Positions 1-64,000 of a DNA stretch of 64,000 bases are shown here, piece by piece. The translations under genes were made by a program, and so were the position numbers. Where the stretch lies: positions 372,001-436,000 of the forward strand of contig JAZGUH010000331.1 of assembly GCA_037893225.1 (NCBI GenBank), given 5' to 3'. Source of the stretch: Hippasteria phrygiana. Lineage: Eukaryota; Echinodermata; Asteroidea; Valvatida; Goniasteridae. Positions within the stretch are counted from its first letter, which is position 1, and every line of letters starts with the position of its first letter. Below the pieces are notes generated by a model. It saw nothing but the letters and a program-made list of their open reading frames with translations, was not told the origin of the DNA and searched no databases.

Positions 1-979
1 TGCCACGTGACGTCATCTTAAAGGGGCAGTTTTTGAAGCCATATATCTACAAAAGTACAAATTCGATTAAGTTGAAAAGTAATATCTAGGTAGCCCAGTA
101 GGTTTATAGCTGAAAATTGACATGACATTATCATAATTGATGTCATCACATGTCACGTGACGTCATCTTAAAGGGGCAGTTTTTGAAGCCATATGTCTAC
201 AAAAGCACAAGTCCGATTAAGTTCAAAAGTAATATCTAGGTAGCCCAGTAGGTTTATAGATAAAAATTGAATTGACATTATCATGATGTCATCACATGTC
301 ACGTGACGTCATCTTAAAGGGGCAGTTTTTGAAGCCATATCTACAAAAGTACAAGCTCGATTAAGTTGAAATGTAATATCTAAGTAGGCCAGCAGGTTTA
401 TAGATGGAAATTGACATGACGTTATGATGACTTCATCACATGTCACCTGACGTCATCTTAAAGGGGCAGTTTTTGAAGCCACATATAAACAAAAGTACAA
501 GTTCGATTAAGTTGAAATGTAATATCCAGGCAGATCTGCAGGTTCATAGATGAAAATTGACATGACATTATGATGACTTCATCACATGTCACGTGACGTC
601 ATCTTAAAGGGGCAGTTTTTGAAGCCATCTATCTACAAAAGTACAAGTTCGATTAAGTTGAAACGTGGTATCTAACATGAATTTTAAACAATTTTTGATA
701 ATTCTTGTAATATATTTTTAGGTCATACACACTTAAATATAAATGTGAAAAATGTGTGACGTCTGATGACGTAATCATGGTCATCAACTCCTTGTATGCT
801 CACATTTCCAAAACGATTATGAATAAGCCTACGTGATTGCATGACCTGTCGTAGACGACCATGAATGTAAAACGAGATTTTTTGATCCACCATTGAAATC
901 TCAAAAATTAAGAATCAAACTACCAAAAACCCCCCAAACGAAACAGCCCTGTGTTTGTCCACAAACACCAAAGCTCTAG
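1..979 (+). mobile_element. Helitron-like element with TGACGTCA-rich tandem repeats (3' end; left end outside window)
   Basis: About 4.5 tandem units of roughly 148 bp fill 1-660, each with CACGTGACGTCATCTTAAAG and a conserved GGGGCAGTTTTTGAAGCC box. The right end has an 8-bp-stem hairpin at 951-968 (GTGTTTGT/ACAAACAC) followed 8 nt later by CTAG at 976-979 and then T. That is the classic Helitron 3' terminus (hairpin, CTRR, insertion before T). A helicase remnant lies antisense near 800-905. The element enters from beyond the left edge. Helitron assignment is inference from the terminus and the helicase remnant. Confidence 0.6.
800..905 (-). pseudogene. PIF1/Helitron-type helicase fragment
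   Basis: The minus strand reads EISMVDQKI and HGRLRQV followed by RFGNV, the Walker B region and following segment of PIF1-like helicases as found in Helitron Rep/Hel proteins. Only about 35 residues remain, with no start. It is the diverged twin of the fragment at 12,157-12,312. It lies antisense to the hairpin terminus at 979, which is not the canonical Helitron arrangement. Confidence 0.6.
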
Positions 980-3310
980 TTTTTTTTTTTTTTCTTTTTC
1001 AGACTTTTGCCCATAGCATTTGTACACGTTTTCTTTCTGCCAGGCACTTTGGCTACTTTTATGCAGCCGATTGCTTTTAAACTTAACAGACACTTAGACC
1101 AACTGCTCAGGATGCATGCCGATCTTTTACGTCATGGTGACGTCATCACGTGATTTTTTATGAATTTTTGAATTTTGAAAATCGTAACATTCATTAAATT
1201 ATATCTTGCGAACAAAACAAGATATTTTCAAAATTCTTTTTGTTATAGCTTTGGTATGTCTCAAAGATATGCCTTAAAAAGCGAAAATTGTGTGACGTCA
1301 TGATGACGTCATCAAAAATGCTTTTTTTTTTTAACGCATGTAAGGGTCAATCTGATTACAAAAATGTATACATTGAATTTTGCTGTACCCAATTCCAAAA
1401 TTTCATGATCGTGGCTCACTCAAGTAAGAAATAACAGCCATTTCAAAATTTAGACCAAATTCAATATAACACAAAGGAATTCTGGGACGGGCAGATAACC
1501 ATGGCTATTATGTGCTTGCTGTTTATAAAAGGGGTTGATTTCTAGTCTTTTTTCAAGTCGCTGAATTTTTGAAGTTTTAGAATCGTAACATTCTTTTCAA
1601 TATATCTAGCGAACAAAACAAGATATTTTCAAAATTCTTTTTGTTATAGCTTTGGTATGTCTCAAAGATATGCCCTAAAAAGCGAAAATTGTGTGACGTC
1701 ATGATGACGTCATCAAAAATATGTTTTTTTTTTAACGCATGTAAGGGTCAATCCGATTACAAAAATGTATACATTGAATTTTCCTGTACCCAATTCCAAA
1801 ATTTCATGATCGTGGCTCACTCAAGTAAGAAATGACAGCCATTTCAAAATTTAGACCAAATTCAATATAACACAAAGGAATTCTGGGACGGGCAGATAAC
1901 CATGGCTATTATGTGCTTGATGTTTATAAAAGGGGTTGATTTCTAGTCTTTTTTCAAGTCGCTGAATTTTTGAAGTATTAAAATCGTAACATTCTTTTCA
2001 ATATATCTAGCCAACAAAACAAGATATTTTCAAAATTCTTTTTGTTATAGCTTTGGTATACTCAAAGATATGCCCTAAAAGGCGAAAATTGTGTGACGTC
2101 ATGATGACGTCATCAACAAATCTTTTTTTTTTTAACGCATGTAAGGGTCAATCCGATTACAAAAATGTATTCGTTGAATTTTCCTGTACCTAATTCCAAA
2201 ATTTCATGATCGTGGCTCACTCAAGTGTGAAATAGGAGCCATTTCCAAATTTAGACCAAATTCAATATAACACAAAGGAATTCTGGGAAGGGCTGATAAC
2301 CATGGGTATTATGTGCTTGCTGTTTATAAAACGGGTTGATTTCTAGTCTTTTTTCAAGTCGCTAAATTTTTGAAGTTTTAGAATCGTAACATTCTTTTCA
2401 ATATATCTAGCGAACAAAACAAGATATTTTAAAAATTCTTTTTGTTATAGCTTTGGTATGTCTCAAAGATATGCCCTAAAAAGCGAAAATTGTGTGACGT
2501 CATGATGACGTCATGAAAAAAATTATTTTTTCAAGTCGCTAGAATATTGCACATAGCATTTGTAAACGTTTTCTTTCTTACCGGCCACTTTGGCTACTTT
2601 TAAACTTGGCAGACACTTACACCAACTGCTCACAATGTGTGGCGAACTTTTACGTCATGATGACGTCATCACATGTCACGTGACGTCATCTTAAAGGGGC
2701 ATTTTTTCGAAGCCATATATCTGCAAAAGTACAAGTCCGATTAAGTTGAAACGTAATATCTAGGTATGCCACCGGGTGTTATAGATGAACATTGACATGA
2801 TGTTATGATTACGTCATCACATGTCACGTGACGTCATCTTAAAGGGGCAGTTTTTGAAGCCATATATAAACAAAAGTACAAGTTCGATTAAGTTGAAATG
2901 TAATATCCAGGTAGGTCTGCAGGTTTATGGACGAAAATTGACATGACATTATGATGATGATGTCATCACACGTCACGTGACGTCATCTTAAAGGTGCAGT
3001 TTTTGAAGCCATATATAAACAAAAGTACAAGTCCGATTAAGTTGAAACATGTATCTAGGTATGCCACCGGGTGTTATAGGTGAACATTGACTTGACGTTA
3101 TGAAGTGATCACATGTCACGTGATGTCATTTTAAAGGGGCATTCGCTACACTATTCCCCATAACATTTGTACTCGATTTCTTTCTTTAAACCAATCCTTC
3201 ACACATCCAATAACGTTAATTATTGTATAAACATTTGACTAACTAACACAATAAAAAAAACACGAAACAGCCCTGTGTTTGTCCACGGGACAAACACATA
3301 ACATGTCTAG
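980..3310 (+). mobile_element. Second Helitron-like CRE-rich element, tandem to the first
   Basis: Three to four units of about 400 bp (near 1,140, 1,550, 1,960 and 2,370) share ATGATGACGTCATCA and a CAAAGATATGCC box. They are followed at 2,650-3,150 by more of the ~148-bp CRE units seen at the left edge. The right terminus is textbook: a perfect 11-bp stem hairpin at 3,274-3,298 with a 3-nt loop, then CTAG at 3,307-3,310, then a TTA microsatellite. The same family recurs at 12,102 (reversed) and 49,012-51,371. No protein-coding capacity is seen. Confidence 0.6.
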
Positions 3311-3334
3311 TTATTATTATTATTATTACACAGT

Positions 3335-3795
3335 AGTTTCTCCCTTGCTTGGTCAAGGACCTGCTTCCATAGGCTAGAACGTGCTCTCTGCCCTCCTGAA
3401 TCTGTGACAGTACCACATCAACTGTGAACCCAGTGGCGTCAGTGTCAAGAATGAACTCATCTCCCGGGATAGGGTAGGCAGTACATACAGGGGAAGATAC
3501 TATGCAGTGTTTTAGTGCCTTGAATACTCCTTGGCAATCATTCAGCTGTCCATTTGAATGACATGCCCTTCTCTGTGATCTTGTGCGATAGTTGGGCGAT
3601 ACTGGCAAATCCCTCAATAAACCGCCGGTAATATGACACTAGGCCAATGAAACTGCGAATGTCAGTGACGTTCATCGGTTGGGGCAGTCCTGCACTGCAC
3701 GAAAAGCCGAGTCAAAACACAACTTTCCATTGCACCAATGTCTATGAGAAAGCTTACTCCTAAATCCATCAGTTTTCCTTGGATATACAACCCCA
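3335..3795 (-). pseudogene. Ty3/gypsy pol fragment (protease remnant joined to RT C-terminus and RNase H)
   Basis: On the minus strand, 3,600-3,665 encodes SYYRRFIEGFAS, typical of the end of the Ty3/gypsy reverse transcriptase. It is followed after a frame break near 3,555 by an RNase H start containing FILDTDATGF and VLAYGSRSLT. Just upstream, 3,700-3,790 encodes VSFLIDIGA, an aspartic protease-like active-site motif. The intervening RT body is missing, so this is an internally deleted, frame-broken remnant. It is antisense to the larger gypsy copy that follows and may be a separate insertion. Confidence 0.7.
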
Positions 3796-4261
3796 ACTCT
3801 GCAGAAGCAGGTCGCAGTTCTGCACCAGGTGTCACAGCTGGTGCACGCTGGAAGGATTCCACCGTGCCTGAATGTGGGATATCACCAGTCGTGGGTGTAC
3901 CTGTATAAATGGAGATGCGGCCGCCTGCACCGGTGGTGAGGCTGGCCGTACTGGCGGTGAGGCTGGCCGTACTGGCGGTGAAGCTAGCCATACCGGCGGT
4001 TAGGCCGCCTGCACCGGCGTTGAGGCTGCGAACAACTCTGTCTTTAGGACGTTGGGCCCTTCGGCGTTTTCAGCTGAGCTCCGGGCCCCAAGTCCAGCTG
4101 CAGGCTCTTTGACCGTTGTTACGGTTATACAATATATAACTTAAAAGATTACGGGAAGAGGACTTATATAGGCGAGGGCTTAGACGACTTGGGCAGCTCT
4201 GCAATGGGCGAGGACTTGGAAGACTTGGGCACTCAGCAACGGACGAGGACGACTTCAATAA

Positions 4262-4730
4262 TGTGAGCGAATACAGTTCTTTGACGAGCTGGAACAAGGT
4301 GAATTCACCTCCAACACAGCCGAAGAGAGACGAAATCTTCAGGACTCAACCATCGCAGATGAGGAGTTGCTGGAGAAGTTAAACATAGCGACCAATGGCC
4401 GTCAACAGCGTCGCTCACAGCACACCAGACCCTGAACCCACCAAAACCCCCAAGCCCAACCCCCTAGTGGAAGATGTGAAGGAGCTGAAGCTTCAGGTTG
4501 ATGCCCTTGTCACAGCTCTTCAAGCAGGTGGCAACCAGCCAGCGCCAAGTGACCGCAGAGCAACCCGCCCCCGGGGCCCACCAAGGGAGTGGGGCTGCCC
4601 GGGATGCCAGACGCAAGGTGTTGGAGACCAGTGCCGACACTGCTTCAGGTGTGGGTCATCTGACCACTACATGCGCAACTGCAGCAATCGGTCGGGAAAC
4701 GGCCAAGGGTTACTGCCAAGGGGCGAGTAG
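4262..4730 (+). pseudogene. Ty3/gypsy gag remnant with CCHC zinc knuckle
   Basis: An acidic stretch encoded at about 4,266-4,395 (with FFDELEQGEF) runs into a second frame at 4,395-4,730. The latter has a predicted helix (VEDVKELKLQVDALV), a basic arginine-rich region and a zinc knuckle CFRCGSSDHYMRNC (CX2CX4HX4C), the nucleocapsid RNA-binding motif. The two frames indicate at least one frameshift. The reading frame lies just upstream of the protease, as expected for gag-pol. No long terminal repeat was recognised upstream. Confidence 0.7.
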
Positions 4731-4863
4731 TAACCACCCCAACAACAAAGTCCCAGCAGAGAGAATCCACAACAAGAGAGCAGAAGACTGGAGTAACAGC
4801 ACAGGTATGTGCACACCTCACAGGTATGTGCACACCTCACCCTAAGGCAACACCAGAGAGTGA

Positions 4864-5477
4864 GTCGACTAATTGGTGCGCTGCTGCATTGATGGGCAGC
4901 AGACAGAGGCCCTTTGGGACACGGGGTCCCAGATCTCTCTTCTCCCTCGTTCATGGTTTCAGCAACATCTCTCACGTGTCCCCTTACGACCCCTTCATCA
5001 GCTACTGAGTAAGACCCCATTGGACGCGAGGGCTGCGAATGCAACCCCCATCCCATTTGACGGCTGGATCGAAGCAAGGTTCTCGTTGAGCGAGGACGGA
5101 GGTGACCCAACGACGACGTTGCTGGTACCCATGCTGGTAACATCAGATGTAGGAGAACCCATCATCGGGTACAACGTCAGAGCAGATGACAAAAGATTAT
5201 GAAGGAATCTTACACCAGAGGAATCCTACGCTTGGGTTTTCCTGGGATGAAGTCTGCATCCATCAAGGCACTGGTTAGTCTCCTTCAGGACACCAGTTCC
5301 GATAGCCTGTGCACAGTTCGAGTGGGGAAGAAAGACGTGCAGATAGCAAAGGGAACGACCAAAGCTGTGATTTGCAGAGTAAGGACAGGACCCGTTAAAG
5401 AGGACACCCCTGTGCTTTTCGAGCCAAACATCAGTACACCCTGGCCAGAAGAGGCAGAGGTAGGAGAGTGTTGCTAA
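4864..5477 (+). pseudogene. Ty3/gypsy protease and connecting region
   Basis: The frame from 4,873 to 5,202 contains ALWDTGSQISLL, the DTGS active site of a retropepsin, and a later IIGYNV flap/ILGxD-like segment. This fits a gypsy aspartic protease that matures Gag-Pol. The frame ends at 5,202. A second open stretch (5,199-5,477) continues the protease-RT spacer in a different frame, so a frameshift separates them. It sits between the zinc knuckle and the RT. Confidence 0.7.
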
Positions 5478-5510
5478 CAATGAAGGCAGGTTTCTTCGTC
5501 ACGCATTCAT

Positions 5511-6668
5511 GTGCCTGTAACCAACCACTCTGGGCACGACGTCTTCCTCGGAGGCCGCACTATCATTGGGGAACTGCAACAGGTCAGGTCAGTCCTTCCC
5601 TGCTTCGATGGATGTGCCCCTACTTATGAAACCTCACCAAACAACCCGGCTAGAATCAGTAAGGTTACAGCGGGACTCCTCCCTAATTCATCAGAGTGGA
5701 CTCCATCCGTGGACCTGAGTCATCTGTCAGAAGAGCAGAGATGGGCCGCAGAGAAGATGCTTCAGGAAGCGGCGGGAGCTTTCGCCAAGGGCGACGATGA
5801 CATGGGATGTATAAACAACCTACAGATGAACATCCAACTCAAGGACAACAAGCCGGTCCAGAAGACCTACACCTCTGTGCCCCGCCCACTGTACAGAGAA
5901 GTCAAAGAGTACCTTCAGGATCTAATCAAAAGGGGATGGATCACCAAGTCTATGTCCCCATATTCATCACCGATAGTCTGTGTTAGGAAGAAAGATGGCA
6001 GCTTACGCCTCTGCATAGACTACAGGGAGCTCAACCACAAGACAATACAGGACCGGCAACCCATACCTCGCATCCAAGATGTTCTTGATGGGTTAGGTGG
6101 ACACTCTTGGTTCTCAACTCTGGACCAGGGTAAAGCCTACCATCAGAGATTTATGTCTGAAGGAAGCAGACCTCTGACAACATTTGTGACACCATGGGGA
6201 TTGTACGAGTGGCTGAGAATCCCATTTTGCCTCACAAATGCCCCAGCGGTGTTTCAACGTTGCATGGAGACCTGCCTGGAGGGACTGAAGTGAGAAATAG
6301 CCGTCATCTACCTAGATGACATACTGGTGTATGGGACGTCCTTTGAAGACCACTTGGAAAACATCCGTACAGTACTCCACCGCCTGCAGCAACATGGCAT
6401 CAAGCTGAAACCAAGCAAGTACCACCTATTCCAGAGGGAGGTGTGATACCTTGGCAGCGTTGTCTCTGCGGAAGGACACAAGATGGATCCTGCAGACATC
6501 AGTGCTGTCCAAGCCCTGAAAGTGAAGACACCAGGAACTGTCGGGGAGCTGAGAAAACTACTTGGTTTCCTGGGTTACTACAGACGGTACATTCCAGATT
6601 TCTCCCGAGTAGCAAAGCCCCTGTATGACCTCCTCACTATTAGCACAGAGAATCGAGAGAAACTTCAA
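5511..6668 (+). pseudogene. Ty3/gypsy reverse transcriptase
   Basis: RT motifs are seen in order. They are SSPIVCVRKKDGSLRLCIDY (fingers), FSTLDQGKAYHQ (motif A aspartate), LTNAPAVFQRCM, then YLDDILVYG at about 6,308-6,334 with both catalytic aspartates, and LLGFLGYYRRYIPDFS near the connection domain. Two in-frame TGA stops interrupt it (6,291-6,293, just before the YLDD block, and 6,442-6,444). A third stop ends it at 6,669. The enzyme would copy element RNA into DNA; this copy cannot make a full protein without recoding. Confidence 0.9.
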
Positions 6669-6692
6669 TGAGAAACCAGTCGACGAGGCAAG

Positions 6693-7358
6693 ATGAAATC
6701 AACCAAACGAGGTGCAGGACAGGTCCCCTCCAAGCAACCAATCACCTGGACCAACAAATGTCAGCGTATCCTGATCTCCATTCTCGACTGCCTGACCAAT
6801 CCTCCAGTGATGGCATTTCCTGACTTCTCGTTACCCTTCATCCTTCATACAGATGCATCCAACGAGGGCCTTGGAGCTATCCTATACCAGCGTCAACAAG
6901 GAAAGCTGAGAGTTATCAGTTATGGCTCACGAACCCTCACACCCGCTGAGAAGAACTACAACCTGCATTCAGGCAAGTTAGAATTTCTAGCCATGAAGTG
7001 GGCAATCTGCGAGAAGTTCCACGACTACCTGTACTATGCGAAGTCGTTCACCGTTTACATAGACAATCCACTCACCTATGTCCTCACCTCTGCTCGTTTG
7101 AATGCTGCAGGGTACCGCTGGGTGGCAGAATTATCAGATTTCAACTTTGACATCAAATACAAGCCGGGAAAAGCCAATGTTGATGCTGATACGCTCTCAC
7201 GATTGCCCCTCGACTTTGAGAAGTACATGGCAGGTTGTACCCTGGAGACAACACCCTTGTCGATTGATGCCACTGTCAAGGCCGCAAAGCTCAGCAGACA
7301 GGTCTTGCGTGGATATCAGCCATCACAACCTCTATCCCTCTGGACCATGATGAGATGA
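6693..7358 (+). pseudogene. Ty3/gypsy RNase H region
   Basis: The domain shows LHTDASNEGLGAILYQ (first acidic residue), VISYGSRTLTPAEKNY, KLEFLAMKWAI (catalytic Glu) and the C-terminal FDIKYKPGKANVDADTLSR typical of gypsy elements. VYIDN replaces the usual TDN-type motif. The start codon is not meaningful, since it is a segment of the pol polyprotein in the same frame as the RT. It ends at a TGA just before the integrase zinc-finger segment. Confidence 0.9.
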
Positions 7359-7364
7359 TGGGAA

Positions 7365-7781
7365 ATGGCCGCGGCTCAAGGCGCAGATCCTGGAATCAGA
7401 CCAGTTCTGGAGTATGTCACCCTCAACCATCGACCCCAAAGGCGAGAAAGAAGAAAGGAACTCCCTGAAACAACAGCTCTTCTTCATGAATGGGAGAAAT
7501 TACTGCTAAAGCAGGGGATACTGTACAGGAAGCGAGGATCTCAGCATCAGCTCGTTCTCCCTCAAAAGCACAGACAGCGGGTGTACCATGAGCTGCACAA
7601 CAAAATGGGCCACCTCGGAGCAGACAGGGTACTCAGCCTTGCTCGAGACCGGTTCTACTGGCCACACATGCAGAAGGACATCGAGCATTATGTCACTCAA
7701 GAGTGCCCCTGCCTAAAGCAGCATGCAACAAGCCACCACAGAGCCGTTCGAGTTGGTGTCCATCAACTTCATCCACCTTGA
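7365..7781 (+). pseudogene. Ty3/gypsy integrase N-terminal zinc-binding domain
   Basis: The segment contains the HHCC domain: HELHNKMGHLGADRVLSLA, then FYWPHMQKDIEHYV and CPCLKQ supplying the cysteines. This places the pol order as PR-RT-RNaseH-IN. The frame is open through to a TGA at 7,779, but the core continues in another frame from about 7,741, which shows a frameshift at 7,735-7,745. Confidence 0.85.
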
Positions 7782-7977
7782 GCGTAGTAAGGGGGCTATG
7801 AGTATATCTTGGTCGTAGTGGACGACTTCACTCGTTTCGCTCAAACCTATGCAACAACCAACAAGTCGGGTAAAACAGCTGCAGAGAAAATCTTTAATGA
7901 TTTTGCTCTTAAGTTTGGATTTCCCCGAAGACTCCACCATGACCAGGGCCGGGAGTTCGAGAACCAGGAAAACTGAG
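7741..7977 (+). pseudogene. Ty3/gypsy integrase catalytic core, truncated
   Basis: The frame at 7,741-7,977 reads [20 protein letters not shown] and a second catalytic-type segment [10 protein letters not shown], as in Ty3/gypsy integrase cores. The first catalytic aspartate position appears as Asn (SINFIHLE). Sequence stops right after the second motif, so the segment with the catalytic Glu is deleted. The C-terminal domain follows almost at once at 8,018. This integrase would be inactive. Confidence 0.8.
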
Positions 7978-8017
7978 ATCCTACTGGGAGGAGAAGATAC
8001 ACACCATCATCAGGCAG

Positions 8018-8305
8018 ATGCAAGACGACATGCTGGTGTATGAGGTGAGGCCCGAAAGTGGGATTGGCAGGACTAGAGTCCTTCATCGCAACCTGCTCCT
8101 CCCCTGTGATCACCTCCCTGCAGCGGAAACAGAACCAGAAGACCCACCACCAACACACACAAAGAGACGACAATGGTCTAAGAAGAGACAGAGACAGAGC
8201 CACCAACCAGACCTAACGCGAGATGTAAGCAGCTCTGATGAAGAGTTCTATCTTCAAACCCCGCAACCTCGCCCATTGATGCACCTCATATCAGAAGGGG
8301 GATGA
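8018..8305 (+). pseudogene. Ty3/gypsy integrase C-terminal domain
   Basis: The ORF starts with VYEVRPESGIGRTRVLHRN followed by LLLPC, typical of the small SH3-like end of Ty3/gypsy integrases. A charged tail with many Lys/Arg and a Ser-Asp-rich segment follows. It joins a deleted core upstream. The tail runs towards the region with the motif RYPSRDRHPPNTLTYEQLGI encoded near 8,520-8,580. Confidence 0.7.
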
Positions 8306-8402
8306 TGTTGCTTTGGCGCACCAGATTGCAGAGGGTAAAAACGACACAACACTCTGCCAACATCTGCCAGAGGTACCGGCCCCACAAGACGTTTAGCAGA
8401 AC

Positions 8403-8885
8403 TTGGAGCCTGAACAGGATGATGCAGAGCCACCAGAACAACCACATGAGCCTGTAGAACAACTACAGATGGAAGAGGCACCAGCAGGAGGAAGCAATGA
8501 TCCCACTGCGGAGACCGAAGCTCGCTACCCCAGTCGGGACAGACATCCCCCAAACACCCTCACCTATGAGCAACTCGGTATTCCCAATTCGGTCGATTCA
8601 CAACTCAGTGCGCCGCCAGCGGCAAGCCGGGAAAGGCCAATTTCCCACTTTCGGGGTCGACATCGCATCTATCGGGTTGTATTAGATGGTGGACAGTACA
8701 GCAGTATGGAGATCGCGCGAATGCGAGTGGACGAGTTAAAGCAATTTTTGACTAATCGGGGAATACTTTGTGCGGGAAAGAAGAGAGAAGAGTTGATAGA
8801 TTTAGCGGAGAAGGGGTGTAAGAAGTACACTCGATGCATTGACGATACCCACTTCCGGTTTTGCGATGTCGACTTTTTCCCATGA
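8403..8885 (+). CDS. 3' ORF of the gypsy element with SAP domain
   Basis: This 160-aa frame starts acidic and Pro/Glu-rich and then has RYPSRDRHPPNTLTYEQLG, which resembles the extreme C-terminus of many Ty3/gypsy pol proteins. It ends in a SAP-type helix-extended loop-helix (MRVDELKQFLTNRGI, then KKREELIDLAEKG, residues about 104-137). SAP domains bind AT-rich or scaffold DNA, or RNA. Its presence after pol suggests an element-encoded accessory function or a captured host exon. The frame continues past 8,885 only in another phase. Whether it is translated is unknown. Confidence 0.5.
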   Translation: MEPEQDDAEPPEQPHEPVEQLQMEEAPAGGSNDPTAETEARYPSRDRHPPNTLTYEQLGIPNSVDSQLSAPPAASRERPISHFRGRHRIYRVVLDGGQYSSMEIARMRVDELKQFLTNRGILCAGKKREELIDLAEKGCKKYTRCIDDTHFRFCDVDFFP

Positions 8886-9255
8886 TGCACTGCGTAATTT
8901 GGCATTTTTCCGGCTTGCCGCTGGTGGCGCCCTTGTTGTGAATCGACCGAATTATCAACATGTCGCCCCAGTGATGACATCCATGATGAACCCCACCGTG
9001 GTTTCCTCAAGACAGGGGAACCCTCCCGAAGTCCCCTCTCAAGAACAACCGCCACACATCCAAGAACAACAGATGGGACCTCCGCATCCACAACAACTAC
9101 TTCCAGTAAATTATGCATTTCCACACCCCCTCCCGATGTATCCAGCTCCACCCGTAGGGTACTTCCCACCAGCTCAGTATCATCCCCAGCAGTATCCACC
9201 AGGATGGCAGCCAATGACGACTTCACCCTATGTCTACCAGCCCAGAGTTGGCTGA
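8839..9255 (+). CDS. Proline/glutamine-rich ORF downstream of SAP ORF
   Basis: This 138-aa frame overlaps the end of the SAP ORF in a different phase. It is rich in Pro, Gln and Tyr (for example YPAPPVGYFPPAQYHPQQYP), a low-complexity composition like disordered RNA-binding or coat-associated tails. It may be the continuation of the SAP protein after a frameshift. No known domain is recognised, and function is not assigned. Confidence 0.35.
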   Translation: MTIPTSGFAMSTFSHDALRNLAFFRLAAGGALVVNRPNYQHVAPVMTSMMNPTVVSSRQGNPPEVPSQEQPPHIQEQQMGPPHPQQLLPVNYAFPHPLPMYPAPPVGYFPPAQYHPQQYPPGWQPMTTSPYVYQPRVG

Positions 9256-11040
9256 ATAGAACATTTTTTTCATATCTTTAGTAAGTTGTGCTTTGATTAG
9301 CATTTTCGTTGCCCGTAGTCCAAAATGCAGTGAACTGCAGTAAATTGCGTTACATTTTTTTAATGATCTTCTTTGATCAGATTTCAGGAATTAAGATTGG
9401 CTGATAACCTTTTATGGTTTCTGTAATCGTGCTATGCCCGTTAATTTGAGGAGATATGTTTTCGGCTCATAGTTGGAGAGATCGTCCAGGTTTCGCATTT
9501 TACCCTACATGTCAGATCTGTTAGATGCCTGGGCAACGACAAGCTTGTACATTTTTTGTAAGTGTTTTCGCATCTATTTTTTGGTCGTAGTCTGGAAATG
9601 TTGAGACATTTAATTTTTCGAGGGAGTATGTAGCTGGCTTACACATGTTTTGACAAGACAATCTGAACACACACACTTATTTTTGGTAGGAATTGCTTAC
9701 TTTTTAGCACAGGATGATTTTGATTAATCGATGTACAGTAGATTGGTTCATAAATTCAGCGCCCTCTTGTTTGTAAATATGTGAATATGATCAGGTTGAG
9801 GAAAAAAATGTTTACCAATAGTGTTGCGGGCAAACATAATCATGTGTTGCCGTCAAACTTCAGATAGTGTTGCAGATAAACTTGTAAGTTGTCTACCGGT
9901 GTTGCGGATGAAATAGGTTTACTTATCAAATTGCGGACCCATGTTTTGCATTGTTTAAAATGATGTTGAGGACAAAACGTTATTTGTTGAGAATAAAACG
10001 TTTTTTTATAATGATGTTGAGGCCTTCTTCTGAGGAACTTTGTCTAAATGAAACAAAGTGTTTAAGTGGGCATGATTTTTTTCAATAATTCTTTTTAATG
10101 TAAATACGAAGACGCATTTGTGTCTAACGCGGGGGGGGGGGGGGGGGGAGTATTGTGGCAAAAATCGCCAGGATGCTTAGTAAAATATTATTTCAGTTTG
10201 ATTTTTAGTGATGTTCAGGAATTTATAACACTGAGGTGGATAGAGGGACTGACCTTTTTGCCTGCATTTACTGAAGCCAATTGTTCGGACATAAATTTGT
10301 TTATCTTTCATTTCAGACATAATTCCTCGGTGCTAAATTCCCAGCTGTGCATACACTGACTCTATGTTATCATGTGATATTGCTGTTGAAGGACTGGTTT
10401 ACTGAACGAGCGTATCACTGTACACGTACGCTAGCACATGGCACAACTTCGAGTCAGTTACATGTACTGCTGCACTGTTACAAGCTACCGTAGGACTGTT
10501 GTATAATAACCAATCAGTGCTATTGTATGAGAAACGCATGCAGCGCTCATGCACCACGCGAGCATACTGTGCGTCCGCACTGTGTCTGTAAATTCTGCTG
10601 ATTTTCCATTATTTGGGTTCTGTTCCGTTCTTCTGGAGCGGACCGTGCAAAATCTCAAGACCCTTCAAGGCCATTCAAGATATAGCCCAGCATTCGCTTG
10701 ATCAAGGCAGATGTACTATGTGCACTGTTCTTGTGCTTAATTTGGGCTCAAGCGGCCCGGGAAAATAACACGTAATTAGTTTGCGTGTATAAACCGGAGC
10801 CGTTTGACTGGACTAGTCCCTGGGCGGGATATGGTTTTATATAAAAGGCACTTTAACTGCTCGAATGTGTAGAGCCATCAAAAGTTAGAGTATATATGCA
10901 CTCAGAGCTACCATACGCTACCATTTTATTCAGTCTCATACGACAGCAATCTTTACAACACTTGATACCCTTATGAGAGGGACTGAAACCAGTCTAATGT
11001 ACCCTAAACAGATGCTGAAGCCATGGTGAAACACATCATG
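9256..11040. other. Probable gypsy 3' region/LTR-like sequence, no gene
   Basis: No coding region is supported. Repeated GTGTTGCGG and TGATGTTGAGG phrases occur at 9,820-10,025 and a poly-G run at 10,131-10,148. A clear TATA-like sequence TTTATATAAAA lies at 10,836-10,846, about 220 bp before a gag fragment. That layout suggests an LTR promoter, but no matching second LTR was found, so boundaries are not given. Confidence 0.35.
10836..10846 (+). promoter_or_regulatory. TATA-like box, possible LTR promoter
   Basis: TTTATATAAAA lies downstream of a GC-rich CCTGGGCGGG segment and upstream of the gag remnant at 11,058. The position fits an LTR promoter, but transcription is not shown. Confidence 0.35.
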
Positions 11041-11057
11041 TCATCACATCGCCAATG

Positions 11058-11283
11058 ACTGCGCCTCTTCACCGGCAAAGTCCCTGTACCAAGTGGGAAA
11101 CTAGATTATGAGAGTTGGAAGAGGCCTGCCCGCCTTCTGCTGGAAGATAACCTCACACTAGCTATAAAAAGAAGTTGATTCAAATTGTTTAATCCATCCT
11201 TCCACCATCCAGTACCATCATATGGGCCCTGGGGAACACTATCACAGCTGAGGAGTGCTTGAAGGGGCTAGACAAGGCATGGG
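11058..11283 (+). pseudogene. Second gypsy-type gag fragment (PNMA-like Gag N-terminus)
   Basis: The plus strand reads LRLFTGKVPVPSGKLDYESW followed by a leucine-rich stretch, stop and frame change, then IIWALGNTITAEECLKGLD. This is the pattern of Gag capsid regions in animal Ty3/gypsy elements and their PNMA-family relatives. At least one stop (near 11,175) and one frameshift are present. It may belong to a separate gypsy copy whose LTR is the TATA-bearing stretch just upstream. Confidence 0.55.
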
Positions 11284-11539
11284 GATAACAGTACATGTAG
11301 ATGGAAACGAATTGTTCCTGCATTTCAGTTAATGCTTCCAACCAGAATGTGCAACAGCCTCCAATTATCTCACCTGACTACAACTATAGCTCACCCGGGT
11401 TATGGAGGCCGGAGGTCTCCGATTCTTTTGATATTGTTGATTTTGCTGATCACTCTTTATTAATATTGGATTATGCTCAGCTGTCATATCGTTAACATTT
11501 GATTTTAAATTGTCTGCCGTGAACAGGTAATATAACACA

Positions 11540-12101
11540 TACAGCTAGAGAACCGAGTTTAAGAAAGCAGGGTGAGGAATCTAGTGCACAGAAAAATCAT
11601 AGAGAAAACTGAGTTTAAGAAAATGGTGGTGATGGACCTGTTACACAGATTCTGCACAGAGAAAACCGAGTTTAAATGAAGGAAATGGTGGTTATAGATC
11701 TGTAGCACAGGTTCTGCACAGAGAGAACTGAGTTCAAGAAAGTGGTGGTGATGGATCTGTAGCACAGATTCTGCACAGAGAAAACCGATTTTAAATGAAG
11801 AAAGTGGTGGTGATGGATCTGGGGCACAGATTCTGCAGAGAGAGAACCAAGTTCAAGAAAGTGGTGGTGATGGTCCGGATCTGTAGCACAGATTCTGCAC
11901 AGAGAAAAACCAAGTTTAAATGAAGAAAGTGGTGGTGATGGATCTGGGGCACAGATTCTGCACAGAGAAAACCGAGTTCAAGAAAGTGGTGGTGATGGAT
12001 TTGTAGCACAGATTCTGCACAGAGAAAACTGAGTTTAAATGAAGAAAATGGTGGGTATAGATCTGTAGCACACATTTTGCAGAGAGAAAACCAAGTTTAA
12101 A
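11540..12101. repeat. ~61-bp minisatellite, block 1
   Basis: About nine imperfect units of the form GTGGTGATGGATCTGTAGCA / CAGATTCTGCACAGAG / AAACCGAGTTTAAATGAAG, some shortened to about 55 bp. The same array recurs at 15,048-15,838 and 22,105-22,277. Insertions of other elements separate the blocks. Each unit carries TTTAAA, which supplied the TTAA target of the piggyBac element. Confidence 0.9.
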
Positions 12102-12800
12102 CTAGAAATCTGGTGTTTGTGGACAAACACAAGGCTGTTTCGTTTTTGGTTTTTTTTGTATTTTGATTCTGATTCTTGATGAGATTTCAATGGTGGATCA
12201 AAAAATCTTGTTTTACATTCATGGTCGTCTACGACAGGTCAAGCAATCACGTAGACCTAATCATAATCGTTTTGGAAATGTGACCATATTTGCAGTTGGT
12301 GACCATGATTACGTCATCATGGCGTCACACATTTTTCACATATGTAAGTACCTATGACCTAAAAGAATTACAAAATTAGCATGTTCTGTTGATGAGATGC
12401 GACTTAAAAAACTGCCCCTTTAAGATGACGTCATGTGAGATGTGATGACGTCATCATAATGTCATGTCAATTTTCATCTATGAACCTGCTGGCCTACCTA
12501 GATATTACATTTCAACTTTATCGGACTTGTACTTTTGTACATATATGCCTTCAAAAACTGCCCCTTTAAGATGACGTCACGTGACATTGTGATGGCATCA
12601 TCATAATGTCATGTTAATTTTCATCTATAAACCTACTGGGCTACCTAGATATTACTTTTAAACTTAATCGAACTTGTACTTCTGTAGATATATGGGTTCA
12701 AAAATGCCCCTTTAAGATGACGTTACGTGACATGTGATGACGTCATCATGACGTAAAAGTTCGGCACACATTCTGAGCAGTTTTGTCCGAGTAGTTTTGT
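12102..12800 (-). mobile_element. Helitron-like CRE-rich element, reversed copy
   Basis: Reading the minus strand, the element ends in a hairpin (12,113-12,130, GTGTTTGT/ACAAACAC) and CTAG (12,105-12,102) followed by T. This matches the termini at 979 and 3,310. It was inserted into the minisatellite at AAGTTTAAA. Downstream are ~148-bp units with TTTAAGATGACGTCA and TGATGACGTCATCATGACG. The far boundary near 12,800 is uncertain. Confidence 0.6.
12157..12312 (+). pseudogene. PIF1/Helitron-type helicase fragment
   Basis: The translation [20 protein letters not shown] continues to a [12 protein letters not shown] segment, matching the Walker B (DExSM) and following strand of PIF1-family helicases carried by Helitrons. 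Sequence beyond the GD is replaced by the CRE repeat. This is about 50 residues of a protein normally over 1,000 aa. It reads away from the hairpin terminus. Confidence 0.7.
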
Positions 12801-12829
12801 GACGCCTTAAACAAAATCTCATCATACAA

Positions 12830-13190
12830 TCCACAAGGGAAACTGACTAGGTAAATTTGAATACATTTTCAAAGTGAACAAAGAAACTGGCACGAACGGG
12901 ATTCGAACCTGCGACCTCCGGGTTACCGTACTGGCGCTCTACCAACTGAGCTATCTTGCCCTATGTTGGCAGTATCTTTGTTCGGATGGGCGCTAGTCAG
13001 AAGTCATAAACCCAGAATTCCGTATAGCCAGGGATCACACCCAATTTTACGATACGACCTGGGAAGCGACATTGTGGGGATCACTCAATGAGGGCAAGAC
13101 TAGATTGCTCAGTTGGTAGAGCGCCGGTACGGTGACCCGGAGGTCGCAGGTTCGAATCCCGCTCGTGCCAGTTTCTTTGTTCACTTTCAA
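12830..13190. repeat. tRNA-derived SINE, head-to-head pair
   Basis: A tRNA-like head on the minus strand (12,888-12,960) and a more degenerate one on the plus strand (13,093-13,170, with an enlarged D-arm region) flank about 130 bp of SINE body. Both carry the B-box GGTTCGAATCC. Ends carry the family phrase CACAAGGGAAACTGACTAGG. Confidence 0.8.
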
Positions 13191-14245
13191 AATGTTAAAC
13201 AAAATCTGTGATGTTGTAAATAATGTTGTATTAAAGTTTACGGTTGTTGTAAAAAAATGTGGGAATGGCGTAAATAATGGTGCAGGAATAGAGAAAAATG
13301 TTGCGACGGCTGTAAAAAAATTAGCTACGGTTGTGGAATATTTAGTAATGTTGTACAACATGTTTAGACGGTTGTGAAAAAAATTATGACACTGTAAATA
13401 ACTGTACAATAATTAATAATAAGTTTTACAAATATAATTAGGAACATGTATCTAAACTCAACCTTATTTTAGCAAACCTACTTTAACCGTTTCCTTTGCA
13501 AAATTCTACTTATTTAATTACAGAACACAAGCCAAATTCTCAGCAACTTTGGTGATTAGTGAAGCTGAATATAATGGAAAAATTGTTAGAATAAATTTAC
13601 TACAATAATATTGCATGAGTCATCAAAATCAATCCACACATTTTTACGCACGAGTAATTTTGATTGCAGTGTACTAATTGATGCTGAGCTGATAACTGAA
13701 GTTGTAGAGGAATTTTACGTTAGCTCTGTCTGCGCACTTCTGGCCGGGTTGAAAGCGAGAATGTCAGTGCTAAAAAAACAGTCCTATTCAACAAATTCAT
13801 TACGCCATAAAAGACAGTGCAGCCACAATTAGCAGACTAAGTTGTTTAATGTGATAGTGATTTGTGTTTTTTAAACCAGAAAGTGCCGAGATCGGTGATA
13901 TTTTTGTTTATTCAGGATTCCTGTATTCGCAAGCCTCTATCTGGAAGTATAAACGTATTCTAAACGTTTGGGTGCCATTTTGTTTTGCGTTGAAGCCCCA
14001 GCCGCTGATTTCGAGCCAAGCCGGCAAGTCCAAAGGCTATATGAAGTTGGTAAACAGCCTTAGTATTGCAGAGGGCGCTGTTTGTGGAAAAAATGTAGCA
14101 GGCAGCTGGCTTTACACCCATCTATTGTTGACGCAATAAGTACACAACATGGCATTTTTTTGATAAGAATTTCTTATTTCTTTTGGAATATGTAAACTTA
14201 TATATATGTGAATGCATGTTTGTAATAATTGGATTTAGTAACTGT
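13191..14245. other. AT-rich non-coding stretch
   Basis: Degenerate TTGTAAATAATG-like phrases occur at 13,200-13,400. Small ORFs at 13,611 and 13,864 have no recognisable motif and ordinary length for chance. I see no gene. Confidence 0.6.
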
Positions 14246-14717
14246 TCAGCGTGGCAATACAGTATGGAATGCCCAGCATGGCAACACAATATGGAACGCC
14301 CAGTGTGGCAACACAGTATTGGAACGTCCAGCATGGCAACACAGTATGGAACGCCTAGCGTGGCAACACAGTATGGAATGCCCAGCGTGGCAATACAGTA
14401 TGGAATGCCCAGCGTGACAACACAGTATTGGAACGTCCAGCATGGCAACACAGTATGGAACGCCCAGCGTGGCAATACAGTATGGAACGCCCAGCGTGGC
14501 AACACAGTATGGAACGCCCAAGCGTGGCAACACAGTATGGAACGCCCAGCGTGGCAACACAGTATGGAACGCCCAGCGTGGCAACACAGTATGGAACGCC
14601 CAGCGTGGCAACACAGTATGGAACGCCCAGCGTGGCAACACAGTATGGAACGCCCAGCGTGGCAACACAGTATGGAACGCCCAGCGTGGCAACACAGTAT
14701 GGAACGCTCAGCATGGC
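14246..14717. repeat. 27-bp minisatellite (about 17 copies)
   Basis: The unit is GCGTGGCAACACAGTATGG followed by AACGCCCA, with few variants and occasional 1-nt phase slips. Because 27 is divisible by three and the unit lacks stops, all six frames are open and give 9-residue repeats. Long ORFs here are therefore a by-product of the repeat. Confidence 0.95.
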
Positions 14718-15072
14718 AGAAGGTAATGTGAAAACAAAAGATGACTTAGAAAAGTTGACATTTGTTGTATTACAATGTACAGGGAATGTCAGAGCCCAAG
14801 CAGAGATTCTACATACTGTTAGAGTGTGTGTAAAGCAAGCCATAGATGGGGACAAAGCTGAAGATGTGAAAGAAGGAAAGCAAAGGAAGTCAAAAAAGAT
14901 AAACAAGATGAATAATGCCAGGCACAAAGTAAATGAGATGAGAAAAAAGAGGGTGTTGAAGATGACTAGGAGAAAACTACATAATCAGAAAGCCATGAGA
15001 AAGTTACATGATTTGTTGAAGGTCAAGCACCCTGTGATGACAAAAATGGTGGTTATACATGTAGATCTCTAG
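14718..15072 (+). CDS. Lysine-rich ORF tail of unknown origin
   Basis: The frame leaving the 27-bp repeat stays open for about 115 codons to 15,072. It encodes a plausible non-repetitive segment (DDLEKLTFVVLQCTGNVRAQ) and then a very Lys/Arg-rich stretch. No family is recognised. It could be a fragment of a gene into which the repeat expanded, or chance. The end runs into the 61-bp minisatellite. Confidence 0.25.
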
Positions 15073-15838
15073 CACAGATTCTGCACAGAGAAAACCGAGT
15101 TTAAATGAAGAAAATGGTGGTTATAGATCTGTAGCACACATTTTGCAAAGAGAAAACCAAGTTTAAATGAAGAAAGTGGTGGTTATAGATCTGTAGCAGA
15201 GCTTCTGCAGAGGAAAACTGAGTTCAAGAAAGTGGTGGTGATGGATCTGTAGCACAGATTCTGCACAGAGAACCGAGTTTAAAATAAATGAAGAAATTGG
15301 TGGTGATGGATCTGTAGCACAGATTCTGCACAGAGAGAACTGAGTTTAAATGAAGAAAGTGGTGGTGATGGATTTGGGGCACAGATTCTGCACAGAGAGA
15401 ACTGAGTTTAAATAAAGAAAATGGTGGTGATGGATCTGTAGCACAGATTCTGCACAGAGAAAAACCAAGTTTAAATGAAGAAAGTGGTGGTGGTGGATCT
15501 GTAGCACAGATTCTGCACAGAGAAAACCATGTTTAAATGAAGAAAGTGGTGGTCATGGATCTGTAGCACAGATTCTGCACAGAGAAAACCATGTTTAAAT
15601 GAAGAAAGTGGTGGTGATCCATCTGTAGCACAGATTCTGCACAGAGAAAAACCAAGTTTAAATGAAGAAAGTGGTGGTGGTGGATCTGTAGCACAGATTC
15701 TGCACAGAGAAAATCGAGTTTAAATGAAGAAAGTGGTGGTGGTGGATCTGGGGCACAGATTCTGCAGAGAGAGAACTGAGTTCAAGAAAATGGTGGTGAT
15801 GGATCTGGGGCACAGATTCTGCACAGAGAAAACCAAGT
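15048..15838. repeat. ~61-bp minisatellite, block 2
   Basis: About 13 units of the same repeat as 11,540-12,101. The last unit is cut at its TTTAAA by the left end of the piggyBac element at 15,843. Confidence 0.9.
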
Positions 15839-16584
15839 TTATCCCTAACCGTCCCAAATCCTCCAAAATCCTCTTTGCCAAAAGGAGGAATTTGGAGGAT
15901 TGAGGGCCTTTGGACGTTGGTGCATTGGAGGATTTTGCAGGATTGAGGTCATAAGGGGATTTTGCCTCTGGAGGAATATGAAGGATCCAGGTTATCAGGC
16001 TATATCTAATGCTGGTTGATTTTGGAGGATTGAGGTTACTTGAGGTTTTATGCAAAAGATGATTTTGGAGGATTGAGGTTACTTGGGGGTTTATCCAAAA
16101 GATGATTATGGAGGATTCAGGTTTTTTTTACTTTATACTTTGACACTGTTAATGCCCTATGCACATTCTAAATAGAGGTTTAGTCAATGCAATGAGGCAT
16201 TGTCCGTACAACTTATTCCTTAGCAAATACATGTACATGTACTTGCATGCACTATACACATTCTCCATAGAGGTCCAGTCAAGGTAAGTTAAGACATTGT
16301 TTATACATGTGTGCATTGCTGTTGTGTCTGAGATAGGAAACATTAGCATACCAAGGGTCTTGTTACACTGGGCTGCTCCCTTGTGAAGGTCAGTTTTTGT
16401 TTTGTTTTTAAGCCACATCCATTTTTTAAGAGGCAAGTTCTTTAGTTATGTACATGATAAATAAATTGAATATTTATGTTGTTGACAAATTACACAAGCC
16501 AGTGAACTTTTAAAATGCAGGATAATAAAAGGTAAGTCATACTTATGCAATATATAATTTATGTAAAACAGTATAATTTTTTTT

Positions 16585-19098
16585 CAAAGTGAACAAAGAA
16601 ACTGGCACGAGCGGGATTCGAACCTGCGACCTCCGGGTTACCGTACCGGCGCTCTACCAACTGAGCTATCTTGCCCTATGTTGGCGGTCTCCCAAATTGT
16701 CAGTATCTTTGTTCGAGTGGGCGCTAGTCAGAAGTCATAAACCCAGAATGCCGTGTAGCCAGGGATCACACCCAATTTTACGATACAACCTGGGAAGCGA
16801 CATTGTGGAGATCACTCAATGAGGATACGACTTTTTAACTTATAATTCGTCAAACAATCCACAAGGGAAACTGACTAGGTAAATCTGAATACATTTTCAA
16901 AGTGAACAAAGAAACTGGCACGAGCGGGATTCGAACCTGCGACCTCCGGGTTACCGTACCGGCGCTCTACCAACTGAGCTATCTTGCCCTATGTTGGCGG
17001 TCTCCCAAATTGTCAGTATCTTTGTTCGAGTGGGCGCTAGTCAGAAGTCATAAACCCAGAATGCCGTGTAGCCAGGGATCACACCCAATTTTACGATACA
17101 ACCTGGGAAGCGACATTGTGGAGATCACTCAATGAGGATACGACTTTTTAACTTATAATTCGTCAAACAATCCACAAGGGAAACTGACTAGGTAAATCTG
17201 AATACATTTTCAAAGTGAACAAAGAAACTGGCACGAGCGGGATTCGAACCTGCGACCTCCGGGTTACCGTACCGGCGCTCTACCAACTGAGCTATCTTGC
17301 CCTATGTTGGCGGTCTCCCAAATTGTCAGTATCTTTGTTCGAGTGGGCGCTAGTCAGAAGTCATAAACCCAGAATGCCGTGTAGCCAGGGATCACACCCA
17401 ATTTTACGATACAACCTGGGAAGCGACATTGTGGAGATCACTCAATGAGGATACGACTTTTTAACTTATAATTCGTCAAACAATCCACAAGGGAAACTGA
17501 CTAGGTAAATCTGAATACATTTTCAAAGTGAACAAAGAAACTGGCACGAGCGGGATTCGAACCTGCGACCTCCGGGTTACCGTACCGGCGCTCTACCAAC
17601 TGAGCTATCTTGCCCTATGTTGGCGGTCTCCCAAATTGTCAGTATCTTTGTTCGAGTGGGCGCTAGTCAGAAGTCATAAACCCAGAATGCCGTGTAGCCA
17701 GGGATCACACCCAATTTTACGATACAACCTGGGAAGCGACATTGTGGAGATCACTCAATGAGGATACGACTTTTTAACTTATAATTCGTCAAACAATCCA
17801 CAAGGGAAACTGACTAGTCAGTTTCCCTTGTGGATTGTTTGACGAATTATAAGTTAAAAAGTCGTATCCTCATTGAGTGATCTCCACAATGTCGCTTCCC
17901 AGGTTGTATCGTAAAATTGGGTGTGATCCCTGGCTACACGGCATTCTGGGTTTATGACTTCTGACTAGCGCCCACTCGAACAAAGATACTGACAATTTGG
18001 GAGACCGCCAACATAGGGCAAGATAGCTCAGTTGGTAGAGCGCCGGTACGGTAACCCGGAGGTCGCAGGTTCGAATCCCGCTCGTGCCAGTTTCTTTGTT
18101 CACTTTGAAAATGTATTCAGATTTACCTAGTCAGTTTCCCTTGTGGATTGTTTGACGAATTATAAGTTAAAAAGTCGTATCCTCATTGAGTGATCTCCAC
18201 AATGTCGCTTCCCAGGTTGTATCGTAAAATTGGGTGTGATCCCTGGCTACACGGCATTCTGGGTTTATGACTTCTGACTAGCGCCCACTCGAACAAAGAT
18301 ACTGACAATTTGGGAGACCGCCAACATAGGGCAAGATAGCTCAGTTGGTAGAGCGCCGGTACGGTAACCCGGAGGTCGCAGGTTCGAATCCCGCTCGTGC
18401 CAGTTTCTTTGTTCACTTTGAAAATGTATTCAGATTTACCTAGTCAGTTTCCCTTGTGGATTGTTTGACGAATTATAAGTTAAAAAGTCGTATCCTCATT
18501 GAGTGATCTCCACAATGTCGCTTCCCAGGTTGTATCGTAAAATTGGGTGTGATCCCTGGCTACACGGCATTCTGGGTTTATGACTTCTGACTAGCGCCCA
18601 CTCGAACAAAGATACTGACAATTTGGGAGACCGCCAACATAGGGCAAGATAGCTCAGTTGGTAGAGCGCCGGTACGGTAACCCGGAGGTCGCAGGTTCGA
18701 ATCCCGCTCGTGCCAGTTTCTTTGTTCACTTTGAAAATGTATTCAGATTTACCTAGTCAGTTTCCTTTGTGGATTGTTTGACGAATTATAAGTTAAAAAG
18801 TCGTATCCTCATTGAGTGATCTCCACAATGTCGCTTCCCAGGTTGTATCGTAAAATTGGGTGTGATCCCTGGCTACACGGCATTCTGGGTTTATGACTTC
18901 TGACTAGCGCCCACTCGAACAAAGATACTGACAATTTGGGAGACCGCCAACATAGGGCAAGATAGCTCAGTTGGTAGAGCGCCGGTACGGTAACCCGGAG
19001 GTCGCAGGTTCGAATCCCGCTCGTGCCAGTTTCTTTGTTCACTTTGAAAATGTATTCAGATTTACCTAGTCAGTTTCCCTTGTGGATTGTTTGACGAA
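16585..19098. repeat. Palindromic array of eight 313-bp tRNA-like SINE units
   Basis: Four head-to-tail units (period exactly 313 bp) carry tRNA-like heads on the minus strand at 16,603-16,675, 16,916-16,988, 17,229-17,301 and 17,542-17,614. They are followed by four mirror-image units with heads on the plus strand at 18,017-18,089, 18,330-18,402, 18,643-18,715 and 18,956-19,028. The axis is TGACTAGTCA (17,811-17,820). Units are almost base-identical; one C-to-T change is visible at about 18,765. The block is flanked by GTATAATTTTTT (16,571-16,584 and 19,099-19,110), a likely target-site duplication. The tRNA fold is threonine-like (GGT in the loop) but lacks U33 and has acceptor and anticodon-stem mismatches. 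Confidence 0.9.
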
Positions 19099-19104
19099 GT
19101 ATAA

Positions 19105-21037
19105 TTTTTTGCTATAAATAAGGCTGAGGAGGAGGAGGAGGAGGAGGAGGAGGAGGAGGAGGAGGAGGAGGAGGAGGAGACGACGGGCAGTGACATCCCC
19201 AAGCCCAGTCGACAGAGGAAGGAACGGCGTCGCCAACCACCACCTCCAAAGAAGGCGAGAAGAGGGAAAAAACAGCTGGATCCGGAGTCGGACAACGATC
19301 CTGACCCACCATCAGTGCTCCAGCCCGACATCCCCCCTGATGTACATGGATGGACGAGGACTCTGGCAGATGTCTTCGTGCGACCCTTCAATGGGAAAAA
19401 ACCACCTGGACCCAAGTTCAGACAGAGTGAGTCACCGCTCCACTACTTCTTACAGTTTTTTCCCCTGTCCTTGTTGCTGTCCATCGTCGAGTGGACGAAT
19501 CTGAGCCTGAGGGAGGCAGTGAAGACAACAACAACGATCCAGGAGATTCGTGCGTGGTTTGACGTCCATATCCTTATGGGCCTCAACAAGCTTCCAAACT
19601 ACCGTGACTACTGAAGTACACACCCTGCCCTAAGAAACAGCATGATTTCCACGACGATGTCTCGCAATAGGTTCGACACCATCAACACCTACCTAGCATG
19701 TAACGACCCAGACAAAGACCCGGCACTGATCAGAAGTAAGACCAAGCAACATCGATTCAAGAGAAAGAACCCCCTGTACCCCCTCCAGCCGCTCTGGAAC
19801 AAGGTCAGACGCAGATGCATCAACCGCTACCATGCCCTGCGTGAGCTCTCTATCGATGAAGCCATGATCAAATACCGAGGGTACAAGGCCAACATAAAAA
19901 AAGTATTCATGCCCCTCAAACCCATCCGGGTAGGCTTACAAATATATGTCTTGGTGGAGTCGGCTACAGGAGCCGTGCTGAACTTCATGGAGCATCCCTG
20001 GGGAAAGAAAAAGATGACGGCAATTGCCACTAAAGTTGCTAAGCACCATCGTAGCCGATACCATCACATCTTTACTGACCGCCTCTACACTTCAGTCTCC
20101 TTGGCCAGAGTGTTCCTAGCCCGCCGAATCTACCTCACTGGGGCAGTAAAGAGTAACAGCCGAGGTCTGCCCAAGGATCTGGCAGGGAGACTGAAGGGGA
20201 TGAGACGGGTAAAACGAGGCACTTTCTATTCCAGGCAGAATGGCCAGATGGTCGTCACTGCCTGGAAAGACAGCAAGGCTATGATGGTGCTGTCCACAGC
20301 CCACCAGGGATCCTGACCACCACAATGTTCAGCGAAAGGTGCCCGATGACAGCGGCTGGAGAAAAACCAAAGTCATCCCAGCTCCCCCTCAAGTCATTGA
20401 TTACATGGCCAACATGGGAGGGGTGGACCGTGGAGATCAGCTCCGTGCCTACTACACCTGCTCCCGCAAAGCACAATACTGGTGGAAGAAGGTCTTGTAC
20501 TTCCTGATAGATATCAGCAGGGTTAACGGCTACATTTGCTACATCAAGCACCGCCACCAGGATGTACATGTACCGGTCGATACATCAGCTGACAGCTCCG
20601 GTGATGGCGATGCTGGTCCAACTAACACCAAGACCAAGCACCTCAGCCTCAGCCACACCAAGTTCATCCTGGAGTTGGGCACGGAGCTGATCGATGGCTA
20701 TGCTGGGGGTTCAACAAATCCCCAGTGTAAAGCCGCCACGACCATTCCAGGTCACAACATCAAGAACCACTACAGTACCACGATGCCTGGCCTCTACCCC
20801 AAGCGTTGCCAGTGGTGCCTGCACAACAACGGCGTGACGAAATCGGGCAGGGCAAAGACAACCCGCAGTGGCTGTGCAGTCTGCATGGTCAACCTATGTA
20901 CCGGGCCATGCTTCATGAAGTTCCACCAGGCTATCACCCGTCCCGACCCTACCTCAACCACAAGCACAACAGACAGCACCGAGGAGTCATCAGCCCCCGA
21001 ACCCCCAAAGAAGAAGAAGACGACAAAAAGTACATGA
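19105..21037 (+). pseudogene. piggyBac-like transposase (PGBD family), broken
   Basis: A DDE transposase of the piggyBac family that would cut and paste at TTAA. The N-terminus is acidic, with a poly-Glu run from a GAG microsatellite (19,126-19,178). The catalytic aspartates are visible in LSIDEAMIKYRG, HIFTDRLYTS and MGGVDRGDQ. A C-terminal cysteine-rich domain (RCQWC, CAVCMVNLC, CFMKFH; 20,790-20,940) would bind the termini. A TGA at 19,612-19,614 interrupts frame 1, where a Trp codon is expected. A frameshift near 20,310 moves the last third to another frame. The natural start is uncertain because a SINE array sits directly upstream. Confidence 0.85.
19126..19178 (+). repeat. (GAG)n microsatellite
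   Basis: About 17 GAG triplets at the 5' end of the transposase frame, encoding poly-Glu on the plus strand. Confidence 0.95.
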
Positions 21038-22104
21038 AGAAAAAAGAAGATCCAGAAGAGAAATTAACACAGAGAAGAAAAGAGGTTAAATCCAGTAAAG
21101 AAAACCAAAAAAAGTAGAAGAAAACCTTTACGTTTTTGGTTCAAAAGAAGATAAAACCAAAGAAAAGAAAATCCAGAAAAGAAATCAACACAGAGAAAAA
21201 AAGAGCTTAAATCTAGAAAAAGCAAACAAGAAAAGTCGAAGAAAACCTTTACGTTTTTGGTTAAAAAGAAAAAAGAAATGGAAAAAGGCAATGATGACAA
21301 CATATTTGACCAGCAGATGTTGTTAGTATCAAGTTACTGAGCCAAAAAAAAGTTATCCATGTTTTTGATTCACTTAATCTGAAACCCACTGTAGGATTTT
21401 GCAGGATTCAGGCAATGATGAGAACATGATATCCAGTAAGCAAAAGTTGTCAATGTCAAGTTTTCCGAGCCCCCTCAAAAAAATCATTTAGAGGCCGTGT
21501 GAGGCCGGCAAGAGACCCCACTGGACTCAGCGGGCGAGAGCTGGTGAATGCCGGCCGTGGATGGACGGGGACATTTTCCATAGGGGTGCAGTCAAGTTGT
21601 ACACTGTTTATGTACATTTGTGATGTGTCAAGGATAGAAAACTTGATATACCAAGTGTAAAGTGTGTTGGTCCCTTGCAGTTAGCAGCTGTTGGTTCTAT
21701 TTTTGGCTGCTTTTTTTTATTGAGTGTCCATGTACATAAATTTATCAAAGGGCTTTACTGTTCTTGGGTTACAGTGTGGATACTGCATTGCATTTGGGGG
21801 GTGTCTGATTTCCGAGCGCTTAGAATAATGGTGTAAGGGTACACTTCTGAAGGTCATTTTTTTTAAAAAGCCATATCCATTTTTTAGAAGGTAAAACTTA
21901 GCCATTTTTCCTGTTTCCATGATTTGGTATAACACTGGCCATAAACCAACTGGAGGATTTTGCAGGATTCAGGCAGTGATCACCAGTAATGAATATTGGA
22001 GGATTTTGCAGGATTCAGGTTACATGGAGTTTTAACACTTCGGAATTGGAGGATTTTGCAGGATTCAGGTTATGTGTAAGAAAAAAGGGGTAGGGAGTTA
22101 GGGT

Positions 22105-22277
22105 TAAATGAAGAAAATGGTGGTGATGGATCTGTAGCACAGATTCTGCACAGAGAAAACCGAGTTTAAATGAAGAAAGTGGTGGTGATGGATCTGTAGC
22201 ACAGATTCTGCAGAGAGAGAACTGAGTTCAAGAAAGTGGTGGTGATGGATCTGTAGCACAGATTCTGCACAGAGAAC
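22105..22277. repeat. ~61-bp minisatellite, block 3
   Basis: Three units resume directly after the right TTAA of the piggyBac element, showing that the element split one continuous array. Confidence 0.9.
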
Positions 22278-25200
22278 TTTGTCAGATTTCAATAAGATTT
22301 TTGTAGAAATTTCATCAGTGAGTGTGCATACTAATGATAGTGCTATATAAGGTGAGATACAGTAGTTGTAAGGGACATTATTCAACTTGAATTAAAATGT
22401 CGCTGGGGGTTCCAACATGAACATGCAGAACTCACACATCTAAGGGGGAGCTTGGGCGGGTTTAATCCCACCCCTTTCCCACCAAGAGATTCAAAACTAT
22501 AAAGATTGTCATTACATACATGTATACATGTAGAACGAAAGCTGTCACATGATGCATAACCTTCAAACTAAACATAACCACAACGACTGTTTTGTTTTTT
22601 ACAGCAACCCCAAACTCCGGATAATACAAGCCACAGCTCCCCCACCCCCAAGAAAAAATCTGAAAGAGAGCGCAAGAAGAAAATCTGAAAGAAAGCGTAC
22701 AATGTACTTCAGGCCCCCTGGCAACCAATTCACCACCCCCCCACCCCCCGGCAAAAACTAAAAGCATCAACATTATATAGTTATGTTTTTTCTTGTGAAG
22801 TCCCCCCCCCCCCCCCCCCCCCCCTGATGCCAGGAGCTACCGACGGGCCTGGCGTACTTGGCTCTTTATTTTTTAACTATCATTCAGTTTTACATGCTAA
22901 TGATTTCCACACTGCAAGTCATGTTTAAGGACCTGTAATTCAAAAGTAGCTCTGGGGTGTTTCATAAAGAATGTCAAACAATTAGTCTTATCTTTTAACC
23001 TTAAGTCAGAATCAGTCTTAAACCACAATTAATTGTAAAATTCTGTTTCATAAAATCAATCTTAGCCTAAGATTGATCACTTTGGACTTAAGATTGATAT
23101 TTTAAACTTTATAATGAGTGAAAGAGGACAATTGCAACCTTTGACCTCAAACTCTGCTGTCAAAACTTTTTTCAAGGTAGCCATCTTGTTTTCACTGTGT
23201 ATTTGGTGAGTGTCAACGATGAACAAAGTTTGTAGTTTATGGTAAACTATGATGAATTTAATGAATTATATTAGGTGAATGCTTGCAGCCTTCTATACAA
23301 CTTTGTTGGGTGCAACTTTTCATGTTTATCACCTTTTTAAACATTTTGACACGATTTTAGGCTACCTTTGTCATGGTCAAGTTTGTTACTTGTGAGTAGT
23401 GTAACGTTTATACATGTACTGCTACTAGTACTAGTACTAGACTAGGCCTAACTTACTTAGCACAAATACTAGGGCATGTAGGGTCCAAGGCAAAAGGCTG
23501 CCATTAATCAAATAATTATGTGCCTATCAATTGCTTCCCCCACTCCCTCCCCTGAGACTCTGAGGTGTTATGTGGGGGTTTGGTCACATTTTTCAAGCCC
23601 CAGGGTGGGGATTTTGGTCACTCATTTTGCCATTGTTTCCCATCATCAGAAGTTAAAACCATGAGGTGGGGGTGTCCCACCTATGTATGTCGGGGATTTT
23701 CACTAAAATTTGGCCCCAGGGGTGGGGATTTATTTAGTCATTTTCAAAGTAAAAATCCCCACATCTTGGGTGGGGCAGCCACGGGGGGGGGGGGGGGGGG
23801 GGGGTTTAGCAAGCAATTGATAGGCGCATTATATCTGAAGACCCAACAAAAACAGATTTCACCCTTATAATGGCCACCAAAATACAAGTGGAGTTCCAGG
23901 ATTAGCATAGGATGGGGGTACTCAGGTACTAAGGTTCACTTACGATCCAGATGAAAAGTGAAATTTCGTGTTCAATTCCGAGAGGCACCCGATTAATGGA
24001 GAGTCCATGGCAGCCATTTCCCTTGGACCGTAGTACTATCGCCAGATCATGTGCAAATGTTACATGTACATGTTTAATGTGAACATTTATTCTGAATAAA
24101 TGACATAAAACAATGAGGAACATTGACGAGATGTCAATGTTTGAAAATTAAAAAAATCCTTTGTTTTCTTGGACTGGATTGGATTGATTGGATTAGATTT
24201 AAATAAATTCAATTAAATTCAATAAAAATTAAACCCAAAAAAAATTAACTTAATTAAATATAAATTAAACTAAATTAAATATTTATCTAAATAAGAAAAA
24301 TAATGAACTATCACTGAAATCAAATCAATTAAAAAAGATGCAGGTTTAAAGGCTTTTTTACTTGTATGTTCATCAGCCGAGGAAGTTGTAACAGGGTGCT
24401 CCTAATACATGTATCACAATAATTACTCTCGAGGCACTAGCAAGTAGCAACACTGATGCATGTCTCATCCCCAGCACAAGTGAGCAATGATCCTGAGGCA
24501 AAATTCAAAGTGGCATAAAAATAATGTGGAAAATCATGAGTTCTGTTTCAAAACAGACAGTTTCTAGTCTTCTTGTGCCAAATTTGTTTTCGCAACATGG
24601 CTCAACAGAGAGGGCGCTACATTTATACGGCTCAACAGAAGAGGGCGCCACAAGATTTTCTATGCTTTACTGATTCATGGGTAGACGACGCGGCTCCTGC
24701 ACGAATTCACTATACATTCGGGAAATAGAGGACAGTTTTCCAACAATTGTTACACGGAACAATCACTGGATAACTAGATAAATTTCAACTTTTCTTGAAA
24801 ACGACAGCAAACCAGGTGCCACCATTTCACAGGATGATTAAGACTGCTGTTAACTTAAAGTCTAGTCAGGTATTTCGTAATAATTCAATAAAACAAATTT
24901 GGGAGGATTACCAATCGTGTACACTACGTTTAACTATCCCGAAAAACTCTGCGCATGAAGAGCACCTCAATTAGCAAAAGATGTGCTTTCATTATTAAAA
25001 GTTACACATAAATGCCTTACAAATTGCTTTAAAATTTCCTTCATTTATCCATATGATTAGCGTGTGATATTTCAGACTGATTCTATGTTCAAGTTACAAT
25101 TGATCAAGATCACTTGTAACTTTAAGATTGAATTTTAAGATTGATATCACATTTAAAGGTTTTATGAAACAGAAATAAGATTGATCAAGAGAGATCAGAT

Positions 25201-25654
25201 TGATTTTCGGCAGATAAGATCAATCTTAAAGTTTTGTTGAGTTGGATCACAATTAGCCCTTCAATGATCCAGGAAAACCTACAGGTGTGGGTGTGCTTTT
25301 GTGAGATCAGCAGCTGTATCCATGTGTGTCAATCCACCATATTGAAACTTTCCAGGAAAACACCCTCATCTTTTGGTTTTTTGAATACATGAGGTTGGCT
25401 AAGGTGTTGAGAGAGGGATGCACATCTCTTTGGCATAAATAGTATACACTTTATACAAGACCTGAACAGGGACCATCCTTTACGGCTGCAGGCATGTCGA
25501 CGGCTAGTGCCTTAAATCAAGACCACACATCATCCCGCCAATCCTCCACCCAACTTAGTTGGAAACTTAATAACTTCAAGGACTTTAATTATCAGCTGCT
25601 GTACCAGTGCCACTTGGTAGATATTTCCTTTTGAAATAACGTCTTTGAAAAGTT
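22278..25654. other. Non-coding region 3' of TBCCD1, with low-complexity tracts and a possible degenerate TIR element
   Basis: No gene is supported. Poly-C lies at 22,802-22,824 and poly-G at 23,785-23,803. ATGAAACAG / CTGTTTCAT motifs with AAGATTGAT repeats occur near 22,960-23,130 and, inverted, near 25,090-25,250. These could be the ends of an old DNA transposon of about 2.3 kb, but I could not fix its termini. The 3' UTR of the minus-strand TBCCD1 gene must lie in the right part; no clear polyadenylation signal was picked. Confidence 0.4.
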
Positions 25655-25729
25655 TCACTTAGCTACTGGGGCATGTGTTGGCACAAGGCTGTCTAGCTCC
25701 CTCTTGTGACCACTTTCCTCCAACCAGGT
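25655..25729 (-). CDS. TBCCD1: TBCCD1-like gene, last coding exon
   Basis: On the minus strand, a TTGCAG acceptor precedes 24 codons (TWLEESGHKRELDSLVPTHA, then PVAK) and a TGA stop at 25,655-25,657. The entry phase (0) fits the previous exon at 46,418-46,567. The ending GH...LDSLVP matches the conserved tail of TBCCD1 as I know the family. The exon is 20.7 kb from its neighbour because the last intron holds the palindromic virus-like element. Confidence 0.85.
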   Translation of the reverse strand, partial: TWLEESGHKRELDSLVPTHAPVAK

Positions 25730-25914
25730 CTGCAAAAAATAAATCAAATCAAGATCTCAAATAAGATTCCATACAAATTCTTATTTCCTGCTAAGATGAG
25801 TAATTAAACTATGTGTCCCTCTATGTAGTGTGCAACAACTAGTCAAGAGGCTGTAGCGTAGACACTAAAGACAAATGAGTGCATGCATATTTCTTTGAGA
25901 GCAGTTTCCCTTAA

Positions 25915-26236
25915 CCTCTTGAATACGGACGACGGTCGTAGCTGTGGTTTGAAAAAGACCACCTGGTTGGTTGTCCTCTATATGCGCATTCCTGCATGTA
26001 ATCAGCCCATTCATTTCAACTATTGTTCTTGAATGGGAGTGTAATGAATAGATGGAACTTTTTCAAACAAAGCTAAATTAGAATGGAGATTTTCTCTTTT
26101 GCTTTAATTCACATGAAAGGAGGAGCTCCAAGTGCAACTGTATTCAGTGTGGTGCCTATTGTTTGTGTTTACGCTTGGCTTCACAGCCCATTCTTGGCAT
26201 ACCATCCCCCCATCAACAACATCCAGACACAAGAGG
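25915..26236. mobile_element. TTAA-flanked MITE, family with CCYCTTG ends
   Basis: TTAA (25,911-25,914) + CCTCTTGAATACGG at the left and ACAAGAGG + TTAA (26,237-26,240) at the right. The interior shares CCTCCTTTCATGTGAAT-type and TCTATTCATTACACTCC-type segments, in opposite orientation, with the copy at 44,461-44,770. TTAA plus CC-rich termini point to a piggyBac-type non-autonomous element. Confidence 0.75.
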
Positions 26237-26849
26237 TTAAATGTGACCTGCTATAGCATAATGAATAATAACCCCCAAATTTGACTTTTCGAGACAATAC
26301 ATGAGAATATAGAGTGATAAATGAACTTTCCATTGATACCAAATATATTCATGTACCTTACGCCATTCCAAAAATATGATGCGAGAAAGTCAACACAGCG
26401 CATCGTGCTGGCCAGAAACTGTTTTCGAGAAAAATGGCTTTGAAAAAAAAAAAAAATGCTATATGCCACCTACGTTGACAATGTGCACTTGTGTGTCCAT
26501 GCGTGGTGTGTATGTACACAATTTCGCCATAGTAACGGCATAGTTACAGCCTATGGCTTTGAAATTTCCCCCCCGAGGTAAATTCATGAATGTAATGTTA
26601 TTTTCTGAAAGGTTTATTGCGGTATCTTGGGAAAACAGGAGAAATGGAAGTGTAAACTCCATGTTTAAAACCAGTTTCGAACAGCTACATGTAGCACTGT
26701 ACTATGGCGTTCATGTCATCACCATTTGGCGAGTCATTTTCCCATCACACAGGGGTTAACGGTAACAGTGCATGTTATCAAAATGAAAAAATTTCAACAC
26801 CAAATTTCAAACTGTCTGAATTCTTAAAAGTGAAAAATCATTAGTTTAA

Positions 26850-27062
26850 CCCCTTACGTACGGATGACGCCATATGGCGTAAAAAAAAAAGAAGTGCCAC
26901 CAGGCCGGATGACGCCATTTGCCGCCGTTTGTGCAGTTTCAATCCATTGTTGGATTATTGTTTGTTACGCTTGACTGCACAAACACATTGTAGCAGTTCG
27001 CTTGGCTGCCACAACCGCTGCGACACCCCGACGTCTCCCGTAAAAAAAACGTACTCGAGGGG
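26850..27062. mobile_element. TTAA-flanked 213-bp MITE (CCCCTTACGTACGG family)
   Basis: TTAA + CCCCTTACGTACGGATGACG at the left and GTACTCGAGGGG + TTAA at the right. Two more copies exist at 47,955-48,154 and 57,759-57,953 with the same core (CACCAGGCCGGATGACGCCA). Termini and target suggest piggyBac-type mobilisation. No coding capacity. Confidence 0.8.
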
Positions 27063-27066
27063 TTAA

Positions 27067-27769
27067 TAACAAAAAAATTATCATCTGATTCTCATTATTA
27101 TTATCATCATGATTATTCTCAAAGACTGACACAAAAGGGAAACAGGTCAAAAGGAATGACACATTTACAGGTTTGTTTTCATTCTTGGGATTCAAATTAT
27201 TTCTATAATTTAATTTAAGTCCGTTTTAAATTATTTTTTTCTTGACCATGGGCGTCAATCCAATTTCAACTGTGGGGTGGACATCACTGAAGTCAAGAAT
27301 TATTATGCACAATGAAGCGCACACGGTGGGCGTCTTGGCGCGAAGCCCTTAATGGTGGGATCCCACCAGGGACTTGCCCATGGGCGTCGCGAGGGGGGGG
27401 ACAAGGGGAATTCCTCCCGGAAATTCCAAAATAAAGGAGAAAAAAACCCAAAAAAAACAGACGAGGTGCGAAGTCAATGTCCTACTCAATTGAATGTTGG
27501 CCTATATTTAAAACACTCGAAACCTGCAGAAAATGCGGCTTAATACAAAAGGCCTTGGTATCGCGGTCTTAAACAATTTAGTGATGTCCAGCACCCCTGC
27601 CCTTTCGATTTGTTCACGTCCGGTGATTTCTCCCTTTGCTGCTTTCTAGTGAGTGCTTCGTTTGCTCACATCTAGAAAAAAATCTTGCCGATGCCCATGG
27701 GCTTGTCTTATGGTCCCTAGTGGAGCCAGGGGCATGCCCCAGAGGGGAGGGGGAGCAGATGGAAGATCC
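27067..27769. other. Intron sequence left of the palindromic element
   Basis: G-rich and repetitive-looking sequence with no recognisable gene, repeat family or splice-supported exon. Confidence 0.5.
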
Positions 27770-28179
27770 CCAGGAGTAGTATAGAAGGGCCAATACTACC
27801 CCACTTTCAAAATTGCTGTATATACCCACACCAAATTTCTGTAAAAATTTGAAGAAAAAAAACCCCAAAATCTCAAAACCTCAAATTTCTCTCTCTCTCC
27901 CTCTCTCTCTCTCGATTTCTCTCAAATTTCGTCGTATCTACCCACACCAAATTTTTATAAAAATTTAAAAAAATTGGAAAAATATAGCGTTCTAAGACTC
28001 TTCTGATTTTTTAACAAATTTCGTTGTATATACCCACAACAAATTTTTGTAAAAATCGATAAAATCGAACTATTTTTCCTACAGCCCCACCTGTATCATC
28101 ATCACCTTAAAATTCTCATGCAAAAAAAAAACCCCAAAACCCCCAAACCTCTCTCTCTATTTTAGGGGACAAAAAAAAA

Positions 28180-28226
28180 TTAAATATTTTTTAATATTTT
28201 AAATAAAATAAACGTCTATTATAAAG
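28180..28226 (+). promoter_or_regulatory. AT-only leader upstream of left polB (duplicated in right arm)
   Basis: An almost pure A/T stretch with AATATTTTAAATAAAATAAA, then CTATTATAAAG immediately before the ATG. The identical sequence precedes the right polB (about 41,265-41,311, minus strand). It is a plausible promoter by composition and position only. Confidence 0.35.
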
Positions 28227-31200
28227 ATGGAAAACAGAATGATACCGGCGATAGGCTACACACGTTGGCCAAAATACTGCTTGAAAAAATACATCGACAA
28301 ATACGCCATTACGTTGGGCCCACCAACCGGACGCGATGGTGCATATATCAGACGAGACTTTCTATCGGCCATAAAAAAGAACGAAGCGCTTTATAAAAAT
28401 TTACGATCTAAGTCTAAAGAATCGCTAGAACATTTAATCGCGGATAAGCATATTCCGCTGGGCGATCCTACCGGAAGAAGGGGTCAACACATTAAAAAAG
28501 ATTTAGAATCCTCCATACGACGATACTATAAAAAACCCGACGAAGAACTCGTCCCCCTGATTTTTAACGAAACAGCTCCGAGACCATTCAGAAATTATTT
28601 ACGTAATTACGAGATGAATATCAACAGAATTCTCGTAGATCCTCTAGCATTTTTTAATGAAAACGAGCAAAAAATTGTAGAAACATTGAAAGGCGCGCTA
28701 AACGAATTTAGAAGCTTTAAATTTCAACTCGCATTAAAAGCGGCGTTGAGAAAATATAATCTTGCGAACGACACTTTTGTCGAAGACGCGAGCATGTTTT
28801 TTGGGTTTCAATCGACCGCATTAAACGAAGACGAAATAGAAAACCAAGTACGAGAACAGATAGAGTTTATAATCGAAAAAATAGAAAAATTTCAAACAAA
28901 CGGAAGCGGTTGGGTCGTTTACGATTTAAAGGCGCTCTACATCAACGTTTCTAGATACCAGCCGATAAGAGGCAGTTCCTACATTCCACTACCCCCTCAC
29001 ATAATCCATAAAAAGGCAGTCGTCAACGTTAAAAACAAAGATCAGGAGTGTATCAGATGGGCGTTGAGGCCGCCCTAGGATTATTTACTCCCTCCGTCAA
29101 AGAATCGATTAAAAACAACCCCAACTATACTATTCACTACGAAAGGAATTCTATCTTCGAAGAAGACGACGGATTAGATTTTAAGAACGTAGCGTTTCCA
29201 ACCCCCATCACGGATATTGACAAGATCGAAAAACAGAACGGTCTCGCCATTAACGTTTTTGGTTCCGAAAATAAAATTTTCCCTCTGAGAATAACTACTC
29301 AACGAAAACCGGTCATCAATCTACTGCTGTTTTCTCAAGGAGATAATAATCATTATTGTTGGATAAAAAACCTCGACCGTTTGTTGTCTAAAGAAACTAA
29401 ACACGGCCACCACATCTATTTTTGTATGAGATGCCTACAACATTTTAGTAGACAAGATATTTTAGACAGACACGAGATAGATTGTAGGGGCGTTAGCCAA
29501 ACCCCGGCTTTAGCTGTATTACCCGACTCAACCAACAACGTTCTAAAATTCAAAAACTTTAAAAATAAACAACCGGCGCCTTTTACTATATACGCCGACT
29601 TTGAAAGTATCTTAGTACCCTCTACACCCTTCGCGAGTACGCAACCCCCGCGCACTAAAAAGACTCACGAACATAAAGCTTGCGGTTACGCTTATATTAT
29701 AATCGGGCCCGACGGACGAGTCTTAGGCGATCCCAAGACGTATAGAGGAGCGAACGCGACATCACATTTCTTAAATCGTTTACTAGCCGAAAAAGACAAA
29801 ATCAACGAAATATTCTCAAATCCTAAACCCATGATTTTTACGACCGAAGACGAGTTAGCTCATAACGACGCTAAAAATTGCTGGATTTGCGAGTACCCCC
29901 TTCAAAAAAAAACCAACACTTGCGAATGTACGCACCCGATAGATATAAATTTAGATCATCTCGGTAAAAAAACTAACGAAGAACTATTAGAAATAATCGC
30001 GGATAAACACATCGAGTTGGACGAACCAACGGGGGAAAAAGGTCGGTATATTAAAGCGGACTATATATCCGCTATAGAAAGCAAGTTTTTAAAGGGGGAC
30101 GAGCTCGAAGGGAAATATCCAACAAAATTCTGCTATAGATGCGTCAAAAAGATTTGCGCGTTTAGAAAAGTAAGAGACCATTGCCACATCACCGGCAAGT
30201 ATAGAGGAGCCGCGCACATGTGCTGTAACTTAAAATTGCGAATCGCGCCCAACAAAACGACAATACCGGTCATCTTTCACAACTTAGAAAATTACGACGC
30301 CCATTTGATTATGCAGAGTATTTCGGAAACCGACGGAAAACTAAAGTGTATAGCTAAAACGTCCGAAAAATATATTTCATTTTCGATAGGTCAACTCAGA
30401 TTTTTAGATTCATTTAATTTCTTATCAACGTCGTTGGAACGATTGGTAGCCGCGTGTCCGATAGACGCGTTTAAGTATATCGATAAAGCCGTTGTACCTG
30501 GGACCAACCCAGAGTCTGTCAGCCCCCTAGAACCTTTGTATGAGGACGTTGACGCGAGTACTCTAGAGAAAGACGAAGACGAAGTTAACGATTACAACGT
30601 AATCGGAAAACTGATAACCTACTTGGCAGAGTCTAACAGCCCCGTATCACCTTTGTGCGATGGTTACTTGGCAGAGTCTTCACCCGAAGACGAAGACGAC
30701 GAAGCGCCACCCATCGACCTCGATAAACGAGATCTTTTAATTAAAAAGGGTGTATATCCCTACGAGTATATGGACAGCTTTGAACGATTTAGCGAAGCTA
30801 CTCTGCCGCCGAAAGAATCTTTTTACAGCGGTCTAACGGATAAACACATAAGCGACTCTGACTACGAACACGCTAAAAAAGTATGGCGTACCTTCGACAT
30901 CAAAAACATGGGCGAATATCACGACCTCTACGTATTGACCGACGTACTATTACTATCCAGCGTATTCGAGAATTTTAGAAAAATCTGTATAGCAAATTAT
31001 AAGTTGGATCCGTGCCATTATTTTACATCACCCGGCCTAAGTTGGGACGCTTTATTAAAACACTCTAAAGCCAAATTAGAACTCTTGACCAATATAGATC
31101 AGCATTTATTTGTAGAGAAAGGAACCAGAGGGGGAATATCTAGCGTGGGCTCACTTCGCTACGCCGAGGCCAACAACTCATACCTAAAAGATTACGATCC

Positions 31201-32516
31201 GAGCAAACCCAACTCGTATATTTCGTATCTAGACGCCAACAACCTCTACGGATGGGCCATGAGTCAACCATTGCCGATCTCAGACTTTAGGTGGATCGAC
31301 GAAAAGAAATTAGGTTTGTTTACCGCCGAATATATATCGTCTCTAGCCGACGACTCTCTTTGGGGCTATATTCTTGAAGTGGATTTAGACTATCCAACCG
31401 AACTACACGACTTACACAACGGTTATCCTTTAGCGCCCGTAAACCGAGTCATACCTTTAGAATCGATGAGTCCTTATCAGCTAGAATCGATGGAAAAAAC
31501 AGACTCTAAACCGTCGAACGAAACTAAGTTGGTAGCGACGGGTGGACCGAGAAAGAAGTACGTACATGTACTTCATTATAGAAATCTAAAATTTTACCTC
31601 GCTCACGGTTTAGAACTAACTATTACGTAGGGTTTTAAAGTTTACTCAAAAACCTTGGATGAAATCGTACATCGATAAAAATACCCAACTCAGAAAAGAA
31701 GCTAAATCCGATTTTGAAAAAGACTTTTTTAAATTGATGAACAACTCGGTATTTGGCAAAACTATGGAAGACGTTAGAAAGCGAATGGATACTCACTTGT
31801 GTAGAGCCCACGAAGAAGATAGAATTAGTCGTCTGGTGGCTAAGCCCAATTACAACGGTAGGACAATTTTTGAACGCTGTAATCTATTAATGATAAACAT
31901 GTATAAAACCCGAGTTGTTTTAAACAAACCCGTCTATTGCGGTATGAGTATTTTAGACTTATCGAAGCTTTTAATGTACGAATTTTATTACGATAAACTA
32001 AAAAAGACGTACGAAGACAAAGTCGATTTGATTTATACCGATACGGACTCGTTGCTCTTACGTATTGAAACTGAAGACGTTTATCTCGATATGGAAAAAG
32101 ACAAAGACTCGTACGATTTTAGCAACTACGAGAAAGACCACTTTTTATACGACGATTCAAACAAGAAAATAATAGGCAAGTTCAAGGACGAATGCGGCGG
32201 AAAACCAATCAAAGAAGTGGTTTGCATCAGATCAAAAATGTACTCTATTTTCATGGACGATAAGAAGAACATTAAGAAATCAAAAGGAGTCAAAAAGTAC
32301 GTCGTTTCCAACGCGATAACTCATCAAGATTATAAAGACTGTCTGTTTAACTCTAGAGTTTATCGACACGATATGAACACGTTGAGGAGCGACAAACATA
32401 TCGTGAACTCTTTAACTCAAAATAAGGTATCGCTCAATCCCAGAGACGACAAACGGTATATCTTAGACGATGGAATTCATACTCTGATGCACGATCATTA
32501 CGCTATACGAGCGTAG
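28227..32516 (+). pseudogene. Family B DNA polymerase, left arm copy, frame-broken
   Basis: Same gene as 36,990-41,264, split into three open segments (28,227-29,078; 29,048-31,630; 31,659-32,516) by a 1-nt loss near 29,068 and a net 2-nt loss near 31,622 relative to the right arm. All exonuclease and polymerase motifs remain present across the pieces (DFE at about 29,599, HNLENYD near 30,280, YLDANNLYG near 31,228, NNSVFGK near 31,741, YTDTDS near 32,035). Six codons near 29,800 are absent from the other copy. It would not make a full-length enzyme. Either this arm is decaying or the assembly has indel errors. Confidence 0.9.
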
Positions 32517-32527
32517 CTTCGCGAGTA
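32506..32527. repeat. GC-rich dispersed palindrome (CGAGCGTAGCTTCGCGAG)
   Basis: An imperfect palindrome overlapping the polB stop codon. Related copies occur at 32,576-32,597, 33,204-33,221, 36,650-36,671 (inside an ORF), about 36,917-36,930 and 36,976-36,997, with a partial one at 39,851-39,860 (inside polB). It stands out in AT-rich DNA and can form a hairpin. Confidence 0.7.
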
Positions 32528-32701
32528 TCGAACAAACGTTTAAAAATCGTTATATAGGAATACAGGCTGCCTAGCTACTCGCGAAGCCGGGCTCGTATAG
32601 GAATACACCAGAAATTCAAAAAATCATCAGATTTCAAAAGGGAAACCCCCTTTATGATAAAAAATGAGAAAAAAATAATAAAATAATTATATATATAAAT
32701 C

Positions 32702-33061
32702 ATGTGCAAGTGGTTAAACGTCGGAAAGCTAACTACGTGCGAAAAAGATGGAGACCCGTGGTGTATCGATCATTTCGGCAGACGAGATCTAGCGCCCAAA
32801 ACATGTTTAATTTGTGGCTGCGGAACTAAATCAACTACGCAACTTTGTACGAATCATTCTTTAAAAGAAAGACAGCGACTAGAACGCATAGAAAAGCTGG
32901 CTAAAACCAAGTATAAAAGAGTTATAAAAGAACTCTACTTTAAATTTAACCCCGAAAAATGTCGATGTTCTTGGTTACTTTGTAGTAGCTCAAAACGCTG
33001 TAATAAACCGACCTCAAAGTGCGACCCTAGATATTGCGATATGCACGCGAACCGTTTTTAA
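32702..33061 (+). CDS. Cysteine-rich putative zinc-binding protein
   Basis: This 119-aa protein has more than a dozen Cys and several His in pairs (CLICGCGTKSTTQLCTNH around residues 35-52, then KCRCSWLLC, RYCDMH near the C-terminus), suggesting two or more zinc sites. A basic central region (KERQRLERIEKLAKTKYKR) could bind nucleic acid. The first 12 codons (MCKWLNVGKLTT) lie in the left inverted repeat and are shared with the ORF at 36,185-36,781. Cys2 and Cys13 fit the Cys pattern, so this is probably the original owner of the shared start. After the TAA stop the same frame stays open to 33,205 and encodes more CxxC pairs. Family unknown. Confidence 0.7.
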   Translation: MCKWLNVGKLTTCEKDGDPWCIDHFGRRDLAPKTCLICGCGTKSTTQLCTNHSLKERQRLERIEKLAKTKYKRVIKELYFKFNPEKCRCSWLLCSSSKRCNKPTSKCDPRYCDMHANRF

Positions 33062-33205
33062 AAAATCGGTAGAGCCTTAACCCCCTGCGGCCGCTGTGGT
33101 TGTGGTACTTTTTCTAAAAATGGTAATTGTACCAAGTGTAATAAAATTGAACACCGTAGTTATAAAGCTTATTCAAAATCGATATATGAATATCGAAATA
33201 TTTAG
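33062..33205 (+). pseudogene. In-frame Cys-rich extension after the stop of the preceding ORF
   Basis: Directly after the TAA at 33,059-33,061, 47 further codons in the same frame encode CGRCGCG and CTKC motifs and a Lys/Tyr-rich end, then TAG. The stop sits in a T5A6 run. This is a nonsense mutation, a run-length change, or stop readthrough. Confidence 0.5.
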
Positions 33206-33261
33206 CGTAGCTACGTTCGTAGGATGTACTAGTATACGACTAGACCTACAAAAATTTAAAA

Positions 33262-33301
33262 GTATAAACGTATAAACGTATAAACGTATAAACGTATAAA
33301 C
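33262..33301 (+). repeat. Five perfect 8-bp repeats GTATAAAC
   Basis: Directly upstream of the PCNA-like gene. Each unit contains TATAAA, so it may be a promoter array. The next ATG is at 33,307. Confidence 0.8.
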
Positions 33302-33306
33302 GTAAA

Positions 33307-34067
33307 ATGAGCTGCGAAATATTTAACGTGACTATAATGAACGGTTATATTCTAAAGTCTGTTAAATAGATATGCTGAGTTCTTTTATGCAAAAAACTCA
33401 ATTTAGGATAGATAATACCGGTTTATATCACGTATACTACGACGAAAATACAAACGTTTTCGTAGACATAGTATTTCCTAGAGATCAATTCTTCAAATTT
33501 GATTATACAAAAAATAAACCAACGTGTTTCTTTCTAAATTTAAAGCATTTACACAAAATTACAAAAAGTATAAAACGTAAAGAATCTGTAGATTTGAAAA
33601 TGACTTCCGATAATCTAATTATCACAGTCTATAATGATTATACTAGTTCTAAAGTATATAAAATCGTTATAGGATTGATAGAAGAATGCGAAAAAACTCA
33701 AATACCTAGCCAAGACCACTACTTTGAAGCTGAGGTTATAGAAAGCGTTTGTTTTTCTAAAATTAAAAATATGATAAATATGAGCAAATCGTTAGACTTG
33801 CGCGTACATAAAAATTATTTATCGATCTATTGCAAAGAAGGTCAGTTATATAGTTCTTCTTTAAATATTGGAATTAAAGATGACTTTCCGTTATACGATT
33901 GTGCGTTCGATAGCAAAAACTTTGCCGTCGTATTAAAAATATGTAATTTAGAAAAGCAGATTCAAATATTTGCCCCAAAAGATGAAGACGATCCTCTTAA
34001 AATTGCTATATTAGCCGGTAATTTAGGAGTCGTAACTTTGTATATAAAAAGACTAGCTATTTCGTAG
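33307..34067 (+). CDS. PCNA-like sliding clamp, 5' frame break
   Basis: The main ORF (33,372-34,067, 231 aa) has the look of a PCNA/viral clamp: RIDNTGLYHVYY in the first domain, interdomain region around residues 105-125, and a C-terminal PLKIAILAGNLGVVTLYIKR resembling the conserved final strand of PCNA. Clamps encircle DNA and tether polymerases. The first ~20 residues of the family are missing from this ORF; a matching segment starts at ATG 33,307 (VTIMNGYILKSV) in another frame and stops at 33,369. A frame break therefore lies at about 33,364-33,371. Five GTATAAAC repeats precede it. It converges on and overlaps the VLTF3-like frame by a few bases at 34,057-34,067. Confidence 0.7.
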
Positions 34068-34966
34068 GAATCCATTTCCAACCTAGGTACTCGAAAGCTT
34101 TCATCATAGCTTCTTCGTGTTCCTCTTCTTTTATTTTTGTTTTTAAAATGTAAAAGTCATCCTTTTTGCACTTGTAAGAATTTTTTTGCAATAATTTATA
34201 CAATTTATAATTTACGTAACGAATTTATCCTAACGTTGTTATTATTACAATATCGTAAAGCTTCTTCTAATTTGTCAAAATCTATCAATAAAACGTCGAG
34301 ATATTTACTTATGTCCGGACATTTTATTCCGGTAATTAAATTATAAATTAAATTTATATCGTCGTAAAAACTTCCCAGATTATTTTCCGATAAAAACATA
34401 TATACTTGATCTTTAGTGACACAATTTTTATCTTTGATATTTGCGGATAATTTATGATGTTTTATTTCGTTATTTATAATTTTTACGACGTTAAATATTT
34501 TCGTTTGATCTACGTTTTGATCTCCTTGAAATTTTTTAATAGCGTCTCTAAAATGACCCTTTCTAGTATACGTATATTTATTGGATAAATTCGCTCTATC
34601 TACGTCTTTAAAACTAGGGCAGAAATCTATAATATTCTGTTCGGTCTTGCATACTGAACAATACGTCCCATCCTCGTCTCTTATAAAGTTCGTATTTCCA
34701 CATTCGCAGTAGATGGGCTGAGTTTTTAATAACGCCAAGTCGATATCTATATATTTCGACGCAATCAGTAAATAGTCTCGTTTTATTTTTTGCCTTTTGT
34801 CCGAATCGTTTTTATAACTGAGAGACTTTTTATAACCGCTGTTTTTCCACCGATCGAAAATTTCGCAAGTTTGCCAAATGAAACAAAATTGTTGATGACT
34901 CGATAAACTGTTTAGAATTTTTAAATTTAAATTAGCGATATCTATGGTAGCATCGATCTCCATCAT
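34057..34966 (-). CDS. VLTF3-like late transcription factor, 3' frame break
   Basis: The 253-aa ORF (34,205-34,966) has a zinc-ribbon-like CECG...CSVC at residues 87-106, followed by YTYTRKGHFRDAIKKFQ at about 131-147. This order and motif recall the VLTF3 (A2L-like) late transcription factors of poxviruses and other large DNA viruses, which direct transcription of late genes. The ORF ends early at 34,205. An overlapping frame stays open from about 34,225 to a stop at 34,057 and ends in EYLGWKWIPTK, which looks like the expected C-terminus, so a frameshift at about 34,205-34,230 is likely. Identification is by motif memory, not search. Confidence 0.7.
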
Positions 34967-35007
34967 TTAAAGAGCGTGATAATTCAATTAACAACTTTTT
35001 TATAACG

Positions 35008-35114
35008 TTAAACGATAAAGTCTTCGTCAGAATCGTTTGGCTCGTAAAGTTTAAACGTTGACTCTTTTATATTATAGCACGAAAAAAAGAGCGATATAGT
35101 AGATTCTTTGAACT
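35008..35114 (-). pseudogene. C-terminal remnant of an acidic-tailed ORF
   Basis: A 34-codon open stretch ending EPNDSDEDFIV-stop sits between the VLTF3-like start and the 11-bp array. There is no ATG, and upstream frames enter the array and hit stops. It may be the end of a gene whose body was lost when the array expanded. Confidence 0.3.
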
Positions 35115-35877
35115 ATAGATGAACTGTAGATAACTGATAGATGACCTATAGATGAACTGTAGATGAGCTGTAGATGACCTATAGATGAATTATAGATAAC
35201 TGATAGATAACTGCAGATGAACTGATAGATAACTGATAGATAACTGATAGATAACTTATAGATGAACTATAGATGACTTATAGATAACTGATAGATGATC
35301 TATAGATGACTTATAGATGACTTATAGATAACTGATAGATAACTGATAGATAACTTATAGATGAACTATAGATAACTGATAGATGACTTATAGATAACTG
35401 ATAGATGAACTATAGATGACTTATAGATGACTTATAGATAAATGATAGATGAACTATAGATGAACTATAGATGAACTATAGATGAACTATAGATAACTGA
35501 TAGATAACTGATAGATGAACTATAGATGAACTATAGATAACTGATAGATGAACTATAGATAACTGATAGATGAACTATAGATGAACTATAGATGAACTAT
35601 AGATGAACTATAGATGAATTATAGATAACTGATAGATGAACTATAGATGACTTATAGATAACTGATAGATAACTGATAGATGAACTATAGATGACTGATA
35701 GATAACTGATAGATGAACTATAGATAACTGATAGATGACTTATAGATGACCTATAGATGAATTATAGATGAACTGTAGATGAACTATAGATAACTGATAG
35801 ATGACTTATAGATAACTGATAGATGAACTGTAGATGAACTATAGATGACTTATAGATGAACTATAGATGAACTGATA
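35108..35877. repeat. 11-bp variant-repeat array (about 70 copies)
   Basis: The unit is GATGAACTATA with a few recurring variants (GATAACTGATA, GATGACTTATA, GATGAACTGTA). The period is 11 bp throughout, close to one helical turn. The array lies in the unique centre of the element, between the VLTF3-like gene and the death-fold genes. Confidence 0.95.
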
Positions 35878-35891
35878 CTCGGTTTTTATTT

Positions 35892-36197
35892 TCAAAAGAC
35901 ATCGTTATACGCTATAGCTAAATCCGATCTGCCTATCTGGTGCATGATGCGCCGAAATATAGTATTTATATCGTCGTAACCTCTGTGGTCTGAATAAAAT
36001 TTATAACAGGTCATAAAAGCTTTTTCGGTCGTTTTTTTATAATCGGCATCTATTTGTTCTACGCAATTATAGTTCATTCCAGCGTATGTACAAAATTGTC
36101 TCCAATCTATACCTAATTCATCGGCTAGTTTCGTTAAAGTATCCATTATACCTCGTTTATCTTTACTTATTAAATAAGTCGGTGTCAACGGACCCAT
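35892..36197 (-). CDS. Death-domain protein
   Basis: Of 101 aa, residues ~19-95 read as a Death domain. LTKLADELGIDWRQFCTYAG (helices 1-2), then an acidic Cys/Glu helix, then the RGYDD segment and FRRIMHQIGRSDLA (helices 5-6) match the usual spacing of LA..LG.DW, RG and GR.DLA features. Death domains make homotypic contacts in apoptosis and innate immune signalling. A copy in a virus-like element could be an adaptor decoy or a captured host domain (inference). The start codon overlaps the stop of the upstream ORF by 13 nt (ATGGGTCCGTTGA). The two could be separate coupled genes or one frameshifted gene. The array follows its 3' end. Confidence 0.7.
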   Translation of the reverse strand: MGPLTPTYLISKDKRGIMDTLTKLADELGIDWRQFCTYAGMNYNCVEQIDADYKKTTEKAFMTCYKFYSDHRGYDDINTIFRRIMHQIGRSDLAIAYNDVF

Positions 36198-36781
36198 ATA
36201 TCCAAGGCATAGCCAGCGTTGTCAGCGATATTTCTAGATCTAGTTTTGAAGAATTTCAACTTGTAAGTATATGGAGTTAGTCCGGAGCTGATCAAGATCT
36301 TCTTGAGATCTTGTTTATAGTCTTTATCGAAACATGCCTTGAGATACCAAATATACGTTATCATTCTAACTTTTGTATAATGATCATATTTAGACGACTT
36401 GATGTACTCTAAGAATTCTACATTTATTCCCATAAAGATCGCGACCTTTTCCATATGTTGTATAACGGCTTTAGTCGCAATTTCGTCCAACATGAGAAAA
36501 ATATTCTCTTCATGATCGGTTATAACGTCTGGCATTTTTATAGTATTATCGTACAATCTACATTTATCAGCTACATCCACAAAAATATCGTAATACTTAT
36601 CCTTTACTTTTAAATTAGTTGGCCTCGTTGCGCTACTAGTCTTTAAAGTACTCGCGTAGCTACGCTCGTAGGGTGTATCGAAAGATGTTACGTTACTTAA
36701 AGAACGATCCAAAGGTGTCGCAAAAAATCCAGTATTGAAATCTATCGTAGTTAGCTTTCCGACGTTTAACCACTTGCACAT
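36185..36781 (-). CDS. Possible second death-fold protein with captured start
   Basis: This is a 198-aa ORF. Residues 1-12 (MCKWLNVGKLTT) are encoded within the right inverted repeat and are identical to the start of the Cys-rich ORF; residues 13-198 are unique. A GC-rich palindrome insert encodes residues about 37-46. Residues ~95-168 (IQHMEKVAIFMGINVEFLEY ... LKKILISSGL) look all-helical with a death-domain-like spacing, but this is weaker than in the neighbouring ORF. The true N-terminus was probably replaced when the inverted repeat grew. It overlaps the next ORF by 13 nt. Confidence 0.55.
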   Translation of the reverse strand: MCKWLNVGKLTTIDFNTGFFATPLDRSLSNVTSFDTPYERSYASTLKTSSATRPTNLKVKDKYYDIFVDVADKCRLYDNTIKMPDVITDHEENIFLMLDEIATKAVIQHMEKVAIFMGINVEFLEYIKSSKYDHYTKVRMITYIWYLKACFDKDYKQDLKKILISSGLTPYTYKLKFFKTRSRNIADNAGYALDIWVR

Positions 36782-39700
36782 GATTTATATATATAATTAT
36801 TTTATTATTTTTTTCTCATTTTTTATCATAAAGGGGGTTTCCCTTTTGAAATCTGATGATTTTTTGAATTTCTGGTGTATTCCTATACGACGTATTTTTT
36901 TACTCGGTCGTACGCCCGGCTTCGCGAGTAGCTAGGCAGCCTGTATTCCTATATAACGATTTTTAAACGTTTGTTCGATACTCGCGAAGCTACGCTCGTA
37001 TAGCGTAATGATCGTGCATCAGAGTATGAATTCCATCGTCTAAGATATACCGTTTGTCGTCTCTGGGATTGAGCGATACCTTATTTTGAGTTAAAGAGTT
37101 CACGATATGTTTGTCGCTCCTCAACGTGTTCATATCGTGTCGATAAACTCTAGAGTTAAACAGACAGTCTTTATAATCTTGATGAGTTATCGCGTTGGAA
37201 ACGACGTACTTTTTGACTCCTTTTGATTTCTTAATGTTCTTCTTATCGTCCATGAAAATAGAGTACATTTTTGATCTGATGCAAACCACTTCTTTGATTG
37301 GTTTTCCGCCGCATTCGTCCTTGAACTTGCCTATTATTTTCTTGTTTGAATCGTCGTATAAAAAGTGGTCTTTCTCGTAGTTGCTAAAATCGTACGAGTC
37401 TTTGTCTTTTTCCATATCGAGATAAACGTCTTCAGTTTCAATACGTAAGAGCAACGAGTCCGTATCGGTATAAATCAAATCGACTTTGTCTTCGTACGTC
37501 TTTTTTAGTTTATCGTAATAAAATTCGTACATTAAAAGCTTCGATAAGTCTAAAATACTCATACCGCAATAGACGGGTTTGTTTAAAACAACTCGGGTTT
37601 TATACATGTTTATCATTAATAGATTACAGCGTTCAAAAATTTTCCTACCGTTGTAATTGGGCTTAGCCACCAGACGACTAATTCTATCTTCTTCGTGGGC
37701 TCTACACAAGTGAGTATCCATTCGCTTTCTAACGTCTTCCATAGTTTTGCCAAATACCGAGTTGTTCATCAATTTAAAAAAGTCTTTTTCAAAATCGGAT
37801 TTAGCTTCTTTTCTGAGTTGGGTATTTTTATCGATGTACGATTTCATCCAAGGTTTTTGAGCAAACTTTAAAACCCTACGTACTTTAGTTAGTTCTAAAC
37901 CGTGAGCGAGGTAAAATTTTAGATTTCTATAATGAAGTACATGTACGTACTTCTTTCTCGGTCCACCCGTCGCTACCAACTTAGTTTCGTTCGACGGTTT
38001 AGAGTCTGTTTTTTCCATCGATTCTAGCTGATAAGGACTCATCGATTCTAAAGGTATGACTCGGTTTACGGGCGCTAAAGGATAACCGTTGTGTAAGTCG
38101 TGTAGTTCGGTTGGATAGTCTAAATCCACTTCAAGAATATAGCCCCAAAGAGAGTCGTCGGCTAGAGACGATATATATTCGGCGGTAAACAAACCTAATT
38201 TCTTTTCGTCGATCCACCTAAAGTCTGAGATCGGCAATGGTTGACTCATGGCCCATCCGTAGAGGTTGTTGGCGTCTAGATACGAAATATACGAGTTGGG
38301 TTTGCTCGGATCGTAATCTTTTAGGTATGAGTTGTTGGCCTCGGCGTAGCGAAGTGAGCCCACGCTAGATATTCCCCCTCTGGTTCCTTTCTCTACAAAT
38401 AAATGCTGATCTATATTGGTCAAGAGTTCTAATTTGGCTTTAGAGTGTTTTAATAAAGCGTCCCAACTTAGGCCGGGTGATGTAAAATAATGGCACGGAT
38501 CCAACTTATAATTTGCTATACAGATTTTTCTAAAATTCTCGAATACGCTGGATAGTAATAGTACGTCGGTCAATACGTAGAGGTCGTGATATTCGCCCAT
38601 GTTTTTGATGTCGAAGGTACGCCATACTTTTTTAGCGTGTTCGTAGTCAGAGTCGCTTATGTGTTTATCCGTTAGACCGCTGTAAAAAGATTCTTTCGGC
38701 GGCAGAGTAGCTTCGCTAAATCGTTCAAAGCTGTCCATATACTCGTAGGGATATACACCCTTTTTAATTAAAAGATCTCGTTTATCGAGGTCGATGGGTG
38801 GCGCTTCGTCGTCTTCGTCTTCGGGTGAAGACTCTGCCAAGTAACCATCGCACAAAGGTGATACGGGGCTGTTAGACTCTGCCAAGTAGGTTATCAGTTT
38901 TCCGATTACGTTGTAATCGTTAACTTCGTCTTCGTCTTTCTCTAGAGTACTCGCGTCAACGTCCTCATACAAAGGTTCTAGGGGGCTGACAGACTCTGGG
39001 TTGGTCCTAGGTACAACGGCTTTATCGATATACTTAAACGCGTCTATCGGACACGCGGCTACCAATCGTTCCAACGACGTTGATAAGAAATTAAATGAAT
39101 CTAAAAATCTGAGTTGACCTATCGAAAATGAAATATATTTTTCGGACGTTTTAGCTATACACTTTAGTTTTCCGTCGGTTTCCGAAATACTCTGCATAAT
39201 CAAATGGGCGTCGTAATTTTCTAAGTTGTGAAAGATGACCGGTATTGTCGTTTTGTTGGGCGCGATTCGCAATTTTAAGTTACAGCACATGTGCGCGGCT
39301 CCTCTATACTTGCCGGTGATGTGGCAATGGTCTCTTACTTTTCTAAACGCGCAAATCTTTTTGACGCATCTATAGCAGAATTTTGTTGGATATTTCCCTT
39401 CGAGCTCGTCCCCCTTTAAAAACTTGCTTTCTATAGCGGATATATAGTCCGCTTTAATATACCGACCTTTTTCCCCCGTTGGTTCGTCCAACTCGATGTG
39501 TTTATCCGCGATTATTTCTAATAGTTCTTCGTTAGTTTTTTTACCGAGATGATCTAAATTTATATCTATCGGGTGCGTACATTCGCAAGTGTTGGTTTTG
39601 TGTTGAAGGGGGTACTCGCAAATCCAGCAATTTTTAGCGTCGTTATGAGCTAACTCGTCTTCGGTCGTAAAAATCATGGGTTTAGGATTTGAGAATTTTT

Positions 39701-41716
39701 CGGCTAGTAAACGATTTAAGAAATGTGATGTCGCGTTCGCTCCTCTATACGTCTTGGGATCGCCTAAGACTCGTCCGTCGGGCCCGATTATAATATAAGC
39801 GTAACCGCAAGCTTTATGTTCGTGAGTCTTTTTAGTGCGCGGGGGTTGCGTACTCGCGAAGGGTGTAGAGGGTACTAAGATACTTTCAAAGTCGCCGTAT
39901 ATAGTAAAAGGCGCCAGTTGTTTATTTTTAAAGTTTTTGAATTTTAGAACGTTGTTGGTTGAGTCGGGTAATACAGCTAAAGCCGGGGTTTGGCTAACGC
40001 CCCTACAATCTATCTCGTGTCTGTCTAAAATATCTTGTCTACTAAAATGTTGCAGGCATCTCATACAAAAATAGATGTGGTGGCCGTGTTTAGTTTCTTT
40101 AGACAACAAACGGTCGAGGTTTTTTATCCAACAATAATGATTATTATCTCCTTGAGAAAACAGCAGTAGATTGATGACCGGTTTTCGTTGAGTAGTTATT
40201 CTCAGCGGGAAAATTTTATTTTCGGAACCAAAAACGTTAATGGCGAGACCGTTCTGTTTTTCGATCTTGTCAATATCCGTGATGGGGGTTGGAAACGCTA
40301 CGTTCTTAAAATCTAATCCGTCGTCTTCTTCGAAGATAGAATTCCTTTCGTAGTGAATAGTATAGTTGGGGTTGTTTTTAATCGATTCTTTGACGGAGGG
40401 AGTAAATAATCCTAGGGCGGCTCTCAACGCCCATCTGATACACTCCTGATCTTTGTTTTTAACGTTGACGACTGCCTTTTTATGGATTATGTGAGGGGGT
40501 AGTGGAATGTAGGAACTGCCTCTTATCGGCTGGTATCTAGAAACGTTGATGTAGAGCGCCTTTAAATCGTAAACGACCCAACCGCTTCCGTTTGTTTGAA
40601 ATTTTTCTATTTTTTCGATTATAAACTCTATCTGTTCTCGTACTTGGTTTTCTATTTCGTCTTCGTTTAATGCGGTCGATTGAAACCCAAAAAACATGCT
40701 CGCGTCTTCGACAAAAGTGTCGTTCGCAAGATTATATTTTCTCAACGCCGCTTTTAATGCGAGTTGAAATTTAAAGCTTCTAAATTCGTTTAGCGCGCCT
40801 TTCAATGTTTCTACAATTTTTTGCTCGTTTTCATTAAAAAATGCAAGAGGATCTACGAGAATTCTGTTGATATTCATCTCGTAATTACGTAAATAATTTC
40901 TGAATGGTCTCGGAGCTGTTTCGTTAAAAATCAGGGGGACGAGTTCTTCGTCGGGTTTTTTATAGTATCGTCGTATGGAGGATTCTAAATCTTTTTTAAT
41001 GTGTTGACCCCTTCTTCCGGTAGGATCGCCCAGCGGAATATGCTTATCCGCGATTAAATGTTCTAGCGATTCTTTAGACTTAGATCGTAAATTTTTATAA
41101 AGCGCTTCGTTCTTTTTTATGGCCGATAGAAAGTCTCGTCTGATATATGCACCATCGCGTCCGGTTGGTGGGCCCAACGTAATGGCGTATTTGTCGATGT
41201 ATTTTTTCAAGCAGTATTTTGGCAAACGTGTGTAGCCTATCGCCGGTATCATTCTGTTTTCCATCTTTATAATAGACGTTTATTTTATTTAAAATATTAA
41301 AAAATATTTAATTTTTTTTTGTCCCCTAAAATAGAGAGAGAGGTTTGGGGGTTTTGGGGTTTTTTTTTTGCATGAGAATTTTAAGGTGATGATGATACAG
41401 GTGGGGCTGTAGGAAAAATAGTTCGATTTTATCGATTTTTACAAAAATTTGTTGTGGGTATATACAACGAAATTTGTTAAAAAATCAGAAGAGTCTTAGA
41501 ACGCTATATTTTTCCAATTTTTTTAAATTTTTATAAAAATTTGGTGTGGGTAGATACGACGAAATTTGAGAGAAATCGAGAGAGAGAGAGGGAGAGAGAG
41601 AGAAATTTGAGGTTTTGAGATTTTGGGGTTTTTTTTCTTCAAATTTTTACAGAAATTTGGTGTGGGTATATACAGCAATTTTGAAAGTGGGGTAGTATCG
41701 GCCCTTCTATACTACT
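36746..41716 (-). repeat. Right terminal inverted repeat (4,971 bp)
   Basis: Mirror of the left arm. The inner edge is at the base of codon 12 of the ORF starting at 36,781. It contains 23 extra bases around 36,890-36,915 absent from the left arm. It carries the intact polB. Confidence 0.95.
36990..41264 (-). CDS. polB: Family B DNA polymerase (protein-primed type), intact copy
   Basis: This 1,424-aa protein has exonuclease motifs DFE (458-460), HNLENYD (679-685) and YVLTD (896-900), and polymerase motifs YLDANNLYG (995-1003, motif A), KLMNNSVFGK (1164-1173, motif B), YTDTDS (1265-1270, motif C) and a GVKKY segment (1349-1353). A long segment with KYVHVLHYRNLKFYLAHG (1105-1122) lies between motifs A and B, as in protein-primed enzymes. 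Accessory parts are a C2HC finger (C400, C403, H416, C420), a CxxC group at 547-562, an HNH/endonuclease VII-like DHCHITGKYRGAAHMCCN (645-662), an acidic insert (750-825) and three PTGxxG repeats (about 20-50, 70-99, 585-612). It would replicate the element. It is close in architecture to Polinton and adintovirus polymerases. The residue before DFE is Gly here and Ala in the left copy. Confidence 0.95.
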   Translation of the reverse strand: MENRMIPAIGYTRLPKYCLKKYIDKYAITLGPPTGRDGAYIRRDFLSAIKKNEALYKNLRSKSKESLEHLIADKHIPLGDPTGRRGQHIKKDLESSIRRYYKKPDEELVPLIFNETAPRPFRNYLRNYEMNINRILVDPLAFFNENEQKIVETLKGALNEFRSFKFQLALKAALRKYNLANDTFVEDASMFFGFQSTALNEDEIENQVREQIEFIIEKIEKFQTNGSGWVVYDLKALYINVSRYQPIRGSSYIPLPPHIIHKKAVVNVKNKDQECIRWALRAALGLFTPSVKESIKNNPNYTIHYERNSIFEEDDGLDFKNVAFPTPITDIDKIEKQNGLAINVFGSENKIFPLRITTQRKPVINLLLFSQGDNNHYCWIKNLDRLLSKETKHGHHIYFCMRCLQHFSRQDILDRHEIDCRGVSQTPALAVLPDSTNNVLKFKNFKNKQLAPFTIYGDFESILVPSTPFASTQPPRTKKTHEHKACGYAYIIIGPDGRVLGDPKTYRGANATSHFLNRLLAEKFSNPKPMIFTTEDELAHNDAKNCWICEYPLQHKTNTCECTHPIDINLDHLGKKTNEELLEIIADKHIELDEPTGEKGRYIKADYISAIESKFLKGDELEGKYPTKFCYRCVKKICAFRKVRDHCHITGKYRGAAHMCCNLKLRIAPNKTTIPVIFHNLENYDAHLIMQSISETDGKLKCIAKTSEKYISFSIGQLRFLDSFNFLSTSLERLVAACPIDAFKYIDKAVVPRTNPESVSPLEPLYEDVDASTLEKDEDEVNDYNVIGKLITYLAESNSPVSPLCDGYLAESSPEDEDDEAPPIDLDKRDLLIKKGVYPYEYMDSFERFSEATLPPKESFYSGLTDKHISDSDYEHAKKVWRTFDIKNMGEYHDLYVLTDVLLLSSVFENFRKICIANYKLDPCHYFTSPGLSWDALLKHSKAKLELLTNIDQHLFVEKGTRGGISSVGSLRYAEANNSYLKDYDPSKPNSYISYLDANNLYGWAMSQPLPISDFRWIDEKKLGLFTAEYISSLADDSLWGYILEVDLDYPTELHDLHNGYPLAPVNRVIPLESMSPYQLESMEKTDSKPSNETKLVATGGPRKKYVHVLHYRNLKFYLAHGLELTKVRRVLKFAQKPWMKSYIDKNTQLRKEAKSDFEKDFFKLMNNSVFGKTMEDVRKRMDTHLCRAHEEDRISRLVAKPNYNGRKIFERCNLLMINMYKTRVVLNKPVYCGMSILDLSKLLMYEFYYDKLKKTYEDKVDLIYTDTDSLLLRIETEDVYLDMEKDKDSYDFSNYEKDHFLYDDSNKKIIGKFKDECGGKPIKEVVCIRSKMYSIFMDDKKNIKKSKGVKKYVVSNAITHQDYKDCLFNSRVYRHDMNTLRSDKHIVNSLTQNKVSLNPRDDKRYILDDGIHTLMHDHYAIRA

Positions 41717-42024
41717 CCAGGAAGAGGAGTTTTAGGCATTTTTATAAAGGTGTCAGGAGCGCGCTCATGATGGCATATAGTGGATCATTACAGTACAAGC
41801 TTTTCAAATTCAAATTGTTGATATTAAATGTCTATAATAATTACGCTTCACATAATTACTTGTTTTTGTGATGGTGTCCCGGGTAACCTGTAGTCGTTGG
41901 TGGGAGTACACATGTACTAATAACAATACGCAGCTACTATCGCACTGCTTGGCCCAGGAAGCAACGCTTGCCTTGCATAATATGCCGCAACTAATTGCAA
42001 CACTAAAGAGACATTGAGGTGATA

Positions 42025-42145
42025 ATCGAATCCGTGATGCACTTTCGCGATCGGTGATGGCCTTTCGCGATCGGTGAGGGCCTTTCACAATCGGTGATGG
42101 ACTTTCGCGATCGGTGATGCGTATTCACAATCGGTGATGGACGGG
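42025..42145. repeat. Short tandem repeat with CGCGATCGGTGATG core
   Basis: Five to six imperfect units of about 20-21 bp alternating TCGCGATCGG and TCACAATCGG. Confidence 0.8.
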
Positions 42146-42307
42146 ACTTTCGCAAGTGCATATCAATTTGTTTGGGGCCAAAACCGCTCCTATTATAGGG
42201 CCTACTCGATTTTGCGCGTTACGATTTAACAGACTGTGCGTGTGGAAAGGACAGGGACATGTACGTAGTACAATCTGCTGCCGGCGTTAGTGACTCAACT
42301 ATAAAGC

Positions 42308-42518
42308 ACAGGGGTGAGACTTGTCCGGATATTTCCTGATTTCAGGATTTTTTGTCGGGATTTCAGAATTTGTAAAGAATCTCTTAAAACTGGAATTCCT
42401 GAGGTATTGTCCTAAAGGTATTTTTAAGGGGGTGCCTTTAGGCAAATACAAACTATATGTTGATCTGGGGGTCCTCGTGGATTTTTCATTTTTGGCCAAT
42501 CTCACCCCTGATAGCAAA
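42308..42518. mobile_element. Possible hAT-like MITE (CAGGGGTGAGA ends)
   Basis: CAGGGGTGAGACTTGTC at the left mirrors TCTCACCCCTG at the right. A related fragment (CAGGGGTGAGATTTGAGG) begins at 51,718. Flanking 8-mers do not match cleanly, so the assignment is weak. Confidence 0.4.
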
Positions 42519-44460
42519 TCTACCCCTGAGGCAGCATGCATAAACAACAACTTGAATGCTCGCGTAAGTGGGATTATGATTGGTGATCGGGGCCTTAACA
42601 AGGTCCAATCAGAATAGTTTTTATATTATTTACTCAGACCAGAATCTCCCTTTTAACAACACTTTTTTTTTTAATGTCGTACAATGGCGGTGAGTGAAAA
42701 CCGCGATTTTACATACAAAATGGTGATAAATTTTGCTAAAACTATGATTTTTCACCTTAAAAGTACGGGCCTTTTTTCACTAAAAATTCAATATTTTATA
42801 TCAGTTTGATGTAGAATTGTTTTCTTCTTTATATTCTTTTAAGAAATCAGAGTGTTGTTCCTCTTTTCAACGGTGTACGAAAATACGAGACGCGGTTTTT
42901 GATGGAAGTTCCCACAGCGGAAAAATCAGTGACTGTGTGAACGCTTGAAAAGGAGGGCTTACAATTTGATATGCTGATCAACTTCTGACTATATAATTTA
43001 TATCATTTCCCTCATCATTCTGGTCATCGACTGACTTGTGAGACAACATACGCAATCCAAAAACACTAAAACAATTCTGTTAGTCGGCATTTGGAATTTT
43101 TCATTTTTATCCTAACAAAAAAATCTAGCGAGAAAAAATCTGTTGTATGTAAAAGATCGCCATGTGAATTTTTATTTGCATTGCCCTGTGGAAACATCGC
43201 TTGTCCAGAAATCTTAAACGAAAAAGTGACACATGGACTATACGGTGTCGAAACTTCGAATTTTCTGATACCTTAGCAACCACTTTACATGGGGAAAATA
43301 ACCACATAGAATTTTTCCCCCGACACAAATTTCTGGCCATAGAATTTTTAGGGCTTGATTTATTACAAAATATTGATTTAAAGTAAATATTTTGTTTTAA
43401 ATTACGCCCGTAAAAACAGTTTAACTTGGCATCTAACAAGATCGCAAAAGATCATCATTATTAACAATGGCAAGAGATTTCAAACAACCTTCAGCAAAAG
43501 TGCCTTGTTCAAACAAATTAATTAAAAAGTTTTCTTGCCTGCTTTAAACTGGAAAATACTTAACAAGGTCAGGCTGGTCACATTACATAATGGTGTATCC
43601 CAGAATATCACCCCTTTCGTCTAGTGTTTTTTGAAAGGGCTGAAAGCAAGAGAACTTTATATTTTTTTATGTACGATTTCAATTTGGCTGCATTATTTCG
43701 TCTTTTTGAAAATTTAGCTTGGAACATGTGAAATGTTATTAGAGTTCACTTCGTGAAATTTTCTCCTATTGCTCATCGTAATCATTACTGTTTGGTCATG
43801 GAATGGTTAGGCCGTCAAAAAAGTTTCTTTTCAGCGCACTTCACGCACACAGATTAGACGAGCGGAGCCTACGTCACGTATCTTAAGTAAACAGCCCAAA
43901 CCGGGGGAATAATATGAATACAAGGGTTTAATACTTTTATTTTGCTTACTGTACATAAAGGTAAACAGTAAGAACCGCGCGCAAGCTGGTGTCCAATGAA
44001 ATGGCTTTATTTTGCTTAGGTAGTCCCTGTTAGCGAACAGACATGGCTTTTCACATGCAACAGGGACGATTTGTTTTTCTCCTTTAGCAGCTTATTATGG
44101 GCTGGCTTACGTCTACACAGTGATGTCATTGTTATAATAGGTACACTGGGCAATGCTCTTTCAAACGATACCGAACTTCACGAACTGGCATTAATCGAAT
44201 GGTAAGAAAATGCGCTTGGAACTCACCCCTTTTTTATATACCTAGACTAGTAATAATTTGCTTTGAAACCCAAAACACTTTGCACATGGGTTTCAATCGT
44301 AGAGGGAAGCTGGTGACAAATTAAGAGCAACTTGCATGGTAATGAAATTGCTCACATGCACAAAATCCACAACCACTGCTGATGCATTATCCTTTTGACA
44401 AATGACACTGGTGAATATCTAATAGGAGTGCAGTCGCAGAGCCATACTCCTGTGTTTTAA

Positions 44461-44770
44461 CCCCTTGTGGTTGGCTGTTACTGATGGAATGCGGAGGTGC
44501 CAGACTCTCAGTCGCAGCCGAGCATAAATGTGAACAATATAGGGACCACACTGAATAGAGTGGTCCTATTCATCTCACTCAGAGCCCCCTCCTTTCATGT
44601 GAATGAAAGCATTGTTTGAAAAAGCCCAATCTATTCATTACACTCCATTCAAGAACAATCTAGTTGAAACATGAACTGGTTTGTTTGAGCAGGAATGTGG
44701 CTATTCACATCAACCGGCCCAGGTGTCTTGCCTCACATCATGGCTATGGCCATCTTCTGGCTACAAGGGG
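44461..44770. mobile_element. TTAA-type MITE, second copy of the 25,915 family
   Basis: TTAA + CCCCTTGTGGTTGGC at the left and GGCTACAAGGGG + TTAT at the right. The interior matches the 25,915-26,236 element in reverse orientation. Confidence 0.7.
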
Positions 44771-44784
44771 TTATTATACTTCTA

Positions 44785-46381
44785 GGGCCGATTTCACAAA
44801 ACTCTTCTCATCTTAGGATCAATCCTAGGATTTAAGAAGAGTCCCAGCTATAAGATCAATCTTACGTACATAAGGTCGATCCTAAGATCGATTTCACAAA
44901 ACCCATCTTAAGCAGGACGCGTCGGAAATATATTAAAACCGTAAGATATTTAGTGAATGAGGCTACATTTGCATAAGCGACGACTATTTAATATCTGTAT
45001 TGCTGTGTTATGAAACGGCCGTCGGAACCTTCTGCACTCGACATGATTCAAGATGGCTGATAGGCGACTTGACGTACAACTTTTTGGTTCCAAACTTTTT
45101 GGGAAATGTCGTCTGCAAACTCAATATTAATAAACAACCACTACATCCGAATAAAAGGTTTCTATTCGTGAAATTACAAAATGACAGATATAATATAATC
45201 TGTAGCGTGGTTACGCAATATATTTACATATCAATACAGTGACTAATAGTGGTGCTAAACAAAATTAAAACAAAACGCTTGCAGGCGGTATGCATGCTAT
45301 TGGCATTATTAATATTATTAACAGTCGTTAGAACAAATGATTAACGTCCGTTTATTATTTTCTAATTACCCGTGTTTCATGTTGTATTTGTTCACCAACC
45401 CTGTCTAGCAGTTGTATAATATCCCCTTCCTCGTGAATCTGTATCTACGGACAATTTCCTCGATGTTCAAACTCGGGGTGTGCATTGGAACTGGGTACCC
45501 GAAAACCCGACCGTTCATGTCAGAAACCGGTTCCAGATTATGAAATCGAGTACCCGTACAACTTTACATTATCACATAGTTACTTCCCAGACAATGAAAA
45601 AGGAAAGGTTCTGAATGTTATTTGTCGGGAATTTTCAAAATTAAAACTGGACTATGTGGAAAAACAGCACAGATTTCACATTTATGATGCTCATGAAAGT
45701 TGACAATAAAGGGAATTTACTGGTCCTTGTTTTTGCAGTTTGGGTATGGATAAGAGCCTCGACGAGACATAATAGCATGCCTCAATCCACAATAAATAGA
45801 ACTGTATAATGCTTCCGGACATTAGGCAAAGGTAAAGAAGTGATCATGTTTACTGGACAGGCATGACTGGAGATTTTCAGAATTTTGTCTGAATTCAGAG
45901 AAAGATATTATTAAACTTCAGGGATTGGAAGTTTTGGGTTGAGTTTCTTTACCGGGTACCCGGGTACCCGGGTACCCGGGTACCCATATTTTTTTCAATC
46001 GGGTACCCGGTTCTTTTAATACCCGTAAATGCACACCCCTAGTTTAAACTATCTAACGGATTCTGTCTGTCACAAAAGAATCGTTCTTTTCTTAACGCCC
46101 GTCTGGCTTCGTGGTCAGCCAACAGTAGCAGCGCCATTATTGCACAAAGCAGTCAGCAACGTACGTACGTTAGTACAAATAGAACACAAATTCGTCAGTT
46201 AAGATGACCCACACACCGATCTTGAGTTAAAAATGGTTCTGCCATGTTGTCAAGGTAGTTATGACGTGTTAAAACCTTCTTATCTTTTGTAAAATCGTTC
46301 TTAGGACACGTCACAAGTTAGGACAAGTTACTCTTCCTAACTGGAGATAAGACGCGTCTTAGCGCTTTGTGAAATCGGCCC
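44785..46381. mobile_element. DNA transposon-like element with GGGCCGATTTCACAAA inverted ends
   Basis: GGGCCGATTTCACAAA at 44,785 is mirrored by TTTGTGAAATCGGCCC ending at 46,381. Subterminal repeats (TCTTAGGATCAATCCTAGG and similar) line the left end and ACGCGTCTTAGCG the right. No transposase was found. A hAT-like MITE is nested inside it. The target duplication is unclear (CTA versus CTG). Confidence 0.65.
45473..46041. mobile_element. hAT-like MITE with GGGTACCC-rich interior
   Basis: Terminal inverted repeats TCGGGGTGTGCATT / AATGCACACCCCTA are flanked by 8-bp duplications GTTCAAAC (45,465-45,472) and GTTTAAAC (46,042-46,049, one mismatch). The right part has tandem GGGTACCC. It is non-coding. 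Confidence 0.8.
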
Positions 46382-46417
46382 CTGATAATGTAAACAACAG
46401 CAGAAACCATCACTCAC

Positions 46418-46567
46418 CTGGAAGCGGCTTTCAACCAACGCTTGGAATTGTTTGCGTTTGGCTGAGGACAAGCCTGCATCTTTGACCATCTGCTGCCAGC
46501 TTTGGATCTGTCTGTTCCTTTCAGCCAAAGCCTTCTCAAATCTCACCGGCAAACCACCAGGTATATC
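46418..46567 (-). CDS. TBCCD1: TBCCD1-like gene, penultimate exon
   Basis: A 150-bp exon (50 codons, phase 0 at both ends) with acceptor CTGATAG and donor GTGAGTG on the minus strand. It encodes DIPGGLPVRFEKAL and WQQMVKDAGL with KRKQFQALVE, a helical C-terminal segment conserved in TBCCD1. It joins the 25,655-25,729 exon across the 20.7-kb intron. Confidence 0.9.
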
Positions 46568-46760
46568 CTATCAGGGAAATTATGAAAACCAGAATATAAA
46601 TGGATTGTACCATATACGGCTACATAAAATTCCTACAATGATAAGTTGCCAGATTCAGTGAAGGCTTTGGTCTCATACATATTGTACACAAACCTATGGA
46701 AAGCTGGAAAAATACACCAGGCATACAGTTTTATGTTGGAGTTTTAAAGTGATTTACAAT

Positions 46761-47053
46761 CAGGGCTGTGTATCAGAACCGGGTACCCGAGTACCTGACC
46801 ACTCATGTCAGGAACAGGTTCCAAATTACGGAATAATCTTGTAACCGAATTAACATATTACTTAGTAATTTCTCAGACAATGAAAAAGAAAGTTTTTGAA
46901 TGTCATTTGTGGGAAAATTTCAACATAAAAAGCAATGTACATGGAAAAACAAAATTTGATTATAAACACTTATGATGCTTGCGGTAATGCAATTTAAACA
47001 ATATGAACAGCACAGGTACCGATTCCCATACTGCTCATAAACGTACACCCCTA
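46761..47053. mobile_element. hAT-like MITE related to 45,473-46,041
   Basis: Starts CAGGGCTGTGTATC and ends GTACACCCCTA; flanked by TTTACAAT (46,753-46,760) and TTCACAAT (47,054-47,061), an 8-bp duplication with one mismatch. It contains CCGGGTACCCGAGTACC. Confidence 0.8.
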
Positions 47054-47061
47054 TTCACAAT

Positions 47062-47950
47062 TATTAAGACTCTTGTAAGAGTATGCCCTCCTGAAACTTT
47101 CTCAACTCAACTCCCTGGGTAACATACAGTTCAGCCATAATTGACCTCACACAGTAACTAACTGTGCCCTCACAGCCACCCATTTTCTACTGGGTGGAGA
47201 GCAATGGCATATCCAGGAGAGGAAAACTTTCCCCCAGGTGACATCCGGTAGAATCCACTATCATGAACATCGTGGGATCCATAAAAAAACATTTCACTAG
47301 AGTGGTTGATCATTAAAGCGAATAATGGTATGTATTGAATACATCAATCTTGGAGCCAAAAAGGATGTTCGTTATAGCTAAATGTTCAGTATAGCAGTGT
47401 TCGTTATAGCAACATTGTACTGTATTGGCAACATTTTTTTATAGAAATTGAAAGCACCACTTCTATACCTAGCAAGATATGGGACCATGTGGCATCCCCC
47501 CCTCTTGTCCCTATACCCACTCCAGACTATTATTACCCAACACATCTCCCCCCCCCCATATCTGAAAGGAATTCCTGAGATTCCGGGAACACAATGACCA
47601 ACACGAAAGAGGGGTGGGGGTTCCCTCTGTCCCATATCTTGCTTCAGATGACCACTTCACAACCTGTACAGGGAAAAGTCTGTGGTCACAGTTTTATAAT
47701 TTTTTTCCATTTGTTTTCCTGGATCCAAAAGGATCATTCCACCATACCATTTCCCACAAAGATTTTAAGTAAATTACTTTTATTTACTAGCAGTGTTGTT
47801 CACTAAAAAAAAGTGTAAACATTCTACTTCTGTCATTGAGATTCGTTTCGTTTTGTTGTGATGATGTCCCCCACTTTTTGTTCAGATTTTTGTTACATAA
47901 AAAATGTGCAATTTTATACAGTTGGTACTTACTTTCAGACACTTTCTTTT
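47062..47950. other. Intron sequence, no gene seen
   Basis: Mixed unique and low-complexity sequence (poly-C near 47,548-47,558). No exon with conserved coding and splice signals was recognised. Confidence 0.5.
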
Positions 47951-47954
47951 AATG

Positions 47955-48154
47955 CGGATGACGCCATATGGCGTCCAAAAAAAGTGCCACCAGGCCGGAT
48001 GACGCAATTTGCTGCTGTTTGTGCAGTTTCAATCTATTGTTGGAATATTGTTTATGTTACGCTTGACTGCACAAACACATTGTAGCGGTGCGCCTGGCTG
48101 CCAGAACCGCCGCGACACCCCGACGTCTCCCGTAAAAAAAACTTACTCAAGGGG
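47955..48154. mobile_element. Copy 2 of the 26,850 TTAA MITE, left end truncated
   Basis: Shares GGATGACGCCATATGGCGT and CACCAGGCCGGATGACGC. The right end ACTCAAGGGG is followed by TTAA (48,155-48,158). The CCCCTTACGTA start is missing after the left TTAA. Confidence 0.8.
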
Positions 48155-48511
48155 TTAAAGTAAGCTTAATGACACTTCCAACCTTTCAAAACAAATGTTT
48201 TAATTTAAGACAAAGCAGCATTTATTTCGCACAATTGAAAAAAAATACCTACGTCACATGTGGTGTCACCGCAATTTTATAGCAATCAATTGAATTTGAA
48301 ATTTGTACTGTTATGTAACACTTTTTGTCCCAACCTGGTGGAATGACCCAAAACCTGGATACGCTTCTGGTGGAGAGAAACAACTGCAGTAAAATGTCCT
48401 ACTCAGGGACATAAGATGCATGATCATCTCGCTGGATTTGATCTGACACGTGGAAGACCTGTCTCCCAGTGATAATACTCCACCTGCAATGGCAGGGTTC
48501 CATACACTTAC
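48155..48511. other. Intron sequence between MITE and exon
   Basis: No feature other than the donor side of the 48,512-48,609 exon. A long minus-strand ORF here is mostly intron read-through. Confidence 0.5.
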
Positions 48512-48609
48512 CGTTGTTTCTCCTTGCATCTCAAAAGGAATCACAAAAGTGAAGAAGTCCTTTGGTTTCATCAACTCATACACCGGATTGTCCTCTTGGT
48601 GATCAGGTC
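48512..48609 (-). CDS. TBCCD1: TBCCD1-like gene, internal exon
   Basis: A 98-bp exon with acceptor TTTCCAG and donor GTAAGTG (minus strand). It encodes DHQEDNPVYELMKPKDFF followed by TFVIPFEMQGETT; the PFEM-G-TT motif leading to IPGGLP in the next exon is a TBCCD1 signature. Phase 1 in, phase 0 out, matching neighbours. Confidence 0.9.
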
Positions 48610-48663
48610 CTGGAAACAAACAAAAAGAACAACTCGTACCAATTTCACTTAAATAATCGGAAA

Positions 48664-48995
48664 TTCCTAAAATTGGTGGCATGGGTGGCTTGTGCGTAAA
48701 GTGCTTGCCTCTCACCAATGTGGCCCGGGTTCGATTCCCGGCTCGGACCATACATGTATGTGAGTAGAGTTGTGCATTGGTTCTCTCCTGTGCCACGAGG
48801 GTTTTTCTCTGGGTCCTTCCGGCTTTCCTCCCTCCGGAAAAATCTAACACTTTCGATCTCTAGCTGTGCTCCGTGGTCATATATGGGTCGATGTGGCCGG
48901 CTGCCAGAAGCGCCTTTACGTGCCAGCGACTCGACCACGTTGTAGCCGCGTCCTTCGCAATTCAGCATCCCAGCTGCGAGTAAGGACGATTAGCT
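48664..48995 (+). mobile_element. Second tRNA-derived SINE family
   Basis: The head has an A-box-like GGCTTGTGCGTAAAGTGC and the B-box GGGTTCGATTCCC, typical of RNA polymerase III promoters. The body contains TTTTTCTCTGGGTCCTTCCG and GGCTTTCCTCCCTCCGG. It is unrelated to the 313-bp SINE units. The insert is in the intron just upstream of the 48,609 acceptor. Confidence 0.7.
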
Positions 48996-49011
48996 TCCCA
49001 AATTATTATTG

Positions 49012-51371
49012 GCTTTTCCGAAATTTTTCGGAAAAGCCTTTGTTTTTGTTCTGATTTTTTTTTTTCTTCTTCTTCTCCTTCTTGTTCTTCTATCAAAAAT
49101 GCCATAGACAAAGCACACGTTTTATTCTCGCCGCCACTTTTGCCATTAAACAGACTTCAATCTTAATGAGAGTTTGCATAGACTTGGACCCTATACCGAA
49201 GTAGTGCCTATTACTCTGACGTCATGATGACGTCATCACGTGGCACGTGATGACGTCATCTCAAAAGTGCGTTTTTGAAGGGCCTATATCTAGAGAACCG
49301 TACGTCCGATTGAGCTCAAACTTGGTTTGTTGGTGGACCGGCTTGTGTTATAGATGAAAATCGACGTGACGTCATATTGACGTCATCATACGATTTTGCA
49401 GTAATTTTTAAAGTTTTGAACCCTTAAGCCATATCTCATCAACTGAACATGCTAATTTCGAAATTCTTTTGTAATAGGTTTGTTAGATCATAGATACTTA
49501 CATATAAATGTGAAAAATGTATGACGTCATCATGACGTCATCATGACGTCATCAAAAATGTGCTTTTTTGAAACACATATAAGGGTAGGTCCGATCGTCA
49601 CAAAAATTGGTGGGTAAGCAGATATTGTCACTAGCATGCAAAATCCGAAGTGACGTCATGATGACGTCATCGGCTGATTTTCTATGATTTCTTTAATGTT
49701 TCAAATTTCATTATACACTCAAAAACTTACACTGTCATTGATCAGATTGACTACAAACTCGATCCAGGCCAAGACCACGTTGCAAATGTTTGCTTCGACA
49801 AGTACAGTTGTGATGACGTCATCGTGGGTCACGTGACGTCATCTTAAAGGTGCACACTTTAAGGTCCTATATCTAGAGAACCGTACGTCCGATTGGGTGC
49901 AGTCTTAATGCTGATAGGCCAGGATTTGTTACAGATAAAAAAAATTGATGTGACGTCATGATGACGTCATGATGACGTCATCTAGAGGTCATTAAATTCA
50001 AGTCAAAATTTGGTATATTTAACAATCTCTTATGACAAAAACCTTCGGAAGTGTTATACACTGTATTTTTGTGTACCTAATTCCAAGTTCTTATGATCAT
50101 AGCTCACTCCAGCGTCAAAATATACCCATTTCAATATTTAGCCCCCAAACAATATAACAAAGGAATTCTGGGAAGGCAGTGTAACCATGGGTGTCATGTT
50201 GCACGTTTCTACAATCCAACGTAAACGTGTGTGGAGTTGCGCTGTAAGAGCAAAGTCAGTGTAGAGTGTTTGTGGCCTGGCGGGGTGCGATACAAAGTGA
50301 TACACGCAGCTCTGCAGTGCATGCAGCGTGTACCAATGGTGTAAGGTGGCTCAGAAGGGACATCGCAAATCGTGGGATATCAAAAATCCCATAGGCAATG
50401 CACGTTTCATTCTCGCCGGCGCTTTTGCCAGTAAACAGATCTTTCATCTTGATGAAAGTTTGCGTAGACTGAGACCCTGTGCTGAAATCGTGCATATTGC
50501 TCTGACGTCATGATGATGTCATCACGTGTCACATGACGTCATCTTAAAGGTGCATTTTTGAAGGGCCTATATTTAGAGAACCGTAGGTCTGATTAGATCA
50601 AACGTGGTAGGCTGGTAGGTGAGCATGTTATAGATGAAAATTGATGTGACGTCATGATGACGTCATCATACGATTTTATAGTATTGTTAAAGTTTTTGGA
50701 CCTTAAAGCCATATATCATCAACAGAACATGCTAATTTAGAAATTCTTTTTGTAATAGGTTTGTTAGATCATACATGTACATAATTGTATATAAATGTGT
50801 GTTGTCATGAGGACGTCATCAAAAAATGTGCTTTTTTGAAACACGTATAAGGGTACATCCGATCGTCACGAAAATTGGTGGGTATACAGATATTGTCACA
50901 AGAATGCAAACTCCGAAGTGACGTCATGATGATGTCATTATGTGTCACGTGACGTCACCTTAAAGGTGCGTTTTTAAAAGGGGCCATATCTAGACAGTTG
51001 TTGGACCGATTAGGGTGAAACCTGGTATGTTAAAAGGCCGGTAATTGAATATGATTTTAACATGGTTACGTTCTTGAATCTGTAAGCCATATCCCGTCAA
51101 CAGAACAAACTACTTTCGAAATTCTTTTTGAAATAAGTTTGTTAGGTCATAAATAATATGTAAAAAATAGAGGCGATTGATGTGGAACATCATAATGACG
51201 TTATTAAAGGCGAAATTTATAGACACATATAAATTGGTAGATCCGTCGGATTGTCACGAAACTTGGTGGGTAGTCGAATTTCTCATTAGTAGGCAATATT
51301 CTAAGTGACATTATAGCAAATAATATGGAAAAGCCCTATGTTCTGTTTAGGAAACAGACATATAGCTCTCG
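49012..51371 (+). mobile_element. CRE-rich Helitron-like element
   Basis: About twenty TGACGTCA palindromes, many in TGACGTCATGATGACGTCAT pairs or triplets, spread over 49,208-50,955. The right end has a hairpin CTGTTTAGGAAACAG (51,343-51,357), then GCTCTCG (close to the GCTCTAG of the 979 terminus), then a TTA microsatellite. The left end has a hairpin (GGCTTTTCCGAAA/TTTCGGAAAAGCC) at 49,012-49,041. No ORF is recognised. Confidence 0.6.
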
Positions 51372-52850
51372 TTATTATTATTATTATTATTATTATAAAA
51401 GTGGAAACAAGTGAGTGCCTGAACCCACTGCTGAAGGCTGCAATTGAAATCTTTTATTATGAGGCATCAGTTTTGTTCGGGGGGGGGGGCAACATTTTTT
51501 CCTACATAAAGCAACTCAAACTGATTCTCCGTACCTGAAATTATCATCTAAAAACTCCGACCTTCATGAGCAGGATGACCCAGATATTGAACCCATGACC
51601 TTGATGTGATCTGGTTTGGGGATCAAGTGGCCACAAGGTCACAGATTCAACATCCGTTTTTTTTCCAGGTCAGAAACTTTGGTGATTAAATGTTTGAACA
51701 ATTACTTGGATCAAAATCAGGGGTGAGATTTGAGGAAACGAAAAATCCACGAAACATTCGGAGGCATTTGACTTGTATGGCGTTGCTGAAAACTGCATTA
51801 GAAAAACTATTTTCTACCAAAATATACGGTTCAAAATTGCAAAAATACCGTAATTACAATGAAAAGAAGACTGTTCTGGGTTGCAGAGGTCCTTTTAGAA
51901 TAATAACAATTTAAGGAAAAAAAGAATCTTCCGGAAATCTGGAAGACTTCTCACCAAAAATCCTGCAATCAGGAAAAGTCCGGAGAAATCACAGCAATGC
52001 AAAATACCAACACAGGTGAACTTTCGCCTAATTAATTGGTTTTAATTGTATATCTGTAAAGCACCTTGAGAGTCAAATTTGTTGGCCTGCAACTCTCCCC
52101 TTTACTTGACAGCTTTCCTCATCTCCTCTTGGTGGACTGTCAATGTTGTGCTATACAATTTACATGTACATGTGCATGTACATGCATAACGATTTTAGAC
52201 TACAGTATATTGTTTGTCTGTTTGACTGTCTGTTGTGTGTGTTTCTAAGTCTGTTTGTGTATGTCTCTCTATCTGTTGTCGCTGTCATCCTGTTTGAATT
52301 TGTGCCATGTGTGTCTGGGTTTGTATATATGTCCATCTGCCTGTCCATTCGTATGTCTCATGTTTAATTGCCTGTTTGATATTTTTGTTTGTTTTTATTC
52401 AACCAGAATATGAGTCTTGTCTACTGTTGGTCCGTTCATTTGTCCTTTTGTTGTGTGTTTTTCCACTCTGTTGTTTAAGTCTTTTTAAGTATTTTTGTGT
52501 GGTCGTTTAAGTCTCTTTGTCGTGGTCGTCTCGCTGTTTCTTTTAAAGATTTCTTCTTTTAAAGATTTCTTATTGTGTAATTTTTGATGTGTTTTAATGC
52601 TTTTTGGTTTTTATTGTATTTTTGTGAAGCGCCTTCAGGGTAAATTTTTGACGGATTAGACGCTATGTAAGAATTAGTTATTATTACTTTATTATTATTA
52701 TTGTTAATTCTTAAACTCATTAGAGAAAGAAAATCAATGGATCTAAATCTCTTCAAAAAAGTACTTTCTATGCTTTGAGAAATTTCTTCTCAACTTACAA
52801 CTCACAACCCACGTGACACAGGGGACCAAATAAAATTGTGTTTATTTTCC
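51372..52850. other. Intron sequence with low-complexity T/G-rich tract
   Basis: A TTA microsatellite (51,372-51,392), a G-run (51,480-51,489), a MITE-like fragment from 51,718 to about 51,990, and a TGTCTGTTTG-like tract at 52,195-52,520. No gene seen. Confidence 0.5.
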
Positions 52851-52852
52851 GT

Positions 52853-53262
52853 CAAACAATCCACAAGGGAAACTGACTAGGTAAATTTGAATACATTTCA
52901 AAGAAAACTGGCAGGAGTGGGATTCGAACCTGCGACCTCCTTTTGAAAATGTATTCAAATTTACCTAGTCAGTTTCCCTTGTGGATTGTTTGACGAATTG
53001 TAAGTTAAAAAGTCGTATCCTCATTGAGCGATCCCCACAATGTCTCTTCCCAGGTTGTATCGTAAAATTGGGTGTGATCCCTGGCTATATGGCATTCTGG
53101 GTTTATGACTTCTAACTAGCGCCCACCCGAACAAAGATACTGACAATTTGGGAGACCGCCAACACAGGGCAAGATAGCTCAGTTGGTAGAGCGCCGGTAC
53201 GGTATTCCGGAGGTCGCAGGTTCGAATCCCGCTCCTGCCAGTTTTCTTTGTTCAATTTGAAA
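52853..53262. repeat. tRNA-derived SINE, foldback copy
   Basis: A truncated minus-strand head (about 52,909-52,940) is joined head-to-head to a full plus-strand unit whose tRNA-like head is at 53,168-53,240. CACAAGGGAAACTGACTAGG and its complement mark the ends. Same family as 16,585-19,098. It lies 50 bp from a TBCCD1 splice donor. Confidence 0.85.
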
Positions 53263-53313
53263 ATGTTTCTATTTTCATTATTATTGCTGCTAATATTCTC
53301 AACACGTACTCAC

Positions 53314-53489
53314 CAATGCAGAGGGGCTGATCCCACACATTGGGATGCTCACTGAGTCCCAGCTGAGCCATGTGCTGTTGCATCATGGGATAGTGGGTGT
53401 GGTAAGGGGCAAGTATTATGGTGTCGTTCCCACTCAGCAGAAGGGGACAGGTTGGCGTCAGAAGATGAAGGGTGCAGAGGGTAGAACCA
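53314..53489 (-). CDS. TBCCD1: TBCCD1-like gene, TBCC-domain end exon
   Basis: A 176-bp exon with acceptor TTGCTAG and donor GTGAGTACG. It encodes GSTLCTLHLLTPTCPLLLSG and NDTIILAPYHTHYPMMQQHM, then NVWDQPLCIG. The LSGN..I..APYHTHYP segment is the end of the beta-helical TBCC-type domain of TBCCD1. Phase is 2 in (completing AG+T) and 1 out. Confidence 0.92.
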
Positions 53490-54886
53490 CTAGCAATTTG
53501 AATAAAAGATAAAAGAGTGGTTTAATATCACTTCTAAATACCCGAGACAGTTCAACTGTTCCTATTGGTCGAGAGAAGGTCACGTGGGTGGTTTTAAAAT
53601 GGCCGATAAAATACCAACAGGTTTAAACACTTTTTCTAGTGTCACATGAAATTGAGACTCCTATGAAATGGTACCTTTTATTGGCACGACCATACACTTT
53701 TCTAATTACACAAGCGGAATATTACCGATAAGTCCGTATTTACAGTCCATAAATTCACACTACACCAGCACCGCTGCGTTCTGCGCCACATCACGCCATG
53801 TCGCACACGCGCTTTACGTGCACATCAATTTCCATATAAGGAAATTTTTAGCACAACTCATCTGGATGCTGATAATGGACTCTTGCCTTCGGATCGGGTC
53901 ATTATCAGCATCCAGGCCCCAAGGCGGTTTCAAACATACTTGTTTAAAACCGGCCCCGCACATATTTATTCCCTTATAAATATACTGGACAGCCTGATGC
54001 AATGAATACTAGCATCTCTCTGATACTGGTTGAAACCTTTTAACCTATCGACAAGCCCAATGACATATCAAAAGGAAGGTTTATCATCTTCATGCATTAA
54101 CTGTTAAGGGCGCTTAAGTGTGGGTACTTACATCCGAGTGGCAAAGTCAAGCTTCACATGAGATTATGTTGAATGTACCCCAGTGTGTGCTAGCTCCTTA
54201 ATTATTTTGGCATTTTCAGTACTTGTGTTCCTGAGCAAGACATGTTACCACTAATTGCTTCGCTCTATCCAGGAGTGTGGGAAGAGTTGTGTTTGAATAA
54301 GCCCTTTGCAGAAGGCAGAATTGATTCCATGCACATCGTGTTCCGCTCTCAGTGACAATGCAACAATTACTGTAAAGTGTGAAAATTCCTGCAGCACTTT
54401 CTGCAGCATGCACAAAGGATTGTGTTCCAGAAGATATACGTTTGCAAACATAACAAAAAATATATATATTAGGAAATACCTTACTTGACTGTAAGTACAT
54501 GTAAATAACAGTCTCAAGCATCCTTTGAAATCACGGCACCTGGCGTGCTGTCATTTTTAAGTGTTGGAAAAAAAGTCACTTTTTCAAATATTGCCCTCAA
54601 TTTACCAACTTTAGTATCAAAAGTCCACATTTTGTTTGCCAATGATTACACATCTGTGAATGGGTGCAAGCCAGCTATACTATTTCCTCTACCTGATAAT
54701 TCCCTATCATCTTTTAGAGCAGTGTCAGGAATTAGACTACAAGAACAGCATTTAGTTCTCTTTGTTTCCCAGCATCTATGCACACAAAACTTTAAACGGG
54801 TCAGTGTTACAGTATTTGCTATAAAATACTAACCCCCAAATCCACTCATTTCTGAAAATTACAGCAAAAGCAAATTTTGTATACTA
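53490..54886. other. Intron sequence, no gene seen
   Basis: Unique-looking AT-balanced sequence without conserved coding or recognised repeats. Confidence 0.5.
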
Positions 54887-57080
54887 CTGTAATTTTCGGA
54901 ATATAGACCGCGGCTTATACGTTGATTCTCACGCTGAAAAATGACCCTGCGGCTTTTACTTCGGGCGGTTTATACGGCAACAGTTGAAGAATAAAATCAG
55001 TCACACAAGGTTCGAAATTCACGACGGCCACGGCGACCAGTGCCGTCGATGCCCTAAGGATTAGTTGCCGTGATGCCCCTTGTAAAAATGCACTATTCAC
55101 GGCCAGTTGTGCTGTGCTCCATTAATACTTTGGCCGTTGTGCCCTTCTTGCCGAACCAAGCCCTGAAATTACTCAATTTGTTTGTACCAAACCGTTGCCG
55201 GATCCTACAAAACGGCGCTTTTCGATCGTGCTGGTAATTGCCCGTGCGCGTGATGAGCGATCGCGCTAGAGTCCGCACGGCACGTGCGCCCCATGTAAAA
55301 ACCTTCACAAAACCTTGATTCCCCAAGCAGACTGGTTCCCGTCCGTGCATTATTTTTCTTCTTTCTCACTGGGGCGGGAACCAGTCACAGCCTAAAAACA
55401 AGCTCTGAATCCGCGGCTACCTTTAGCCAGGTAGCTCTTACTACAGTAACCCGAACCCCCCAAAGCCAGCTAAGCCATGTGTGCGGTTTAGCGATGGTCC
55501 AGAGGGAGTAGCGTTGCCTGTTCAACTTAAAACAACGAACTCCCATAGTGCAAACGATCGTGCATAGTGTGCATGTGTGCTGCGATGACTCGGACACGTG
55601 GAAACCGAAGCGTTTTCTGTTTGCGATTTATTCGACAATTATGCCTTGCATCGCTTAATTAATTAATTAAAACGTTCCAGACAAATTGAACTCGACAAGT
55701 CGGCTATTAAGTGCAAGAATGACATGAATCATGATAAAACTCATTTCTGCCCCACGGAACCAAACTCATTTTTACTGGGCGACTTGAAAAAGGAGATCGA
55801 CAACGTTGACACTTTTTCCGCCAGCGATATAGCGCACCATGATTTCCCGAATGGCCCGTGCGGGGCGTGAATGCAACGTGGCCGGTGAAGATGGCGGCAA
55901 CGCACGGTAAAACGCGGCATGCCCGGCACGGGCCGTGTTTCCTCCATGACTATACAACTTAAAAGTTCAGGCAGTGATGGAAATAAGAAAAAAAATGATT
56001 AGCAAATTATGCTAATCATATTGTCATTTGATAAGCAATGTGATAAAATTGACTAGCAAAAGAAAAACCACGACAAACTCAATGTTATTACTAATATGAA
56101 TCATTTTTTTATTAATATTGATCGATGGGTGTGCTGAAGATATTAAAGCAACGTATTTAACAGTGCTACGCATTCCTTACTCATTAATTTCTAAGTGGTT
56201 AAGAAAACAAATACGCAAGCCGTAAGCTCAGTTTTCATTGTTTCTTGGCACCTTCCACATGTCTAAAAGTTTCGCTCACTGCCGTGAGAGACTAATTGTA
56301 CAAATACACCAGTATGCAAGCAAGACCTTCATCTGGCCTTCGTGCCAATTTTGACATCACGAAGGCCAAAATGGCCTTGGCCCCCAGATTACGAATTTCA
56401 AACCCTGGGTGCCGTTTACGTTCGCTCTACTCATCACTTGTTGGAAATAAAGGAAACCAATCCAGAGGGACCGAATAGACTTGCAAATGTTCCATAAGTA
56501 CCGTTCACACCTCACAAATCGTGTGGTGCGTCTGTTCGTTTTTGTCTGTTTTATTGTTGTGTAATCCATGTTGTTTATTATTTCACTGGTCAATTGGTGA
56601 CTGTTGAGCTCAGATTAGTGGTTAAAGTTGTCATTGTCTTTGTAATTCCCCCCGCCCCATCAAAAAAAAAGAACTGCCGCGCGGCCCACCCAGCCAGGAC
56701 GCTCATCCAGCCCGTCAAAATTGGTAATTTCGAGGACTTATGAAAGTTTATTGGGCTCCGTGCGCGTCGAATGAGGGCGCTGTCCACAGATACTCGTATA
56801 CCACCAGTGGGATTGCTTTGTCTGTTTGCTGACTCTCGATAATTGCATTTTCAATAAGAATATCATAGCGGGAACCAGACACTTAAATTAAGTCAGGTAA
56901 GATGACGTCGATATTGAACCCAAACTCGCCTTTTCTTTCCGCCTATCTCGTTCTTGCGCTGCTTACACTTTAGGATTGCATGTGATTTCGATAGTGGAAC
57001 CATTTTACATACGAGCGCTATGCAGCACGATGACTTTTGTGGTCGGTCGTCAGCGCCGCGGTGCGGTTTATACGCCGGTG

Positions 57081-59101
57081 TAGGCCTGTTCCGGGTATCC
57101 GGGTACCCGGATACCCGAATGCCGGCGTCAATATCCGGTTCCATTTTTCCGGTTCGGGTACCCGAAACTTACGGTGAAAAATTCAATGTAAGGTTTCATA
57201 CCAAAAATAAATAAATAAATACAGAGAATTCGATCTATTTCAAACTCTGTTCCGACTCGAAAGACCCGAACCGTCCGGCGGTGTTTTGAAAACAATGCGT
57301 CAACAAAAATGCAGTGAATGGAAAGTATCAATAATGTGGTCGGCCAACGCTGTTTGTATCTTATCTATAGCTATCTTGTTGCTTATTATAGTCTGTCAAT
57401 GGAAGTGAACTGCGGTTTACGCTGGGGCTAAACTAGCTCCGCGGTATGAGCGGGCGGGAGTAATATTGATCTTGAGAGAGTGAACGTTGCTCAGACACTG
57501 GGGCAGCGGGAATGGGAAGCGCTCTCCGTATTAGGCCTACGGGTATACGTTAAAACAAAAACAATAAAAGGCTTTGCTTGGAGGAGGCTTTGCTTGGAGT
57601 ATTAAATTTGTTTTATGGTGTGTGATTATTTTGGTGTCCGACTACATGTACATGTACATGTGCCCTGTCAACTCGTACCCGAGTCAACTCGTACCCAGGT
57701 TAACTCGTACCCAGGCATGCCAGGTTAACTCGTACTCTGTGGATGATTTAATATTTAACCCCTTGCGTACGGAAGACGCCAAAATGGCGCAAAAAACAAA
57801 AAACAGTACCACTAGGCCGGATGACGCCATTTGCCGCTATTTGTGCAATTTCAATCCATTGTTGGATTATTGTGTATGTTACGCTTGACTGCACAAGCAA
57901 AGGCCGGCGCGACACCCCGGCGCCTCCTGTAAATAACCGTACTCGAGGTCTTTTTAAATATCTGAACCTTCTAAACGATATTTTTTATAGAGACTGGACG
58001 ACAGGTAATGAGTAATGACTGCAGATGTGAAAACGTCTTCAATGGAGAATGTCTTATATAATAGGTCAAATTTAACATAACTAATGTTCAACTTCAAAGG
58101 TCCTGGTGTCCCTGAAATAATTGAAATCAGTAATAAACACAAAGCCAAGATCGTAACTTTGCCTTAATAAGGCGGTTACACTACATGACCCCCCATTTTT
58201 GTTCTTGTGCTGGATATTTTTCGCCGTCCCTGCGACAGAAGAACCGCCCCAGTATAAAATCGCTTTGGACAAGGCTTTACCTCTTTTTTTACCAAGAAGA
58301 TAGTGGCACGCTCCGTGCAGTCGCCCAATCACAGGCTATTACGAACGTTGTGATATCTGGCCGGCGCCGAACAACCAATAAGTCCATATAAAGAGCCATA
58401 GTAGACCAATCACGCAGTTCAGTGAGTCCACCTCGCACACGTGCCGTCCAATCAGCACACAGCACTCGCTCCCCGGCCCCTGTGTGCAGTGCACGTGCGG
58501 CATGCAGTGCATGCATAGACTGGTTGCCGCATTTCCATAATGCCTTCTTTGGCACTTAGTGGGCGGCGCGGCGGGAACCAGTACAGCATTGCTGCATTGA
58601 GCATGACACGCGTGTTTTCATCACGGTGATAGGAAATCACGCACCGAAAGGAACTTGTAATCGCGAAGGGAACTTGTCAAAACAACGGAGGTTTCTTAAA
58701 AAAAATAGCGAATGTAAGTAGGCAAACAAATTACAAGCGTTTTTGACGGAAATATGTTATTGAGAGGCATTTTGTGAAGACGGAAAATACAACAGGATTA
58801 TTTTTTTTATTGATTTTTTAATGTTTTTTGTTTACTTGCCGATACAAATTTTAGGGTCGCAGCCGTAAAATTAGAACGGGTAACCGGAAGCAAAACTATT
58901 TTTTGCGGGGGCCTTTTAGCGGCTGCACGGTGCACACAAGGACATTACAAACCTTGCTCTATGATTAGACAGTGTTTGTTTGTTTGTTTGTTTGTTTTTT
59001 TTTTGTTTTTTTTCAACGGTCCACTTCCGGGTACCCGAGAACCGAACCAGTGTGGCATTCGGGTATCCGGATCCAAAATTACCCGTGAACGCACAGCCCT
59101 A
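57081..59101. mobile_element. hAT-like element (2.0 kb) nested in the TA-flanked element
   Basis: Ends are TAGGCCTGTTCCGGG and, inward from the right, TAGGGCTGTGCGTTC. An exact 8-bp duplication CGCCGGTG flanks it (57,073-57,080; 59,102-59,109). GGGTACCCG phrases near both ends link it to the MITEs at 45,473 and 46,761. No transposase is recognised. A TTAA MITE (57,759-57,953) is nested inside. Confidence 0.8.
57759..57953. mobile_element. Copy 3 of the 26,850 TTAA MITE
   Basis: TTAA + CCCCTTGCGTACGG at the left and GTACTCGAGG at a decayed right end (57,953). Core CACTAGGCCGGATGACGCC. Confidence 0.75.
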
Positions 59102-59213
59102 CGCCGGTGCGGCTAATACGGCGACTTTAAATCTTAATTTGCAGATTTGTGCGTGCTGCGGCTTATACTCCACGCGGCCTATATTCTGAAAATTACGGTA
59201 CATGTACCTTTAA

Positions 59214-59559
59214 CCCTAACTCCCTACATAATTTTTCTTACTTGTAACCTGAATCCTCCAATATCCACTGATTCCAAAATCCTCCAATACGGTTTGTTAC
59301 TGGGGACCACTGCCTGAATCCTACAAAATCCTCCAATGGGTTGTGGATAAACACCCCAGTAACCTCAATCCTCCGAAATCATCCAGCACCAGATTTGCCC
59401 TGATGTCCTGGATACTCTATTTTCCTCTAGAGGTAAAAATCCTCTCATCATGCGTTCAATCCTGCAAAATCCTCTGATGCTTCAACTTCCAAAGAATCTC
59501 AATCCTTTAAATTCCTCCATTTGGCAAAGAGGATTTTGAAGGATTTGGGAAGGTTAGAA
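59214..59559. mobile_element. 346-bp piggyBac MITE, deletion derivative of the 15,843 element
   Basis: TTAA (59,210-59,213) + CCCTAACTCCCTACAT and ...GGGAAGGTTAG + AA + TTAA (59,560-59,563). Its two ends match the two ends of the 6.26-kb piggyBac element, and the interior has the same TCCTCCAA / GGAGGATT repeats. Confidence 0.85.
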
Positions 59560-59573
59560 TTAATGCACATCAA

Positions 59574-59747
59574 ACAATAGACCCAAGACGTAATGACGTA
59601 ATGGCTTTGTTTACATGTGCGCTTTCCTATGGGAGCCAGATTGGCAGGCTTGCAGATCGGGACGCCAGACAATCGTCCCCAACTGGCTCCCATAGCAAAG
59701 CGCACATGTAAACAAAGCGTAGCGTCATTTTGTCTTGGGTCTATTGT
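59574..59747. mobile_element. Foldback MITE (174 bp)
   Basis: ACAATAGACCCAAGACG on the left is mirrored by TTGGGTCTATTGT on the right. The arms continue through TTTGTTTACATGTGCGCTTT and TATGGGAGCCAG for about 63 bp each, around a ~48-bp centre. Confidence 0.8.
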
Positions 59748-60038
59748 CTACAGTAATCAGTCATCAGTAATCAGTAACCGTGGCGAGCAGTATTTCTCTA
59801 TTGTGCACTAAACCCGACTGCTACATTGGGCAATTATGGGAGACTTTTTGCTGAAATTTGTTATGACAGAACTTGGTGTTTATGCTAATGCGTGTGTTGA
59901 TGTCATGCCGGTGTGTGCTGTATTACAAAATATTGGGGTTTTTATCACAAGCTATCTCAGCATGCATTACAAAATCATTACACGTGCGCAAAAAATTCCC
60001 TGATCAATTATGTAATGCTGAGAGTACTGCCTACTTAC

Positions 60039-60161
60039 CTAACGCTACATCTACGGGTTGCAGCTATGACTTTGGTATCTTCACATCCACTCAGGTGCAC
60101 TGTGGTCTCCACTGCACCAAGCACAATGGTGGAATGACGGCATTTCTCTATGCTCACAAAC
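60039..60161 (-). CDS. TBCCD1: TBCCD1-like gene, TBCC-domain exon
   Basis: A 123-bp exon with acceptor CCACCAG and donor GTAAGTAGG. It encodes SIEKCRHSTIVLGAVETTVH and KVIAATRRC, the repeating beta-helix pattern of TBCC/C-CAP-type domains. Phases 2 in and 2 out fit both neighbours. Confidence 0.92.
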
Positions 60162-60454
60162 CTGGTGGATTAATGAAAAATAGAAACACTTGTGAATAGC
60201 CAACAGAAACATGATCAGCTTCAAGGCATTTTCATATGGAAAAGGGTACGGGTCAATTTTCCAAATGGTTAAATTGTTTTAATCTTACAATTTTCAGAAC
60301 TTTTGATGTCTAATCCCCCCAGTTTGCTGAATGATGTCTTTGATCTGATTTTCCGACTTGAAGCTCCAAATATTGGCTAAGAAACTAAGTGGGTGTGCTT
60401 ACGCTTCTCTGGCAGTATAAATGTATGTTATCTTTTACGATATTACTTTCTATG

Positions 60455-60850
60455 TGGTACACAGGCACACTGTGAAGCCATTTTGTGAAAAACAATTCAA
60501 CACTCTTACCTTAACTGCAACTATGATTCTTCAGCTTTTTGATAAAAGAACACAACTTATCATTTTTGGACAAAGTTATTCATCATATGCGGGCAAAATA
60601 AGGCACAAAGGTTGTTTTTAGAAAGGTTTGGAATCTTCCTCTTGTACTTTTTAGCAATGATAGTAGGTATTAATGAAGGCATGGTAACTTTTTATTGAAT
60701 TCAAATTTTATGTGCACCGCTACACTGTAAAGCCATGTTGTGTGGAAGTTTGTAATGCTCTAGAAAGGTTTTTATAACTTCCCCTTGTACTTACTTGAGG
60801 GGTGACAGTAGGTAAATGAAGGCATGGTGGCATCTATGAACCTTGACCCG
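60455..60850. repeat. Imperfect tandem duplication including part of a TBCCD1 exon
   Basis: Segments CACTGTGAAGCCATTTTGTG (near 60,470) and TAGAAAGGTTTGG...GTAGGTATTAATGAAGGCATG (60,617-60,684) are repeated at 60,722 and 60,763-60,824. The second set contains the real exon 60,795-60,874. The first has lost the splice donor. Confidence 0.6.
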
Positions 60851-60874
60851 AGCATCTACAAGAGTTGAAGAGCT
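60795..60874 (-). CDS. TBCCD1: TBCCD1-like gene, TBCC-domain exon
   Basis: An 80-bp exon with acceptor CTGTTTTAG and donor GTAAGTAC. It encodes SSSTLVDARVKVHRCHHAFI then YLLSPL. KxHRCxxxFIYLLSPL is a hallmark start of the TBCC-like domain of TBCCD1. A nearer AG at 60,856-60,857 would break the phase and was rejected. Confidence 0.92.
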
Positions 60875-61439
60875 CTAAAACAGACCAAACATAAGGACAG
60901 CATCAACAACACAAGTTTCATTGAGTGGTGGGAAGCAATCAGCTTCCAATGTTATTTTGTTATGCAAGTTTGACCCAAACAAGGCTAAAAGCCACTCGAT
61001 GTACAATGCTGTGAAAGGAAAAACAACAACTAGGTACAGCTAGAGTATATTGGTGGGAACAGGCAGAAAGCTGAGTTTCACGCTCAAACACCCTAACTGG
61101 AGGAACCAAGCATTTACTATGAAAATATCTGCAGAACAGACTAAAAGTAGCCACAGATCTCCAGGGAGAGAGTGATTGTAAGGATGAACCAAACTCTTCT
61201 CCAACCAAATTAACAATGCGCTTCTGTCAATCAATCTATATTTACTTTGGGGTGACAAGTAACTTTTATTCCAACGAACGGCCCTGTTTCACCAGACAAG
61301 TCTCCTACCACATGGCGAGGAACATGACAAATGAAATGCACATGGGAACAAGGATGGCAAAATATAATGGCAGACATACAAAAACTGCTCATCTCATAAT
61401 TGACACACAGGCCTAATTATTTAAAACAAATAATCCGTC
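60875..61439. other. Intron sequence, no gene seen
   Basis: Chance ORFs only; no recognised repeats. Confidence 0.5.
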
Positions 61440-61900
61440 AAACAAACAAGGGAAACCGACTACGTAAATTGAAATAAATTTTCAAAGTAAACAAAGAAAA
61501 CTGGCAAAGAGTGGGATTCGAACCTGCAACCTCCGGAATACCGTCCCGCGCTTGACCGACTGAGCTATCTTGCCCTATATTGCAAGAATCCTAAATCCCA
61601 AATTGTCAGTTTTCTTTGTTCGGAGGCGCTAGTCAGAAGTCATAAACCCAGAATGCCATATAGTCAGGTATCACACCCAATTTTTCAATACAACCTGGGA
61701 AGCGACATTGTGGGATTCACTCAATGAGGATACGACTTTTTAACTTATAATTCGTCAAACAAACCACAAGGGAAACTGATTAGGTAAATTTGAATATATT
61801 TTCAAAGTGAACAAAGAAAAATGGCAGGAGCGGGACTCGAACCTGCGACCTCCAGAATACCGTACCAGCGCTCTACCAACTGAGCTATCTTGCCCAAATA
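61440..61900 (-). repeat. tRNA-derived SINE, two tandem units
   Basis: tRNA-like heads on the minus strand at 61,502-61,574 (diverged) and 61,822-61,894, spaced 320 bp, each with the GGTTCGAATCC/GGTTCGAGTCC B-box. Same family as the palindromic array but older by divergence. Confidence 0.85.
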
Positions 61901-62059
61901 ATCAACTGAACTGATCAGTTTCAGTATTAAGCCAGTCATCGAGGGTAACTGCAACAAATGCCTCTGTTGACTTCAGTAAGTTCCAGACTTGCTCAAGCTT
62001 TTAAAGTGGTGCCTTATTAGTAAAACAGGGAACCATCATGCACCGTCGGGCAAACTAAC

Positions 62060-62108
62060 CTTGGACAGAGTCTGCTTACAAATCTGTGACAACACAACCA
62101 ACTTGCAT
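62060..62108 (-). CDS. TBCCD1: TBCCD1-like gene, 49-bp exon
   Basis: A small exon with acceptor TTCTGCAG and donor GTTAGT. It encodes CKLVVLSQICKQTLSK, matching the SQ-x-xKQTL segment at the entry to the TBCC-like domain of TBCCD1. Phase 2 in, 0 out. Confidence 0.88.
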
Positions 62109-62361
62109 CTGCAGAAAGACAATGAAAAACTACAATAATGCTGTGTTGTTTTCATGAAAAAAAATACAACAAATACACAGTACGAAACATGACAATATCT
62201 CTGTAATATCTCTCCTGATGACAGTCGGAGCATACTGAACGAAATGTCAAGTACAAGTTTATACTGGAAGATCCTTTAAGAACCACACTTTCGAGTTAGT
62301 TATTTCACATGGTACATGTATATCCACAAAACATTTCTCTCTAGTTGGCTTAGTTACTCAC

Positions 62362-62425
62362 TTCGGTGGTGCTTTCTGTGCATTGGTTGCCATGCGACCC
62401 CTCTTCACGGCCTCTCCATCACCAC
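62362..62425 (-). CDS. TBCCD1: TBCCD1-like gene, 64-bp exon
   Basis: Acceptor TTGCCAG, donor GTGAGT. It encodes GDGEAVKRGRMATNAQKAPP, a basic linker before the TBCC-like domain. Phase 1 in, 2 out, consistent with the exons on either side. Confidence 0.82.
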
Positions 62426-63776
62426 CTGGCAAGGTATAATTGATATATGATAAAATATATCTTGCTGGGTATAGAATCAACTGATCCATGAAGCCTCACC
62501 CATGGACACAGCTGGGCATACTATGCACATGCCACACGTCAATCACAATGCCATATTTTTGTCAGACCATAGTCGCGGCTGTGATTGGTCAATGGCAAGG
62601 GATGGGACTCATTGGATTGGTCTATTTTTGCACACCATGTTCTATTTTTAATTTGTATGGAAGTCGCCCAATACAGGGCTATCTAGGTAAAGGGCTACAA
62701 CAGAGGTGGTGGGGTTGGCCACATTATAAATATTTAGTAGATACCAAAGAAATTAGCCCAATTTTCAGGCCTATAGACCCAGTAACACACCTTGTGTGGT
62801 TTTCACAAATTACCATTTTAGTTGTCCAAACTGGGTTTCCCAAGTCTTGTGGCCAGAATAAATTCCAAGTTTTTGTAAATACAGATTTTTGCATTGGTTT
62901 AGCCTGATGACAGGCTGACTAACATTACGACACTTTGTTTTGAATGGAACTGTGAATTAAGCATTTGCACCCTGCTTTTTCCCATTCACAGCAAATTTAG
63001 AAAATTTATTTCCAAATTCTATTCATGCTAAAACACTTTCCGAAAGAACACAATCAATTTTTAAAAGCATACATCGTATGTGCAAAGTAATTACAAATTT
63101 TCAATCCATTGAAGTCTCATGGATGCAGTGCATGTGATGGATTCTCATGTGTCCACCGTCTTGGCTGGTGCTGATCACACGGTCAACATGGCGGATTTCG
63201 ACGACCTTTCTCCCAAACTTCCATCTATCACTTTCCTCTTTGAAGAAGCAAGTTTCTTGGGATCAGATCCCAGTTGGCCTTTGCCTTTCCTTTGCCTTTC
63301 CTAGAGGGAGTTTTTTCTGACACTGAGATTTTTGCGATAACAGCTTCCACAACATCAACATAAGCTAGTGGCTTTTGCGAATCCACGTGGTCCAAATGGA
63401 CTTTTCCGTCCATTTCACAGTAACTTGTACAAGATTATGCACTTAGGCACTTTTACAAATAATGTGTCACTGGACTGTTACAGAATTTGCATGAAACGGT
63501 CTCCCAAATTTGTGAACCACTGCTTGTTTCTACTGGTAAGACAGTAAAGAAATTGTGATAATTCATACAGTTGAACGTAGCCTTTTGTAAGTCTTGCACA
63601 ATCTTGCAGAATCATGTGAGTAATAGAAGTAAGTGAGCCAGAATTACACATTTTCATGGAAGACTTTATGACTTACATGTAAACAATAGCAAACACTGCA
63701 AATGAAATTGTTACTTGAAAGTTTCATTCGGTAGCAGAGCTGGTAAGGTAGAAAAAGAAGTGTACAGTTATAATAC
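62426..63776. other. Intron sequence with unassigned ORFs
   Basis: A 139-aa plus-strand ORF (62,488-62,907) and a Lys/Gly-rich 61-aa minus-strand ORF (63,228-63,413) show no family I recognise and lie within the intron. They are probably repeat-derived or chance. Confidence 0.4.
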
Positions 63777-63897
63777 CTGCAGTAGGCCAGGAGAGTCTGT
63801 GCCCAGCTGAGATGCATGCAGCGACACCATATGGGTTGAGTACCAGACTAGTTCGGATCCAAGACTCAAACGTGCGGCATGTGAAGGCTAATGTGAT
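63777..63897 (-). CDS. TBCCD1: TBCCD1-like gene, exon nearest the right edge
   Basis: A 121-bp exon with acceptor GAATGCAG and donor GTATTATAA. It encodes ITLAFTCRTFESWIRTSLVL and NPYGVAACISAGHRLSWPTA. ESWxRxSLVLNP(F/Y)G is strongly TBCCD1-like. TBCCD1 is a centrosome-associated relative of tubulin cofactor C needed for centrosome and Golgi positioning in studied animals and protists. The gene's 5' exons lie beyond 64,000. Confidence 0.88.
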
Positions 63898-64000
63898 CTG
63901 CATTCAGAAAAGATGAAAGTATACATTGACAAAATGGTTGGCTTTTTTTTATCTCGCTTCTTTGACATAAGTCACTAATTATTCCAGCATGCTTCCAGCC

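What the first reader, a model, noticed from the sequence alone, without database searches (positions are those of the whole stretch)
27775..41716. A 13.9-kb palindromic virus-like element with a polymerase gene in each arm and an unusual central gene set
Seen: two ~4.97-kb inverted arms, each with a full-length family B polymerase gene, around a 4-kb centre with Cys-rich, PCNA-like, VLTF3-like and death-fold ORFs. Known: Polintons/Mavericks and adintoviruses combine protein-primed PolB with integrase, ATPase, protease and capsid genes; none of those is visible here. Inference: a distinct lineage of PolB elements, or a replicon half of a segmented or helper-dependent virus, that took up large-DNA-virus replication and transcription genes.
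Basis: partly seen in the sequence, partly recalled or inferred. Interest (0 to 1): 0.95.

Follow-up and report, generated by a model that had tools for sequence, protein, structure and literature searches.

The report
Palindromic polymerase-carrying satellite of Polintons
A family of mobile virus-like DNA elements, present in dozens of copies in one probable animal genome, carries a DNA polymerase gene in each of two mirror-image arms plus giant-virus-type transcription genes, but no capsid or integrase that we could find, which points to a parasite of ordinary Polinton elements living in the same genome.

Summary
The palindrome at 27775-41716 is real: one copy of a multicopy mobile family in a 944-Mb genome. 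Each 4.97-kb arm carries an adintovirus/Polinton-class PolB (window: right gene open, left broken). Genome-wide, 60 of 74 scored PolB matches form 30 facing pairs, 25 with VLTF3 between. Seven of seven copies read at both ends have AGTAGTAT...ATACTACT ends and perfect 5-bp target duplications; no assembly artefact. The centre encodes Zn-finger, PCNA, VLTF3 and death-domain proteins; RPB5 lies in 5 of 14 centres. Integrase, ATPase and capsid-like protein of the resident Polinton match 0 of 35 element pieces. That Polinton has them, shares the window element's first ten terminal bases and shows a 5-bp duplication in one of two copies read. Best reading: a polymerase-bearing satellite that borrows Polinton integrase, perhaps capsid, and brings its own clamp/VLTF3/RPB5 transcription module. 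Trans-mobilisation, capsid use and the transcription role are inferred.

The parts
27770..27774 (.). left target site duplication CCAGG
   Evidence: matches 41717-41721
27775..32737 (+). left inverted arm (about 4.96 kb) with Maverick-type end AGTAGTAT
   Evidence: end motif (AGT)2//(ACT)2 reported for Mavericks in PMC8097293, passages seen
27776..27799 (+). terminal 7-bp stem inverted repeat (weak: -3.2 kcal/mol, z -1.23)
27800..28064 (+). three 57-nt direct repeats (two copies 68% and 82% identical to the reference copy) in the terminal non-coding region
28227..32516 (+). left-arm PolB gene, broken into three ORFs (283, 857, 285 aa)
32503..32602 (+). strong hairpin just after the PolB stop (RNA z -5.06 in the left arm; z -1.16 for the right-arm copy)
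32702..33061 (+). Cys-rich Zn-finger-like ORF 119 aa; remainder continues out of frame to about 33205; single 167-aa ORF in four of seven other copies
33372..34067 (+). PCNA-like sliding clamp, 231 aa here (252 aa in six of seven other copies)
34205..34966 (-). VLTF3-like late transcription factor, 253 aa here, conserved C-terminus out of frame; 302-303 aa in seven of seven other copies
35109..35873 (.). tandem array, 11-bp unit, about 69 copies
35892..36197 (-). C-terminal part of the death-domain gene (101-aa ORF, Pfam Death 2.3e-5)
36185..36781 (-). N-terminal part of the death-domain gene (198-aa ORF; its first 12 codons lie in the arm)
36747..41716 (-). right inverted arm (about 4.97 kb)
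36990..41264 (-). right-arm PolB, open, 1424 aa
41717..41721 (.). right target site duplication CCAGG

Best explanation
It is one damaged but young copy of a mobile element family with Polinton-type ends that works as a satellite (hitch-hiker) of resident Polintons. Shown: dozens of copies; the palindromic layout in 30 places; 5-bp target duplications; the PolB class; the gene set; no match to the resident Polinton's integrase, ATPase or capsid-like protein in the pieces read; a complete Polinton with similar ends in the same genome. Inferred steps: (1) a linear DNA form is copied from its termini by the element's own protein-primed PolB, and the long arms are kept alike by copying one end from the other. 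(2) PCNA and VLTF3, with RPB5 in some copies, form a late-transcription module that re-directs a cellular (or helper) RNA polymerase to element genes. (3) The death-domain protein dampens host cell death. (4) Integration uses a Polinton integrase acting in trans on the shared AGTAGTAT ends, and spread between cells, if any, uses a Polinton capsid.
For: Multicopy: VLTF3 has 116 matches in the own genome; 52 rows, window included, span at least 246 of 253 residues at 93% identity or more with no stop. Palindrome conserved: 60 of 74 scored PolB matches form 30 facing pairs, 25 with a VLTF3 match between; in 14 pairs both frames are >= 1380 aa without a stop. Mobility: perfect 5-bp duplications and the same end octamer in 7 of 7 copies read at both ends; arm-arm differences in the first 4,700 nt are 0, 2, 5, 11, 13 (window) and 233 in six copies. 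Young: CpG o/e 1.27-2.05 in 24 windows inside against 0.26-1.21 in 93 outside. PolB class: the fold of residues 100-440 best matches an adintovirus protein (E 1.6e-24, TM 0.47), then MELD virus and densovirus polymerases. Helper candidate: the Polinton at C61:216828-230914 has A32 ATPase 5.9e-11, rve integrase 2.6e-8, DNA_pol_B_2 1.6e-16, Capsid_N 0.0028 (below cut-off), first ten bases AGTAGTATAG as in the window element, and duplication CTTTG; 14 integrase copies are 99-100% identical. RPB5: Pfam 9e-20 and RPABC1 chains. Clamp plus VLTF: vaccinia G8R is PCNA-like, acts in late transcription, and A2L interacts with it (PMC2674943, passages; that A2L is VLTF-3 is recalled); the T4 gp45 clamp activates late genes (PMC2988020, start of abstract in listing).
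Against: No direct evidence of trans-mobilisation. Beyond the first 8-10 bases the Polinton and element ends differ, and the second Polinton copy read (C151) has no perfect duplication. Other integrases 55-84% identical fill 106 of 120 scored rows and could be the true partner. RPB5 is in 5 of 14 centres read, one of them broken; PCNA/VLTF3 are missing from 3 of 14; one copy (C89) gave no death-domain-gene match. So no transcription gene is universal. No canonical PIP box in any element protein. The capsid-like call on the Polinton protein is weak. The window copy is broken in several genes.
Confidence: 0.58

Rival explanations
1. One segment of a multipartite DNA virus: different segments share arms and PolB, and capsid and integrase lie on other segments.
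For: Same-arm elements with different centres exist: C860, C272 and C529:798430 lack PCNA/VLTF3, and two of them carry RPB5. Some bidnavirus-group members have up to twelve segments (PMC11071296, passage).
Against: All three variant centres still carry the Zn-finger and death-domain genes, so they look like gain/loss variants. 0 of 35 element pieces match the Polinton capsid-like protein, ATPase or integrase. Three further pairs without VLTF3 (C103, C439, C326) were not read.
Confidence: 0.13
2. A defective deletion derivative of an autonomous Polinton, made by copying one end onto the other (copy-back), with no function of its own.
For: The inner edge of the inverted repeat runs into the two outer central genes and varies between copies: 163, 159, 3, 163, 36, 141, 163 and 123 nt from the ATG in eight copies. 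Long inverted ends can arise by terminal copying (recalled).
Against: PolB is 56% identical to the resident Polinton's over the palm part, and the PCNA, VLTF3, RPB5 and death genes were not seen in the Polinton read. Open frames are kept in dozens of copies, which a mere defective would not need.
Confidence: 0.15
3. A self-sufficient element that integrates by an unrecognised enzyme among its own genes (for example the Endonuclease-VII-like region inside PolB, or the Zn-finger protein) and never needs a helper.
For: PolB contains an HNH/Endonuclease VII-like motif (weak in the window protein, E 0.58). Copy number is high.
Against: The same region occurs in PolBs of elements that also have an rve integrase (L001 and the resident Polinton). 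A 5-bp duplication and AGTAGT ends are what an integrase-bearing resident Polinton shows.
Confidence: 0.1

Closest known systems
Polintons/Mavericks, including the resident Polinton at C61:216828-230914
   Same: PolB, (AGT)2//(ACT)2 ends, target duplication, Zn-finger homologue beside PolB
   Different: arms about 4.97 kb against 46-1447 bp in vertebrate Mavericks (PMC8097293, passages) and about 283 bp in the resident copy; PolB in both arms; no integrase, ATPase or capsid found; PCNA, VLTF3, RPB5 and death-domain genes
VLTF3-bearing endogenous adintoviruses of Amoebidium (PMC11244446, passages seen)
   Same: adintovirus-type PolB together with VLTF3
   Different: complete ones are about 30 kb with capsid proteins and a Dam methyltransferase; no palindromic PolB is described in the passages seen
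Bidnaviruses (PMC4061559, abstract and passages)
   Same: Polinton-derived PolB and terminal inverted repeats on a small replicon; the N-terminal PolB part matches densovirus polymerases in BFVD
   Different: no parvovirus helicase or capsid recognised here; integrated in dozens of copies
Poxvirus late-transcription set (G8R and A2L of vaccinia)
   Same: a PCNA-like protein paired with a VLTF3-like protein
   Different: no large RNA polymerase subunits seen; 14-kb element
Virophages and transpovirons
   Same: small element expected to lean on a larger one; shared transcription signals are reported there (PMC11464507, abstract)
   Different: helper here would be a Polinton; PolB in both arms; no capsid found

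Membership tests
[quoted passage not shown]
   homologues, motifs, tree and fold of the N-terminal part; protein priming itself not tested
Polinton/Maverick | terminal end motif (AGT)2//(ACT)2 | tested here: met
   7 of 7 copies read at both ends begin AGTAGTAT and end ATACTACT; motif from PMC8097293. C883 was read at one end only; two old degraded copies, C137 and C397, show no such ends in the pieces fetched
Polinton/Maverick | 6-bp target site duplication (vertebrate Mavericks) | tested here: not met
   5 bp in 7 of 7 copies (in the window and C92 a sixth base matches if the element's first A is counted); the resident Polinton also shows 5 bp in one of two copies
Polinton/Maverick | retroviral-type (rve) integrase | tested here: not met
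   no Pfam hit in the six window ORFs; resident Polinton integrase matches 0 of 35 element pieces
Polinton/Maverick | A32-type packaging ATPase and double jelly-roll capsid protein | tested here: not met
   resident ATPase and capsid-like protein match 0 of 35 pieces; of 21 A32 matches genome-wide the nearest to any VLTF3 row is 274 kb away (C152, an old copy)
Adintovirus | adintovirus-type N-terminal part of PolB (described as OTU-like in PMC11071296) | tested here: inconclusive
   fold best matches an adintovirus protein, but the listed PDB matches were filled by Y-family little-finger domains, so the OTU-like part is barely tested
Adintovirus | hexon and rve integrase | tested here: not met
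   as for Polinton
Nucleocytoviricota | VLTF3 | tested here: met
   Pfam 1.5e-14 in the window copy, 8.9e-25 in another copy
Nucleocytoviricota | major capsid protein, large RNA polymerase subunits, D5 primase | tested here: not met
   no such Pfam hit among the six window ORFs or nine ORFs from other centres
Satellite/virophage-like helper dependence | mobilisation or packaging by another element's proteins | not testable with these tools
   only circumstantial: similar ends and duplication length in a resident Polinton
Bidnavirus | parvovirus-type SF3 helicase and jelly-roll capsid | tested here: not met
   no such Pfam hit at E <= 1 in six window ORFs or nine other-copy ORFs

The most novel reading that the evidence does not exclude
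A previously undescribed class of polymerase-carrying, palindromic satellites of Polintons that, instead of encoding an RNA polymerase, re-tools an existing cellular one with a virus-type module (PCNA clamp, VLTF3, and in some copies a spare RPB5 subunit), while taking integrase and capsid from a helper Polinton: a virophage-like arrangement inside an animal genome.
Probability: 0.35. Interest if true: 0.93.

Novelty: new variant of a known kind. Interest (0 to 1): 0.86.

Why it matters
Polintons are thought to sit near the root of several DNA virus groups (recalled). A recently active, multicopy element that keeps PolB from that toolkit, carries it in both arms and adds giant-virus transcription factors shows gene exchange between the two worlds in one compact, countable system. 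Because copies are many and young, helper dependence, arm homogenisation and the use of a clamp/VLTF3/RPB5 set without a viral RNA polymerase become directly testable. The papers listed by ten searches of open PMC papers (listings capped, read as titles and abstract starts) include no title or abstract start that describes an element with this layout; subscription papers were not searched.

Tried and rejected
Assembly artefact: rejected, since the arms differ by 13 substitutions and 4 indel runs, flanks carry target duplications, and 30 facing PolB pairs exist. Fragment of a giant virus: rejected by size, ends, duplications and lack of other large-virus genes in the ORFs scanned.

Late-promoter idea: TAAAT stands near the window's PCNA, VLTF3 and Zn-finger/death starts, against 11 of 124 ATGs in the centre. 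It was dropped because other copies start PCNA 63 nt upstream, so that match lies inside the gene; the remaining two starts are too few. My first notion that the N-terminal codons of the 198-aa ORF were junctional debris was also dropped: in other copies the same start belongs to one 287-323-aa ORF.

Structure of the 198-aa ORF: useless model (pLDDT 35.6). PCNA protein search: 83 candidates, none with E <= 0.001. IMG/VR scans with VLTF3, PCNA and PolB alone, the VLTF3 alignment, the three-row PolB alignment and two DNA motifs gave no relative. The 13-row PolB alignment gave two contigs; of these L001 carries an A32 ATPase and rve integrase by Pfam. Rfam: 0 matches in the element. PDB search with whole PolB: 0. 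Fragments of the 198-aa ORF against Pfam: 0 families. An off-frame BLASTP of the Polinton Zn-finger found nothing; that homology rests on tblastn (3.5e-6 and 2.5e-5). In one search two other Polinton ORFs (226 and 476 aa) matched one piece, L027, beside the degraded copy C397; no other element piece matched a Polinton gene apart from PolB. Copies left out of the 7-of-7 count: C883 (left end not fetched) and the old copies C137 and C397 (no such ends found).
Full report
WHAT IS THERE. The window holds a 13,942-bp insertion at 27775-41716 with ends AGTAGTAT...ATACTACT, flanked on both sides by CCAGG. The arms are inverted copies of about 4.97 kb that differ by 13 substitutions and 4 internal indel runs. 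Each arm begins with about 450 bases of non-coding DNA with three 57-nt direct repeats, followed by a PolB gene read inwards. The right-arm gene is open (1424 aa); the left-arm gene is cut into three ORFs. A strong hairpin follows the PolB stop in the left arm (RNA z -5.06); the right-arm copy, which has diverged there, folds only weakly (z -1.16). The 4-kb centre encodes a Cys-rich protein, a PCNA-like clamp, VLTF3 and, on the other side of a 765-bp array of an 11-bp unit, a death-domain gene.

IDENTITY OF THE PARTS. PCNA: Pfam 1.9e-4, NCBIfam 3.3e-10 (below that model's cut-off), PDB 1iz4_A 5.8e-7. VLTF3: Pfam 1.5e-14, with 13 database relatives up to 52% identical. Death domain: 2.3e-5. PolB: 5396 homologues with E <= 0.001 among 7994 scored candidates; those listed include proteins named from Elysia crispata and Oculina patagonica. 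In a quick tree of 123 rows (the 120 listed homologues, the window and two IMG/VR contigs) the window protein groups with P0014 and P0015 (SH-aLRT 100) outside 118 others; the tool warned of long branches. The model of PolB residues 100-440 (pLDDT 88.7) best matches an adintovirus protein (E 1.6e-24, TM 0.47), then a MELD virus polymerase, densovirus polymerases and, more weakly, mavirus. Exonuclease and polymerase motifs are present (motif assignments recalled).

THE INSERTION IS YOUNG, THE WINDOW COPY DAMAGED. CpG o/e is 1.27-2.05 in 24 two-kb windows inside against 0.26-1.21 in 93 outside, so the element has not lived long in a CpG-depleting genome (inference). The VLTF3 C-terminus and a second Cys-rich stretch are present in other frames.

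THE FAMILY. The own genome (944,056,580 bases, 1285 contigs) has 116 matches to VLTF3. Of these, 52 rows (the window included) span at least 246 of 253 residues at 93% identity or more without a stop. In the seven other copies first fetched, VLTF3 is 302-303 aa in 7 of 7 and PCNA 252 aa in 6 of 7. The Cys-rich gene is 167 aa in 4 of 7 (cut by the locus edge in L005 and L008, 123 aa in L010), and the death-domain gene is one ORF of 287-323 aa in 5 of 7. For PolB, 1528 candidates were seen and the best 74 scored. Sixty of the 74 form 30 facing pairs, the matches 3.1-7.3 kb apart; 25 of the 30 pairs have a VLTF3 match between them, and C860, C103, C439, C272 and C326 have none; 50 of the 74 frames are 1380 aa or longer without a stop, and 14 pairs have both. 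The window's right arm is one of the 14 unpaired rows, since its broken left PolB is not among the scored matches. The palindrome with a polymerase in each arm is therefore the usual form among the copies scored.

ENDS AND DUPLICATIONS. Seven of seven copies read at both ends (window, C229, C814, C244, C607, C89, C92) share the end octamer and carry perfect 5-bp duplications of different sequence; random 5-mers match in 0.14% of trials. C883 was read at one end only, and two old copies (C137, C397) show no such ends in the pieces fetched. Arm-arm differences in the first 4,700 nt are 0, 2, 5, 11, 13 (window) and 233 in six copies; C92 was not measured because its left arm carries a diverged PolB. 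Vertebrate Mavericks are reported with (AG)3//(CT)3 and (AGT)2//(ACT)2 ends, 6-bp duplications and terminal repeats of 46-1447 bp (PMC8097293, passages). The ends fit; the duplication length and arm length do not.

THE INNER EDGE OF THE ARMS. The repeat runs into the first codons of the two outer central genes, by 163, 159, 3, 163, 36, 141, 163 and 123 nt in eight copies and 12 codons in the window. Copying between arms therefore reaches variable distances into these genes (inference).

VARIANT CENTRES AND RPB5. Fourteen centres were read in whole or large part: window, C229, C883, C814, C92, C89, C244, C607, C182, C529:1319862, C40, C860, C272 and C529:798430. Matches to PCNA and VLTF3 are present in 11 of 14 and absent from C860, C272 and C529:798430, which keep the Zn-finger and death-domain genes. 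C89 gave no match to the death-domain gene in the pieces held. An extra ORF of 162-168 aa is an RNA polymerase RPB5 homologue (Pfam PF01191 9e-20 to 1e-19 in three of them; PDB RPB5/RPABC1 chains, best 1.2e-17). It occurs in C40, C860, C272 (twice), C89 and, broken, C529:1319862: 5 of 14, and not in the window. No large RNA polymerase subunit was seen among the ORFs scanned.

A RESIDENT HELPER CANDIDATE. A32-type ATPase matches number 21 genome-wide, 15 of them with nearly the same score. One region holds a complete Polinton, C61:216828-230914 (14,087 bp), with identical terminal repeats of about 283 bp. Its ends begin AGTAGTATAG, the same first ten bases as the window element (eight to ten in the five other copies compared). 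Its duplication is the 5-bp CTTTG. Genes: ATPase 5.9e-11, rve integrase 2.6e-8, DNA_pol_B_2 1.6e-16 and a 431-aa protein with a weak capsid match below cut-off (0.0028). A distant homologue of the element's Zn-finger lies beside its PolB (tblastn 3.5e-6). A second copy (C151) showed no perfect duplication. Its integrase has 14 near-identical copies among 120 scored matches, the other 106 being 55-84% identical; comparing coordinates by eye, none of the 120 lies within about 25 kb of an element. The nearest A32 match to any VLTF3 row is 274 kb away (C152). The Polinton's integrase, ATPase and capsid-like protein match 0 of 35 element pieces (L003-L037) and not the window element. The two PolBs are 56% identical over 595 palm residues, so the element is not a recent deletion of this Polinton.

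HOW IT MOST LIKELY WORKS. PolB copies a linear form from its ends (established for the protein-primed class, recalled; inferred here). The long arms would be kept alike by end-to-end copying. The clamp is odd beside a protein-primed polymerase, which as recalled needs none. It makes more sense with VLTF3: vaccinia G8R is PCNA-like, acts in late transcription and interacts with A1L and A2L (PMC2674943, passages), and the T4 clamp activates late transcription (PMC2988020, start of abstract in listing). Against this, ASFV uses a PCNA-like clamp in genome replication (PMC10653895, title and start of abstract in listing), so the clamp could serve replication. RPB5 is shared by RNA polymerases I, II and III (molecule names), so a spare copy could bias a host enzyme (inference). 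Mriyaviruses likewise keep VLTF3 without RNA polymerase subunits (PMC11253617, passages). The death-domain protein plausibly blunts cell death. Integration and any packaging would come from a Polinton. No step of this function has been tested.

KNOWN OR NEW. PolB with VLTF3 has a precedent in endogenous adintoviruses of Amoebidium, complete ones about 30 kb, which carry capsid genes (PMC11244446, passages); a preprint describes adintovirus-type PolB and integrase joined to pox-like virion genes (PMC11071296, passages). I saw no description of palindromic elements with PolB in both arms and PCNA/VLTF3/RPB5/death genes in the listings of ten searches of open PMC papers. I file it as a new variant of a known kind, related to Polintons but failing their integrase and capsid criteria.

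LIMITS. The host species is unknown; an animal is likely from the death domain, the piggyBac-type (DDE_Tnp_1_7) and Ty3-type elements (type names recalled) and the named PolB relatives. Counts from the genome search are lower bounds. Reads were not available.

Noticed in passing
[not shown]
   Followed up: partly
L017 / L018 (copy at C92): One insertion with matching 5-bp duplication seems to have two different arms: the left PolB is only 42-61% identical to the window's, the right 95%. This may be a recombinant between element lineages.
   Followed up: partly
window 16581-19107: Head-to-head, nearly perfect 2.5-kb palindrome of 313-bp tandem units, each with a tRNA-Thr gene; possibly a SINE-like tandem or an assembly fold-back.
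   Followed up: no
G000, for example C613:163410 and many more: A second integrase family 55-59% identical to the resident Polinton's, mostly about 337 aa and open, fills most of the 120 scored rows of 2147 candidates: an abundant, apparently young integrase-bearing element.
   Followed up: no
window 5484-7778 and 19615-21034: Pieces of a Ty3-type retrotransposon (RVT_1, RNase H, integrase zinc-binding domain) and a piggyBac-type transposase (DDE_Tnp_1_7) near the element.
   Followed up: partly
window 32506, 32576, 33200, 36649, 36979: A 22-nt palindrome-like motif family (TACTCGCGTAGCTACGCTCGTA, copies 77-95% alike) recurs near gene ends inside the element; absent from IMG/VR as an exact 20-base pattern.
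   Followed up: partly
C883 centre (L035:285-3284): The death-domain gene region forms a single 999-aa open frame, perhaps reading through the tandem-repeat array.
   Followed up: no
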